The notes beneath the pieces were generated by a model. That model was not told the origin of the DNA. It made no database searches and saw only the letters and a program-made list of their open reading frames with translations. Shown one piece after another: positions 1-42,380 of a stretch of DNA of 42,380 bases. How positions within the stretch are numbered: the first letter of the stretch is position 1; each line of letters begins with the position of its first letter. Source of the stretch: Bacilli bacterium (GTDB taxonomy: Bacteria; Bacillota_I; Bacilli_A; RF39; UBA660); NCBI GenBank assembly GCA_017473105.1, contig JAFUNE010000003.1, positions 1 to 42,380 on the forward strand. The letters run 5' to 3'. A program made the position numbers and the translations under genes.

Positions 1-237
1 ACTTTCTGCAAACCTTCTTAAAAATATCTCTACAAATTTTTCTTTAACCATTACAAGTTCACCAGTAGCTCTAAATGTTCCAAGATCAACTGCATCTATC
101 ATTGATGCAGAAAGTATTTCTCTTCCCAAATAGAAGTCTTCCTCATTTGTAGTAGTTAATCTTTGGGTTAATAGTAACACAGCTAGTATTACTAAACCCA
201 AAGATATAATTGCATATCCCCATGCTGATTCTTTCAT
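1..237 (-). CDS. Membrane protein of the sortase operon, 3' end cut by window edge
   Basis: The reading frame is open for 79 codons from ATG at 237 to the window edge, so the gene is partial. It begins MKESAWGYAIISLGLVIL, with one hydrophobic segment at about residues 7-23, then a soluble part containing YLGREILSASMIDAVDLGTF. The start codon overlaps the stop of the upstream 1166-residue gene (TAATG, sharing base 237). This indicates translational coupling and membership of the same operon. The short N-terminus followed immediately by a hydrophobic helix resembles pseudopilin-like or TadE-like proteins in layout, but no prepilin cleavage motif is visible and I do not claim that. Function unknown; it probably works with the secreted proteins encoded just upstream. 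Confidence 0.75.
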   Translation of the reverse strand, partial: MKESAWGYAIISLGLVILAVLLLTQRLTTTNEEDFYLGREILSASMIDAVDLGTFRATGELVMVKEKFVEIFLRRFAES

Positions 238-3200
238 TATCTTAACCCCCCATTTTTATCAGTAGTATATTTACTTACACCATCATCTTTTATTACTTCT
301 ACTTTAAATGGATTATCATTACTATGAAGTTTATCTAAGAAATCACTATTACAATTTAAGAAAATATTTTTATCTTCATCTTTTGTACAATCATATGGTT
401 TTGTAAAATATCCATTTGATTTATTATCATCTCTTATTGCTTCTATTGTATCTCCTGTTATTCTATAACTATATTCAAGATAATCATCAGTAGCATATAA
501 ATGATTTTTACCAGATTCTTCTATTTCATTTACAATACCAAGAACATATTTTGAATAATCATTATTATCATAGAAATCCCAGTTTGTACCATGACGTTCA
601 TTAGGGAATGGATTATTTAAATCAATATTTTTATAACCATAACCAACTACACAATCATCTCCACCTTTACATGGGTTAATAACCTCAAACTCACAAGTAT
701 AATCATGATTATCAAGTTTTTCAATTAAATCATCATCATTAAACTTTCTATAAAAAGCAATAACTTTTGAATTTGAATTTTTATTCTTATTATAATCAAC
801 AATTAATGGAACTCTAAATTTATAATCAACATCACAGTCAACTCCACCATTTGCATTTGGAGTACAAAGTTTTTTAGCATAACTTGATACTGGATAAACA
901 TATTTTGATAAATCTAAATATTTTGAATTATAGTTAGTATCATCAACTACTTGAACTTTACCAGTATATTCTTGAGTTTGATATACAGTAGAATTATGTA
1001 AATCAGCTTCTACTGAATATGAGAATACTGCATAATCATTAGAAGGAATTCTTACATTTCCTTTATTACCAAACTGAACAGTTGTAGTATGTAAATTTTG
1101 ATTATATGCTTTAGCTCCATCATAGTCTTCTTTATATTTACCATCTTCAGGAATTCCTCTAAAACATTCACCTTCTTTACAATACTTAACTTGAAGTTTA
1201 GAATCCACTATTTCATTTGTTGAAAGTACAGGATCTAAATAATCTTGACCAGTTCTAACAACCTCAGTACTCTTAGGTGTTATATACTCAGCACCAGCTT
1301 CATATTTTATTTTTGCACTAACGCAATCAATTCCATCACAATACTCTTCAGTATTCTTAAGTAAATCTAATGCTTTACTATATGCATTAACTGAATCTTT
1401 TGGTCTTTGAATAATTCCACCATTTATACCATTCTTTCCAGTAATTTTACTTTCTTCAAAGAAATTACAATTATATAAATCATATATTACTTGATTTAAT
1501 ACATCAACACGATTGTTTTCTTTTGCAGATTGTTTTAATAAAGCATTATATAATTCTTGCCAATTATTAACACTAGCATCCTTACTTACACCATAAGCAG
1601 TTGCCCAATCTTTATTAAAATCAAATATATTATTGTAATAAATATTAGATACACAATCACGCTTAACCATTACAATACTTGTAAGAGCATGACTACTCTT
1701 ATTAGGTCTACTACCAAATACTTTACTCTCAATATCATATTTTAATTGAAGAGAAGAATTTACTTTTTGTTTTGGAGCTAAATAATAAGTAACTTTATCA
1801 CTACAATATACACGACAGAAATTAGTATTTACTCCAAACAATGAACTATAATCATAATAAGCTTTATCATTTTGATTTTCACCATTACCAACTGATGACT
1901 TATGTAAAATGCAGTTTAAACTTGGATCTGATGTAGAATTTATTACATAGTCTTCTGTTTCATTTGAAGAACAACTTGGATTAGAATGTTCAACGCCTGT
2001 TCTACATAAATTACATATAGGAGTAATTTCTATTGTTTTAGTTTGACTAGAACCCTCTTTACAATTATAATCCGGTTCAAATGAGAACATTAACTGAGTT
2101 GTAGTTGGAGAACCACAAGATACATATTTTTTAACACTCTCTTCTCCACATGTTTTATAGTATTGAGTAACCACTGTAACTTTTTCAAGTTCATCACAAG
2201 TTAATACATCATCAGAATAATCAGTAAGTTCTACATAACATACATTTTTAACACAATAATCATAACCATCAATTTCAACATTTACTTTATTACCATTCTT
2301 ATCAAGAATAGTTATTTTTTGTTTAATCTCACATCCATAATCATTTGCAGTATCTTTATCAAGTGTATTACAATTTATTTCAACACCTTTTCTTAAATTA
2401 TAAGATATTTTAATTGTTTCACCTTGAACAGTTACACCTGCATTAGTAGGATCATTATGAATAATATCATCATCAGTACCATTAATTTTTTGATTAATAG
2501 CATTTAAATGATCTTGCATATGTGGATTACCTTGAACAGTATTAACAAATAAATATAATGCTTTAACATAATTTGTTGAAGATGTTCCACAAAGCATTGC
2601 AGTTCTTGAACAAGTAGCAGCTTTTAATCTTAATCTATTTTGTTCAGCTATATTATATGTTTCACCAGTATCAGGGTCAACTACATTATAAAGTGAATAT
2701 TTTGTAGTACCACCATGAATAGATTGAAAATATGTATTTTTAAATATTTCTTCAACTGTACCCTTAAAAACATTTTTATAAGTATTTCCAGATACAGGAA
2801 CAAATCTTAACCAATCATTTTCATTTCCAATAGTACTTCCATCTTCATCAGCAATACCAGTATCGGTATAACCATCTTGCCCAACATAAGCTCCCCATAA
2901 ACGCATTGCATCAGCAATAACTGCGTAATTATATGAAGAAATTCCAAGGACTCTATTTCTATATTCTCCTTCAATCATTATATTTGCATAACCACAATCT
3001 CTTGTACTATTACTACTCTCACATTGTGTTGCATCTACTGTATAAACATTAGATGAACCTGCATTTGCAAGCGCTGGAGAAACACAATAAGCAGGAATAC
3101 GATTACCACTATCTCCAATAGTTGAAAATTTTGCATTATATAATGTTGATTGAGTTACATAATCATCTTTAATTATACAATCACAAGTATTATATACAAC

Positions 3201-3737
3201 TTTATATGTATAAGGATCACAACTTGCATATCTACAATAAGAATACTTTTCTAAAAAAGCTTTTACTTTTGATTCTACTTCTCCATCAGTTAACTTTTCA
3301 AGTTTTGCTTTGTTTAAATCTAAACTAAAACTATTATAACAAATTGATGTACAACCAGTTTTTTTAGGGTCTGCACAAGGAACCTCACATGTATAAGGAC
3401 AACCAGTAGCACTACAACTAGTACATTTAAATATTTTTTCAGTATCACATTTACCAGTTCTTACAGTATGATATTGTCCTTTATAACCACCACTAGTGTA
3501 TTCACCTTCACACCACTTAGCAGCAGTTCCAGCATCACCAAACTGACAACCCGTATCTCCATCTTCTCTACAATTCGCAAGTTGACAAATTCTAACTCTT
3601 GCTTCATACCCATGCCCATAATAATATGAATCAGCATCTACTACTTTTCCATCACAAGCACTTGGTATAGCACCAATACTATTTATAAATGAGAAAGAAA
3701 TAATAGTAATAAATATAATTTTAAAAATCTTTTTCAT
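237..3737 (-). CDS. Giant cysteine-rich secreted protein (1166 aa), unknown function
   Basis: An N-terminal signal peptide (MKKIFKIIFITIISFSFINS, cleavage probably near residue 23) is followed by an extracellular protein with dozens of cysteines. They are densest in the first 180 residues, in patterns such as CTSCSATGCPYTC, and recur throughout, suggesting many disulfides. The body is rich in Asn, Asp, Tyr and Lys, as in many Bacillota surface proteins. There is no C-terminal hydrophobic anchor and no LPXTG-type motif, so it must be released or held by partners. It lies 2 nt after the 228-aa anchored protein and overlaps the next membrane protein by one base. I do not recognise a named family. 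A structural surface subunit assembled with its neighbours is an inference from position alone. Confidence 0.85.
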   Translation of the reverse strand: MKKIFKIIFITIISFSFINSIGAIPSACDGKVVDADSYYYGHGYEARVRICQLANCREDGDTGCQFGDAGTAAKWCEGEYTSGGYKGQYHTVRTGKCDTEKIFKCTSCSATGCPYTCEVPCADPKKTGCTSICYNSFSLDLNKAKLEKLTDGEVESKVKAFLEKYSYCRYASCDPYTYKVVYNTCDCIIKDDYVTQSTLYNAKFSTIGDSGNRIPAYCVSPALANAGSSNVYTVDATQCESSNSTRDCGYANIMIEGEYRNRVLGISSYNYAVIADAMRLWGAYVGQDGYTDTGIADEDGSTIGNENDWLRFVPVSGNTYKNVFKGTVEEIFKNTYFQSIHGGTTKYSLYNVVDPDTGETYNIAEQNRLRLKAATCSRTAMLCGTSSTNYVKALYLFVNTVQGNPHMQDHLNAINQKINGTDDDIIHNDPTNAGVTVQGETIKISYNLRKGVEINCNTLDKDTANDYGCEIKQKITILDKNGNKVNVEIDGYDYCVKNVCYVELTDYSDDVLTCDELEKVTVVTQYYKTCGEESVKKYVSCGSPTTTQLMFSFEPDYNCKEGSSQTKTIEITPICNLCRTGVEHSNPSCSSNETEDYVINSTSDPSLNCILHKSSVGNGENQNDKAYYDYSSLFGVNTNFCRVYCSDKVTYYLAPKQKVNSSLQLKYDIESKVFGSRPNKSSHALTSIVMVKRDCVSNIYYNNIFDFNKDWATAYGVSKDASVNNWQELYNALLKQSAKENNRVDVLNQVIYDLYNCNFFEESKITGKNGINGGIIQRPKDSVNAYSKALDLLKNTEEYCDGIDCVSAKIKYEAGAEYITPKSTEVVRTGQDYLDPVLSTNEIVDSKLQVKYCKEGECFRGIPEDGKYKEDYDGAKAYNQNLHTTTVQFGNKGNVRIPSNDYAVFSYSVEADLHNSTVYQTQEYTGKVQVVDDTNYNSKYLDLSKYVYPVSSYAKKLCTPNANGGVDCDVDYKFRVPLIVDYNKNKNSNSKVIAFYRKFNDDDLIEKLDNHDYTCEFEVINPCKGGDDCVVGYGYKNIDLNNPFPNERHGTNWDFYDNNDYSKYVLGIVNEIEESGKNHLYATDDYLEYSYRITGDTIEAIRDDNKSNGYFTKPYDCTKDEDKNIFLNCNSDFLDKLHSNDNPFKVEVIKDDGVSKYTTDKNGGLR

Positions 3738-3739
3738 AA

Positions 3740-4426
3740 TTATTTCTTCCTTTCGTGTTTTTTAACAACATGTATCTTTTTAAGAAAATAAACACTTAAT
3801 ATAACTAAAGGTATTAAAACAAATATTCCATAATTCTTCATATAAGACACAATAATTTTCCACATAGAAGGTTTTGGCTTAGTAGGATTAATACTCTCCT
3901 CATACCTTTTCATTTCTTCCTTAAACTCTTTTTCTGTTATATCAGAAGTATCCTTATATATAGCACATAAAGGTGCTTCAGGATATTGTTCACATTGTTC
4001 TGTCTTATAATAAAAATTAAACGGTTCTATCTCATATGTAATCGTTTTTAATAATTCATTAGAACACTTACTATCTTTACTTCCATATACTCTAATATTA
4101 TATATTGCTCCATTTTTAGGAGTATAATCAACAATTCCATAAACCTTATGTCCAGGAACATAAATACCTTCAAGTTCAGCACCATAATCTGTTGTAGCTT
4201 TTAATACAATATCATCTCTCATATTATTTAAAGATAATATATATGAATAATCCATCGTTTCATATAATGGTTTTCCCGTTTTTTCATTTATAAGATTTCT
4301 ATTAAAATCAATAAACTTAACATCAACATTTAATGCCCAATCATTTAAATCATCATCATAACATAAAGCATTTATATTTAAAGAAAAAACACAAAATATA
4401 AAAATAAAGAATAATACTTTTTTCAC
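3740..4426 (-). CDS. Secreted protein with C-terminal membrane anchor (228 aa)
   Basis: A signal peptide at residues 1-20 (ending NINALCYDD) precedes an extracellular domain of about 165 residues with a few cysteines. A transmembrane helix follows at about residues 197-215 (YGIFVLIPLVILSVYFL), with a basic tail KKIHVVKKHERKK. Topology is therefore type I, with the bulk outside. The sequence NPTKP lies about 12 residues before the helix; it does not match the class B sortase consensus, where Thr is the fourth residue. The gene sits between the 210-aa paralogue-like gene and the 1166-aa cysteine-rich gene, all on the minus strand with gaps of under 10 nt. Function unknown; probably part of one cell-surface assembly. 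Confidence 0.8.
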   Translation of the reverse strand: MKKVLFFIFIFCVFSLNINALCYDDDLNDWALNVDVKFIDFNRNLINEKTGKPLYETMDYSYILSLNNMRDDIVLKATTDYGAELEGIYVPGHKVYGIVDYTPKNGAIYNIRVYGSKDSKCSNELLKTITYEIEPFNFYYKTEQCEQYPEAPLCAIYKDTSDITEKEFKEEMKRYEESINPTKPKPSMWKIIVSYMKNYGIFVLIPLVILSVYFLKKIHVVKKHERKK

Positions 4427-4435
4427 ATTTACCTC

Positions 4436-5068
4436 CTATAATTTATGTTTTACTTTAATATATAAATCATTATATATTACATAAGTAACATAAGCAGTAA
4501 ATAAAAACATGAATACTTTTATTAATTTAGTATCAACTAAATCTACAACTTTTTCACCGAATGTTATCTCAACTTCTTCAACTACTTCTTCTTTTTCTTC
4601 AACTTTTATTCCTGACTCATAATTACTAATTGCACCTTCAACTAACTCTATAGTAGGATCAACTTGTAAATATTTATATGAGCAATATGAAACTTTACCC
4701 TCATATCCATAACACATTGTACTTCCATAAAATTCATTAAAATATGGTTGGTCTATATATATATATCTAGCAGGACCAGAACATCCAGATGGAGCAAACA
4801 ATTCTATTTTCATGTCCGTTCCTTCTTTAACACCTCTAATCTCTACCTTATTATCTACAATTTTATAATTAATACCATTATATTTAACTGTAAACTTTTC
4901 ATTAACATTATATAGTACAACATCAAACTTTTTTTGGATAGGATCAGGTATACTCTCCTCAGAAACATCACGAGCATAACCAGCATATTCTTTTTGAACT
5001 TCATAATTACATTCTGCACTAACAAAAATAGGTATAAACATAATTAAAAATAATAATATTTTTTTCAT
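4436..5068 (-). CDS. Secreted protein with C-terminal membrane anchor (210 aa)
   Basis: A signal peptide at residues 1-18 ends in FVSAEC. The extracellular part has Cys residues near both ends and a compact motif APSGCSGPARYIYIDQPYFNEF. An acidic Glu/Val-rich linker (about residues 150-172) leads to a transmembrane helix at about 185-201 and a short basic tail. The layout (signal peptide, cysteine-containing domain, linker, helix, basic end) matches the next gene, suggesting two related surface components. The start overlaps the end of the sortase-like gene at 5065-5068, so the pair is translationally coupled. No family recognised. Confidence 0.8.
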   Translation of the reverse strand: MKKILLFLIMFIPIFVSAECNYEVQKEYAGYARDVSEESIPDPIQKKFDVVLYNVNEKFTVKYNGINYKIVDNKVEIRGVKEGTDMKIELFAPSGCSGPARYIYIDQPYFNEFYGSTMCYGYEGKVSYCSYKYLQVDPTIELVEGAISNYESGIKVEEKEEVVEEVEITFGEKVVDLVDTKLIKVFMFLFTAYVTYVIYNDLYIKVKHKL

Positions 5069-6723
5069 TCTTTTTCCTCCTCAATTAGCACAGCATGAAC
5101 AACAAGTCTTCTATTGTTTTTTCCTGTACATGTTGATAATGTTAATATTTTTGAATTCTCATTAACTACTTCATTTGATTTAATAGTACTTCTATTTCTA
5201 ATCATTTTTATAAAATCATTTTTTTCATCTGCAGTTTCAAAATCAGTAACTAAATAATCAGTAGTATAATCTACTTTATAAATAGAAAATATTTTAAATT
5301 TATAACTTTGATTATTTAAATCAAAATTAACTATCATATTATCTGCATTCTTTCTCCAAGAAGAATCAAGAACAGTTTTCAAAGTACCAAACATAGTACC
5401 ATTTCCCATATTATGACCATATATAATAGTATTATCATCAAGTTCAGTTGAATTATTTCTATAATCCATATATATCCATCCCATACTTGACTTCTTTTTA
5501 TAAAAATCTCTTTTTAAATAATAACTATTATCACTATGTTGAACAACTGGATAAGCTATATTAGTATTCTTAACAACCAAGTAACCCTTAGTTTCAGAAT
5601 TAATCTTCTTAAGTTTATTAAAAGAATTTTCAAAACTATACTTACTCTTAACTTCTTCTTTAGTAATATTTTCTTCTACTGGAACTTCTATATCAGGTAA
5701 TGTTTCTTCAACAGTTTCATCTACATTTGTATTACCATTAACTATTTCATTAACACTAGTTTGATTATTATTTTCGTTTTTTAGTTCACTCATCAATTGA
5801 TTATTTAAAGTATCAACACTCATTTTTTCAACAAACTCATATGATTTAATAATAACAAGTGACACCACTGAAATATACATTCCAAATATAAATACTAATT
5901 TCAAATTATTAAAAGTTAATTGTTTAAATAAATTTTTACTAACAAATGAATCAGAATAAATAATTCTAAATTCACAAGTAAAGTCTTCTTTACATTTATC
6001 ACTTAATTCCCTTAACCATTCAAAATTATTAACTATAAAATTTCCCTTATCATATTCTTGATGTAAATAAACAATAACTTCTCTTGATTCATCATTACTA
6101 ACAAGATTTACAATAGATTCAATTAACTCTTTTGAATATACACATACATTAATAGCTCTTAACTTATAATTTATTTTTAAAAACTCTTTTAAATCACTCA
6201 TAAGTTCAGGATACTCTTCATTTATAGTAATAACTTTTTTATAATATAAACTATCTTTACTATCAGTATCATGAAGTTCTAAAAATTTATCAGTTATTTT
6301 TACTTCACTACTCATATGAACTTCTATATTCTTTTCATTAAATAAATGCTTAACATCAGAAGACATAAAATAACATCTAACTTCCCTTAAACACTCACAA
6401 GATAAAAATAATTCATAATCACTCATTGCTACTGTAGAAAAGAAATCTAATATTAAACATTGAATATTTAATAAATTAATAATGTCAGCTACATATTTAA
6501 ATGTAACCAATCTTTTTACTTTAATTAAATTAACATCAGGAAAATCACGTTTTATAAGTTCAATAATTTTATTAATATTTTTCTTAAAATATTTAAAATC
6601 ATATAAAAGAGAATCTTCTATAAAACTATTTTTATTAACTAAAGTCTTTTGTTCTTTAGTAATAGTCTTATAATCAAAGATTAACACATTAAGTTCAATT
6701 TTTAAACTTATATACTCTTTCAT
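5065..6723 (-). CDS. Class B sortase with large N-terminal cytoplasmic domain (552 aa)
   Basis: Sortases are membrane cysteine transpeptidases that join secreted proteins to the wall or to each other. The C-terminal 190 residues are a class B sortase. They contain GYLVVKNTNIAYPVVQ, then IIYGHNMGNGTMFGTL with the catalytic His near residue 437, TLSTC with the catalytic Cys at 532, and NNRRLVVHA with the catalytic Arg at 538-539. A single membrane helix lies near residues 278-298. Ordinary SrtB proteins are about 250 residues with a short N-terminus. Here roughly 275 extra residues precede the helix and would be cytoplasmic; I recognise no family there. It is the first gene of a minus-strand operon whose next four products are secreted or membrane anchored, so they are its probable substrates or partners. 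Start supported by an upstream GGAGAG. Confidence 0.88.
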   Translation of the reverse strand: MKEYISLKIELNVLIFDYKTITKEQKTLVNKNSFIEDSLLYDFKYFKKNINKIIELIKRDFPDVNLIKVKRLVTFKYVADIINLLNIQCLILDFFSTVAMSDYELFLSCECLREVRCYFMSSDVKHLFNEKNIEVHMSSEVKITDKFLELHDTDSKDSLYYKKVITINEEYPELMSDLKEFLKINYKLRAINVCVYSKELIESIVNLVSNDESREVIVYLHQEYDKGNFIVNNFEWLRELSDKCKEDFTCEFRIIYSDSFVSKNLFKQLTFNNLKLVFIFGMYISVVSLVIIKSYEFVEKMSVDTLNNQLMSELKNENNNQTSVNEIVNGNTNVDETVEETLPDIEVPVEENITKEEVKSKYSFENSFNKLKKINSETKGYLVVKNTNIAYPVVQHSDNSYYLKRDFYKKKSSMGWIYMDYRNNSTELDDNTIIYGHNMGNGTMFGTLKTVLDSSWRKNADNMIVNFDLNNQSYKFKIFSIYKVDYTTDYLVTDFETADEKNDFIKMIRNRSTIKSNEVVNENSKILTLSTCTGKNNRRLVVHAVLIEEEKE

Positions 6724-6750
6724 TACTCTCTCCTATAATTATCCATAATA

Positions 6751-6759
6751 ATAATATCA
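6751..6759 (-). promoter_or_regulatory. Extended -10 promoter for the sortase operon
   Basis: On the minus strand this reads TGATATTAT, a TGN-TATWAT extended -10, about 30 bp before the ATG at 6723. No good -35 is seen. The same TGNTATAAT form precedes many other genes here. Confidence 0.5.
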
Positions 6760-6769
6760 TATTTTTAAA

Positions 6770-6803
6770 CAAAAAAAAATACAGAACTATTCAATTCCGT
6801 ATT
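6770..6803 (-). terminator. Rho-independent terminator after the thioredoxin-like gene
   Basis: A 9-bp stem with one G-U type mismatch (6778-6786 with 6795-6803) overlaps the 3' end of the 174-aa gene. It is followed on the minus strand by a run of T (A-run 6771-6779 on plus). Confidence 0.75.
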
Positions 6804-7311
6804 CTTCAATCATATCCTCTACCAAATCTTCATTAATTAAATCAAATTCACTACATAATGCCTTCACAGCTTTCCCATCTTTTATATAAATAACTAACGG
6901 AGCTAACGAAATTTCACCACTAATTTCAGGAAATTTATTTCTCAACATAGATAAATACTTCCCTTCATTTTTTAAATCTGTAACATCCCAATAAATAACT
7001 TTGTCTAACAAAGACTCTTTTTTTAATAATTTATATATCTTTCTATCAAGACTTTTTAAACTATCATCTCTATAACTTATATATAAAATTGCCTCATTAA
7101 CTTCACTCAACGTAAAATCAAAGTCATCTGTATTAATTTGATTAATACTCTTATCACTAAAATAACTTACATTTATATAGTTTTCAACATAACTTAAATA
7201 TAAATTTCTTGATACTAATGTTAACACAACAACAATAACAGAAACAATCATTACTATATAATAGTTTTTTTCAGGTGTCTTCTTACTAAAAAAATTAAGT
7301 ATTTTCTTCAT
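6787..7311 (-). CDS. Membrane-anchored thioredoxin-fold-like protein, no CXXC (174 aa)
   Basis: One N-terminal membrane helix (about residues 20-38, IVMIVSVIVVVLTLVSRNLYL) is followed by an extracellular domain. Its pattern is EAILYISYRDDSLKSLDRKIYKLLKKE, then VIYWDVTDL, then LAPLVIYIKDGKAVKAL. This beta-alpha-beta order with a central APxxIYIKDGK strand is typical of thioredoxin-like folds. There is no CXXC pair where the redox site would be (only one Cys, near the C-terminus), so a disulfide reductase role is unlikely. It is a single transcription unit with its own terminator and an AGGAGG ribosome site before the start. A structural or adaptor role is possible but unproven. Confidence 0.65.
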   Translation of the reverse strand: MKKILNFFSKKTPEKNYYIVMIVSVIVVVLTLVSRNLYLSYVENYINVSYFSDKSINQINTDDFDFTLSEVNEAILYISYRDDSLKSLDRKIYKLLKKESLLDKVIYWDVTDLKNEGKYLSMLRNKFPEISGEISLAPLVIYIKDGKAVKALCSEFDLINEDLVEDMIEEYGIE

Positions 7312-7425
7312 AATTATCCTCCTAAATATAAATTAATTTTAACATAAATACATATATTTTAAAATAGATAAATATATCATTTTTCCAAAAATTATTATAT
7401 AATTTACAAAGAAAGAGGTTTTAAT

Positions 7426-7995
7426 ATGCATAATATTTTTAATACGGAATTATCATACATAAAAGATAATAGAATAAAAAACAGTTTAATAACAATCTTA
7501 AATAAACTACCAGATTATTTTTATGAAATAGAAACAAGTTCAACCGGAAAATATCACCCTGCATTTTCAAGTGGTAAACAAGGATTAATAAGACACACAA
7601 AAGCAGCTATTAGAATTGCAGTTGAATTAATGAATAATGAAGCACTTCAAAACTTTAATCAAAATGAAAAAGACTTAATTATTTTCTCTTTAATGATTCA
7701 TGATGGATTAAAATGCGGAAAAATAAAAAGTCAATATACAGCATTTGATCATCCAATATTAATTGCAAATTTAGTTAAAGAGAATGAAAGTGAATTAGAA
7801 TTAACTAAAGAAGAAGTTGAATTTGTATGCAAATGCGTAAAAACTCACATGGGACCATGGACAACAGATTATAGAGGAAACGAAGTACTAGAAGCACCAA
7901 AAGATAAATACCAAAGATTTGTTCATATGTGCGATTATCTATCTAGTAGAAAATTTTTAGATATAAAATTTGAAAATAATGAAATTGTTGATTAA
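7426..7995 (+). CDS. HD-domain phosphohydrolase-like protein (189 aa)
   Basis: The metal-binding HD pattern is clear: GLIRHTKAA, then the HD pair in LMIHDGLKCG, a following FDHP, KTHMGPW, and HMCDYLSSRK with the last Asp. HD enzymes hydrolyse phosphomonoesters or phosphodiesters, often of nucleotides or RNA ends. The length and spacing resemble stand-alone HD proteins and the C-terminal half of YhaM-type enzymes, but there is no OB-fold domain here. The start is supported by AAAGAGG a few bases upstream and TATAAT at 7398-7403. The substrate cannot be inferred. It is monocistronic except for the tiny ORF 53 nt downstream. Confidence 0.8.
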   Translation: MHNIFNTELSYIKDNRIKNSLITILNKLPDYFYEIETSSTGKYHPAFSSGKQGLIRHTKAAIRIAVELMNNEALQNFNQNEKDLIIFSLMIHDGLKCGKIKSQYTAFDHPILIANLVKENESELELTKEEVEFVCKCVKTHMGPWTTDYRGNEVLEAPKDKYQRFVHMCDYLSSRKFLDIKFENNEIVD

Positions 7996-8048
7996 AAAAC
8001 AAGTGTAAGTTCTATAAACCAACTAATAATATATTAGGAGGTGATAAA

Positions 8049-8168
8049 ATGTGTCAAAAAGAATTAGCTTACATATGTGCAGGAAAAAGATGCAGAACCA
8101 CAAGGTGGCATGAAAAATGTATCTTAATAATAAAAATAGTTTATTGCAAAATAAAAAGTATCTTCTAA
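8049..8168 (+). CDS. Small cysteine-rich ORF with a very strong ribosome site (39 aa)
   Basis: A near-perfect Shine-Dalgarno (TAGGAGGTGATAAA) sits directly before ATG at 8049. The frame encodes 39 codons ending TAA at 8166-8168. The peptide starts MCQKELAYICAGKRC and has five Cys and several Arg/Lys (C2, C10, C15, C24, C33), compatible with a small metal-binding or basic peptide. The last codons lie inside the terminator hairpin at 8153-8181. It may share the HD gene's transcript. No family recognised. It could be a spurious frame behind a chance ribosome site; the strength of the site is the main argument for it. Confidence 0.45.
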   Translation: MCQKELAYICAGKRCRTTRWHEKCILIIKIVYCKIKSIF

Positions 8169-8181
8169 GATACTTTTTTTG
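8153..8181. terminator. Bidirectional terminator shared by two convergent tiny ORFs
   Basis: The plus strand reads AAAAAGTATCTT, loop CT, AAGATACTTTTTTT. T-runs follow the stem on both strands, so it can stop transcription from either side. The stop codons of both flanking small ORFs lie in the loop and stem. Confidence 0.8.
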
Positions 8182-8329
8182 ATGACATAAAATCTTTTAA
8201 ACTTTCAAAATTCTCATTTCTAATAAATAATTCTTTTGCCTTATTATTATTGATAAAACGTTTTATGTATTTTAAATAACAAGAATTATCTTTTTTCATC
8301 ATATTAATTTTATTATTTAAATTCTTCAT
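8165..8329 (-). CDS. Small protein translationally coupled to the 863-aa gene (54 aa)
   Basis: ATG at 8327-8329 follows the TGA stop of the 863-aa gene (8332-8334) by two bases. Its ribosome site AGGGAG lies inside the last codons of that gene, a classic coupling arrangement. The product is basic and helical-looking: it begins MKNLNNKINMMKKDNSCYL and contains YIKRFINNNKAKELF. It ends at TAG (8165-8167) inside the shared terminator, overlapping the opposing 39-aa ORF by four bases. No known family. Its position suggests it works with the 863-aa protein. Confidence 0.6.
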   Translation of the reverse strand: MKNLNNKINMMKKDNSCYLKYIKRFINNNKAKELFIRNENFESLKDFMSSKKVS

Positions 8330-8331
8330 AA

Positions 8332-10923
8332 TCACTCCCTAATAACAACAACACTTAAATTACGCTCTCGTGCAATTCTTAAAATATCCTCATTTAAAGA
8401 AGAAGGAACTAATATAAAATCTGCTTCAATCTTTTCCTTAGATAAATTATCTTTATTTACTTTAACAGTAAACATGTCATCCACAAAACTAAATCTAACT
8501 GAACCGGTATTATTAAGTTTATTATATCCATAATAATTTTTCTTTAAAGATAAAACACTATCATAATAATAATTATGTCCATCATTATTAGTAGAATATA
8601 AAACTTTAAAATCTTGACCAATTACTGTATAAACTACAACATCTTCCTCTATACTCTTCTTAGCAGCTTTAGGATTAGCTTCACATAACAATTCTAAATC
8701 TTCTAAAGTAACTAATTGATGATTCAAAATATCAACACGATATTTTTTTAACTTACTAAAAAATTCTATTATACTAATTATATTTCTATCTATTTTTTCA
8801 TCAATTATATCTTCTAAATATGATAAAACAAGTCCATTATCATCAACACTAAATAACAGTTTTATCATTCTAAACATATTTATTTCACTACTAGTAAATA
8901 CTTTCTCATCATCTACCATAAATTCATTTAATAATTCCGGATCATACACTTCACATATTTCCTTAATTGTATCACTCTCAAGTAATCCAAAATCACCTTC
9001 AATATCATAAGGTTTATTAAATAAATATGTACACGCTAGATTTCTAATAATATTATTATCCTTAACAGCAAATAATTCACTAATTAATTTTTTAAGCAAA
9101 ACAATATCATAATTTTTCAATTGTTCTCTTTTTTCTATATTACAATTATTAGTATAAGTAGCAAGTAAATTTATAAGATTCTCTTCTTCATGTTCATCTA
9201 ATTCAACATTATCAACATCTCTTAAAATATCAACATAATATTGGAAATTCTCACATGCTTTAAATAAACATTCTTTATTTTCTCCATAAATATTAATTAA
9301 TAAACCATAATACTTCTTAAATAACTCATGACCATGTTTACTTTTATTAATAAAAAGCAAAGTCGAAGTATTTAAAAAATTATAACTTTTATATGCTTCG
9401 ATTAACTTAGGAGAAATAAAATCAAATAAAGTATCAAATAACTCTAAACTATTAATTTCATAAATCTCTTTATCATTATGAATTTCTCTATCATAAGCAA
9501 CACTTAGTAAATCATTAAGTAGTTTAACAGTTGGACTATTAACAACCTTTTTAGTACTTCCTTTATACAATAAAGACATACCTATAAAAACAGTAACTTT
9601 CTCTATTTTATTTTTAGTAATTATATTTTTATTAAATAAAACTTTTAACAAATCAAATATACAATTATAATCACGAGAGTATTCATACTTCTCATAATGA
9701 ACTATATAATCATTATAAATTTTATTAACAACTTTATAATAATTATCATATATTTCTTCACCATAATATGCCTTAAATACATTTAAACATCTAAAGTTAC
9801 AATCTATTATAGTTTTCTCTTTCATTTCACTTGAAAAATCATTATAAAATAAAGGAACTACATAAGGAATTACATAATTAACATCAATTTTAATCAATGC
9901 AACAATTTGTTCAATTGTTAAATTTTGTATTATCTCAATTATATCTTCAGTATATTGATATGAAGTATCACTACTATTTTTATCATATCTATATACCTTC
10001 CCTTTAGCATTTAATAAACCTTTATTAACAAGCATATCAATAGTTTCACGAATAGACTTACTCTCAATATTTGATAAAAGACCATGAACTATTTCTAACC
10101 TATGATCCTTAGTACTTTTTAAAGAACTAATATTAACATACTTAATCAAATTTAAATCATATTGTAAAAGTTTAATTAATGTTTCCTTGTCAACAGAATT
10201 AATCATATAAGGATTTTTATTAATATATTCTACTTGAACATCAATAGGAACTTTGCTTAATAATGTAATATCTTCCTTTATTAAATCAATTTGTTTTTTA
10301 ATAAATTTATCCCTAGCTTGTCCATTAATAAATTTATTAAATTTTTCATCCTCAGCATATTTATTCTGAATCTCTTGTGAAGCATATTTAATAAACATAG
10401 GACAAGAATCTATAACATATTCCCATTGTCTATCAGTTAAATCATCTTTTATTTTACTAATAATATTCTCAGTCTCTTTTATATCAACATTAACAAGCAC
10501 ATCAATTACTCTTTTTAAATCAACCATATGTAACTTAGCAACATCTTCAGGCTGCGTAAAATACAAAGTTAAATAAGAATTAACCTCTTCCTCTGTTAAA
10601 TTAATAGCATTTGAATTAGTAAAAAATTTATTGTCATTAAGCCATAAAGAAATAAGTTTTTTCTTAGCTTCAGTAGAACCATATTCAAACATATTTAAAT
10701 TACTATTTAAACGAGAAATTTGAAATTCAAGAGGTAAAATTCTAATAATTGATGGCACTTTAAAAAATAAGTAACTAAGTACTATTTCATTATTTTCAAA
10801 TTCTTTATTATCTAAATAAGCTTGTTCTTTTTCCTTATCAGATAATTTATCTAAAGACTTAATAAAATTATTAGCCTTTTTTTGAATTTGTCTTGTTTGC
10901 ATTTGTTGAAATATAGACGCCAT
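8332..10923 (-). CDS. Large, mostly helical protein of unknown function (863 aa)
   Basis: There is no signal peptide or membrane helix, so it should be cytoplasmic. After an N-terminal charged helix (MASIFQQMQTRQIQKKANNF), the first 700 or so residues look like stacked helices rich in Leu, Ile, Asn and Asp. Recurring helix-turn-helix units resemble HEAT- or ARM-like solenoids. The last 120 residues change character to a beta-rich stretch (VVVYTVIGQDFKVLYST, GSVRFSFVDDMFTVKV) and end FILVPSSLNEDILRIARERN, like a small alpha/beta domain. I recognise no catalytic motif. An extended -10 (TGATATAAT on the minus strand, 10956-10964) and a GAGG ribosome site precede it. A 54-aa gene is coupled to its end. 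Confidence 0.8.
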   Translation of the reverse strand: MASIFQQMQTRQIQKKANNFIKSLDKLSDKEKEQAYLDNKEFENNEIVLSYLFFKVPSIIRILPLEFQISRLNSNLNMFEYGSTEAKKKLISLWLNDNKFFTNSNAINLTEEEVNSYLTLYFTQPEDVAKLHMVDLKRVIDVLVNVDIKETENIISKIKDDLTDRQWEYVIDSCPMFIKYASQEIQNKYAEDEKFNKFINGQARDKFIKKQIDLIKEDITLLSKVPIDVQVEYINKNPYMINSVDKETLIKLLQYDLNLIKYVNISSLKSTKDHRLEIVHGLLSNIESKSIRETIDMLVNKGLLNAKGKVYRYDKNSSDTSYQYTEDIIEIIQNLTIEQIVALIKIDVNYVIPYVVPLFYNDFSSEMKEKTIIDCNFRCLNVFKAYYGEEIYDNYYKVVNKIYNDYIVHYEKYEYSRDYNCIFDLLKVLFNKNIITKNKIEKVTVFIGMSLLYKGSTKKVVNSPTVKLLNDLLSVAYDREIHNDKEIYEINSLELFDTLFDFISPKLIEAYKSYNFLNTSTLLFINKSKHGHELFKKYYGLLINIYGENKECLFKACENFQYYVDILRDVDNVELDEHEEENLINLLATYTNNCNIEKREQLKNYDIVLLKKLISELFAVKDNNIIRNLACTYLFNKPYDIEGDFGLLESDTIKEICEVYDPELLNEFMVDDEKVFTSSEINMFRMIKLLFSVDDNGLVLSYLEDIIDEKIDRNIISIIEFFSKLKKYRVDILNHQLVTLEDLELLCEANPKAAKKSIEEDVVVYTVIGQDFKVLYSTNNDGHNYYYDSVLSLKKNYYGYNKLNNTGSVRFSFVDDMFTVKVNKDNLSKEKIEADFILVPSSLNEDILRIARERNLSVVVIRE

Positions 10924-10955
10924 ATTTAACCTCTTCTATTCTTATTCTAATATTT

Positions 10956-10964
10956 ATTATATCA
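10956..10964 (-). promoter_or_regulatory. Extended -10 promoter of the 863-aa gene
   Basis: On the minus strand this reads TGATATAAT, about 33 bp before the start at 10923 and just after the pcrA terminator, so the gene is transcribed separately from pcrA. Confidence 0.6.
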
Positions 10965-10965
10965 A

Positions 10966-10989
10966 AGAAAAAAAGACTTTAAAAGTCTT
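10966..10989 (-). terminator. Terminator of pcrA
   Basis: The stem AAGACTT / AAGTCTT with a 3-nt loop overlaps the pcrA stop and is followed on the minus strand by seven T. Confidence 0.75.
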
Positions 10990-13069
10990 AATTCTTTTTA
11001 GTTAAATATTTATGATTAGCAGCTATTGTTTTAATACCTACACCCTTCTCAAATGCAATTGTAGCAAGATTACCAGATAATTTAACAACAACTCCATTTC
11101 CAAATACAGTATGTATAACTTTATCACCTTCACGAATAACACTAGGATCACTATTATACATATTACCAACAACTTTACTCTTAACTTCTTCACGTACAGC
11201 TGTATTAGTATAATTAATTAAGTCTTTATCAATTTCCTTAATAAATCTACTTTCAATAGTAGCATTTGTTCTACCATACAATGTTCTTTTACGTGCACTT
11301 AATAAATAAAGTTTCTTTTTAGCACGAGTAATACCTACATAACAAAGACGTCTTTCTTCTTCAAGTTCACTTAAACTTTCAAAACTTCTTTGATGTGGGA
11401 ATACCCCCTCTTCCATACCTAGAATAAATACAACTTTAAACTCAAGTCCCTTAGCTGAGTGAAGAGTCATAATATTAACAGCATCACTATCTTCCTTATA
11501 TTGACCAGCATCAGCAACAAGTAATATATTTTCTAAAAAAGTTTCCAAATCATATATACCGCTTTCTTCAAAAGACACAGCAACACTCTTAAACTCATTT
11601 AAATATTCTACTTTAGCTTCATCTTCTAAATTATTAGAAAGTTCATATTCAGCACGAAGACCAGTTTTAACAAGAACATTTTCAATTAATTCAGAAAGCC
11701 CCATATTTTTAGAATCCTCTTCTAATTCAAGAATTAATTTTTTCCATTCAAGTTCTTTACCAGAATCAATTGCATCAAACATAGAACAACCATTAATAGC
11801 AGACATATTTCTAATATTATCAATTGCTTTAGGACCAATACCACGCTTAGGAGTATTAATAACCCTCTCTAAACTAACTGAATCATTCTTATTATATATT
11901 AAATTTAAATAAGCAAGTAAATCTTTAATTTCTTTTCTATTATAGAAATAATAACTACCAATAATATTAAAAGGAATATTACTTCTAACAAAAGCTTCTT
12001 CAACAGTTCTTGATTGTGCATTAGTTCTATACAAAATACAAAAATCACTATATTTATATCCAAGAGAAACTAAATCTTTAATTTTATCAGTAACAAAATA
12101 AGTTTCCTTTATTTCATCTTCAACTCTTATATAATCAATAATTTCTCCATCACCACTTGAAGTCCAAAGATTAAGTTTTTTTCCTTCACTATTATTTTTT
12201 ATAACAGAGTTTGCTGCTTTTAATATATTATTTGTACTTCTATAATTCTCTTCAAGTAAAACAGTTTTTGCATCTTTATAATCTTTTTCAAAATTTAAAA
12301 TATTTCTATAGTCGGCATTTCTCCATGAATAAATAGATTGATTAGCATCTCCTACAACAAATATATTTTTATACTTTTTAGCAAGTAATTTGCATAACTC
12401 ATATTGAATACTATTAGTATCTTGATATTCATCAACTAATATATATTTAAATCTCTCTTGATACTTAGAAAGTACTTCACTATTCTTCTTAAATAATTCA
12501 ACAGGTTTAAGTAACAAGTCATCAAAATCTACAGAATTATTTTCTTTTAAAAGTTTTATATATCTTTCATAAACACGTGCAATTACTTGATCATCTTCTC
12601 TTAAAAATAATTTCTTATATTCTTCAGGACTAACACCATCATTTTTAGAACTACTAATTCTAGAAATTATATGTTTAATATCAAACTCTTTAGGATCCAA
12701 ATTTTCTTCTTTAAGAATTCTTTTTATTAAACTTTTAGTATCATCAGTATCAAGAATAGTAATATTAGAATTATATCCAATTTCTAAATAATTTTCTCTT
12801 AATATTCTAAGTCCAAATGAGTGAAATGTCCCTATAAAAATAGAATTTCCTATATCATCAAGTTTCTCTTCAACTCTACTTCTCATTTCTTTTGCTGCTT
12901 TATTTGTAAATGTAATTGCTAAAATATTATAAGGACTAACTCCCTCATTAATTAGATTTACAATTCTTTCAGTTAAAACACGAGTCTTACCACTACCAGC
13001 TCCAGCAAGCACTAAACATGGACCTTCCATATGAAGCACAGCTTCTCTTTGTTTATCATTTAATGTCAT
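10988..13069 (-). CDS. pcrA: ATP-dependent DNA helicase PcrA (UvrD/Rep family, 693 aa)
   Basis: This is a superfamily 1A 3'-5' helicase acting in repair and replication-fork restart. Motifs appear in order: Q-motif region LNDKQREAV (residues 3-11), Walker A AGAGSGKT (about 22-29), motif Ia ITFTNKAAKEM, Walker B DEYQDTN, motif III GDANQSIYSWR, motif IV ENYRS, motif V TLHSAKGLEF and motif VI VGITRAKKKLYL. The C-terminal GDKVIHTVFGNGVVV segment is the Tudor-like RNA polymerase-contact domain found in PcrA. The length is close to the usual 720-740 with a slightly short linker. The usual PcrA partner ligA is not in the window. Monocistronic, with its own terminator. Confidence 0.95.
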   Translation of the reverse strand: MTLNDKQREAVLHMEGPCLVLAGAGSGKTRVLTERIVNLINEGVSPYNILAITFTNKAAKEMRSRVEEKLDDIGNSIFIGTFHSFGLRILRENYLEIGYNSNITILDTDDTKSLIKRILKEENLDPKEFDIKHIISRISSSKNDGVSPEEYKKLFLREDDQVIARVYERYIKLLKENNSVDFDDLLLKPVELFKKNSEVLSKYQERFKYILVDEYQDTNSIQYELCKLLAKKYKNIFVVGDANQSIYSWRNADYRNILNFEKDYKDAKTVLLEENYRSTNNILKAANSVIKNNSEGKKLNLWTSSGDGEIIDYIRVEDEIKETYFVTDKIKDLVSLGYKYSDFCILYRTNAQSRTVEEAFVRSNIPFNIIGSYYFYNRKEIKDLLAYLNLIYNKNDSVSLERVINTPKRGIGPKAIDNIRNMSAINGCSMFDAIDSGKELEWKKLILELEEDSKNMGLSELIENVLVKTGLRAEYELSNNLEDEAKVEYLNEFKSVAVSFEESGIYDLETFLENILLVADAGQYKEDSDAVNIMTLHSAKGLEFKVVFILGMEEGVFPHQRSFESLSELEEERRLCYVGITRAKKKLYLLSARKRTLYGRTNATIESRFIKEIDKDLINYTNTAVREEVKSKVVGNMYNSDPSVIREGDKVIHTVFGNGVVVKLSGNLATIAFEKGVGIKTIAANHKYLTKKN

Positions 13070-13125
13070 AATTAATTTACCTCACTTTTTAAATTATACA
13101 AAATCAAATATAAATTAACAAGCAA

Positions 13126-13156
13126 ACAAAAAGAATTTACATAGCAAATTCTTTTT
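13126..13156 (-). terminator. Terminator after the 269-aa gene
   Basis: An 11-bp stem (13128-13138 with 13146-13156, AAAAAGAATTT / AAATTCTTTTT) covers the 3' end of the upstream minus-strand gene. Its own A/T arms supply a short T-run. Confidence 0.65.
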
Positions 13157-13946
13157 CATAATCTTGATCTATATTAGCTTCACCTAAAACCATATCTTCA
13201 CTAATATTATTTTTTAACCTAACAATACTTGATGCATAATATTTAATTTGATTTTTTAAATCTTCAAATCCAGATTCATCAACATATTTTCCAAATACAA
13301 CTTCTAAACTATACAACTTTTTATATAATTCATTTACTATTGGATTTTCACTATAAACTGGAATATCTAACTCACCCAAATAATTTTCATAACACACATC
13401 ACGATTTTCATCAAATGAATGTCTTGCTTTATAATTTAAATTTTTAACAATACTTTTACTTTCTTGATCATAATAACCATACATATACTCATCTGAAAAA
13501 GAAACAACATCTCTATTTCTCTTAGTAAATATAGTAGCAAGTTCACGAGTATCTATAACAAATATACATGTATTCCCTAAACCTTCTTCATCAAGTTTAG
13601 CAAATCCATTATTATTTTTTTCCACCAAATTAAAACAAACTTCACTAGTGCTAATATCTTTACCTTCTATAACACTATCAAAGCTACCATTAACAAAATA
13701 AACATCTAAAAAAGGATTGCTAATTAAAGAATTAACTTCATCATTTACTGACTCAGTTAGACAATCCACCCTATCAAATTCACTAGTTACTTCTTCCTCA
13801 AACGATAATACACCATTAGTAGTATTTTGAACTTCAACCAACAATTCGTTTATCGCATTATCGCTAATATCCCTGTCATTAAATATTTTATATAACTTAT
13901 CACTAAAACTTTCACTATCAAAGTGATAATAAGTATTCTTTGCCAT
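13137..13946 (-). CDS. Cytoplasmic protein of unknown function (269 aa)
   Basis: I start it at ATG 13946 (MAKNTYYHFD) because AAGGGTGG lies at the right distance upstream. The ATG 21 bases earlier has no ribosome site and overlaps a TGTTATAAT extended -10 (13966-13974). The protein is acidic, with no signal or membrane segment. A predicted helical N-terminus (about residues 10-70) is followed by a mixed alpha/beta middle (NPFLDVYFVNGSFDSVIEG, GNTCIFVIDTRELATIF) and a helical C-terminus (PIVNELYKKLYSLEVVFGKYV). I recognise no family. It is monocistronic between terminators, next to pcrA but separately transcribed. Confidence 0.7.
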   Translation of the reverse strand: MAKNTYYHFDSESFSDKLYKIFNDRDISDNAINELLVEVQNTTNGVLSFEEEVTSEFDRVDCLTESVNDEVNSLISNPFLDVYFVNGSFDSVIEGKDISTSEVCFNLVEKNNNGFAKLDEEGLGNTCIFVIDTRELATIFTKRNRDVVSFSDEYMYGYYDQESKSIVKNLNYKARHSFDENRDVCYENYLGELDIPVYSENPIVNELYKKLYSLEVVFGKYVDESGFEDLKNQIKYYASSIVRLKNNISEDMVLGEANIDQDYEKEFAM

Positions 13947-13965
13947 AGATACCACCCTTAAATTC

Positions 13966-13974
13966 ATTATAACA
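13966..13974 (-). promoter_or_regulatory. Extended -10 promoter of the 269-aa gene
   Basis: On the minus strand this reads TGTTATAAT, immediately upstream of the ribosome site of the 13946 start. Its overlap with the upstream ATG rules that start out. Confidence 0.6.
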
Positions 13975-13984
13975 AAACAAATTA

Positions 13985-14010
13985 AAAAGAGGAAGAAAAT
14001 TCCTCACTTT
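13985..14010. terminator. Terminator after the first SipW-like gene
   Basis: The stem GAGGAA (13989-13994) / TTCCTC (14000-14005) has A/T runs on both sides. On the minus strand it follows the signal peptidase stop at 14014. Confidence 0.7.
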
Positions 14011-14013
14011 TTT

Positions 14014-14571
14014 TTATTTTATTTCTTTATACTCAAAAAGTAACATAATAAACTCGTATAACTGATAAACAAAAAATAATGCTAATGGCAAAATAACACA
14101 ACTTATAAAACCAGTCTTAGTTTGTAAAAAATCTGAAATTGTACCAAGAAAAGGAATTCTAAAACCTTTCCATATACCAACAATATCACCCTTGGCAACT
14201 TGATTATCATCACTTTTTAAATTATTATCACCCTTAGTAATATATGAAACCATTTGATTAATTGAAATAACATGATCAATTCTATGAGTTATTAATACTC
14301 TTTGATTACTTATTTCAGCTATATATGAAACAACATCTCCCTTTTTTAATTCCATTGTCTCTTCATCATATTCCTTATCAACAATTAAGTCCCCCTTCAT
14401 AATTTCAGGTTCCATTGATTCACTTTGTACATTAAGTGGAATATAACCTAATATATTTGGAACTCCATCTCCTCTTGAGTTTAAAGTAGCAATAGTAAGA
14501 AGTGTTGCAACAATTATAATAGTCCAAATAATAACATTTAATACTATTTTTAATATATTTTTCCCTTTCAT
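14014..14571 (-). CDS. SipW-like (ER-type) signal peptidase I (185 aa)
   Basis: This S26B-type signal peptidase cleaves secreted precursors at the outer membrane face. A membrane helix at about residues 8-30 precedes the catalytic Ser52 in QSESMEPEI. The second catalytic residue is a His (H96, LITHRI) instead of the Lys of ordinary bacterial enzymes, as in SipW and eukaryotic/archaeal peptidases. TKGDNN and a C-terminal membrane helix (GFISCVILPLALFFVYQLY) complete the pattern. It lies 18 nt after the TasA/camelysin-like gene in the same operon, so that protein is the obvious substrate. In Bacillus, SipW processes TasA and TapA for biofilm fibres; the same role here is inference. Confidence 0.88.
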   Translation of the reverse strand: MKGKNILKIVLNVIIWTIIIVATLLTIATLNSRGDGVPNILGYIPLNVQSESMEPEIMKGDLIVDKEYDEETMELKKGDVVSYIAEISNQRVLITHRIDHVISINQMVSYITKGDNNLKSDDNQVAKGDIVGIWKGFRIPFLGTISDFLQTKTGFISCVILPLALFFVYQLYEFIMLLFEYKEIK

Positions 14572-14589
14572 TCTTTACACCTCTTAAAT

Positions 14590-15534
14590 CTAGGCTTCCT
14601 TAGATATTTGAATATTATACATAATATCACTAGCTGTTATATTATTATAACAATCTTTATCTTGTCCCTCTATCCAAGCATATATTCTAATTTTATTAAT
14701 ACCTTTTTTTAAATTGAATAAAGTTTTTGAAGAGCCATTTTCTTTATTTGATTCAGGTGTTTGAATACTTGGAGTAATCAAAGTAAACTCTTCACCATTA
14801 GATTTATAATCAACACCATCATCACTAAGAATATCTTGATTTACTGCATAATAAGAACTCTCTTCTTCATTATTAGGCTCCCAAATAATATTTGTATCTT
14901 GCATATCTTCATTATATGAATTAGCTCCCTTAAGATTAATTACATCTTCTTCTGTTTCACCTACACCTTGATATAAAAAAGCAACCCTTACAGCATCTGA
15001 AGCACAACTATTTTCTTTTGCAATAACATCAGAATTATTACTTAAATAAACAGCACCATCTTCATTAGACAATACAAATATATCAAAAGCTACAAAGTCA
15101 CCATTATTACCCTTTTCTTCATAACTTCTCTCGGCTTCAATTCTATATCCATTTAAAGAATTTCCATCAACTTCAAGTAAACTCTTAAACATTTTCATAA
15201 ATCCTGTTGAAACGTCAACTTCCCCAGCACTACTAACAGCGCTTAATTTATTAGGTAATTGATTTTTATTACCTTTATATGCATTATTAATATCATTATT
15301 ATTAATACTAGTTTTCCATGTTTTTGCATCAACTGAAATTTGAATACCATTAGATACCCCAACATTAACATTGATACTATTTTTATCTTCATAAAAAAAT
15401 GCATATGAAGAAATAGCTAAACATCCAATAGTGATAATCATCATAGAAAAAACACTTATCATAGATTTTATTTTTTCACTTCTTAAATCATCTTTTTCTT
15501 CCTCAGTTAAAGAACTATATTTATCTTCTTCCAT
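14590..15534 (-). CDS. TasA/camelysin-like secreted protein, likely SipW substrate (314 aa)
   Basis: After 30 charged cytoplasmic residues, a long signal/membrane segment (about 27-49, MISVFSMMIITIGCLAISSYAFF) leads into YEDKNSINVNVGVSNGIQISVD. This position and style (Ala/Tyr-Ala-Phe-Phe, acidic residues, then N-x-x-x-V-G) match the signal region of TasA/camelysin/CalY-type proteins cleaved by SipW-like peptidases. The mature part looks beta-rich, with only two Cys (CASD and DKDC). It is directly upstream of a SipW-like gene, with nothing else in the operon. It may form fibres or be a surface protein; only the export route is well supported. It is longer than typical TasA (about 260 residues). 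Confidence 0.72.
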   Translation of the reverse strand: MEEDKYSSLTEEEKDDLRSEKIKSMISVFSMMIITIGCLAISSYAFFYEDKNSINVNVGVSNGIQISVDAKTWKTSINNNDINNAYKGNKNQLPNKLSAVSSAGEVDVSTGFMKMFKSLLEVDGNSLNGYRIEAERSYEEKGNNGDFVAFDIFVLSNEDGAVYLSNNSDVIAKENSCASDAVRVAFLYQGVGETEEDVINLKGANSYNEDMQDTNIIWEPNNEEESSYYAVNQDILSDDGVDYKSNGEEFTLITPSIQTPESNKENGSSKTLFNLKKGINKIRIYAWIEGQDKDCYNNITASDIMYNIQISKEA

Positions 15535-15662
15535 AATACATCCTTTCTATCTACTATCATTATATAAATTAATTATATATTAAATATTAGTCAAATTCAA
15601 TAAAGAATTAAAATCACTCAATAATAAAAAATGAATATAATATCTTGAAAGTGAGGATTAAT

Positions 15663-15867
15663 ATGAAAAGAATAATAATCTCTATAATTTTTATTATCTC
15701 AATATTTATAACTATTATTTTAACAACACCTAAAGATAATCAAAATAATAAAATAATAGTTTCAGAAGTAACACACTCTATTTTCTATACACCTTGGTAT
15801 GTAGCAATAGAAAAAGGATACTTTAAAGATGAAGGATTAAATATAGAAGTACAACTAACACCAGGTG
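15663..15867 (+). pseudogene. 5' part of ABC transporter substrate-binding protein gene, split by the element
   Basis: ATG at 15663 follows the ribosome site AAGTGAGG (15649-15656). It encodes an N-terminal membrane/signal segment without a lipobox Cys, then VTHSIFYTPWYVAIEKGYFKD and EGLNIEVQLTPG. This is the start of NMT1/SsuA-type substrate-binding proteins. At 15864-15867 the sequence leaves the family pattern, reads nine codons of element DNA and stops at 15891-15893. The missing remainder begins at 21711 in the matching frame. Joined, the two parts give 975 nt, or 324 residues, a normal family length. As it stands the product would be a 76-residue fragment with no ligand site. Confidence 0.9.
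15862..15867 (+). repeat. attL core CAGGTG
   Basis: This is the left copy of the 6-bp sequence shared with 21705-21710. To its right, TGTGAATAA (15866-15874) is the exact inverted repeat of TTATTCACA at 21698-21706 at the other end of the element. Confidence 0.85.
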
Positions 15868-15885
15868 TGAATAATCATAATGTAA

Positions 15886-17373
15886 TCAACTAAATTTATA
15901 ATAAATATTTACTTTCTTATCTTTTGAAACAGTTATTTTCTCAATTAAATGAATTATTAAATCTCGATCAATACTTAGTTTTATTAATTCTTTAACATTA
16001 AAATCAACTTTATTTTTATCATTTTTTTCTATCTCATAATTTGTATTTTTCAAATCTTTTAAAGTAGAATTTAATAATATAATAAATACATCTTCATCAA
16101 TAATACCTTTTATTTTATCATCATATATATTTTTAATTTTATTTTCTAAATAATTTTTTTGATTCTTAAAAAATTGTTTTTTTCTAAACAATTCATCTTT
16201 TTGTTGATAAGTTGTTAACATAAATTTCTCTATCTCAGATAATTTTACCCTATTTAAATGACATCTTAATAACCTCAGTATTTCTTTTTCAAAACTATCA
16301 TAAATCATAAAATGAGAAACACAATGATTTCTTGAGTAGCCATTGCAATTTAATGTATAATGAATATTATTTTCATTTCTTTTATCAACCCTCATCCCAA
16401 GTAAACAACCACATTCTTCACAATATATCAAACCTTCTAATAATTGTTTTTTTCGTTTTGTTTTCAACTGTTGTCTATTTCTATGTCTATTATTTATTAA
16501 TTCAAATTCTTCTTCACTTACAATAGCTTGATGAGTATTTTTTACCTCTATCCATTGATTTTTATCTAATCTAATTCTTTTCATAGATTTATAGTTTAAC
16601 TTTGCTTGAACACATTGAACCATATTTCCAGTATACATTTTATTAGATAATATTTGACGTACCGAACTAGATGACCACTTTTCAGGATTTTTAAATCTTT
16701 TAGATATTTTATTATTTTTATAAACAATTGGAGTGATAAATTTTTCCTGATTTAATATATTTGCAATTTGAGTATTACTTTTATTATCAAGAGCAAGATC
16801 AAAAATCTTTCTAACTATAAAAGAAACATTCTCATCAATAACTAATTTATATTTATTGTCTTCACTTCTTTTATATCCAAAAGCTGGACTACTTCCTAAA
16901 AACAATCCCTGTTTTTTACGAACACGTAATATTGATCTAATCTTTTTAGAACTATCTTTACTTTGAATATCATTAAATAATGATTTAAATGGAGCAATAT
17001 CATTATTAGTACTATCAATTGATGTATCAATATTATCAAGTATTGAAACATATCTTACTTTTTTAAGAGGAAAATATTGTTCTATGTAATAACCACTTTG
17101 TATATAATCTCTACCCAATCTTGATAAATCTTTAGTTACAACCATATTTATTTTACCATCTTCTATATCCTTAATCATTTTATTAAATCCAGGTCTATCA
17201 AATGTAGTACCACTATAACCATCATCTACATATTCACTATATAATTTCAAATTATTATCTTCAATATAAGATAATATTAAACTCCTTTGGTTTATTACGC
17301 TTTCACTTTCTTTATTATTATTTTTATACTCATCTTCTTTTGATAATCTAATATACATACCAACTGTATACAT
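15886..17373 (-). CDS. Large serine recombinase (495 aa)
   Basis: This enzyme integrates and excises the element by serine-mediated strand exchange. The resolvase domain covers about residues 1-150: the nucleophile Ser11 in YIRLSKEDE, catalytic Arg in the same motif, DDGYSGTTFDRPGF, and TKDLSRLGRDYI with further active-site Arg. A recombinase domain follows (FGYKR, then KWSSSSVRQILSNKMYTGNM). A zinc ribbon comes next (YCEECGCLLGM with the second pair C-N-G-Y and C-V near residues 343 and 351), then a coiled coil rich in Lys (about 380-450). The length is typical of TnpX/TndX-type large resolvases. All catalytic residues look intact, so it could be active. It is encoded at the left end, reading towards attL. 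Confidence 0.95.
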   Translation of the reverse strand: MYTVGMYIRLSKEDEYKNNNKESESVINQRSLILSYIEDNNLKLYSEYVDDGYSGTTFDRPGFNKMIKDIEDGKINMVVTKDLSRLGRDYIQSGYYIEQYFPLKKVRYVSILDNIDTSIDSTNNDIAPFKSLFNDIQSKDSSKKIRSILRVRKKQGLFLGSSPAFGYKRSEDNKYKLVIDENVSFIVRKIFDLALDNKSNTQIANILNQEKFITPIVYKNNKISKRFKNPEKWSSSSVRQILSNKMYTGNMVQCVQAKLNYKSMKRIRLDKNQWIEVKNTHQAIVSEEEFELINNRHRNRQQLKTKRKKQLLEGLIYCEECGCLLGMRVDKRNENNIHYTLNCNGYSRNHCVSHFMIYDSFEKEILRLLRCHLNRVKLSEIEKFMLTTYQQKDELFRKKQFFKNQKNYLENKIKNIYDDKIKGIIDEDVFIILLNSTLKDLKNTNYEIEKNDKNKVDFNVKELIKLSIDRDLIIHLIEKITVSKDKKVNIYYKFS

Positions 17374-17376
17374 AAA

Positions 17377-17457
17377 TCACCTTCTTTTCTTAAAATAATC
17401 AATTAATATACATTCTAAACTCTTATCTAATTTATTAAAATTTTCTTTATAAACCAT
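17377..17457 (-). CDS. 26-aa ORF immediately before the recombinase
   Basis: ATG at 17455-17457 follows a strong TGGAGG ribosome site. The product starts MVYKENFNKLDKSLECILI and ends with a basic KKRR tail. Its TGA (17377-17379) lies 3 bp before the recombinase ATG at 17373, and the recombinase's own AAGGTG site lies within its last codons. Translation is therefore probably coupled. Short ORFs in this position are common before such recombinases; it may be a leader that sets recombinase translation. No family assigned. Confidence 0.5.
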   Translation of the reverse strand: MVYKENFNKLDKSLECILIDYFKKRR

Positions 17458-17501
17458 AATTCCTCCATTTAATTTTATTTACATAAAATATTTTTATTAA
17501 T

Positions 17502-17531
17502 AAAAAAACTACTAAATTAATTTAGTAGTTT
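17502..17531 (-). terminator. Strong terminator of the cargo operon
   Basis: A perfect 11-bp stem AAACTACTAAA / TTTAGTAGTTT (17506-17516 with 17521-17531) with a 4-nt loop is followed on the minus strand by seven T. It separates cargo transcription from the recombinase. Confidence 0.9.
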
Positions 17532-18277
17532 AATATATATGGTTCACTTTTTGTTCCATTTCCAGAAGAAATTTTTAAATCTTTATTTAAATAAACGACT
17601 GGTCTTATCATTGCTTTTTCATTTTCGTTTTCCTTTAAAAAATCAAAATTTACATATACAGATGGAGTCATTGTTAACCATTTTTGAGAAGAATATAAAT
17701 AATTAGATTTTCTATTTACCCAAAAGAAAATATTAAGATATTGATCTAACGTAACATAAGTAGTTGCATTTGCAATTTCAACAACACTCAACATACCAAC
17801 ATTATATTCTTTACTTTCAAGTTCAACTAATTCATTTAATGATTCAAAAGAAGTTAATTTACTAATATCATAATAAGTAGAATCAAATTCACCTTTAACA
17901 ATATTATCATTATTTTTTAAACCATTAAAATAATCATTATTTAAATAATCTATTACTTCATTATATTCACTTTCATATTCCAATAAATCATTTCTAACTA
18001 TTTTTATAGTACCATCTTTTTCAAGAGATACAATTCTCCATAATTCATCATTAAATTTTATATAATTATCTATATTTCCTCTAAAAATATACTTATCTTT
18101 TATTTTATAAAGACCATTTCCACTTTCAACTATTTCATATAAATTCATAACTCTAAGAGCTAATGTATCACCAATATTTGTTACTTTCTTATCATCTTTT
18201 TTTACTTCCTTATGAAAACAAAAAACTAACAATAATAATATAATTAATAAAATAAAATATATATACCTCTTTTTCAT
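17522..18277 (-). CDS. Membrane-anchored surface protein, element cargo (251 aa)
   Basis: An N-terminal membrane segment (residues 5-21, YIYFILLIILLLLVFCF) precedes an extracellular domain with YIFRGNIDNYIKFNDELWRIVSLEKDGTIKIVRNDLLE, then DYLNNDYFNGL, and ends MIRPVVYLNKDLKISSGNG. This order (W-R-I-V-S ... I-V-R ... YLNN-Y-F ... RPVVYL) is a recurring domain of Bacillota surface proteins, close to what is called DUF6273. A related arrangement occurs in the 399-aa protein at 29312. No catalytic site is known for it. It follows the second sulfotransferase by 17 nt in one operon that ends at a strong terminator, so it may be that protein's surface partner. Confidence 0.75.
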   Translation of the reverse strand: MKKRYIYFILLIILLLLVFCFHKEVKKDDKKVTNIGDTLALRVMNLYEIVESGNGLYKIKDKYIFRGNIDNYIKFNDELWRIVSLEKDGTIKIVRNDLLEYESEYNEVIDYLNNDYFNGLKNNDNIVKGEFDSTYYDISKLTSFESLNELVELESKEYNVGMLSVVEIANATTYVTLDQYLNIFFWVNRKSNYLYSSQKWLTMTPSVYVNFDFLKENENEKAMIRPVVYLNKDLKISSGNGTKSEPYILNY

Positions 18278-18294
18278 AGCAATTCTCTCTTTTA

Positions 18295-20154
18295 TTAATT
18301 AAAATTTATTACTTTCTCAGTATCATACATAATATCATTTACTTTTACATATAATGAATAAATTCCATTATCTTGTGAAACTCTTATAGAATTACTCTCT
18401 TTTTTATTTTTTTCTTTGTAATTATAACTATATGTCTTATAATTTTTGGAAACTAAATATACATTTACTTCATCACTCTCTAAAAAATCATCTGTTAAAA
18501 TAATTCTATTAATATAAGTTTCAACATTTCCATTATATTTTTTAGCATTTTTAAATTCATTACCTAAACTTAACGTTAATACTTCTTCATTCTCTATCTC
18601 TAAATTTGATATTCTCTTATAATCTTGTACTTCATAATTATCAGTTATATCTTTATATAAAGAAGATATTTTATAAGTTCTATAAATTAAATCAGGTGAA
18701 GTTGCTCTAAAAACAATATTATCATTTTTATCAATTTCTTCAATAACACCATTTAAATATTTTTCATCATTTATTGTAATATTATTAACATTTTTATAAG
18801 CTTCTTGAGAAATAGACCATCCATAAGTAATTAATTTATTACCATCATCTAAAATATCAAAATAACCAGCAACTTTACTAAACTCTTTTTTATTAGATGA
18901 ATATTCCCAAACAGATTCAATAGTTTTATTACTATAATCTATTTTATATAAATTAACACTAGTATAATTATTAATAAAATCCTTTAACTTTATACTTTTA
19001 TTAAACATATCATAATCGTTATTATGAACACCAAGTAACCCATCTTCAGTAATAAATGCACTATGTTGACCAGCAGTATATCTTGTATTACCCATAGGTT
19101 TTAAAAAATAATTTTTAAATGCATCAGAATATATTTTTTTATCACCAAATATCCATTTTATCTCATAATTTTCCATATTTATCATCATTATAGAATTAAG
19201 ACCCCTAACAGATATTAAAAGTTCTTTAGAATCTTTAAAATATTGAGCAGAATTAATTACAATATCATAATTAGTACCTAATTTTTTTGTCCATTCAGAA
19301 TCAATTTTATATAAAATATCATATAAATCAAAACTTTCTATTATCTTTCCAGTATTTAAATCCATCGTATAAACAACGGATTCTAAAAAATCAGATTTAT
19401 CTTCAGAACCTAATACTAACATTTTACTTTCACTCAAAGGTATAAGTTCATGATGATAACCAAAGTCAGAAACATACTGATTATATATTTTGCCTAAATA
19501 ATCCATTTCAATAAAACTAGAATAATTAATCTTAACTCCATTTGTTCCTTGACGCGGATCACTTATATAAAAATGACCATTAGATAAGTATTCAATATCA
19601 CCTGCATAATCTCCAACTATATACCAAACAAGTTTACCACTACTATCATATATCGCATTACTTTCAAAATTAGGAGAAACAAAATATAAACCATCTTCAT
19701 TTAAAGTTTTCTCCACATTAATTCTATTACCATCAAACTCTTCTGTTACAACAGAATAATTAACAGATTTATCATCTAATGTTAATTTAATAATATTATT
19801 ATAATTATCATATAAACCATAAATAGGAATAACATGACTTTTCGTTTTTTCTGTCTTAGTCACATCTTTACCATTTATATTTACACCAATACTAACCTCA
19901 TCATCTGTATTAAAAATAATCAAAGCAGTAAGCGGACAAAGTTCATATGGATTAACTATAACTTTTGCTTTTTCAAATGTATAATCACCTTTTATGTATT
20001 CTTTTATTTTTTTATCCATTTGAGTTTGTTTTTCAATTATCTCACCATATGCATAAATAATATCTTTTTCTTTAGTAAATTTATTTCCATAACTAACAAA
20101 ACAAATTATTATAAAAAATACAATAAATATTAAAACATAAATTCCCTTTTTCAT
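18295..20154 (-). CDS. Aryl-sulfate sulfotransferase (AssT)-like protein, one active-site His replaced (619 aa)
   Basis: AssT enzymes move a sulfate group between phenolic compounds through a sulfated His. I start it at ATG 20154, which has AAGGTGG upstream; the frame runs 51 codons further but overlaps the preceding terminator. A membrane helix (residues 4-21) anchors it outside. An N-terminal beta domain (about 60-160) precedes a six-bladed propeller with EDGLYFVSPNFESNAIYD, GYHHELIPL (H234/H235), SVRGLNS (R317) and TAGQHSAF (H364). These fit the E. coli active site H252, R374 and H436. The counterpart of H356, normally HxNS, reads VINS, so that His appears to be Val299. Activity may be altered. 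Second gene of the element cargo, with its own promoter. Confidence 0.82.
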   Translation of the reverse strand: MKKGIYVLIFIVFFIIICFVSYGNKFTKEKDIIYAYGEIIEKQTQMDKKIKEYIKGDYTFEKAKVIVNPYELCPLTALIIFNTDDEVSIGVNINGKDVTKTEKTKSHVIPIYGLYDNYNNIIKLTLDDKSVNYSVVTEEFDGNRINVEKTLNEDGLYFVSPNFESNAIYDSSGKLVWYIVGDYAGDIEYLSNGHFYISDPRQGTNGVKINYSSFIEMDYLGKIYNQYVSDFGYHHELIPLSESKMLVLGSEDKSDFLESVVYTMDLNTGKIIESFDLYDILYKIDSEWTKKLGTNYDIVINSAQYFKDSKELLISVRGLNSIMMINMENYEIKWIFGDKKIYSDAFKNYFLKPMGNTRYTAGQHSAFITEDGLLGVHNNDYDMFNKSIKLKDFINNYTSVNLYKIDYSNKTIESVWEYSSNKKEFSKVAGYFDILDDGNKLITYGWSISQEAYKNVNNITINDEKYLNGVIEEIDKNDNIVFRATSPDLIYRTYKISSLYKDITDNYEVQDYKRISNLEIENEEVLTLSLGNEFKNAKKYNGNVETYINRIILTDDFLESDEVNVYLVSKNYKTYSYNYKEKNKKESNSIRVSQDNGIYSLYVKVNDIMYDTEKVINFN

Positions 20155-20179
20155 AATATCCCACCTTAAATACATTTTT

Positions 20180-20209
20180 ATTATATCAGTATAAATATTA
20201 AAAAAACAA
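20180..20209 (-). promoter_or_regulatory. Promoter of the second sulfotransferase gene
   Basis: On the minus strand, TTGTTT (20204-20209), an 18-bp spacer, then TATAAT (20180-20185) in the extended form TGATATAAT. It lies between the preceding terminator and the 20154 start. Confidence 0.6.
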
Positions 20210-20238
20210 TAAAAAAAGCAATATATACCATATTGCTT
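20208..20238 (-). terminator. Terminator of the first sulfotransferase gene
   Basis: A 9-bp stem AAGCAATAT / ATATTGCTT (20216-20224 with 20230-20238) is followed on the minus strand by seven T. It directly follows the stop at 20240. Confidence 0.85.
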
Positions 20239-20239
20239 C

Positions 20240-21613
20240 TTAATATTTATATACCCTATAAACAGACGATTCAACATCAGGATACTCAAATGTAAAATAT
20301 ACTTCATTTGTCTCTAAATTTATTTCTTGAAAACCCTTTTTTCCCTTATTAATACTTCTACCATAATCCACCACGTATATATTATTAGTCATATCACTTG
20401 GCCAAACACTACCAAGCTGATAAGAAAGACAATCTAAATTGTAATTTTTAATGTTCTCAACTTTCATATTTTCCTGATCTAAATTAAATACAACAACAGA
20501 ACTTTTTCCATCATCAAGATAAACAAAATCAGATTTAATACTTTTATTATTATTACTAAAAACCATATATGTATTATCTTTTCTAACTATTGAATGTTGT
20601 CTATAAAATATATGTGTATTAAAATCATTATTTTTATTTCCACCTAATCTCCAAATAATATCTCCAATATTAATGTCTAATTTAACAATCTCATTTGAAT
20701 GCCTAAAACTTAATAATAAATTATTATCACTATCTAATTCAAATGAATTAAAGTGATGTTGAACTCTACTAATTATTTTCTCTCCATCTCTACCAATATC
20801 ATCAAAATCACTAATTGGAAACTCATGCTCCCAAAGAACTTTATCATCACTAATTTTAGTAATCACTTCAATTTCATCATCATTAATTATATTAACTAAA
20901 TAAGTATTTAAATCTAATAACAAATAATCATGTGGATCTATAAAACCATCATTTTTAAATTTCTTTATTAAATTATACTCTTCATCCAATATACATAAAT
21001 TATCTTTACCATCTTCATCTTCATCAAGATAACTATAATATATTTTATTATCTATAATCTCCTTCTTAAATAGATATGAATTATATCCACCTTCTCTATA
21101 AAAAATAATATTTCCTTCATTATTCATTTTTACTAAGAAAATTCCACTACCAAAATTACTCTTCCCATAACTAGCAGCATAAGTAGTAAAATAAAAATCC
21201 CCATTCGTTGTTGATTCACCAATAGTATTAAACACAGGCATAGACTCAGGTAAAGTATTAATAATATATTTTTTATATTTACTTTCACCCTTATATTTTA
21301 TTTCTAATTCTATTTTATTTTTATTATTTATTTCAACAATACCAAGGTTCTTCTTTTTATTAACTTTTTCACCATTAACTTTTATATTTGAAAAATAGTT
21401 GTCTTTCTCAATTACAATATCAAATTCAGAATTAAGAGTAATCAAATTTACTACAGAATCTGTTTTACCATTAACAAATGTATACTCCTCATTTGCAATA
21501 ATTAACTTAACATCATTTGGAATAAACATATAAGTAATAAAAAAAGAAACAATAATTAATAATACTACAATAACTATAATAAACTTATGTTTTTTTAGAA
21601 ATCTTTTTTTCAT
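20240..21613 (-). CDS. Arylsulfotransferase-family protein (Arylsulfotran_2-like, 457 aa)
   Basis: An N-terminal membrane helix (about 10-29) places the rest outside the cell. A short beta domain (30-120) leads into a propeller with the family signatures. FIDPHDYLLLD carries H228, RVQHHFNSFELD carries H287, LLLSFRHSNEIVKLD carries R304, and IFYRQHSIVRKDNTYMVFSN carries H340. These four line up with H252, H356, R374 and H436 of E. coli AssT, so by motif reading the full active site is present. IGDIIWRLGG is the typical blade closing. The natural substrate is unknown; the family transfers sulfate between phenols. It is transcribed alone from a promoter beside attR, and ends at its own terminator. 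Confidence 0.85.
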   Translation of the reverse strand: MKKRFLKKHKFIIVIVVLLIIVSFFITYMFIPNDVKLIIANEEYTFVNGKTDSVVNLITLNSEFDIVIEKDNYFSNIKVNGEKVNKKKNLGIVEINNKNKIELEIKYKGESKYKKYIINTLPESMPVFNTIGESTTNGDFYFTTYAASYGKSNFGSGIFLVKMNNEGNIIFYREGGYNSYLFKKEIIDNKIYYSYLDEDEDGKDNLCILDEEYNLIKKFKNDGFIDPHDYLLLDLNTYLVNIINDDEIEVITKISDDKVLWEHEFPISDFDDIGRDGEKIISRVQHHFNSFELDSDNNLLLSFRHSNEIVKLDINIGDIIWRLGGNKNNDFNTHIFYRQHSIVRKDNTYMVFSNNNKSIKSDFVYLDDGKSSVVVFNLDQENMKVENIKNYNLDCLSYQLGSVWPSDMTNNIYVVDYGRSINKGKKGFQEINLETNEVYFTFEYPDVESSVYRVYKY

Positions 21614-21638
21614 ACATTTACCTCATACTATTATATTT

Positions 21639-21668
21639 ATTATATACTTAGTTTATTTTAAAGAACAA
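21639..21668 (-). promoter_or_regulatory. Promoter of the first sulfotransferase gene, beside attR
   Basis: On the minus strand, TTGTTC (21663-21668), an 18-bp spacer, then TATAAT (21639-21644). It lies about 37 bp inside the right end of the element. Confidence 0.6.
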
Positions 21669-21683
21669 GTTTAAATATAAAAA

Positions 21684-21692
21684 TGATATAAC
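21684..21692 (+). promoter_or_regulatory. Possible outward-facing promoter at the right end of the element
   Basis: The plus strand reads TGATATAAC, an extended -10 one base from consensus, pointing out of the element into the broken binding-protein gene and the ABC genes. No convincing -35 is visible. Confidence 0.35.
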
Positions 21693-21704
21693 TTTATTTA
21701 TTCA

Positions 21705-21710
21705 CAGGTG
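21705..21710 (+). repeat. attR core CAGGTG
   Basis: This is the right copy of the 6-bp core. TTATTCACA (21698-21706) on its left is the inverted partner of TGTGAATAA at 15866-15874. The reading frame of the binding protein resumes at GGT (21707) with no stop. Confidence 0.85.
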
Positions 21711-22480
21711 CTGATAAAGTTGCTTCATCTATTTTATCTGAAGAAGCACATATTGGTTTTTCTGGACCAGAAGCAACCATATATGTATATAACAATAGTA
21801 ATCAAAAACTTATTTCTTTTGCATCCCTAACAAAAAAAGATGGACAATTCATAGTCGGAGATTGCAAACTAAAAAACACTTTTACATTAAATGATTTAAA
21901 AAATAAAACAATATTAGCAGGAAGAAATGGCGGAATGCCTTTAATGATGTTTGAATATGCATTAAAAAATAATAACATAAATAAAAGTGATTTAGTAATA
22001 GATACAAGTGTAGAATTTGCAAATTTAACAAGTGCTTTTATTTCAAAACAAGGAGACTTTGTAAACTTATTTGAACCAAATGCAACGTCATTAGAAAATC
22101 AAAATATCGGATGTGTTTTATCATCACTTGGTAACCTAACTGGAAATGTCCCATACACAACCTTCTATGCAAAAGAAGAATATATAAAAAACAATAAAGA
22201 TATAATTAAAAAATTTAATAAAGCGTTAAATAAAGGAATAAAATTCACAAAAGAAAATAATTCATATGATATAGCTCAAATCATTCAAAAGCAATTTCCT
22301 GATACAAATATAGCTGATTTAGAAAATATAATAGAAAGATATAAACAAATCGATGCATGGTACGATAACACCAAATTAAATATAAAAGATTATGATAAAC
22401 TTCAAGAAATAATGATGTATGGTAACAGTATAAACAAAAAAATAGATTCATCGTTACTAATAACAAATGAATTCAACTAA
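21711..22480 (+). pseudogene. 3' part of ABC transporter substrate-binding protein gene
   Basis: The frame is open from the attR core and continues the family pattern exactly where the 5' part breaks: after TPG comes ADKVASSILSEEAHIGFSGPEATIYVYN. Then follow the hinge and ligand motifs LKNKTILAGRNGGMPLMMFEY, GDFVNLFEPNA and NVPYTTFYAKEEYI. The first internal ATG, at 21935, is not a native start. These motifs are those of NMT1/THI5-SsuA-type binding proteins for sulfonates, taurine, thiamine precursors or similar solutes; I cannot pick the ligand. The 3' end overlaps the ATPase gene by 14 nt, so translation of the ATPase may have depended on this gene being intact. Confidence 0.88.
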
Positions 22481-23213
22481 ACTACTACAAGTTAATAACT
22501 TGTCAAAAACATTTTACACAAAAAAAGATGAACTTAAAGTAATAGATAATATCTCTTTTGATGTATTTGAAAAAGATATTGTTGCTCTAATCGGACCATC
22601 AGGATGTGGAAAAAGTTCAATATTAAATATAATATCAAACCTAGATAAACAATATAAAGGAACAATATCTAAAAAAGAAAATATTAAAATTGCATATATG
22701 TTTCAAGAAGACACTTTATTTGATTGGTTAACTATTTATGAAAATGCAGTTTTTAACCTTAAATTAACAAAAAATCTAACAAAAGAAAATATAGAATATG
22801 TTAACAACTTGTTAAGAAAATATAAACTTTACGAATTTAAAGATAACTATCCAAATACCCTATCTGGCGGAATGAAACAAAGACTATCTCTTATTAGAAC
22901 ACTTTCATTAAAACCAAATATATTACTTTTAGATGAACCTTTTTGTGCACTTGATTACCAAACTAAATTAAAAATTATAACAGATGTTTATAATATCATT
23001 AAAGAAGAAAAAATAACTGCAATTATCGTTACTCATGATATAGAAGAAGCAATATCACTTTGTAATAAAATAATTGTATTAACAAACAGACCAACTAAAA
23101 TTAAACATACCCACATAATTAAAATAAATGAAAATCCATTAACAATAAGAAATACAAAAGAATTTTCATATTATCATAATTTAATATGGGAGGAAATAGA
23201 AAAAAATGTCTAA
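22467..23213 (+). CDS. ABC transporter ATPase, SsuB/TauB/ThiZ-like (248 aa)
   Basis: This is the energising subunit of the importer whose binding protein is split upstream. Walker A GPSGCGKSS covers residues 43-51, Q-loop Q80 lies in YMFQED, signature LSGGMKQR is at 132-139, Walker B ILLLDEP follows with D156 and E157, and the H-loop is in IVTHDIEEA. The short form, with DWLTIYENAVFNL after the Q-loop, is typical of nitrate/sulfonate/taurine-type importers. The start overlaps the binding-protein gene by 14 nt and the end overlaps the permease gene by 8 nt, a tight three-gene operon. All motifs are intact, so decay after the insertion is not yet visible. Confidence 0.92.
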   Translation: MNSTKLLQVNNLSKTFYTKKDELKVIDNISFDVFEKDIVALIGPSGCGKSSILNIISNLDKQYKGTISKKENIKIAYMFQEDTLFDWLTIYENAVFNLKLTKNLTKENIEYVNNLLRKYKLYEFKDNYPNTLSGGMKQRLSLIRTLSLKPNILLLDEPFCALDYQTKLKIITDVYNIIKEEKITAIIVTHDIEEAISLCNKIIVLTNRPTKIKHTHIIKINENPLTIRNTKEFSYYHNLIWEEIEKNV

Positions 23214-23973
23214 AGAACATTTATTATATTTAAAAAACATAAAAAGAAAAAAACAAATTATTTTTTTTTCACAAATACTATTATTAATAACGTTCATACT
23301 CGCATGGGAATTATTAGCAAAAAATAATATTATTAATTCATTTATAACAAGTAGTCCATCTAATATAATTAAAACAATAATTGAATTATATAACCAAAAT
23401 AATTTATTTATTCATATAATAACAACAATTAATGAAGTTTTACTTTCTTTCTTTATAACGTCTACTCTATCTCTTATAATTGCTATAGTTTTATATTCAA
23501 ATGAAACAATAGAAAAAATAATAGACCCTTATATAACAATCTTAAACTCATTACCTAAAGTAGCTCTTGGTCCATTAATCATAATATATTTAGGGGCAAA
23601 CACAAAAAGCATAATAACTATGTCTATTTTAATATCAATAATACTATCAACGCAAAACATATTAAATGGATTTAAAAATACCAATAAAAATAAAATTAAA
23701 TTATTAAAAACATTAAATGCATCAAAAAAAGATATAATAACAAAACTAGTAATACCATCAAATAAACAAACAATAATAAATTCATTAAAAATAAATATTT
23801 CAATGTGTTTAATCGGAACTATTCAAGGTGAATTTCTTACATCTAAATCAGGAATTGGATACCTTATAATGTATGGAACACAAGTATTCAACTTAAATCT
23901 TGTCATGACAGGAATAATACTATTAACTATAATTTCATATATTATGTATTTGGCTGTAAATAAATTAAAATAA
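23206..23973 (+). CDS. ABC transporter permease, SsuC/ThiX-like (255 aa)
   Basis: About six membrane helices, beginning at residues 14-36 (IIFFSQILLLITFILAWELLA). The family opening SSPSNIIKTIIELYNQN follows the first helix. The cytoplasmic coupling loop contains the EAA-like stretch NASKKDIITKLVIPSNKQTIINSLKINISM. Near the end come GTIQGEFLTSKSGIGYLIMYG and a last helix, as in BPD-type permeases of the sulfonate/taurine/thiamine-precursor group. Two copies would form the channel with the ATPase. It ends at a strong terminator. Without the binding protein the importer should be inactive, unless another binding protein serves it. Confidence 0.9.
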   Translation: MSKEHLLYLKNIKRKKQIIFFSQILLLITFILAWELLAKNNIINSFITSSPSNIIKTIIELYNQNNLFIHIITTINEVLLSFFITSTLSLIIAIVLYSNETIEKIIDPYITILNSLPKVALGPLIIIYLGANTKSIITMSILISIILSTQNILNGFKNTNKNKIKLLKTLNASKKDIITKLVIPSNKQTIINSLKINISMCLIGTIQGEFLTSKSGIGYLIMYGTQVFNLNLVMTGIILLTIISYIMYLAVNKLK

Positions 23974-23999
23974 AAAAATCCTTTTTTAAGGATTTTTAT
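23972..23999. terminator. Terminator between permease and the opposing gene
   Basis: The stem AAAAATCCTT / AAGGATTTTT with loop TTTT has T-runs on the plus side and A-runs on the other, so it works in both directions. It overlaps the stop of the minus-strand gene at 23996. Confidence 0.85.
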
Positions 24000-24541
24000 T
24001 TTTTAGTTTGATTATTATACATAAGATCTCTTGCTTTTCTCTTCTTATTATAAATAATTATAGCAATAGCAGTAATTACTGCAAAAATAATCATAAATCC
24101 AAAAATGATTCCAAATATAATTAAAATAAATTTTAAAATATTCTCAGAACCTATATGTTCAAATAAATCAGTGTTAATAACAATATAATCAGAACCAACT
24201 TTTTTTATTTCTATATCTGCTGTAAAACCACTTACATTCCATCCAACACCATTAGCATTAAATCTTATAGTAATTTTATAGTATTCATCACTCAATCTTT
24301 CACTTTCAATTACTTGATACATTATATTAATACCATTTAAATATTCATGAACATTACTCGTAATCTCAGTATTATTTTGATCTATAATTTTGTAAATATC
24401 CTCATCCCCATCATTTAAATCAGAAATAAACTCTTCAAGTACTTCTTCAACTTCATAAGGTATATCATCTTTAGCATAAATAACATTCGCGCAAGAAAAC
24501 ATCATTACACATGTAATTAATAATAATAATATTTTTTTCAT
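23996..24541 (-). CDS. Secreted/membrane protein of unknown function (181 aa)
   Basis: ATG at 24541 has AGGTGA just upstream and gives a clean signal peptide (MKKILLLLITCVMMFSCANVIYA). About 105 extracellular residues follow, with DIPYEVEEVLEEFISDLNDGDEDI and a beta-rich middle (YYKITIRFNANGVGWNVSGFTADIEIKKVG). A membrane helix (about 131-160, FILIIFGIIFGFMIIFAVITAIAIIIY) and a basic tail NKKRKARD end it. It is a type I surface protein with no motif I can name; the middle resembles small NTF2/DUF4878-like domains in outline only. An extended -10 (TGATATACT on the minus strand, 24563-24571) precedes it. Confidence 0.7.
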   Translation of the reverse strand: MKKILLLLITCVMMFSCANVIYAKDDIPYEVEEVLEEFISDLNDGDEDIYKIIDQNNTEITSNVHEYLNGINIMYQVIESERLSDEYYKITIRFNANGVGWNVSGFTADIEIKKVGSDYIVINTDLFEHIGSENILKFILIIFGIIFGFMIIFAVITAIAIIIYNKKRKARDLMYNNQTKK

Positions 24542-24562
24542 TTTTTCACCTACCACAAATAA

Positions 24563-24571
24563 AGTATATCA
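24563..24571 (-). promoter_or_regulatory. Extended -10 promoter of the 181-aa gene
   Basis: On the minus strand this reads TGATATACT, about 22 bp before the start and just after the terminator of the upstream gene. Confidence 0.5.
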
Positions 24572-24578
24572 TTTATAA

Positions 24579-24605
24579 AAAAGAAAAACTACACAATGTG
24601 TAGTT
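24579..24605 (-). terminator. Terminator of the 131-aa gene
   Basis: The arms AACTACACA / TGTGTAGTT (24587-24605) overlap the stop and are followed on the minus strand by T-rich sequence. Confidence 0.75.
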
Positions 24606-24999
24606 AAATTTTTCCTTTTTTATCTTTTATACTTCTAATATATTTAAATATAGAATATATATATAAACAAACAATTATAAAAATACAATATGGAAATAAA
24701 ATCTTAGCAGTACTTTCTGGTATTATAGCATACGTTTTATCAACACCATTAATTGGAATAGTCAATCTAAAACATAAAATTAACATAGCCATTATTACCA
24801 AACCTACAATTTCATCAGCACAAACTTTTCCTAGTGTAAACATATTTAAAAATGGTAAAAAAGCTAATATAGAATTTCTACCATATAAATTTTTATTTAA
24901 CTTATTTGTAATTAAAGCCTGTAAAATAAAAGCTAATATGGAAATTGCAAGTATAATTTGCCACTTCCAAGTATTCAAAAATAATAAAATACTTTCCAT
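24604..24999 (-). CDS. Small integral membrane protein (131 aa)
   Basis: Four predicted membrane helices: residues 12-30, about 43-57 (NSILAFLPFLNMFTLG, weaker), 64-80 (VGLVIMAMLILCFRL) and 101-120 (AKILFPYCIFIIVCLYIYSIF), with a basic C-terminus. The stretch NKNLYGRNSILAFLPFLNMFTLGKV resembles the interior of small DUF5684-type membrane proteins, where a K-P-W/A-PFLN-like motif occurs, but I cannot confirm the family. Start at ATG 24999 with AGGAGTG upstream. It is separately terminated from the gene downstream. Confidence 0.65.
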   Translation of the reverse strand: MESILLFLNTWKWQIILAISILAFILQALITNKLNKNLYGRNSILAFLPFLNMFTLGKVCADEIVGLVIMAMLILCFRLTIPINGVDKTYAIIPESTAKILFPYCIFIIVCLYIYSIFKYIRSIKDKKGKI

Positions 25000-25058
25000 T
25001 TTATCACTCCTATTATAAATATATTAGCATATCAAACAAAAATTATCAATTATGTATA

Positions 25059-25087
25059 TTGAAGAATATCATAAAAATTGATATAAT
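25059..25087 (+). promoter_or_regulatory. Promoter of pflBA
   Basis: TTGAAG (25059-25064), a 17-bp spacer and TATAAT (25082-25087) in the extended form TGATATAAT. An AAGGAGG ribosome site follows and the ATG is at 25113. Confidence 0.8.
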
Positions 25088-25112
25088 TTAAGACGATAAT
25101 AAGGAGGATTAA

Positions 25113-27338
25113 ATGAACAAAGAGTGGGAAAATTTTAACAAAGGTAATTGGTGCGAAACAATAGATGTAAGAGATTTTATAAATAAAAACTACACATACT
25201 ATGAAGGAAATGAAAGTTTTCTTAAAAACGCAACTAATAAAACACAAGATGTATGGAATAAATGTGAAGAACTATTAAAAGAAGAACTAAAAAAAGGTGT
25301 ATTAAGCATAGATACGGATAGAACATCAGGAATAACAGCATTTAATCCAGGATATATAGATAAAGATAAAGAAGTTATCGTTGGTTTGCAAACTGATGAA
25401 CCATTAAAAAGAATGATAAATCCTTATGGTGGAATTAGAATGGTATATCAATCACTTCAAAGTTATGGTTATACATTAAATGAAAATATCGATAAATATT
25501 TTAATGAATACAGAAAATCACATAACCAAGGAGTATTTGATGCATATACAACAGATATTAAAAAATTAAGACATTGTGGACTTATAACAGGACTACCTGA
25601 TGCATACGGACGAGGAAGAATCATAGGAGACTATAGAAGAATTGCATTATATGGTATTGATTTTCTTATGCAAGAAAAGAAAAAAGACTTTGAAAATCTT
25701 ACAGGTAGTATGACTGATGAAAAAATAAGACAACGAGAAGAATTATCAATGCAATATAGAGCATTGGATCAAATTAAACAAATGGCCCAATCATATGGAT
25801 TTGATATATCAAAACCAGCATCAAATGCAAAAGAAGCAATTCAATGGACTTATTTTGGATATCTAGCAGCTGTAAAAGAAAATAACGGAGCAGCAATGAG
25901 TCTTGGTAGAGTTGATTCATTCTTTGATATATACATTGAAAGAGATATCAAAAATGGAACACTAACAGAAGAAGAAGCTCAAGAATTAATAGATCAATTT
26001 GTAATAAAATTAAGATTAGTAAGACATCTAAGAACTCCAGAATATGATGAATTATTTTCAGGAGACCCAACTTGGGTAACATGTTCAATTGGTGGAACAA
26101 CAAATAAAAAACCACTTGTAACAAAAACAAGTTATAGATTATTACATACTCTTAAAAATTTAAACCCTGCTCCAGAACCAAACATAACAATTTTATGGAG
26201 TAAAAATTTACCAGAAAACTTCAAAAAATATTGTGCAAAAATGAGTATTGAAACAGACTCAATCCAATATGAAAATGATGATATAATGAGACCAATATAT
26301 GGAGATGATTATGCAATCGCATGTTGTGTTTCAGCAATGCGTCTTGGAAAAGATATGCAATTTTTCGGAGCAAGATGTAATTTAGCAAAAGCCCTACTTT
26401 ACTCAATAAATGGCGGAATTGACGAAATAAAAAAAGAAAAAGCAATGGAAGATATTGAACCAATGAACGATATAGTTTTAAATTATGATAAAGTATTAAA
26501 ATCATACTTCAATGTTTTAGAAAAAGTAGCTGATTCTTATTCAAATGCAATGAATATAATACACTATATGCATGATAAATATGCATACGAAGCAAGTCAA
26601 ATGGCATTACATGATACAAAAGTAGGAAGACTTATGGCATATGGTGTTGCAGGATTATCTGTAGTAGCAGATTCACTTTCTGCAATAAAATATGCAAAAG
26701 TAAAACCAATAAGAGATGAAGATGGAATAACCGTTGATTTCGAGATTGAAGGAGAATTTCCAAAATATGGAAACGATGATGACAGAGTTGACAGCATAGC
26801 AACAATGATACTTGAAAAATTCTATCAAGAACTAAATAAACATAAAACATATAGAGGCGCTAAAACCACTCTATCTGTATTAACAATTACATCTAACGTT
26901 GTATATGGAACAAAAACAGGAGCAACACCAGATGGACGAAAAGCAGGAATCCCTTTTGCACCTGGAGCAAACCCAATGCACGGAAGAGATGTTTGCGGAG
27001 CACTAGCAAGTCTTAACTCAGTTGCAAAAATAGATTATTGTAAATATTGTAGAGATGGCGTTAGTAATACATTCTCAATTATCCCTACTGCACTCGGAAA
27101 AAATATGGAAGAACAAAAAACAAACTTAGTAAATATTTTAGATGGATATTTCTTGCAAAATGCACATCACTTAAATGTAAATGTTTTAACAAGAGAAACA
27201 CTAATAGATGCAATGAACAATCCAGACAAATATCCACTACTAACAATAAGAGTTTCAGGATACGCAGTAAGATTTAATAGACTAACTAAAAAACAACAAG
27301 AAGAAGTTATTTCTAGAACATTCCACGAGAAGATGTAA
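25113..27338 (+). CDS. pflB: Pyruvate formate-lyase / formate acetyltransferase (741 aa)
   Basis: This glycyl-radical enzyme converts pyruvate and CoA to acetyl-CoA and formate under anaerobic conditions. The catalytic adjacent cysteines are C404-C405 in [10 protein letters not shown]. The radical Gly is G716 in [12 protein letters not shown] near the C-terminus. Substrate-binding regions such as [15 protein letters not shown] at the N-terminus and [17 protein letters not shown] are typical. The length matches PflB (about 750). A perfect AAGGAGG lies 6 bp before the ATG. The activating enzyme gene follows after one base, so the two are co-translated. It marks the host as a fermenting anaerobe. 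Confidence 0.97.
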
Positions 27339-27339
27339 T

Positions 27340-28038
27340 ATGAAAGGAAGCATAGATTCTATTGAAACACTTGGTTTAGTTGATGGACCAGGAATAAGAT
27401 GTGTTGTATTTTTAAATGGATGCAATCTTAGATGCAAATACTGTCATAATCCAGAAATGTGGTGCTTAAAAGAAAATAATTATACAGTGGATGAACTTGT
27501 TAATAAAATTAAAAGATATAAACCATACTTCAATGAAAATGGAGGCGTTACCTTTTCTGGCGGTGAACCCCTACTTCAAATCAACTTCCTAAAAGAAGTA
27601 ATGAAAAAACTAAAAAAAGAAAATATTCATATTTGTTTAGATACTGCCGGATATTCAAAAGAAGATTACACAGAAATATTAGAATTAACTGACCTCGTTT
27701 TACTAGATATTAAACATACAAATGAAAAAGGATTTAAAGATTTAGTAAATGGAAATATAAGCATAAGTGAAAAATTTATAGAAGAATTAAACAAATTAAA
27801 CAAACCAGTATGGATAAGACAAGTCATTATACCAGGTATAACTGATACAGAAGATTACTTAAAATCTTTAAAAGAATATATAACAAAAATAAAAAATATT
27901 AAAAAAATAGAATTCTTACCATTTCATCATATGGCAAAAGATAAATACAAAAAGCTTGGAATTAAAAACCAACTTGAAAATATACCAGAAATGGATAAAG
28001 AAAAATGTAATCAATTATACGAAAATTTTATAAAATAA
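27340..28038 (+). CDS. pflA: Pyruvate formate-lyase activating enzyme (radical SAM, 232 aa)
   Basis: It uses S-adenosylmethionine and a 4Fe-4S cluster to place the glycyl radical on PflB. The cluster motif C28-x3-C32-x2-C35 is in GCNLRCKYCHNP. The SAM-binding GGE is in VTFSGGEPLLQ. VLLDIKHTN and IRQVIIPGITD are typical of PflA. The N-terminus GSIDSIETLGLVDGPGIR matches the family. It is the second gene of the pfl operon, starting one base after the pflB stop, and ends at a terminator. Confidence 0.96.
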   Translation: MKGSIDSIETLGLVDGPGIRCVVFLNGCNLRCKYCHNPEMWCLKENNYTVDELVNKIKRYKPYFNENGGVTFSGGEPLLQINFLKEVMKKLKKENIHICLDTAGYSKEDYTEILELTDLVLLDIKHTNEKGFKDLVNGNISISEKFIEELNKLNKPVWIRQVIIPGITDTEDYLKSLKEYITKIKNIKKIEFLPFHHMAKDKYKKLGIKNQLENIPEMDKEKCNQLYENFIK

Positions 28039-28068
28039 AAGTTCTTTAACAAAAAAGAACTTTTTTTA
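28035..28068. terminator. Terminator of pflBA
   Basis: The stem AAAAGTTCTTT (28037-28047) / AAAGAACTTTT (28054-28064) is followed by a T-run on the plus strand. It also abuts the stop of the minus-strand gene at 28066. Confidence 0.85.
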
Positions 28069-28617
28069 TTTTAATAACAATTTCTTAACAAGATAATCTT
28101 CAAAAAAGAATGCATCCCTTGTATCTAAATCAACATTACAACTACGTTCTATTAAAATAGAATTATCAAAAAACACATTATGCCAATACCATTCTAAATA
28201 CATCCCATCAATACTTCTATTCCATCTATCATTTGGAAATTCTTTATTATATTCAAGCAAAATAGCTAAAATATTATACATATCTTCTTTATCATGAATT
28301 AAATTTGAACCATAAATTTGAACATTAGAATTTAAAACATTTCTATAATCAAGTAAATAAATATCATTTTGATTTTTTTCAATTTCTTCAAATGTTTCCT
28401 CACCCAATACATAAACATTTCTATTTTTATAATACGCATATTCATTATCAATTTCTGAATTATAATTTGGATTTTTCTCATAAGAAAACTCTCTTTCTTC
28501 ACTATTATTAAAAGAGTTTATAAACAGACAAAAAAACAAATAAATTGAACTTAATATAAATGCTTTTTTTCTAAATTGTTTTTTTCTTTCCTCATTCATG
28601 GTTCCATATTTTAACAT
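28066..28617 (-). CDS. Membrane-anchored protein of unknown function (183 aa)
   Basis: A basic N-terminus (NEERKKQFRKKAF), one membrane helix at about residues 20-34 (FILSSIYLFFCLFIN) and an extracellular acidic domain with many Tyr, Asn and Glu (YKNRNVYVLGEETFEEIEKNQNDIYLL, then DGMYLEWYWHNVFFDNSI). The start is uncertain: ATG 28617 or ATG 28599 (MNEERKK). Neither has a good ribosome site. A TTAAAAT element lies between them, so the transcript may be nearly leaderless from the second ATG. It follows the terminator of the signal peptidase gene by a few bases. No family recognised. Confidence 0.6.
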   Translation of the reverse strand: MLKYGTMNEERKKQFRKKAFILSSIYLFFCLFINSFNNSEEREFSYEKNPNYNSEIDNEYAYYKNRNVYVLGEETFEEIEKNQNDIYLLDYRNVLNSNVQIYGSNLIHDKEDMYNILAILLEYNKEFPNDRWNRSIDGMYLEWYWHNVFFDNSILIERSCNVDLDTRDAFFFEDYLVKKLLLK

Positions 28618-28629
28618 AAAAAAAACAAA

Positions 28630-28664
28630 TAAAAAAGAAGAATTATATATTTTCTAATTCTTCT
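28630..28664 (-). terminator. Terminator of the second SipW-like gene
   Basis: The stem AGAAGAATTA (28636-28645) / TAATTCTTCT (28655-28664) overlaps the gene's 3' end and is followed on the minus strand by T-runs. Confidence 0.75.
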
Positions 28665-29251
28665 ATTTCTTTTCTTTCTTTAAAATGTTTTATTTCTTTT
28701 AAAATCTTAAAAGAATCATAAAATAACACAAATACAGCAGGTATCATTATCGCAAGTAATAAACCACCCTTAGATGCTATAAAATATTGTATTTTTCCAA
28801 AAGCAGGTAATCTAAAATATACTCTACCAATTACATTAGATGATAAAACAAGTTCTTGATCAGATATCTCATTTGCATCACCCTTAACCTCAAAATATAT
28901 ATCATCTTCCTCATTAATAACCTTTTCAATTCTATGAGTTATAGGCGTATTTCCGAAAAAAGGATTAGATGAATAAAATGTAATAATATCTCCTTTAACT
29001 AATTTACTAGGATTAGTCTTTTTAATAAATACAACATCATATACATCAATTGTAGGTTCCATACTAGAACTAACAATTGTATATAAAGCAAAAGGCGGCA
29101 TCTTTCCTTTAGATTGATAATACTTAGAAGAAAAAACATAAAATACTAAAAATGCAGAAATAACCATTAAAAAACAAATAAGTGAATAACTTACCAATTT
29201 TATTCCAAACCTTACTCTCTTTTTAAATTTTATCTTTTTATCTTCTTCCAT
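28643..29251 (-). CDS. SipW-like (ER-type) signal peptidase I, second copy (202 aa)
   Basis: A membrane helix (about 18-40) is followed by the catalytic Ser63 in VSSSMEPTI. His106 in PITHRIEKV replaces the usual Lys, and FEVKGDANE is the family's third motif. A C-terminal helix (LLLAIMIPAVFVLFYDSF) completes it. It is clearly related to, but divergent from, the enzyme at 14014. No TasA-like gene is adjacent; instead it is flanked by the 399-aa and 183-aa surface proteins. Either could depend on it, but neither shows the TasA-type signal region. An extended -10 (TGTTATTAT on the minus strand, 29276-29284) lies upstream. Confidence 0.87.
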   Translation of the reverse strand: MEEDKKIKFKKRVRFGIKLVSYSLICFLMVISAFLVFYVFSSKYYQSKGKMPPFALYTIVSSSMEPTIDVYDVVFIKKTNPSKLVKGDIITFYSSNPFFGNTPITHRIEKVINEEDDIYFEVKGDANEISDQELVLSSNVIGRVYFRLPAFGKIQYFIASKGGLLLAIMIPAVFVLFYDSFKILKEIKHFKERKEIEELENI

Positions 29252-29275
29252 ATACTTTTTACCTATTACATATCT

Positions 29276-29284
29276 ATAATAACA
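29276..29284 (-). promoter_or_regulatory. Extended -10 promoter of the second SipW-like gene
   Basis: On the minus strand this reads TGTTATTAT, about 25 bp before the start and after the terminator of the 399-aa gene. Confidence 0.45.
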
Positions 29285-29293
29285 AATTTAACA

Positions 29294-29320
29294 AAATAAA
29301 AAAAGTGAAAATCACTTTTT
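29294..29320 (-). terminator. Terminator of the 399-aa gene
   Basis: The stem AAAAAGTGA / TCACTTTTT (29300-29308 with 29312-29320) with a 3-nt loop is followed on the minus strand by a T-run. Confidence 0.85.
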
Positions 29321-30511
29321 TAATGTAATCACAGGTCTAATTCTATTTAAAGAAAAAATATCTTCCTCAATAAAAACATCGTAATTAGAATCAACCATAC
29401 TGGCTTTATTATCACTAAAAGAATTAATTAATAAATAATTTCCTCTAATTAAAGGATTTTCTTTTAATGCAATAAATAGCTTATTATATTCTTTATAAGA
29501 AAGAAGTCTAACCAAACTATAGGTATAATTATCACACGTATATCCATATTTATTTATTTCTTCTTTCTTAAGTCCACCACAACTCTCTTCATTACAACTC
29601 ATATTATCAAATTCATCACATATTTCTACAGCTTGTAAATTATGTTTAGTAAAAGCAGATAACTCATTAATAAAATAATCATTTAAATATGTATTAACAT
29701 AAGAATTACTCCACTTATAAGAAACATAATCATTTTCATCAATATAATAACAGTTGTCACCCTTAAATGAAGTACAATGAGACATTTTATCACTAAGAGC
29801 AGTCTTTTTCATTAAAGTAATCTCACTACTATTATCACTAACAACAATCCAATCCAAAGAATCTATTTTTACAATAGCACCACTACAATAAAATACATCT
29901 TTATTATAACTAGCACCATTCGAATTCAAACAATCTATATTAAATTCAATAACGTCACTAATAACACCATTTTTGTTTTTAAACCAAATATAATTCTTAC
30001 CCTGACTATATTTATTTAAAGTAATATTACCAGTATAATCTTCACTTATCCATTCACCAATAAAATCATCCTTATCAGAAATTTTATAAGATAAATTATC
30101 ATCCAAAGAAGAAAATGAAACATTATTATTGTTCTTAATTATATCAACCACAAGATTTTCAAATCCTTGACATTCACTGTCCATATACTTGACATTGTCA
30201 AGTGAATTCTTATAAATGCAATGACCATTTGAATTAATATAAAACTTAATATTTCCATACTTATCTTTATCAATTACACCTTCACCAGATATATCAAACT
30301 TATCACTCTCATAAAGAGTTTTCCCCATACTTATAACACCATCATTAAAATTATAAGTACCCTCTTTCATACCATATGACTGAGATAAAATAGCTTTTCC
30401 GACATTAATATAATCTACCTCACTATACTTTTTATTAAAATACGAAAAAACATAAATCATAATTAATGAAAAAATAATTAAAATAATTGTAATCTTTACT
30501 TTTTGCTTCAT
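29312..30511 (-). CDS. Membrane-anchored surface protein with DUF6273-like domain (399 aa)
   Basis: An N-terminal membrane helix (residues 6-25, VKITIILIIFSLIMIYVFSY) is followed by a long extracellular part. Residues 40-190 are beta-rich with repeated DKYGNIKFYINSNG-like strands. From about 205 on, the sequence reads VKIDSLDWIVVSDNSSEITLMKKTALSD, WSNSYVNTYLNDYFINEL and finally LNRIRPVITLKK. This is the W-x-V ... x-L-M-K ... YLN-x-YF ... RPVITL order seen in DUF6273-like domains and, more loosely, in the cargo protein at 17522. The paired Cys in CTSFKGDNC, CDEFDNMSCNEESC and C at YTCDN suggest disulfides. It is monocistronic, between metG and a SipW-like gene. Function unknown. Confidence 0.7.
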   Translation of the reverse strand: MKQKVKITIILIIFSLIMIYVFSYFNKKYSEVDYINVGKAILSQSYGMKEGTYNFNDGVISMGKTLYESDKFDISGEGVIDKDKYGNIKFYINSNGHCIYKNSLDNVKYMDSECQGFENLVVDIIKNNNNVSFSSLDDNLSYKISDKDDFIGEWISEDYTGNITLNKYSQGKNYIWFKNKNGVISDVIEFNIDCLNSNGASYNKDVFYCSGAIVKIDSLDWIVVSDNSSEITLMKKTALSDKMSHCTSFKGDNCYYIDENDYVSYKWSNSYVNTYLNDYFINELSAFTKHNLQAVEICDEFDNMSCNEESCGGLKKEEINKYGYTCDNYTYSLVRLLSYKEYNKLFIALKENPLIRGNYLLINSFSDNKASMVDSNYDVFIEEDIFSLNRIRPVITLKK

Positions 30512-30535
30512 GCAAAATATTATACTAAAAACAAT

Positions 30536-30563
30536 AAAAAAAAACTACGATTTTCACGTAGTT
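30536..30563 (-). terminator. Terminator of metG
   Basis: The stem AACTACG (30543-30549) / CGTAGTT (30557-30563) is followed on the minus strand by a run of T, right at the metG stop. Confidence 0.8.
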
Positions 30564-32097
30564 ATTTTACATCTATTCTATTAAATAGAATTTCAGGATT
30601 ATTAAGTTTAGTTCCAGATACATATGCACCAAATTCTTTTGTACTTTCATAATCTTTTATTTCAGTATTAATTAATTCAAATATTTTTTCAGAAGTACTA
30701 GGTAAAAATGGTTGTAAATATACTGCACAAATTCTAATAGATTCAATTAAATTATATAAAACTGTCTTTAATCTATCAGTTTTTGTTTCATCCTTAGCAA
30801 GTGCCCATGGTAATGTTTCATCAATATATTTATTTGATGCTCTTAAACAATTAAATATTTCATCAATTGCATCAGCAATTTTTAATTTATCCATTTTATC
30901 TTTAACAGCATTACCTAAATTTGATAGTTTTTCAATTAAAGCATCATCTACTTCTTCATTTACTTTAGTATTTTCAACAACTCCATCAAAATACTTATGA
31001 CTCATTGATATTGTTCTATTAACTAAATTACCAAGAATATTTGCAAGATCAGAATTATTTCTTTCAATAATTAAATCCTCAGTAATAATACCATCATCTG
31101 CAAATGGAATTTCATGTAATACAAAATATCTAATAGTATCAAGTCCATATTTATTAACTAAATCATCAGCATATAATAGATTTCCCTTAGATTTACTCAT
31201 CTTATCTCCACCAGAAAGTAACCAAGGATGTCCAAATACTTGTTTTGGCATTGGCAAATCAAGAGCCATTAAGATAATTGGCCAATATATTGTATGAAAA
31301 CGAATAATATCTTTTCCAATTAAATGTAAATCAGCTGGCCATAATTTGTTAAATTCATCAGTACTATTATCAACATCATATCCAATATTAGTAATATAAT
31401 TTGATAATGCATCTATCCATACATAGACAACATGTTTATCATCAAAACTTACTGGAACTCCCCATTTAAATGAAGTACGAGAAACACATAAATCTTGAAG
31501 ACCAGGTTTTAAGAAATTATTAATCATTTCATTTTTTCTAGACTCTGGTTGAATAAATTCAGGATGACTTTCTATATATTCCATTAATCTATCTTGATAT
31601 TTAGATAATTTAAAGAAATAAGCTTCCTCACTCTTTATTTCAACATCACGTCCACAATCAGGACATTTTCCATCAACTAATTGACTCTCAGTAAAAAATG
31701 ATTCACAAGGTGTACAATAAAGTCCCTCATACTTTGATAAATAAATATCACCTTGATCGTATAATTTTTTAAAAATTCTTTGAACTACTTCTTTATGTTT
31801 AGGATCAGTTGTTCTAACAAATCTATCATATGTAGTGTTCATTAAATCCCAAATAGTTTTAATTTCAGAAGCAACTTCATCAACAAACTCTTGTGGTTCT
31901 ACTCCTTTATCTTTTGCTTTTAATTCAATTTTCTCACCATGTTCATCTGTACCAGTTTGAAAATAAACATCATAACCTTCAAGTCTTTTATTTCTTGCAA
32001 TTGCATCAGCTAAAATAATTTCATATGTATTACCAATATGAGGCTTACCAGAAGTATAAGCAATCGCAGTAGAAATATAATATTTTTCCTTTTCCAT
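30562..32097 (-). CDS. metG: Methionyl-tRNA synthetase, short form (511 aa)
   Basis: It charges tRNA-Met with methionine. Class I motifs are present: the HIGH variant HIGN in SGKPHIGNTYE (residues 19-22) and KMSKS in GDKMSKSKGN. The zinc knuckle has CTPC and CPDC. The anticodon-binding helical domain follows. The C-terminal dimerisation/tRNA-binding (EMAP-like) domain, usual in Bacillus MetRS of about 660 residues, is absent: the protein ends shortly after the helical domain at NPEILFNRIDVK. Such short forms are known and functional. An AGGAGG site precedes the ATG, and a T-box leader with its own promoter controls it. Confidence 0.96.
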   Translation of the reverse strand: MEKEKYYISTAIAYTSGKPHIGNTYEIILADAIARNKRLEGYDVYFQTGTDEHGEKIELKAKDKGVEPQEFVDEVASEIKTIWDLMNTTYDRFVRTTDPKHKEVVQRIFKKLYDQGDIYLSKYEGLYCTPCESFFTESQLVDGKCPDCGRDVEIKSEEAYFFKLSKYQDRLMEYIESHPEFIQPESRKNEMINNFLKPGLQDLCVSRTSFKWGVPVSFDDKHVVYVWIDALSNYITNIGYDVDNSTDEFNKLWPADLHLIGKDIIRFHTIYWPIILMALDLPMPKQVFGHPWLLSGGDKMSKSKGNLLYADDLVNKYGLDTIRYFVLHEIPFADDGIITEDLIIERNNSDLANILGNLVNRTISMSHKYFDGVVENTKVNEEVDDALIEKLSNLGNAVKDKMDKLKIADAIDEIFNCLRASNKYIDETLPWALAKDETKTDRLKTVLYNLIESIRICAVYLQPFLPSTSEKIFELINTEIKDYESTKEFGAYVSGTKLNNPEILFNRIDVK

Positions 32098-32104
32098 AAT
32101 TCCT

Positions 32105-32308
32105 CCTTATAAAATAAAAAAGCACGAGTCAAGGACGAGAAAACCCGCGGTACCACCTTGATTCATGCTTTAACATGCTACTTAAAATTCTTAACGCGAA
32201 CTATACGATTTGACTCCAGAACCATTCGGGAAGAACATTCATATTAGTTTTCACCAACCACTAACTCTCTACAAATCACTTTCTTCTTTCTTTCCTTCAC
32301 AATCAATT
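32105..32308 (-). promoter_or_regulatory. T-box riboswitch (Met) upstream of metG
   Basis: On the minus strand the leader has the AGAGAGT stem I start, a GGTGAAAAC loop region, ATG codons in the specifier region (TAATATGAATG), and the conserved T-box AAGGTGGTACCGCG. A terminator stem follows (GCATGAATCAAGG with CCTTGACTCGTGC, then T6), and can be replaced by the antiterminator when uncharged tRNA-Met binds. The leader therefore raises metG expression when tRNA-Met is uncharged. Confidence 0.93.
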
Positions 32309-32315
32309 GATTTAG

Positions 32316-32321
32316 ATTATA
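32316..32321 (-). promoter_or_regulatory. -10 box of the metG T-box transcript
   Basis: On the minus strand this reads TATAAT, just before the start of the T-box leader. No clear -35 is seen. Confidence 0.5.
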
Positions 32322-32358
32322 CTACAAATATAATTAAAAATCTATATATTTAAATAAA

Positions 32359-33036
32359 TTATTTTATTCTTAAAGTTTTCAAATAATCTTTTTTATCATT
32401 ACTAATTCTAAAACTTTCAATTGCCTTTTGAATTGATTTATTATGAACAAACTTACTAAGTTTTTTATTTTCAAATATTTTAACAGTTCTATTATATTCA
32501 AAAATTAATGCATAACTAAAATACCAAGCAATTGCCATATTTATGTAATATTCATCACTAACATAATTACATGCTATACTATTACACTCATCAACATATT
32601 TACTTTTTATAAAATACTTCATCATCATAACAAAAGCAAATCTAACTTTATAAACACTATTTGATTCTAAACAACATTTTAAATATTTAAAAAATTTATC
32701 ATAATCATTACAAAGTATTTTACAAGACAATGTATCACATACAGACCAATTATCAACATAAACCAAAAACTTCTCAAGTTCCATAATACATTCATCAAAA
32801 TTTTTAATTTCATTTATTAATATCGAATGCAAAATATTCTCTTCTAAATATTTATGAGGTAATTCATTCAAAAACAATTTCTTTTCTTCAATATCAATCT
32901 CTTTAAAAATTTTTCTTATAACAGGAATCCTAACACCTATAATACTTTCTTTATTTACATTAGGAATCAGCGAAGACGTAAATTCTTTATATTTTAAATC
33001 TTTGTTTTCAAACAACTTATCAACAATCTTTTTCAT
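32359..33036 (-). CDS. DNA alkylation repair protein, AlkD-like (225 aa)
   Basis: AlkD-type glycosylases are HEAT-repeat proteins that remove bulky or cationic alkylated bases. Family features are GVRIPVIRKIFKEI near residue 34, the conserved VDNWSVCDTLSCKIL (about 93-107) whose Trp and Asp lie at the DNA lesion, KVRFAFVMMMKYFI (about 130), and NMAIAWYFSYALI with VHNKSIQKAIESFRIS near the C-terminus. The length is normal (about 220-240). It is divergently arranged with the transglutaminase-like gene; the -10 boxes of the two genes lie close together (33043-33064). Confidence 0.85.
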   Translation of the reverse strand: MKKIVDKLFENKDLKYKEFTSSLIPNVNKESIIGVRIPVIRKIFKEIDIEEKKLFLNELPHKYLEENILHSILINEIKNFDECIMELEKFLVYVDNWSVCDTLSCKILCNDYDKFFKYLKCCLESNSVYKVRFAFVMMMKYFIKSKYVDECNSIACNYVSDEYYINMAIAWYFSYALIFEYNRTVKIFENKKLSKFVHNKSIQKAIESFRISNDKKDYLKTLRIK

Positions 33037-33042
33037 AAATAA

Positions 33043-33064
33043 ATTATATCAAATATGATATAAT
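33043..33064. promoter_or_regulatory. Paired divergent extended -10 boxes
   Basis: On the minus strand 33043-33051 reads TGATATAAT (towards the AlkD-like gene). On the plus strand 33056-33064 reads TGATATAAT (towards the gene at 33082). The boxes face apart only a few bases from each other, so the two genes may compete for polymerase. Confidence 0.55.
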
Positions 33065-33081
33065 TATAAAAGGTGAATAAC

Positions 33082-33639
33082 ATGTTAAAAAAGATACAAA
33101 AAATATATGAAGATAACAAAGATATAAAATACTCATGGATGGATAAAAATGGTGATATTCATGAACATATTAGCGACGGATACATTAGAAAATTTAGAAT
33201 GCAAACACCTGAAGAAATATTAAAAAGTAAAATCGGTAACTGCTGGGAAACAGTAGAATTAACAAGATATTTTTTAGAAAAAGAAAATATACCACATAAA
33301 ACATATTTTTTCGGAATTCCAATGCAAAATTTCTATTGCCATAGTATTATAGTTGCAGAAATAAATGACAAATATTATTGGATAGAAAATAGTTTTAAAA
33401 ATAATAAAGGAATACATGAATTTAAAGATCTAACAACATTATTCAACGACGTACTTAATAAATTTCCACAAATCGTTGGTTCAAACAAAGTAAAATATTC
33501 ACAAATGAAAATACACGAATATGAAAAACCAGCACCCCATTTAGGATGTGTAGACTTTTATTTTTACTGCATGAGACAAAAAAGCTTAACAAAAAAATAT
33601 CTCCCTGACTATCTGAATTTAATTGAAGACAAAAATTAA
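33082..33639 (+). CDS. Transglutaminase-like cysteine-protease-fold protein (185 aa)
   Basis: ATG at 33082 follows AAAGGTG at normal spacing. The catalytic triad pattern of transglutaminase-like proteins is visible: Cys54 in KIGNCWETVELTRYF, His87 in FYCHSIIVAEI and Glu102 in YWIENSF. No signal peptide or membrane segment, so it acts inside the cell. Such proteins can be peptidases, amidases or ligases; the substrate cannot be read from the sequence. It lies just before essC, whose promoter overlaps its last codons, so the two may be expressed independently. Confidence 0.75.
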   Translation: MLKKIQKIYEDNKDIKYSWMDKNGDIHEHISDGYIRKFRMQTPEEILKSKIGNCWETVELTRYFLEKENIPHKTYFFGIPMQNFYCHSIIVAEINDKYYWIENSFKNNKGIHEFKDLTTLFNDVLNKFPQIVGSNKVKYSQMKIHEYEKPAPHLGCVDFYFYCMRQKSLTKKYLPDYLNLIEDKN

Positions 33640-33651
33640 AAATGATATAAT
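33623..33651 (+). promoter_or_regulatory. Promoter of essC-esaB
   Basis: TTGAAG (33623-33628), a 17-bp spacer and TATAAT (33646-33651) in the extended form TGATATAAT. The -35 lies inside the end of the preceding gene. The layout, including GATGATAATAAGGG in the leader, is very close to the pflBA promoter. Confidence 0.75.
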
Positions 33652-33683
33652 TAAAATAAGATGATAATAAGGGTGTGATTAGT

Positions 33684-36600
33684 ATGAAACTATATTTAGC
33701 GGACGAAGAAAAACTTAACTCATATACTCTACCAGAAAAACCTGAAGAAAGTTTTCTTTTTTCATATACATCTTCAATAACAAATATTGAAGTATTTTTT
33801 AATATATATGCAAAAGATGAAAAATGGTATATAAAAAATAACGAAGATTTTATTATAAATGATACTAATATGGATACATTATTAGAAGATTTTAAATACT
33901 ACAAAATCAAAATTAAGGGAATTACAACTAGTTTATATTTATATACTTATCCAAATTACAATGACAGCTACAAAGATATTGCTACAGAAAATATTGAAAA
34001 AATAACTATTGGTAATGCAGCAAATAATAGTATTGTATATCAAAACCCAATAACACAAGCAACACAAGTATCTATTACAACAGAAAATAATATTTACTAC
34101 ATTGAAAATGTTGAAATAGAAAATGAAAAACCTATTAAAACAAATACATATTTAAATAATAGAATATTAAAAAAGAAAACACCTTTAAATTCTGGTGATA
34201 TTATATTTATAAATAATTTAAAAATAATATGGATGAATAATTTTATTAGACTATATAATTCAACGGATAAAATAGATCTATCACCAAATATGGTAGTTAA
34301 AAATATCGATGTTGTAGATAACTCTCAATATTTAAATTATGATATGAAAGAAAATACAATCGGATTATATAAGGATGACGATTATTTCTTTCATAAACCA
34401 AGACTAAGTAGTTCGTATGAAAAAGAAAATGTGACAATAGATCCACCTACTCCAAAAAAAGAAAAAGATGATATTCCATTTATCTTCACGCTTGGAACAG
34501 GTGCAACAATGCTTGTAACATCATTTATAAATCTATATTCTAAAATTACAGATTATAACAAAGGAAAAGCAGATAAAACAGAATTAATATTTGCAATTAT
34601 AACTGCAATAGCAATGACACTATGTAGTTTTGCACTTCCAAAAATAACAAAAATGTATAACAAAAAAGCAAATAGAAAAAGTGATGAAAAAAGAGCTAAA
34701 AAATATACCGAATATTTAGAAAGAAAAAAAGCAGAATTAAATAAAATATTAAACTATCAAAGACAATCACTTTACGATAATAATCCATCAAGCAAAGAAT
34801 GTTATGATTTTGTAGTAGGACTAAAAAACAGATTATGGGAAAGAGAGATTACAGATTTTGACTTTTTAACTATAAGAACTGGACTTGGAAATATTCCAGC
34901 TGAAATTGAAATTGACGCACCAAAAGAAAAATTTGATATAGAAGAAGATGAACTGATAGATAATGCAATAAGACTAGCAGAAGCATCAAAAACATTAACT
35001 AGTGTACCAATAACTGTTAATTTAGCAGAACACTTTGTATCATCAATTATATGTAACTTTGAAAATCAAGAAGATTATTTAAATGGAATAATGTTACAAC
35101 TTCTTTCTCTTCATAATCCAAAAGATTTAAAAATAATATTTTTAACAAGTGAAAAAAATAATTATAAATGGGAATATTTAAAATTAGTACCACATATTTA
35201 TTCAGATGACAAATCAATAAGGTATTATGCAACAAATGAAGATGAAGCAAAAGTAATATTAAAAGAAGTTGAAAATTTATATAACGAAAGAAAAGAACAA
35301 ATTAAAAATGCAACAAATGATATTAATGAAGAAATTGAAAATATAAACTTTTACAAAAGTTTCAGTCCATATTACTTAATAATTACAGATAGTCATAGAC
35401 AATATAGTAATATTGATTTCTTAAATAAAATAATGACATTTCAAAAAAATATTGGATTCTCACTTTTATTAATAGGAAATTCATTAAAAAGTTTACCTAA
35501 TGAATGTAGAAAATATGCATATGTAACAGATAAATCAAGTTGTGTATTTGAAAAAGATTACTCTAAAAATAATCAAACAAACTTCACAACAGAAATATTC
35601 GAAAATTTAGATATGTATAGAGTTGCAAGAGAATTATCAGGTATTCCTGTGCAAACATTATCTGAAATGTATAACCTACCTACTGTTGTACCATTCTTAG
35701 AAATGTATAATGTTGGTAACATTGAACAACTTAATATTTTAAATAAATGGGCTTCAAGTAATCCAATAAGTACTTTATCTTGTCCGATTGGTGTATCACC
35801 ATCAGGCGAATTATTTAAACTAGATTTACATGAAAAAGCTCATGGACCTCATGGCTTAGTTGCAGGATCAACAGGATCTGGTAAATCAGAATTTATTATT
35901 ACTTACCTACTTTCACTTGCAGTAAGTTATCATCCAGATGAAGTACAATTTGTTTTAATTGACTACAAAGGTGGAGGTTTAGCAGGAGCATTCGAAAACA
36001 AAGAAACAGGTGTAAGAATACCTCACCTATCGGGTACAATAACAAACTTAGACGTAAGTGAAATGAATAGAACACTTATTTCAATTAACAGTGAATTAAA
36101 AAGAAGACAAGCTAAATTTAATGAAGTAAGAGACAAACTTGGTGAAAGTACAATCGATATATATAAATATCAAAAATATTATAGAGAAGGATTAATTGAT
36201 GAACCAATTCCCCATCTATTTATTGTTTCAGATGAATTTGCAGAATTAAAAGCACAACAACCAGAATTTATGGACGAACTAATCAGTACAGCACGTATCG
36301 GACGTTCACTTGGAGTTCACTTAATTCTAGCAACACAAAAACCAAGTGGTGTTGTAAACGACCAAATCTGGTCAAACTCAAGATTTAAAATTTGTTTGAA
36401 AGTTCAAACAAAACAAGATTCAAATGAAATGTTAAAAAGACCTGAAGCAGCATCTATCAAAGAAACTGGTAGATTCTATTTACAAGTTGGATACGATGAA
36501 CTATTTGAAATGGGACAATCCGCATGGGCAGGAGCAAATTATATTCCAACTGAAAAAGTTGTTAAAAAAATTGATGATTCAATTAGCTTCATTGATAACA

Positions 36601-38297
36601 TCGGTGAAGTAATAAAATCAGCTAACAACATATCAAATACACCAGTTGTAGCAAAAAACAATGGCGATCAATTAACAAATATTGTTAAATACTTATATGA
36701 TTTATCGATAAAAAATAACATTAAAAAACAACAACTATGGTTAGATAGTATCCCAGAAGAAATATATCTATTTAACTTAATAAAGAAATATAATTATACC
36801 GCAAAACCATACATGATAGATGCAATAATCGGAGAATATGATGACCCCGCAAGACAAAAACAAGGTCTTCTAAAAATCGATTTAACAAACACAGGAAACC
36901 TACTTCTATTTGGTATTCCAGGTTCAGGAAAAGAAAACTTTGTAACAACAGTTATAACATCTATTTGTGCTAAACATAGTAGCGATGAAGTAAATATCTA
37001 TATACTAGACTTCGGAGCAGAAACATTAGGAAAATTTAAAGACTTTCCACAAGTATCAGATGTAGTATATATGGATGAATTAGAAAAATTAAATAGTTTA
37101 TATAATCTGTTAAATAAAGAAATAACAAAACGTAAAAATGCATTTGCAGAATATAATGGTTCTTACACTAACTATATAAACACAAGTGAAAAGAAAATGC
37201 CAAACATAATTGTTATAATACATCAAATCGAAACTATGGTTGATAACCCAAACCTAATGTATGAAAAATTTATAAATCTATTTAAAGAAGGTCCAAAATT
37301 TGGTATAACATTTGTCGTAACTAATTCATTAGCATCAGGTATAAGAATGAAAGTATTACAACTATTCCCAAATAAATTATCATTAAAATTAAGCGAAGAT
37401 ATAGACTATAGAATTACTGTTGAAGCACCTAAAGGACTAGTTCCAACAAAATTCTTTGGTAGAGGCCTTGCTAAACTAGATAAAACATTAGAATATCAAA
37501 CAGCATACATTTCAAAACCAGATGAATTAAATCAAAAAATTAAAGAAATTGAAAGTAGCCTAAAAGCTCTAAAAATGAAAAAAGCACCAGCTATACCTAC
37601 TCTTCCAAATTTCTTAACAGTTGATAAATTAATAAATTCAGGTTATACATTAAAAAATATACCTGTTGGAATTTCAAAATCAAGTCTATCAATGGTAACA
37701 TATGATTTTGATGAAAACTTCGTACCAGTTTTATCAAATGATTTATCAGGAAATATTCACTTCTTATATGGTTTAATCGAATTATTAAAACAAATACCAA
37801 ATTCAAAAACAAGAATAATAGATGTATTAAAAATATATAAAAATGTTCAAGGAATCGATGTTTATGACAAAGATTTTGATACAGTTATAAAACAAATCAA
37901 ACTAGAAATACTAGATGATAATAACTTAAAAAGAACAAATATATTTATTATAATTGGACTTGGAGCATTTAAGAATAATGTACCTACAAAAACACAAAAA
38001 CACTTTAATGATGTATTTGAAGGTCTAAAAAATTATAAACGTAATAAATTTATTATATTTGATGACTACAACTCATATAAAAGTTTAGAAACAGAAAATT
38101 GGTATAGAGCAAATATTAATAATGGAAGCGGTATTTGGCTTGGTGAAAATGCAGGAAATCAATATTCAATAAAAATGCCTAACCTTTCACTTGATGAAAA
38201 GAAAATCTCATTTACAGAAATTGGTTATGCAGTGAAAAATAACAAACATACAATAATGAGATATATTGTAGATAAGGAGTTTGATAATGAAAAATAA
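33684..38297 (+). CDS. essC: EssC/YukB-type ATPase of the type VIIb secretion system (1537 aa)
   Basis: EssC is the FtsK/SpoIIIE-family motor that drives export of Esx proteins. In order: two N-terminal FHA-like domains (about 1-225, with IGNAANNSIVY and LNNRILKKKTPLNSGDIIFIN), two membrane helices (about 262-283 and 300-318), then three ATPase domains. D1 has Walker A GSTGSGKS (about 728-735), Walker B LFIVSDEFAEL (about 845), and RIGRSLGVHLILATQKPSGVV. D2 has GIPGSGKENF (about 1077). D3 has no P-loop and is degenerate, as usual. The full length (about 1480-1540) is normal. ATG 33684 is chosen for AAGGGTG upstream. It overlaps the EsaB-like gene by 11 nt. EssA, EssB and EsaA are not in the window. 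Confidence 0.95.
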   Translation: MKLYLADEEKLNSYTLPEKPEESFLFSYTSSITNIEVFFNIYAKDEKWYIKNNEDFIINDTNMDTLLEDFKYYKIKIKGITTSLYLYTYPNYNDSYKDIATENIEKITIGNAANNSIVYQNPITQATQVSITTENNIYYIENVEIENEKPIKTNTYLNNRILKKKTPLNSGDIIFINNLKIIWMNNFIRLYNSTDKIDLSPNMVVKNIDVVDNSQYLNYDMKENTIGLYKDDDYFFHKPRLSSSYEKENVTIDPPTPKKEKDDIPFIFTLGTGATMLVTSFINLYSKITDYNKGKADKTELIFAIITAIAMTLCSFALPKITKMYNKKANRKSDEKRAKKYTEYLERKKAELNKILNYQRQSLYDNNPSSKECYDFVVGLKNRLWEREITDFDFLTIRTGLGNIPAEIEIDAPKEKFDIEEDELIDNAIRLAEASKTLTSVPITVNLAEHFVSSIICNFENQEDYLNGIMLQLLSLHNPKDLKIIFLTSEKNNYKWEYLKLVPHIYSDDKSIRYYATNEDEAKVILKEVENLYNERKEQIKNATNDINEEIENINFYKSFSPYYLIITDSHRQYSNIDFLNKIMTFQKNIGFSLLLIGNSLKSLPNECRKYAYVTDKSSCVFEKDYSKNNQTNFTTEIFENLDMYRVARELSGIPVQTLSEMYNLPTVVPFLEMYNVGNIEQLNILNKWASSNPISTLSCPIGVSPSGELFKLDLHEKAHGPHGLVAGSTGSGKSEFIITYLLSLAVSYHPDEVQFVLIDYKGGGLAGAFENKETGVRIPHLSGTITNLDVSEMNRTLISINSELKRRQAKFNEVRDKLGESTIDIYKYQKYYREGLIDEPIPHLFIVSDEFAELKAQQPEFMDELISTARIGRSLGVHLILATQKPSGVVNDQIWSNSRFKICLKVQTKQDSNEMLKRPEAASIKETGRFYLQVGYDELFEMGQSAWAGANYIPTEKVVKKIDDSISFIDNIGEVIKSANNISNTPVVAKNNGDQLTNIVKYLYDLSIKNNIKKQQLWLDSIPEEIYLFNLIKKYNYTAKPYMIDAIIGEYDDPARQKQGLLKIDLTNTGNLLLFGIPGSGKENFVTTVITSICAKHSSDEVNIYILDFGAETLGKFKDFPQVSDVVYMDELEKLNSLYNLLNKEITKRKNAFAEYNGSYTNYINTSEKKMPNIIVIIHQIETMVDNPNLMYEKFINLFKEGPKFGITFVVTNSLASGIRMKVLQLFPNKLSLKLSEDIDYRITVEAPKGLVPTKFFGRGLAKLDKTLEYQTAYISKPDELNQKIKEIESSLKALKMKKAPAIPTLPNFLTVDKLINSGYTLKNIPVGISKSSLSMVTYDFDENFVPVLSNDLSGNIHFLYGLIELLKQIPNSKTRIIDVLKIYKNVQGIDVYDKDFDTVIKQIKLEILDDNNLKRTNIFIIIGLGAFKNNVPTKTQKHFNDVFEGLKNYKRNKFIIFDDYNSYKSLETENWYRANINNGSGIWLGENAGNQYSIKMPNLSLDEKKISFTEIGYAVKNNKHTIMRYIVDKEFDNEK

Positions 38298-38541
38298 AGT
38301 GTTAACTGAAATATACTTTGCACAATTAGATGAAAAATTTAATATATATTTACCATTAAATAAAAATATAGCAAATATAATCGAATTAATTTGCAAAGCA
38401 ATATCTGAATATAAAAGATTAAGCACAATTGATTATAAAAAACTATCTCTTTACAATCATGAAACATCCGTTAAATATACCCCTGATTTGTTAATAAAAG
38501 ATTCAAATATTAGAAATGGAATGAGATTAATACTAATGTAA
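38287..38541 (+). CDS. EsaB/YukD-like ubiquitin-fold protein (84 aa)
   Basis: ATG at 38287 has AAGGAG (38274-38279) at good spacing and overlaps the end of essC by 11 nt. The size and beta-grasp pattern fit the YukD/EsaB family of type VII systems: KVLTEIYFAQLDEKFNIYLPLNKNIANIIELI, then LSLYNHETSVKYTPDLLIKDSNIRNGMRLILM. The ending D-S-N-I-R-N-G-M-R-L matches the ubiquitin-like L-x-D-x-x-I-x-x-G-x-x-L pattern. EsaB influences assembly or regulation of the secretion machine from the cytoplasm. It ends the essC operon at a terminator. Confidence 0.85.
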   Translation: MKNKVLTEIYFAQLDEKFNIYLPLNKNIANIIELICKAISEYKRLSTIDYKKLSLYNHETSVKYTPDLLIKDSNIRNGMRLILM

Positions 38542-38571
38542 AAAAGAAGAATAAAAATTCTTCTTTTTTTT
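38541..38571 (+). terminator. Terminator of essC-esaB
   Basis: The stem AAGAAGAAT (38544-38552) / ATTCTTCTT (38557-38565) is followed by a T-run, directly after the stop. Confidence 0.85.
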
Positions 38572-38728
38572 AGGAATAATTAAATTAAATAAAAGAAAGA
38601 TATATACATACAAAAAATGAATAATTTATACATGTAGTAAAATAACATCAAAAAAATTTAAAATTTTTATTTAATCAATCTAACCATTTATATACAATCA
38701 AATTACAAACAAAATTAATATAATCCAT
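38572..38728. other. AT-rich convergent intergenic spacer
   Basis: The spacer lies between two convergent operons and their terminators. I see no ORF with a ribosome site, no RNA motif and no repeat. Confidence 0.6.
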
Positions 38729-38758
38729 CAAAAAAAAGTATTTCATTTGAAATACTTT
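38729..38758 (-). terminator. Terminator of the six-gene Esx operon
   Basis: The stem AAAGTATTTC / GAAATACTTT (38735-38744 with 38749-38758) is followed on the minus strand by eight T. It is 25 bp after the last stop. Confidence 0.85.
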
Positions 38759-38782
38759 CTTTAAAATTACTTATTTAGCAAT

Positions 38783-39088
38783 CTAATTAACACTTAATTC
38801 CTTAACTAAACCAGTTTGAACTTCTACAGAATTAACAGATTGTTCAGACTCAGCTAACTTGTCATCAATCTTACTTCTGTTAAGATCAGCCCACTCCTGA
38901 TCGTCTTTACATTTTATTTTATAACCTTCTAAAACACCTGGAAGACTATTTAACCAACCTTGATAAGCAAAATCTGGCACATCTAAACCACTAGCTGCAT
39001 CAATAGATTTCTCAAATCCTTGTAATGCACTATTAAGGATTGTCGAACATTGATGAAATTTTGATGAATCATAATGCACTTTATTCAT
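38783..39088 (-). CDS. Small Esx-associated protein, sixth gene (101 aa)
   Basis: Two helix-rich halves flank a central turn FAYQGWLNSLPGV, where a WXG-type motif would sit; it reads GWLN. The start MNKVHYDSSKFHQCSTILNSALQGF and later QEWADLNRSKIDDKLAES are charged helices, and there is no signal peptide. Size, helix-turn-helix outline and operon position suggest a member of the WXG100/Esx superfamily or a helper of LXG-type toxins. It lies 3 nt after the 89-aa gene and is the last gene before the terminator. Family assignment is by context more than by motif. Confidence 0.7.
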   Translation of the reverse strand: MNKVHYDSSKFHQCSTILNSALQGFEKSIDAASGLDVPDFAYQGWLNSLPGVLEGYKIKCKDDQEWADLNRSKIDDKLAESEQSVNSVEVQTGLVKELSVN

Positions 39089-39091
39089 AAA

Positions 39092-39361
39092 TTATTTAGC
39101 AGCTGAATTAAAAGTAGCCTCAAGACTATCAATAGCTTGATCTAACGTATTTACAAAGTTCTTAAGATTATCACCAAATGTGATATATAAAGCACTTTCT
39201 GCATTAACATTAGATAAATACTTATCAGCAGCATCTCCTTCCCATCCTTTAAAAGAATTAATTTCATTAAAGAAAGAATCAGTTGCAGTACAATATGAAG
39301 ACACTGCTCGATCAAAATCAGCCACTAAAGTCTTCACTTGAGCAAAATCAATATCAATCAT
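39092..39361 (-). CDS. WXG100-family Esx protein (89 aa)
   Basis: A clear WXG100 layout: helix 1 (VKTLVADFDRAVSSYCTATDSFFNEI), the central turn FKGWEGDAADKYL with W-E-G near residue 40, and helix 2 (ALYITFGDNLKNFVNTLDQAIDSLEATF). The length is right for the family (about 90-100). WXG100 proteins are substrates and sometimes structural helpers of EssC-driven secretion, exported without signal peptides as helical hairpin dimers. It may dimerise with one of the other five small proteins in this operon. Start at ATG 39361, 5 nt after the previous stop. Confidence 0.85.
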   Translation of the reverse strand: MIDIDFAQVKTLVADFDRAVSSYCTATDSFFNEINSFKGWEGDAADKYLSNVNAESALYITFGDNLKNFVNTLDQAIDSLEATFNSAAK

Positions 39362-39366
39362 TATGA

Positions 39367-39723
39367 CTACCCCTCACTTTCTTCTTTTTCAAGTTCTGCT
39401 AAAATCTCTTGAATTTTTGCATTGTAACTTGCAATTCTTGAGTTACATTTTGAAATTTCTGATTCAATTTCACCATATACAGAACCTGTTATTGTACTTA
39501 CTTTATCACTAACATTTGAAGCATTATTCAATATAGATTGTCCATCAGCAGTATCACCATCAACAGTGAAAGCACCACTAAGACATGTTGCCGCTTTATT
39601 TAATGAATCTTCAGTATTATTTAAAGCAGGAACAACTGACCCAGATAATCCACTTTTTAGATTATTAAATCTTTTTTTTCTCTTCTCCTGTTCAGCAATT
39701 AAACTTTGATAATATCCTATCAT
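39367..39723 (-). CDS. Coiled-coil Esx-associated protein, DUF5082/YwqH-like (118 aa)
   Basis: The N-terminus MIGYYQSLIAEQEKRKKRF (tyrosine-rich start then a charged coiled coil) and the C-terminal coil SEISKCNSRIASYNAKIQEIL with an acidic end (ELEKEESEG) match the outline of DUF5082/YwqH proteins, which accompany LXG toxins in type VIIb loci. The middle (VDGDTADGQSILNNASNVSDKV) is a flexible linker without W-x-G. No signal peptide. It starts 2 nt after the preceding gene's stop, so it is translationally linked. No LXG toxin gene follows within the operon, which is unusual for this family. Confidence 0.65.
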   Translation of the reverse strand: MIGYYQSLIAEQEKRKKRFNNLKSGLSGSVVPALNNTEDSLNKAATCLSGAFTVDGDTADGQSILNNASNVSDKVSTITGSVYGEIESEISKCNSRIASYNAKIQEILAELEKEESEG

Positions 39724-39725
39724 AA

Positions 39726-40067
39726 TTAGTTCATACGATTAACTGTTACTAAATCGCCCTCAGTAGATGGAGCAGCAGCTACATCTCCTGTAGTAATAGC
39801 TGAAGATTGATCAACATAAGCAGCAGCTACTTCATTTAATTTTTCTTTAAATTCATCGAAATATCTAACGATACTATTAATTTGAACACAAGTTTCAGTT
39901 ATATACTCATTAATTGAACTACATTGAGCACTACCATAAAAACCATTATCTGGACCGATTTCAAATGCTTTAATATTACTTAAACAAGTTTCAACCTCAG
40001 TGATATATGTTTCGATTGCAGATTGCATTGAACCTATCTCACCGCTATTAATAGCCATTGTATCCAT
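39726..40067 (-). CDS. Esx/WXG100-like protein (113 aa), paralogue of the first gene
   Basis: Helix 1 (INSGEIGSMQSAIETYITEVETCL), a central turn NGFYGSAQC in the place of W-x-G, helix 2 (SINEYITETCVQINSIVRYFDEFKEKL), then a flexible Ala/Ser/Thr tail ending EGDLVTVNRMN. The start INSGEIGS and the tail are matched by LNSGETES and GELVNVNY in the 110-aa protein two genes upstream, so the two are paralogues with a shared C-terminus that may be an export signal. No signal peptide. Start at ATG 40067 after a spacer of about 45 bp with GGGAGTG as ribosome site. Confidence 0.8.
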   Translation of the reverse strand: MDTMAINSGEIGSMQSAIETYITEVETCLSNIKAFEIGPDNGFYGSAQCSSINEYITETCVQINSIVRYFDEFKEKLNEVAAAYVDQSSAITTGDVAAAPSTEGDLVTVNRMN

Positions 40068-40111
40068 ATTTCATCACTCCCTTCATAAATATATTATTAA
40101 ATTTGAATAAA

Positions 40112-40438
40112 CTAGCTTATTAAACCAGCTTGAAAAGATTCCCATTGTGAAATAATAGAATCAATAGTAGCTTTAACAGCAGTTCTATAATCCTCTATAT
40201 GATTACATACATTTTGTGCATGTTCATGGAATCTTTCACAATACATTTGACAGTCTTGACCACTCCATCCAGCAGCTAATGCGCTATCTACTGGACCATA
40301 ATTCATGATTGCAGTTTGTACATCATCAATTTTAGCACTAAATGCATCATAAGTAGCTTGAACAGCACTTTGAGTTACACCTTCAGTCCATCCACCGCCA
40401 CCACCAAATAATTGAATGTTTAATTTAATAGTTGACAT
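40112..40438 (-). CDS. WXG100-family Esx protein with phage-style N-terminus (108 aa)
   Basis: Helix 1 (AVQATYDAFSAKIDDVQTAIMNY), turn AAGWSGQDC with W-S-G, and helix 2 (MYCERFHEHAQNVCNHIEDYRTAVKATIDSII) give a normal WXG100 body. It is preceded by an unusual STIKLNIQLFGGGGGWTEG leader, a pattern better known from the N-termini of Gram-positive phage and mobile-element proteins (NLQLF-GG). The AAAGGAGGTGAG ribosome site is very strong. The start overlaps the end of the first gene by 14 nt. Three Cys follow the turn (C65, C69, C79 by count), so disulfides after export are possible. Confidence 0.85.
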   Translation of the reverse strand: MSTIKLNIQLFGGGGGWTEGVTQSAVQATYDAFSAKIDDVQTAIMNYGPVDSALAAGWSGQDCQMYCERFHEHAQNVCNHIEDYRTAVKATIDSIISQWESFQAGLIS

Positions 40439-40757
40439 TTACCAACTCACCTCCTTTTTTAGCAGTAGCCGCAGTTCCAGAATCTACGCTTCCATCTTGT
40501 TCCGCAAAACTTACTACCAAATTTTTAAAATCATTTACATAGGATTGCATATTAGTATTAATAGTTGGAAATTGATTTTCAAATTCAGAAAATTTGTTTA
40601 ATATCGCACCTGACAATTCGCCCTCGAGTAGCGAAGAAATCTTAGTCATTATATCACTCATATCGGATAAGCTTTTTTCGATATCACTTTTATAATTATC
40701 TAAGTTACCAGCTGCAGATTCAGTTTCACCACTATTAAGTGTAATATTATCTGACAT
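40425..40757 (-). CDS. Esx/WXG100-like protein, first gene of operon (110 aa)
   Basis: Helix 1 (LNSGETESAAGNLDNYKSDIEKSLSDMSDIMTKI), a turn LEGELSGAI, helix 2 (FSEFENQFPTINTNMQSYVNDFKNLVVSF), then a flexible Ser/Thr/Ala tail ending KKGGELVNVNY. There is no canonical W-x-G; the size and two-helix outline place it with the superfamily. A GAGGTGA ribosome site and an extended -10 (TGGTATACT) precede it. It heads an operon of six small genes whose gaps are below 50 nt, all facing the essC-esaB operon. No signal peptide. Confidence 0.8.
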   Translation of the reverse strand: MSDNITLNSGETESAAGNLDNYKSDIEKSLSDMSDIMTKISSLLEGELSGAILNKFSEFENQFPTINTNMQSYVNDFKNLVVSFAEQDGSVDSGTAATAKKGGELVNVNY

Positions 40758-40782
40758 ATAATCACCTCTATCCTATAAATTA

Positions 40783-40791
40783 AGTATACCA
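40783..40791 (-). promoter_or_regulatory. Extended -10 promoter of the Esx operon
   Basis: On the minus strand this reads TGGTATACT (TATACT at 40783-40788), about 25 bp before the ATG at 40757. There is no clear -35. Confidence 0.55.
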
Positions 40792-40828
40792 TATAAAAAT
40801 AAGAATTAAATAAAAAAATAAAAAATTT

Positions 40829-40857
40829 TACAAAAAAAAGAATATTGCTATTCTTTT
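40829..40857 (-). terminator. Terminator of the M14 peptidase gene
   Basis: The stem AAAAGAATA / TATTCTTTT (40836-40844 with 40849-40857) with loop TTGC overlaps the gene's end. It is followed on the minus strand by T-rich sequence. Confidence 0.8.
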
Positions 40858-42170
40858 AATAAACTATAAAAAAGTTCCTCCAAACCAAAATCATAGTATT
40901 CTGTTTTAAACACACTTGGATCATCAGTATAAGTAGTTAAAGTTTCAAGAGTCATAACTGGAATATTATTAACAAGATTAATATTACCGTCTATATATTT
41001 ATCATTAGATAATCGTAATGTCTTACTACTAAATTTAAAACCATTTACAATTTCAGAATAAAAGTCAGTAATACTTCCATCATTTCCTTCACCAACTTCC
41101 TCATATGAAAGTCCATGAACAATATATCCAGTATAATTACTAACTCTATCAGCAAAATCCAATGTAGTATTATTAAACTCAGATGATAAATTTGGTTTAC
41201 CAGCATATATAACACGACCCTGACTGTGCAAATTCAAATATAATACAGAATTCTTATAATGCTTTAAAATAAAATACATAGAAGCTCTTGTTTCAGGTTC
41301 ACTACCTAATTCTTCACCGCCAAAATAAGTAAGACGTTTTGTAGTTCTTTGTAAAGAAACACTATTAATTAATTTTTTACTTTTATAATAAAGTCCTGCA
41401 TTTTGAGTAGGAAAATTTCTATTTAAATCAACCCCATTAGCATTATATTTAAAATTATCATAGTCAACTGAATCTTTATTTTTATAAATCCACAAATCAT
41501 GATTTCTAATGGATTCTATTCCAAAATTAAACACTTCATATCCATCCGGATTAATAGATGGAATAGCAACGATTTTAAAGGTATTTAAAGCAGAAACTAT
41601 ATCTTTATCACCATTCTCATATTTATTAACTAAATCATTTAAAAACCTAGTTAAAAACAGTGTAGAAGCTACTTCAGCAGCATGAATATTAGCATCTAAA
41701 TAAATAACTTTATCACCTTTACCAATCTCAACACCATATATATTTCTATTATCAGCACTCTTGCCAATTATATCAAGCATAACAATTGAGCTATTATTAA
41801 TACTGTAAAGTATTTTTTCTATATCACTATAATGAAGCTTTCTATCAAAATCATAATTAATATAAGAATAAGAACCTTTTTTATCAACATAATTATATCC
41901 ATGATTACAAACTGAAATAAAACTTTCCAAATTCATACCTTTAGCAAATTTTTCTTTAATAATATCATCATCAGACTCAGAAGTATCAACAATATAATCT
42001 AAAGATTTATCAACAATTTGAATAGGTTCATTATTACTAGATTTACCTAAATAAGATTTATTTTTTACAAATAAATTTTTAATAAAAATACCAATTAGAA
42101 AAACAGATATACAACATAAAACTAATAAATAAATTTTTCCAGCATAAGTTAATTTTATCTTCTTTTTCAT
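40848..42170 (-). CDS. M14-family zinc metallocarboxypeptidase, membrane anchored (440 aa)
   Basis: I start at ATG 42170, which has GGAGGA upstream; a longer frame to 42269 lacks one. A basic start (MKKKIKLTYAGK) and one membrane helix (about 12-32) place the enzyme outside. Zinc ligands are H163 and E166 in NIHAAEVAST and H315 in LNLHSQG. Substrate residues lie in SINPDGYEVFNF and NGVDLNRNFP, and the catalytic Glu409 is in VMTLETLT. This set is complete. Related outer-face enzymes trim cell-wall peptides (gamma-D-Glu-mDAP type) or proteins; the choice is open. The promoter is an extended -10 at 42187-42195. It lies upstream of the Esx operon, which has its own promoter. Confidence 0.92.
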   Translation of the reverse strand: MKKKIKLTYAGKIYLLVLCCISVFLIGIFIKNLFVKNKSYLGKSSNNEPIQIVDKSLDYIVDTSESDDDIIKEKFAKGMNLESFISVCNHGYNYVDKKGSYSYINYDFDRKLHYSDIEKILYSINNSSIVMLDIIGKSADNRNIYGVEIGKGDKVIYLDANIHAAEVASTLFLTRFLNDLVNKYENGDKDIVSALNTFKIVAIPSINPDGYEVFNFGIESIRNHDLWIYKNKDSVDYDNFKYNANGVDLNRNFPTQNAGLYYKSKKLINSVSLQRTTKRLTYFGGEELGSEPETRASMYFILKHYKNSVLYLNLHSQGRVIYAGKPNLSSEFNNTTLDFADRVSNYTGYIVHGLSYEEVGEGNDGSITDFYSEIVNGFKFSSKTLRLSNDKYIDGNINLVNNIPVMTLETLTTYTDDPSVFKTEYYDFGLEELFYSLLKE

Positions 42171-42186
42171 ATATCCTCCATAGATA

Positions 42187-42195
42187 ATTATAACA
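42187..42195 (-). promoter_or_regulatory. Extended -10 promoter of the M14 peptidase gene
   Basis: On the minus strand this reads TGTTATAAT, about 17 bp before the ATG at 42170 with the GGAGGA site between. Confidence 0.55.
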
Positions 42196-42249
42196 TAATT
42201 AAAGAAATTAATTAACAAATAAAAAAAACTCATCAAAAGATTATAAATG

Positions 42250-42380
42250 GAAATAATAAGTGTCCGCACATATCATTACCTAAATAAATGCGATTTATAT
42301 ATTACATATTATCATATTTGAACTCTTATATCCAAACATTGCTCTCGGATAATTATTTATCCAATCTTCTATTTCTTTTA
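42250..42380 (-). mobile_element. End of an insertion sequence, probably IS30 family (partial)
   Basis: The last 86 bases encode, on the minus strand, the C-terminus of a transposase. The bases 42258-42290 downstream of its stop include GTGTCCGCACATATC and would hold the element's terminal inverted repeat; the other end is outside the window, so this is not confirmed. Confidence 0.45.
42295..42380 (-). CDS. IS30-family transposase, C-terminal end (partial)
   Basis: The minus-strand frame open from the window edge reads KEIEDWINNYPRAMFGYKSS and ends NMIICNI before TAA (42295-42297). The I-x-D-W-I-N-N-Y-P-R-x-x-x-G-Y-K-S pattern is the usual end of IS30-type transposases. Only 27 complete codons are visible, so the element may be whole or a remnant. 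Confidence 0.5.
   Translation of the reverse strand, partial: KEIEDWINNYPRAMFGYKSSNMIICNI

Follow-up and report, generated by a model that had tools for sequence, protein, structure and literature searches.

Background

Several sporulation intervening elements have been described, namely skin in sigK, SPbeta in spsM, vfbin in spoVFB, gin in gerE, and yin in yabG (PMC10747680, PMC5595907), and in the available portion of that literature they appear as isolated cases in five genes (PMC10747680). A second described group comprises the interruption elements of heterocyst-forming cyanobacteria, in which 10 of 87 genes carried multiple elements and one nifD carried four, according to the accessible text of PMC4874684. 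It has also been described that distantly related large serine recombinases (LSRs) can share a single target gene cluster, with competence genes enriched as targets and TndX-like LSRs placed in a multi-targeting clade; the excerpted text of that source (PMC10083194) contains no mention of a binding protein-ATPase-permease operon, and our search found no literature naming RF39 together with a serine recombinase. The locus considered here resembles skin, SPbeta, vfbin, gin, and yin, as far as these are characterised in the portions cited, in that a recombinase-encoding element lies within a gene, its removal is predicted to be precise and its core repeats are short, the known elements being located in sporulation genes.

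The split gene and its rejoining

The window, which is the whole stretch of 42,380 nucleotides that was analysed, comes from an uncultured gut bacterium, and in it a 5,843-bp LSR element (15868 to 21704 between the CAGGTG copies, the length counting one copy) interrupts an importer gene encoding an NMT1/SsuA-type binding protein. Both pieces of the gene lie on the forward strand, the 5' piece through the shared core at 15663 to 15867 and the 3' piece at 21705 to 22480, and both matched PF09084 (NMT1), with E values of 7.9e-6 (profile positions 5-28) and 8.6e-13 (profile positions 34-212), respectively, which bears out the initial annotation of a serine-recombinase element splitting an ABC binding-protein gene. 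The hexamer CAGGTG, which had been named as common to both junctions, was confirmed at 15862 and 21705. The ABC ATPase (22467 to 23213) and ABC permease (23206 to 23973) of the operon, also on the forward strand, are intact in the window, while in relatives the ATPase gene is split at two sites and the permease gene near residue 206.

Joining the pieces at CAGGTG gave 975 nt encoding 324 amino acids with no internal stop, in agreement with the exact in-frame rejoining claimed previously, and the intact natural proteins P0001 and P0002 were the same as the rejoined product at 321 and 320 of the 324 residues (3 to 4 differences), respectively. In both, TPGADKVAS is continuous across the junction, so that the empty-site allele which the initial annotation had suggested looking for in other genomes was found in nature. 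These intact twins rule out a chance join, and an assembly artefact was likewise ruled out by the repeated hits on the same codons with an LSR present every time. The two pieces in the window are fully open and show 99% identity to intact alleles, and at site SB in G242 the rejoined protein equalled a natural intact allele at 330 of 331 residues. Removal of the window element restores the binding-protein reading frame, as read from the sequence. Since the first start codon in the 3' piece lies about 230 bp beyond the junction, the gene is likely to be ON only after excision, as had been suggested, and the same distance argues against two separately working protein pieces.

Recombinase, attachment sites and cargo

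The recombinase, an LSR of 495 amino acids belonging to the S1 clade, is encoded on the reverse strand at 15886 to 17373 and, like TnpX and TndX of Tn4451 and Tn5397, consists of Resolvase, Recombinase, and zinc-ribbon domains. Its closest relative of solved structure by sequence was TnpX (E value of 3.2e-25), plasmid TndX showed approximately 37% identity, and phages and plasmids gave only matches below 60% identity. Transposons of the Tn4451 type, which carry TnpX or TndX, have a GA core dinucleotide at their junctions; unlike them, the window element has the core dinucleotide GG, within GGTG, and no mobilisation gene was recognised among the Pfam/NCBIfam matches of its four larger ORFs.

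The left junction, attL (15862 to 15874), is made up of CAGGTG and the inner arm TGTGAATAA (15866 to 15874), and the right junction, attR (21698 to 21710), has the inner arm TTATTCACA (21698 to 21706) with the core after it. The joined element ends read TTATTCACA-GG-TGTGAATAA, a perfect 9-bp inverted repeat flanking GG that resembles the attP site expected of an LSR, and the empty site (attB) is CTAACACCAGGTGCTGATAAAG. The sequence common to each S1 junction in other genomes was GGTG or longer. The exact attP string, i.e., the circle junction, was absent from viral contigs, which is weak evidence, and four viral contigs with the empty-site pattern were rejected because tblastn searches of them for the binding protein, the ATPase, the permease, and an LSR were all negative.

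Directly upstream of the recombinase lies a 26-aa ORF (17377 to 17457, reverse strand), a candidate directionality factor. Small ORFs occupy the same place in most S1 and S2 elements, and seven small ORFs upstream of LSRs had no Pfam match above the cut-off. The cargo of the window element, all on the reverse strand, comprises an ORF of 251 aa with no Pfam match (17522 to 18277) and two arylsulfotransferase-like proteins, at 18295 to 20307 (PF05935 and PF17425) and at 20240 to 21613 (PF05935 and PF14269); because the former overlaps the next ORF, its true start is probably downstream of the listed start. No phage structural or replication genes were among the Pfam/NCBIfam matches of the element's four larger ORFs, and gin, in the available text, is likewise described without phage genes. 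Across elements, the 201 cargo ORFs of at least 120 aa fell into 137 clusters, and among the 106 of the 137 representatives searched, any one Pfam, PADLOC, or PHROG family had at most three matches. The elements appear to have moved horizontally, since hosts with widely divergent binding-protein genes carry LSRs of 95-96% identity; one LSR was nucleotide-identical between two genomes.

Insertion sites in related genomes

The binding protein-ATPase-permease operon of related uncultured genomes has seven recurrent insertion sites, four in the binding-protein gene, two in the ATPase gene, and one in the permease gene, with up to four elements per operon. A scan of genome contigs gave at least 80 loci; because a further listing covered its best matches, the census counts were taken from a smaller draw of 127 genomes. 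In this draw, 34 of 106 binding-protein genes were split, 23 of them within one contig, and 21 of the 127 genomes had no real match, which indicates that the gene can be lost. The control gene MetG showed no same-contig insertion and two across contigs (18 of the 127 genomes, with only distant relatives, were left uncounted), and PflB likewise showed none and two, respectively. The S1 site was found occupied, at first reading, in four further genomes (G001-G004), with an LSR adjoining each. The possibility that relatives carry the binding protein as two separate genes does not apply, because all 59 one-contig elements examined in this gene hold an LSR, antisense to the gene in 58 of them; an LSR was likewise present in all 25 examined primary intervals in the ATPase and permease genes, each within one fetched locus.

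Several cases were handled individually. A spurious fragment (G142) was removed before counting, spurious hits (G044, G079) were left out of the binding-protein census, G174, with an intact gene and a displaced 3' piece, was kept out of the element count, and the split permease of G090 was counted as intact under the classification rule. The long gaps between binding protein and permease numbered 18, of which that of G093 was an intergenic insertion without an LSR, and the ATPase check omitted G027, G053, G054, G068, G099, and G133. The automatic junction finder misplaced several S1, S2, and SB joins, including that of the window, so reliance is placed on the sites and not on every printed core. 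The permease join at L265 failed.

The seven sites correspond to seven LSR clades, requiring 6 changes (the minimum) in comparison to a mean of 50.4 when shuffled, with 0 of 200 shuffles as low, and this match was unchanged after 146 background LSRs were added. Among 113 gene fragments examined there were 9 stops, all in alignment overhangs past a junction, and dN/dS between the closest pairs of split genes was 0.03 to 0.21. The low values for G035/G189/G242 and G091/G370/G164/G322 were dropped as proof of functional vertical upkeep, because among the matches listed at least 48 intact clusters were 93-99% identical to the joined G242 gene. Intact near-twins of split genes are common in metagenomes, an observation that goes against scheduled excision, since the elements may come and go unscheduled.

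Promoter and sporulation context

A motif aligned over 51 upstream regions placed a sigma-K-type promoter of the operon at 15616 to 15642 on the forward strand, with the -35 AC at 15616-15617, a 16-nt spacer, and the -10 AATATAATA at 15634-15642; the set of 51 includes G174 and omits G141 and G063, in which the start was unreadable. The sigma-K promoter given in the available part of PMC3789822 has -35 AC and -10 CATATAAT. In the alignment, the C of the -35 AC was present in 47 of 51 promoters, followed by g[C/A]ATATAATA. The relaxed sigma-K pattern was found in 38 of 51 operon promoters in comparison to 5 of 362 control genes, and the strict pattern in 7 of 51 in comparison to 1 of 362, the other 44 promoters missing it often through an A replacing C in the -10. 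ATATAATA includes a sigma-A-like TATAAT, which, like the misses of the strict pattern, weighs against a sporulation role, though the alignment has no TTGACA column. Spo0A was encoded by 122 of the 127 genomes. Judged by these motifs, mother-cell transcription of the operon probably depends on sigma-K, and the operon is likely the counterpart of ytlA (ABC component), ytlC (ATPase), and ytlD (permease), which the core sporulation list in the accessible part of PMC3416734 gives as sigma-K genes.

A sister LSR clade was associated with a piece of an amidase gene in 22 of 25 loci, and with both halves in 7; the amidase promoter had strict AC-N16-CATANNNTA in 5 of 7 readable cases. The LSR genes showed no upstream excess of the sigma-K motif, and the small ORFs showed neither a sigma-K pattern nor a clear sigma-E pattern above shuffles. 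A CATANNNT box upstream of the small ORFs was returned by a search whose design favours such a box, and the G....T at 16 nt, seen 19 times with 0.36 expected, rests on related rows and the same selecting search. Sporulation control of the recombinase or the small ORF, for which these searches gave no such pattern, was left unsupported.

Interpretation

We favour, as reasonably probable, the reading that the window element is a sporulation-type gene-intervening element, like skin, gin, and yin, that is excised in the mother cell. The first gene of a probably sigma-K-transcribed operon would hold an LSR element at a fixed target, and the LSR, perhaps together with the preceding small ORF as putative directionality factor, would recombine the ends, release a circle, and rebuild the open frame, most likely in the mother cell during sporulation. 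Because the mother cell dies, the spore chromosome could keep the element at no cost.

Since the timing is one that we infer, the recombinases show no promoter of sporulation type, and intact alleles occur widely, the elements might instead be passengers in a dispensable spore gene, that is, ordinary site-specific cassettes using a conserved operon dispensable during growth as a safe harbour, with rare excision or strain replacement and no developmental control. The diverse cargo, the horizontal movement, and the common intact twins agree with this, as does the account in the available text of PMC5704250 that site-specific serine-recombinase IMEs disrupt host-dispensable genes. We nevertheless judge it unlikely, as generic conservation predicts less than the seven LSR lineages seen in a single short operon together with a sister lineage in another gene with a sigma-K-type promoter; the open fragments and low dN/dS also speak against it, although intact ancestry could explain both. 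A vegetative phase switch, in which stochastic excision and re-insertion toggle import in growing cells, would suit the exact reversibility at sequence level and the finding of both forms in nature. The free-running import switch proposed in the initial annotation is improbable, however, because the sigma-K-like promoter and the Spo0A-encoding group fit developmental excision better, and operons with three or four elements would require several independent excisions. That the insertion killed a dispensable gene whose pieces are now decaying, as the genomes without a real match might suggest, is highly improbable in view of the fully open window pieces, their near identity to intact alleles, and the restriction of stops to overhangs.

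A broader reading extends developmental excision from the window element to an order of uncultured spore-formers in which the mother cell would eliminate several DNA elements in a programmed way, with at least seven LSR lineages and the amidase-targeting sister lineage specialised on sigma-K genes; we hold this tentatively, with doubt slightly outweighing belief. If true, assembly of one spore-specific transporter would in some species have to wait for two to four separate excisions, a situation analogous, among bacteria, to the internal eliminated sequences of ciliates. One operon as the common home of seven recombinase lineages, in an order encoding Spo0A, offers a natural experiment for asking what draws mobile elements to mother-cell genes and points toward a sporulation transporter. 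It is also a resource of LSRs by the dozen, together with their attachment-site pairs, for seven targets in one short operon.

Comparison with known systems

Elements of the skin type, as portrayed in the available literature, are excised in sporulation, and the corresponding timing for the window element is a prediction from its sequence. Unlike those single elements in single genes, the elements here share one operon, which offers seven sites to seven LSR clades and carries as many as four elements at a time, across many genomes of an order. The TnpX-like LSRs are bound to one site each, unlike the multi-targeting TndX-like LSRs in the excerpted text of PMC10083194. The cyanobacterial interruption elements, on the accessible text of PMC4874684, are similar in having several elements per gene, fixed variants, serine recombinases, and a terminally differentiating cell, and differ from those of the window's order in belonging to another phylum, in lying mostly in nitrogen-fixation genes, and in mixing serine and tyrosine enzymes (48/52).

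Structure of the interrupted gene

The initial annotation had proposed that the two halves of an NMT1/SsuA-type binding-protein gene flank an inserted element and can be rejoined in frame, and both proposals were borne out. The 5' piece starts at 15663 and runs for 68 codons before foreign DNA begins, reading resumes at 21705 and the 3' piece extends to 22480, and the two halves match different parts of PF09084; the joined gene has 975 nt, zero internal stops, and CAGGTG common to both junctions. Searched against proteins, the joined product hit two uninterrupted natural proteins that match it over its full 324 residues at 99% identity, with 321/324 and 320/324 residues identical in the residue-by-residue comparison and TPGADKVAS identical through the junction in both. 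The empty site thus exists in nature and joins at CAGGTG, as had been predicted.

The element is 5,843 bp long, and its ends, once joined, form a perfect inverted repeat, TTATTCACA-GG-TGTGAATAA, with GG at the centre. Antisense to the split gene, it encodes a large serine recombinase (LSR) of 495 aa with Resolvase, Recombinase and zinc-ribbon domains, whose stop is separated from the left core by some 19 bp and whose closest solved relative by sequence is TnpX. A 26-aa ORF ends directly before the LSR start, and the cargo consists of a 251-aa ORF without Pfam match and two arylsulfotransferase-like proteins. Functions throughout were predicted from sequence. Elsewhere in the window, an FtsK/SpoIIIE-like ATPase (33675-38297) and, near it, a run of WXG100-like small proteins (38783-40757) were noted by eye, and the region 33675-40757 resembles a type VII secretion locus.

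Recurrent insertion sites in the transporter operon

A recombinase-profile scan of genome contigs, from which the best 80 loci were kept, returned loci most of which were titled as Bacilli, Clostridia or further Firmicutes, and the four top-ranked ones as Bacilli or Firmicutes. When 16 scan genomes were searched with the intact protein, the binding-protein gene was in pieces in 6 of the 13 with a match, in some of these in three or four pieces, and junction reading found the window site S1 (codon GGT/G of GADK) again in genomes G001-G004, together with two further sites. The order of G003, to which the window probably belongs judging by the similarity of its operon and UvrD neighbour, was surveyed across 385 genomes, mostly MAGs among the named records; 323 had a binding-protein match, and 84 with suspicious matches were searched again for coordinates, after which the regions were fetched. 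In 51 genomes and the window, 59 single-contig elements occupied four recurrent sites of the binding-protein gene, namely S1 near residue 68 (7 elements), SB near residue 95 (5), S2 near residue 142 (25) and S3 near residue 190 (22). All 59 contain an LSR ORF, which is antisense to the gene in 58.

The ATPase gene is cut near residue 140 (A1, LSGGM-QR motif) and near residue 195 (A2, HDL-EA motif), and many genomes have the permease gene interrupted near residue 206 (P1). An LSR was present in all 25 primary ATPase and permease intervals examined within one fetched locus (A1 10, A2 4, P1 11), those of A2 and P1 being shorter (365-479 aa) with weaker profile matches; none was present in two additional tandem intervals, in a pair of displaced copies or in two between-gene insertions. 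The latter lie between intact binding-protein and ATPase genes in G093 (L258, 2394-9269, 6.9 kb) and G215 (L256, 2764-5204, 2.4 kb). Several elements may occupy one operon, with splits at SB, S3, A1 and A2 in G140, at S1, S2 and S3 in G002, and at S2, S3 and P1 in G090. At L223 (G174), L237 (G082), L266 (G115) and L236 (G132), the gene for the binding protein or the permease is intact with a further 3' piece lying kilobases off, or the 3' piece of the permease occurs twice in tandem, which suggests tandem elements or elements carrying their own 3' end.

Recombinase clades and mobility

In a quick tree of 84 operon LSRs, in which the joining of A2 and P1 is possibly a long-branch effect, each of the seven sites forms one clade; the site labels require six changes, the minimum for seven labels, against a shuffled mean of 50.4 (0/200 as low). 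All seven clades stayed whole in FastTree after 146 LSRs from genome and viral scans were added. The S1 LSRs of G003 and G004 have only 296-297 aa (L173, 2667-3560; L175, 8772-9662) and align with residues 1-295 of the 495-residue window enzyme; so do the metagenome proteins P0221 and P0226 (297 aa), and all four are perhaps truncated versions that have been retained. The small ORFs that occupy the same position before the LSR fall into three classes, about 26-40 aa at S1 and S2, mostly 45-70 at S3 and 83-95 at most SB elements, and are candidate directionality factors; a few elements have none there or an unrelated one.

Some S3 LSRs are 95-96% identical though silent divergence of their hosts' binding-protein genes exceeds 1.3, and G002 and G142 share an S2 LSR without a single nucleotide difference. 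These cases indicate that the elements move between genomes. The G242 gene, joined at core TA (SB), gives a product identical to a natural intact protein at 330/331 residues, and at least 48 intact clusters share 93-99% identity with the joined product. For split genes in close pairs dN/dS was 0.03-0.21, and the nine stops found in 113 fragments (15,705 codons) all fall in alignment overhangs past a junction. The binding-protein gene is therefore under selection, which, given how common intact alleles are, is no proof that split copies are used. The analysis shows site-specific LSR elements whose junctions lie in frame, intact alleles in nature, and a target specificity that follows the recombinase clade.

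Prevalence and controls

Among 127 genomes drawn evenly from the order, the binding protein was present in 106 (71 intact, 23 split on one contig, 11 across contigs, 1 partial). Any operon split was found in 45 of 109 genomes, 38 of them on one contig. For 31 of the 38, fetched DNA shows gene pieces or a truncated ATPase; six were scored from a long gap between binding protein and permease, and one long-gap case, G093, is the between-gene insertion without LSR. In the same genomes, leaving out 18 with distant relatives only, the control gene MetG was full length in 107, split across contig ends in 2 and on one contig in 0 (Fisher P 2e-8 for same-contig splits against the binding protein, with MetG entered as 110 for a count of 109). 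The control gene PflB, with an orthologue in 56 genomes, had no insertion split on one contig, two across contigs and one frameshift-like case.

Promoters and a second target

A single motif, -35 AC, 16 nt, then g[C/A]ATATAATA, lies upstream of the binding-protein gene in 51 readable cases including the window, mostly 28-37 nt before the start, and the C of AC (47/51) is its most informative -35 column. The relaxed pattern [ACG]C-N16-[CA]ATANNNTA occurs in 38 of these 51 promoters, which share descent, versus 5 of 362 other genes (at least 150 aa, from low-GC contigs of the window and L001-L080), and the strict pattern AC-N16-CATANNNTA in 7/51 versus 1/362. As excerpted, PMC3789822 gives the C. 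difficile sigma-K promoter as -35 AC and -10 CATATAAT, that of sigma-E differing by ATA at -35, and PMC517825 a spacer of 15 +/- 1 separating its longer blocks. Spo0A is encoded in 122/127 genomes and in 1/14 control genomes, B. subtilis. The genes ytlA, ytlC and ytlD (ABC component, ATPase and permease) are listed as sigma-K genes of the core sporulation list in the relevant part of PMC3416734, ytlC is placed under sigma-K in PMC3789822, and YtlCDA function is given as unknown in PMC11466899; the split operon is a putative ytlACD counterpart.

The sister clade of the S1 recombinases comprises 25 LSRs, and a motif search of L001-L159 found a fragment of the gene for an N-acetylmuramoyl-L-alanine amidase in 22 of their loci and in no other scan locus. 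The gene is cut between SNHINAGG and GAEVIYALRN, with both halves present in seven loci; one 5' piece matched Amidase_3 in Pfam and one 3' piece contained five stretches of LysM, and no leader was evident by eye. At L006, L015, L018 and L021 the frame is lost before the DAGHGG motif, which suggests a second amidase site there. LysM-amidase genes split by S1-LSR relatives were noted at these four loci and at L007, L009, L010, L013, L027, L047, L071 and L080. Among seven readable amidase promoters, five have the strict AC-N16-CATANNNTA; in the other two GC replaces AC, and one of this pair has its spacer at 17 nt. Both targets, operon and amidase, carry sigma-K-type promoters. Two such amidases of C. 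difficile are listed under sigma-K (PMC3789822, in part), and cwlC/cwlH of B. subtilis lyse the mother cell late (PMC517825, in part).

Proposed mechanism and comparison with known systems

We infer that the elements would be excised in the mother cell, like skin, SPbeta, vfbin, gin and yin, the intervening elements named in the list excerpted from PMC10747680; mother-cell excision would account for an operon with several elements staying open. Two observations count against it: no sporulation promoters above background were found upstream of the recombinases or small ORFs, and simple gain and loss of elements would fit the abundant intact alleles as well. Among the open-licence PMC papers listed by the literature searches, none turned up with this operon as a target, with as many as seven sites within a single operon, or with a comparable prevalence. 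Intervening elements in sporulation genes are already known, and so is multi-element gene interruption in cyanobacteria (PMC4874684, in part), where several elements may lie in one gene, as in the operon here.
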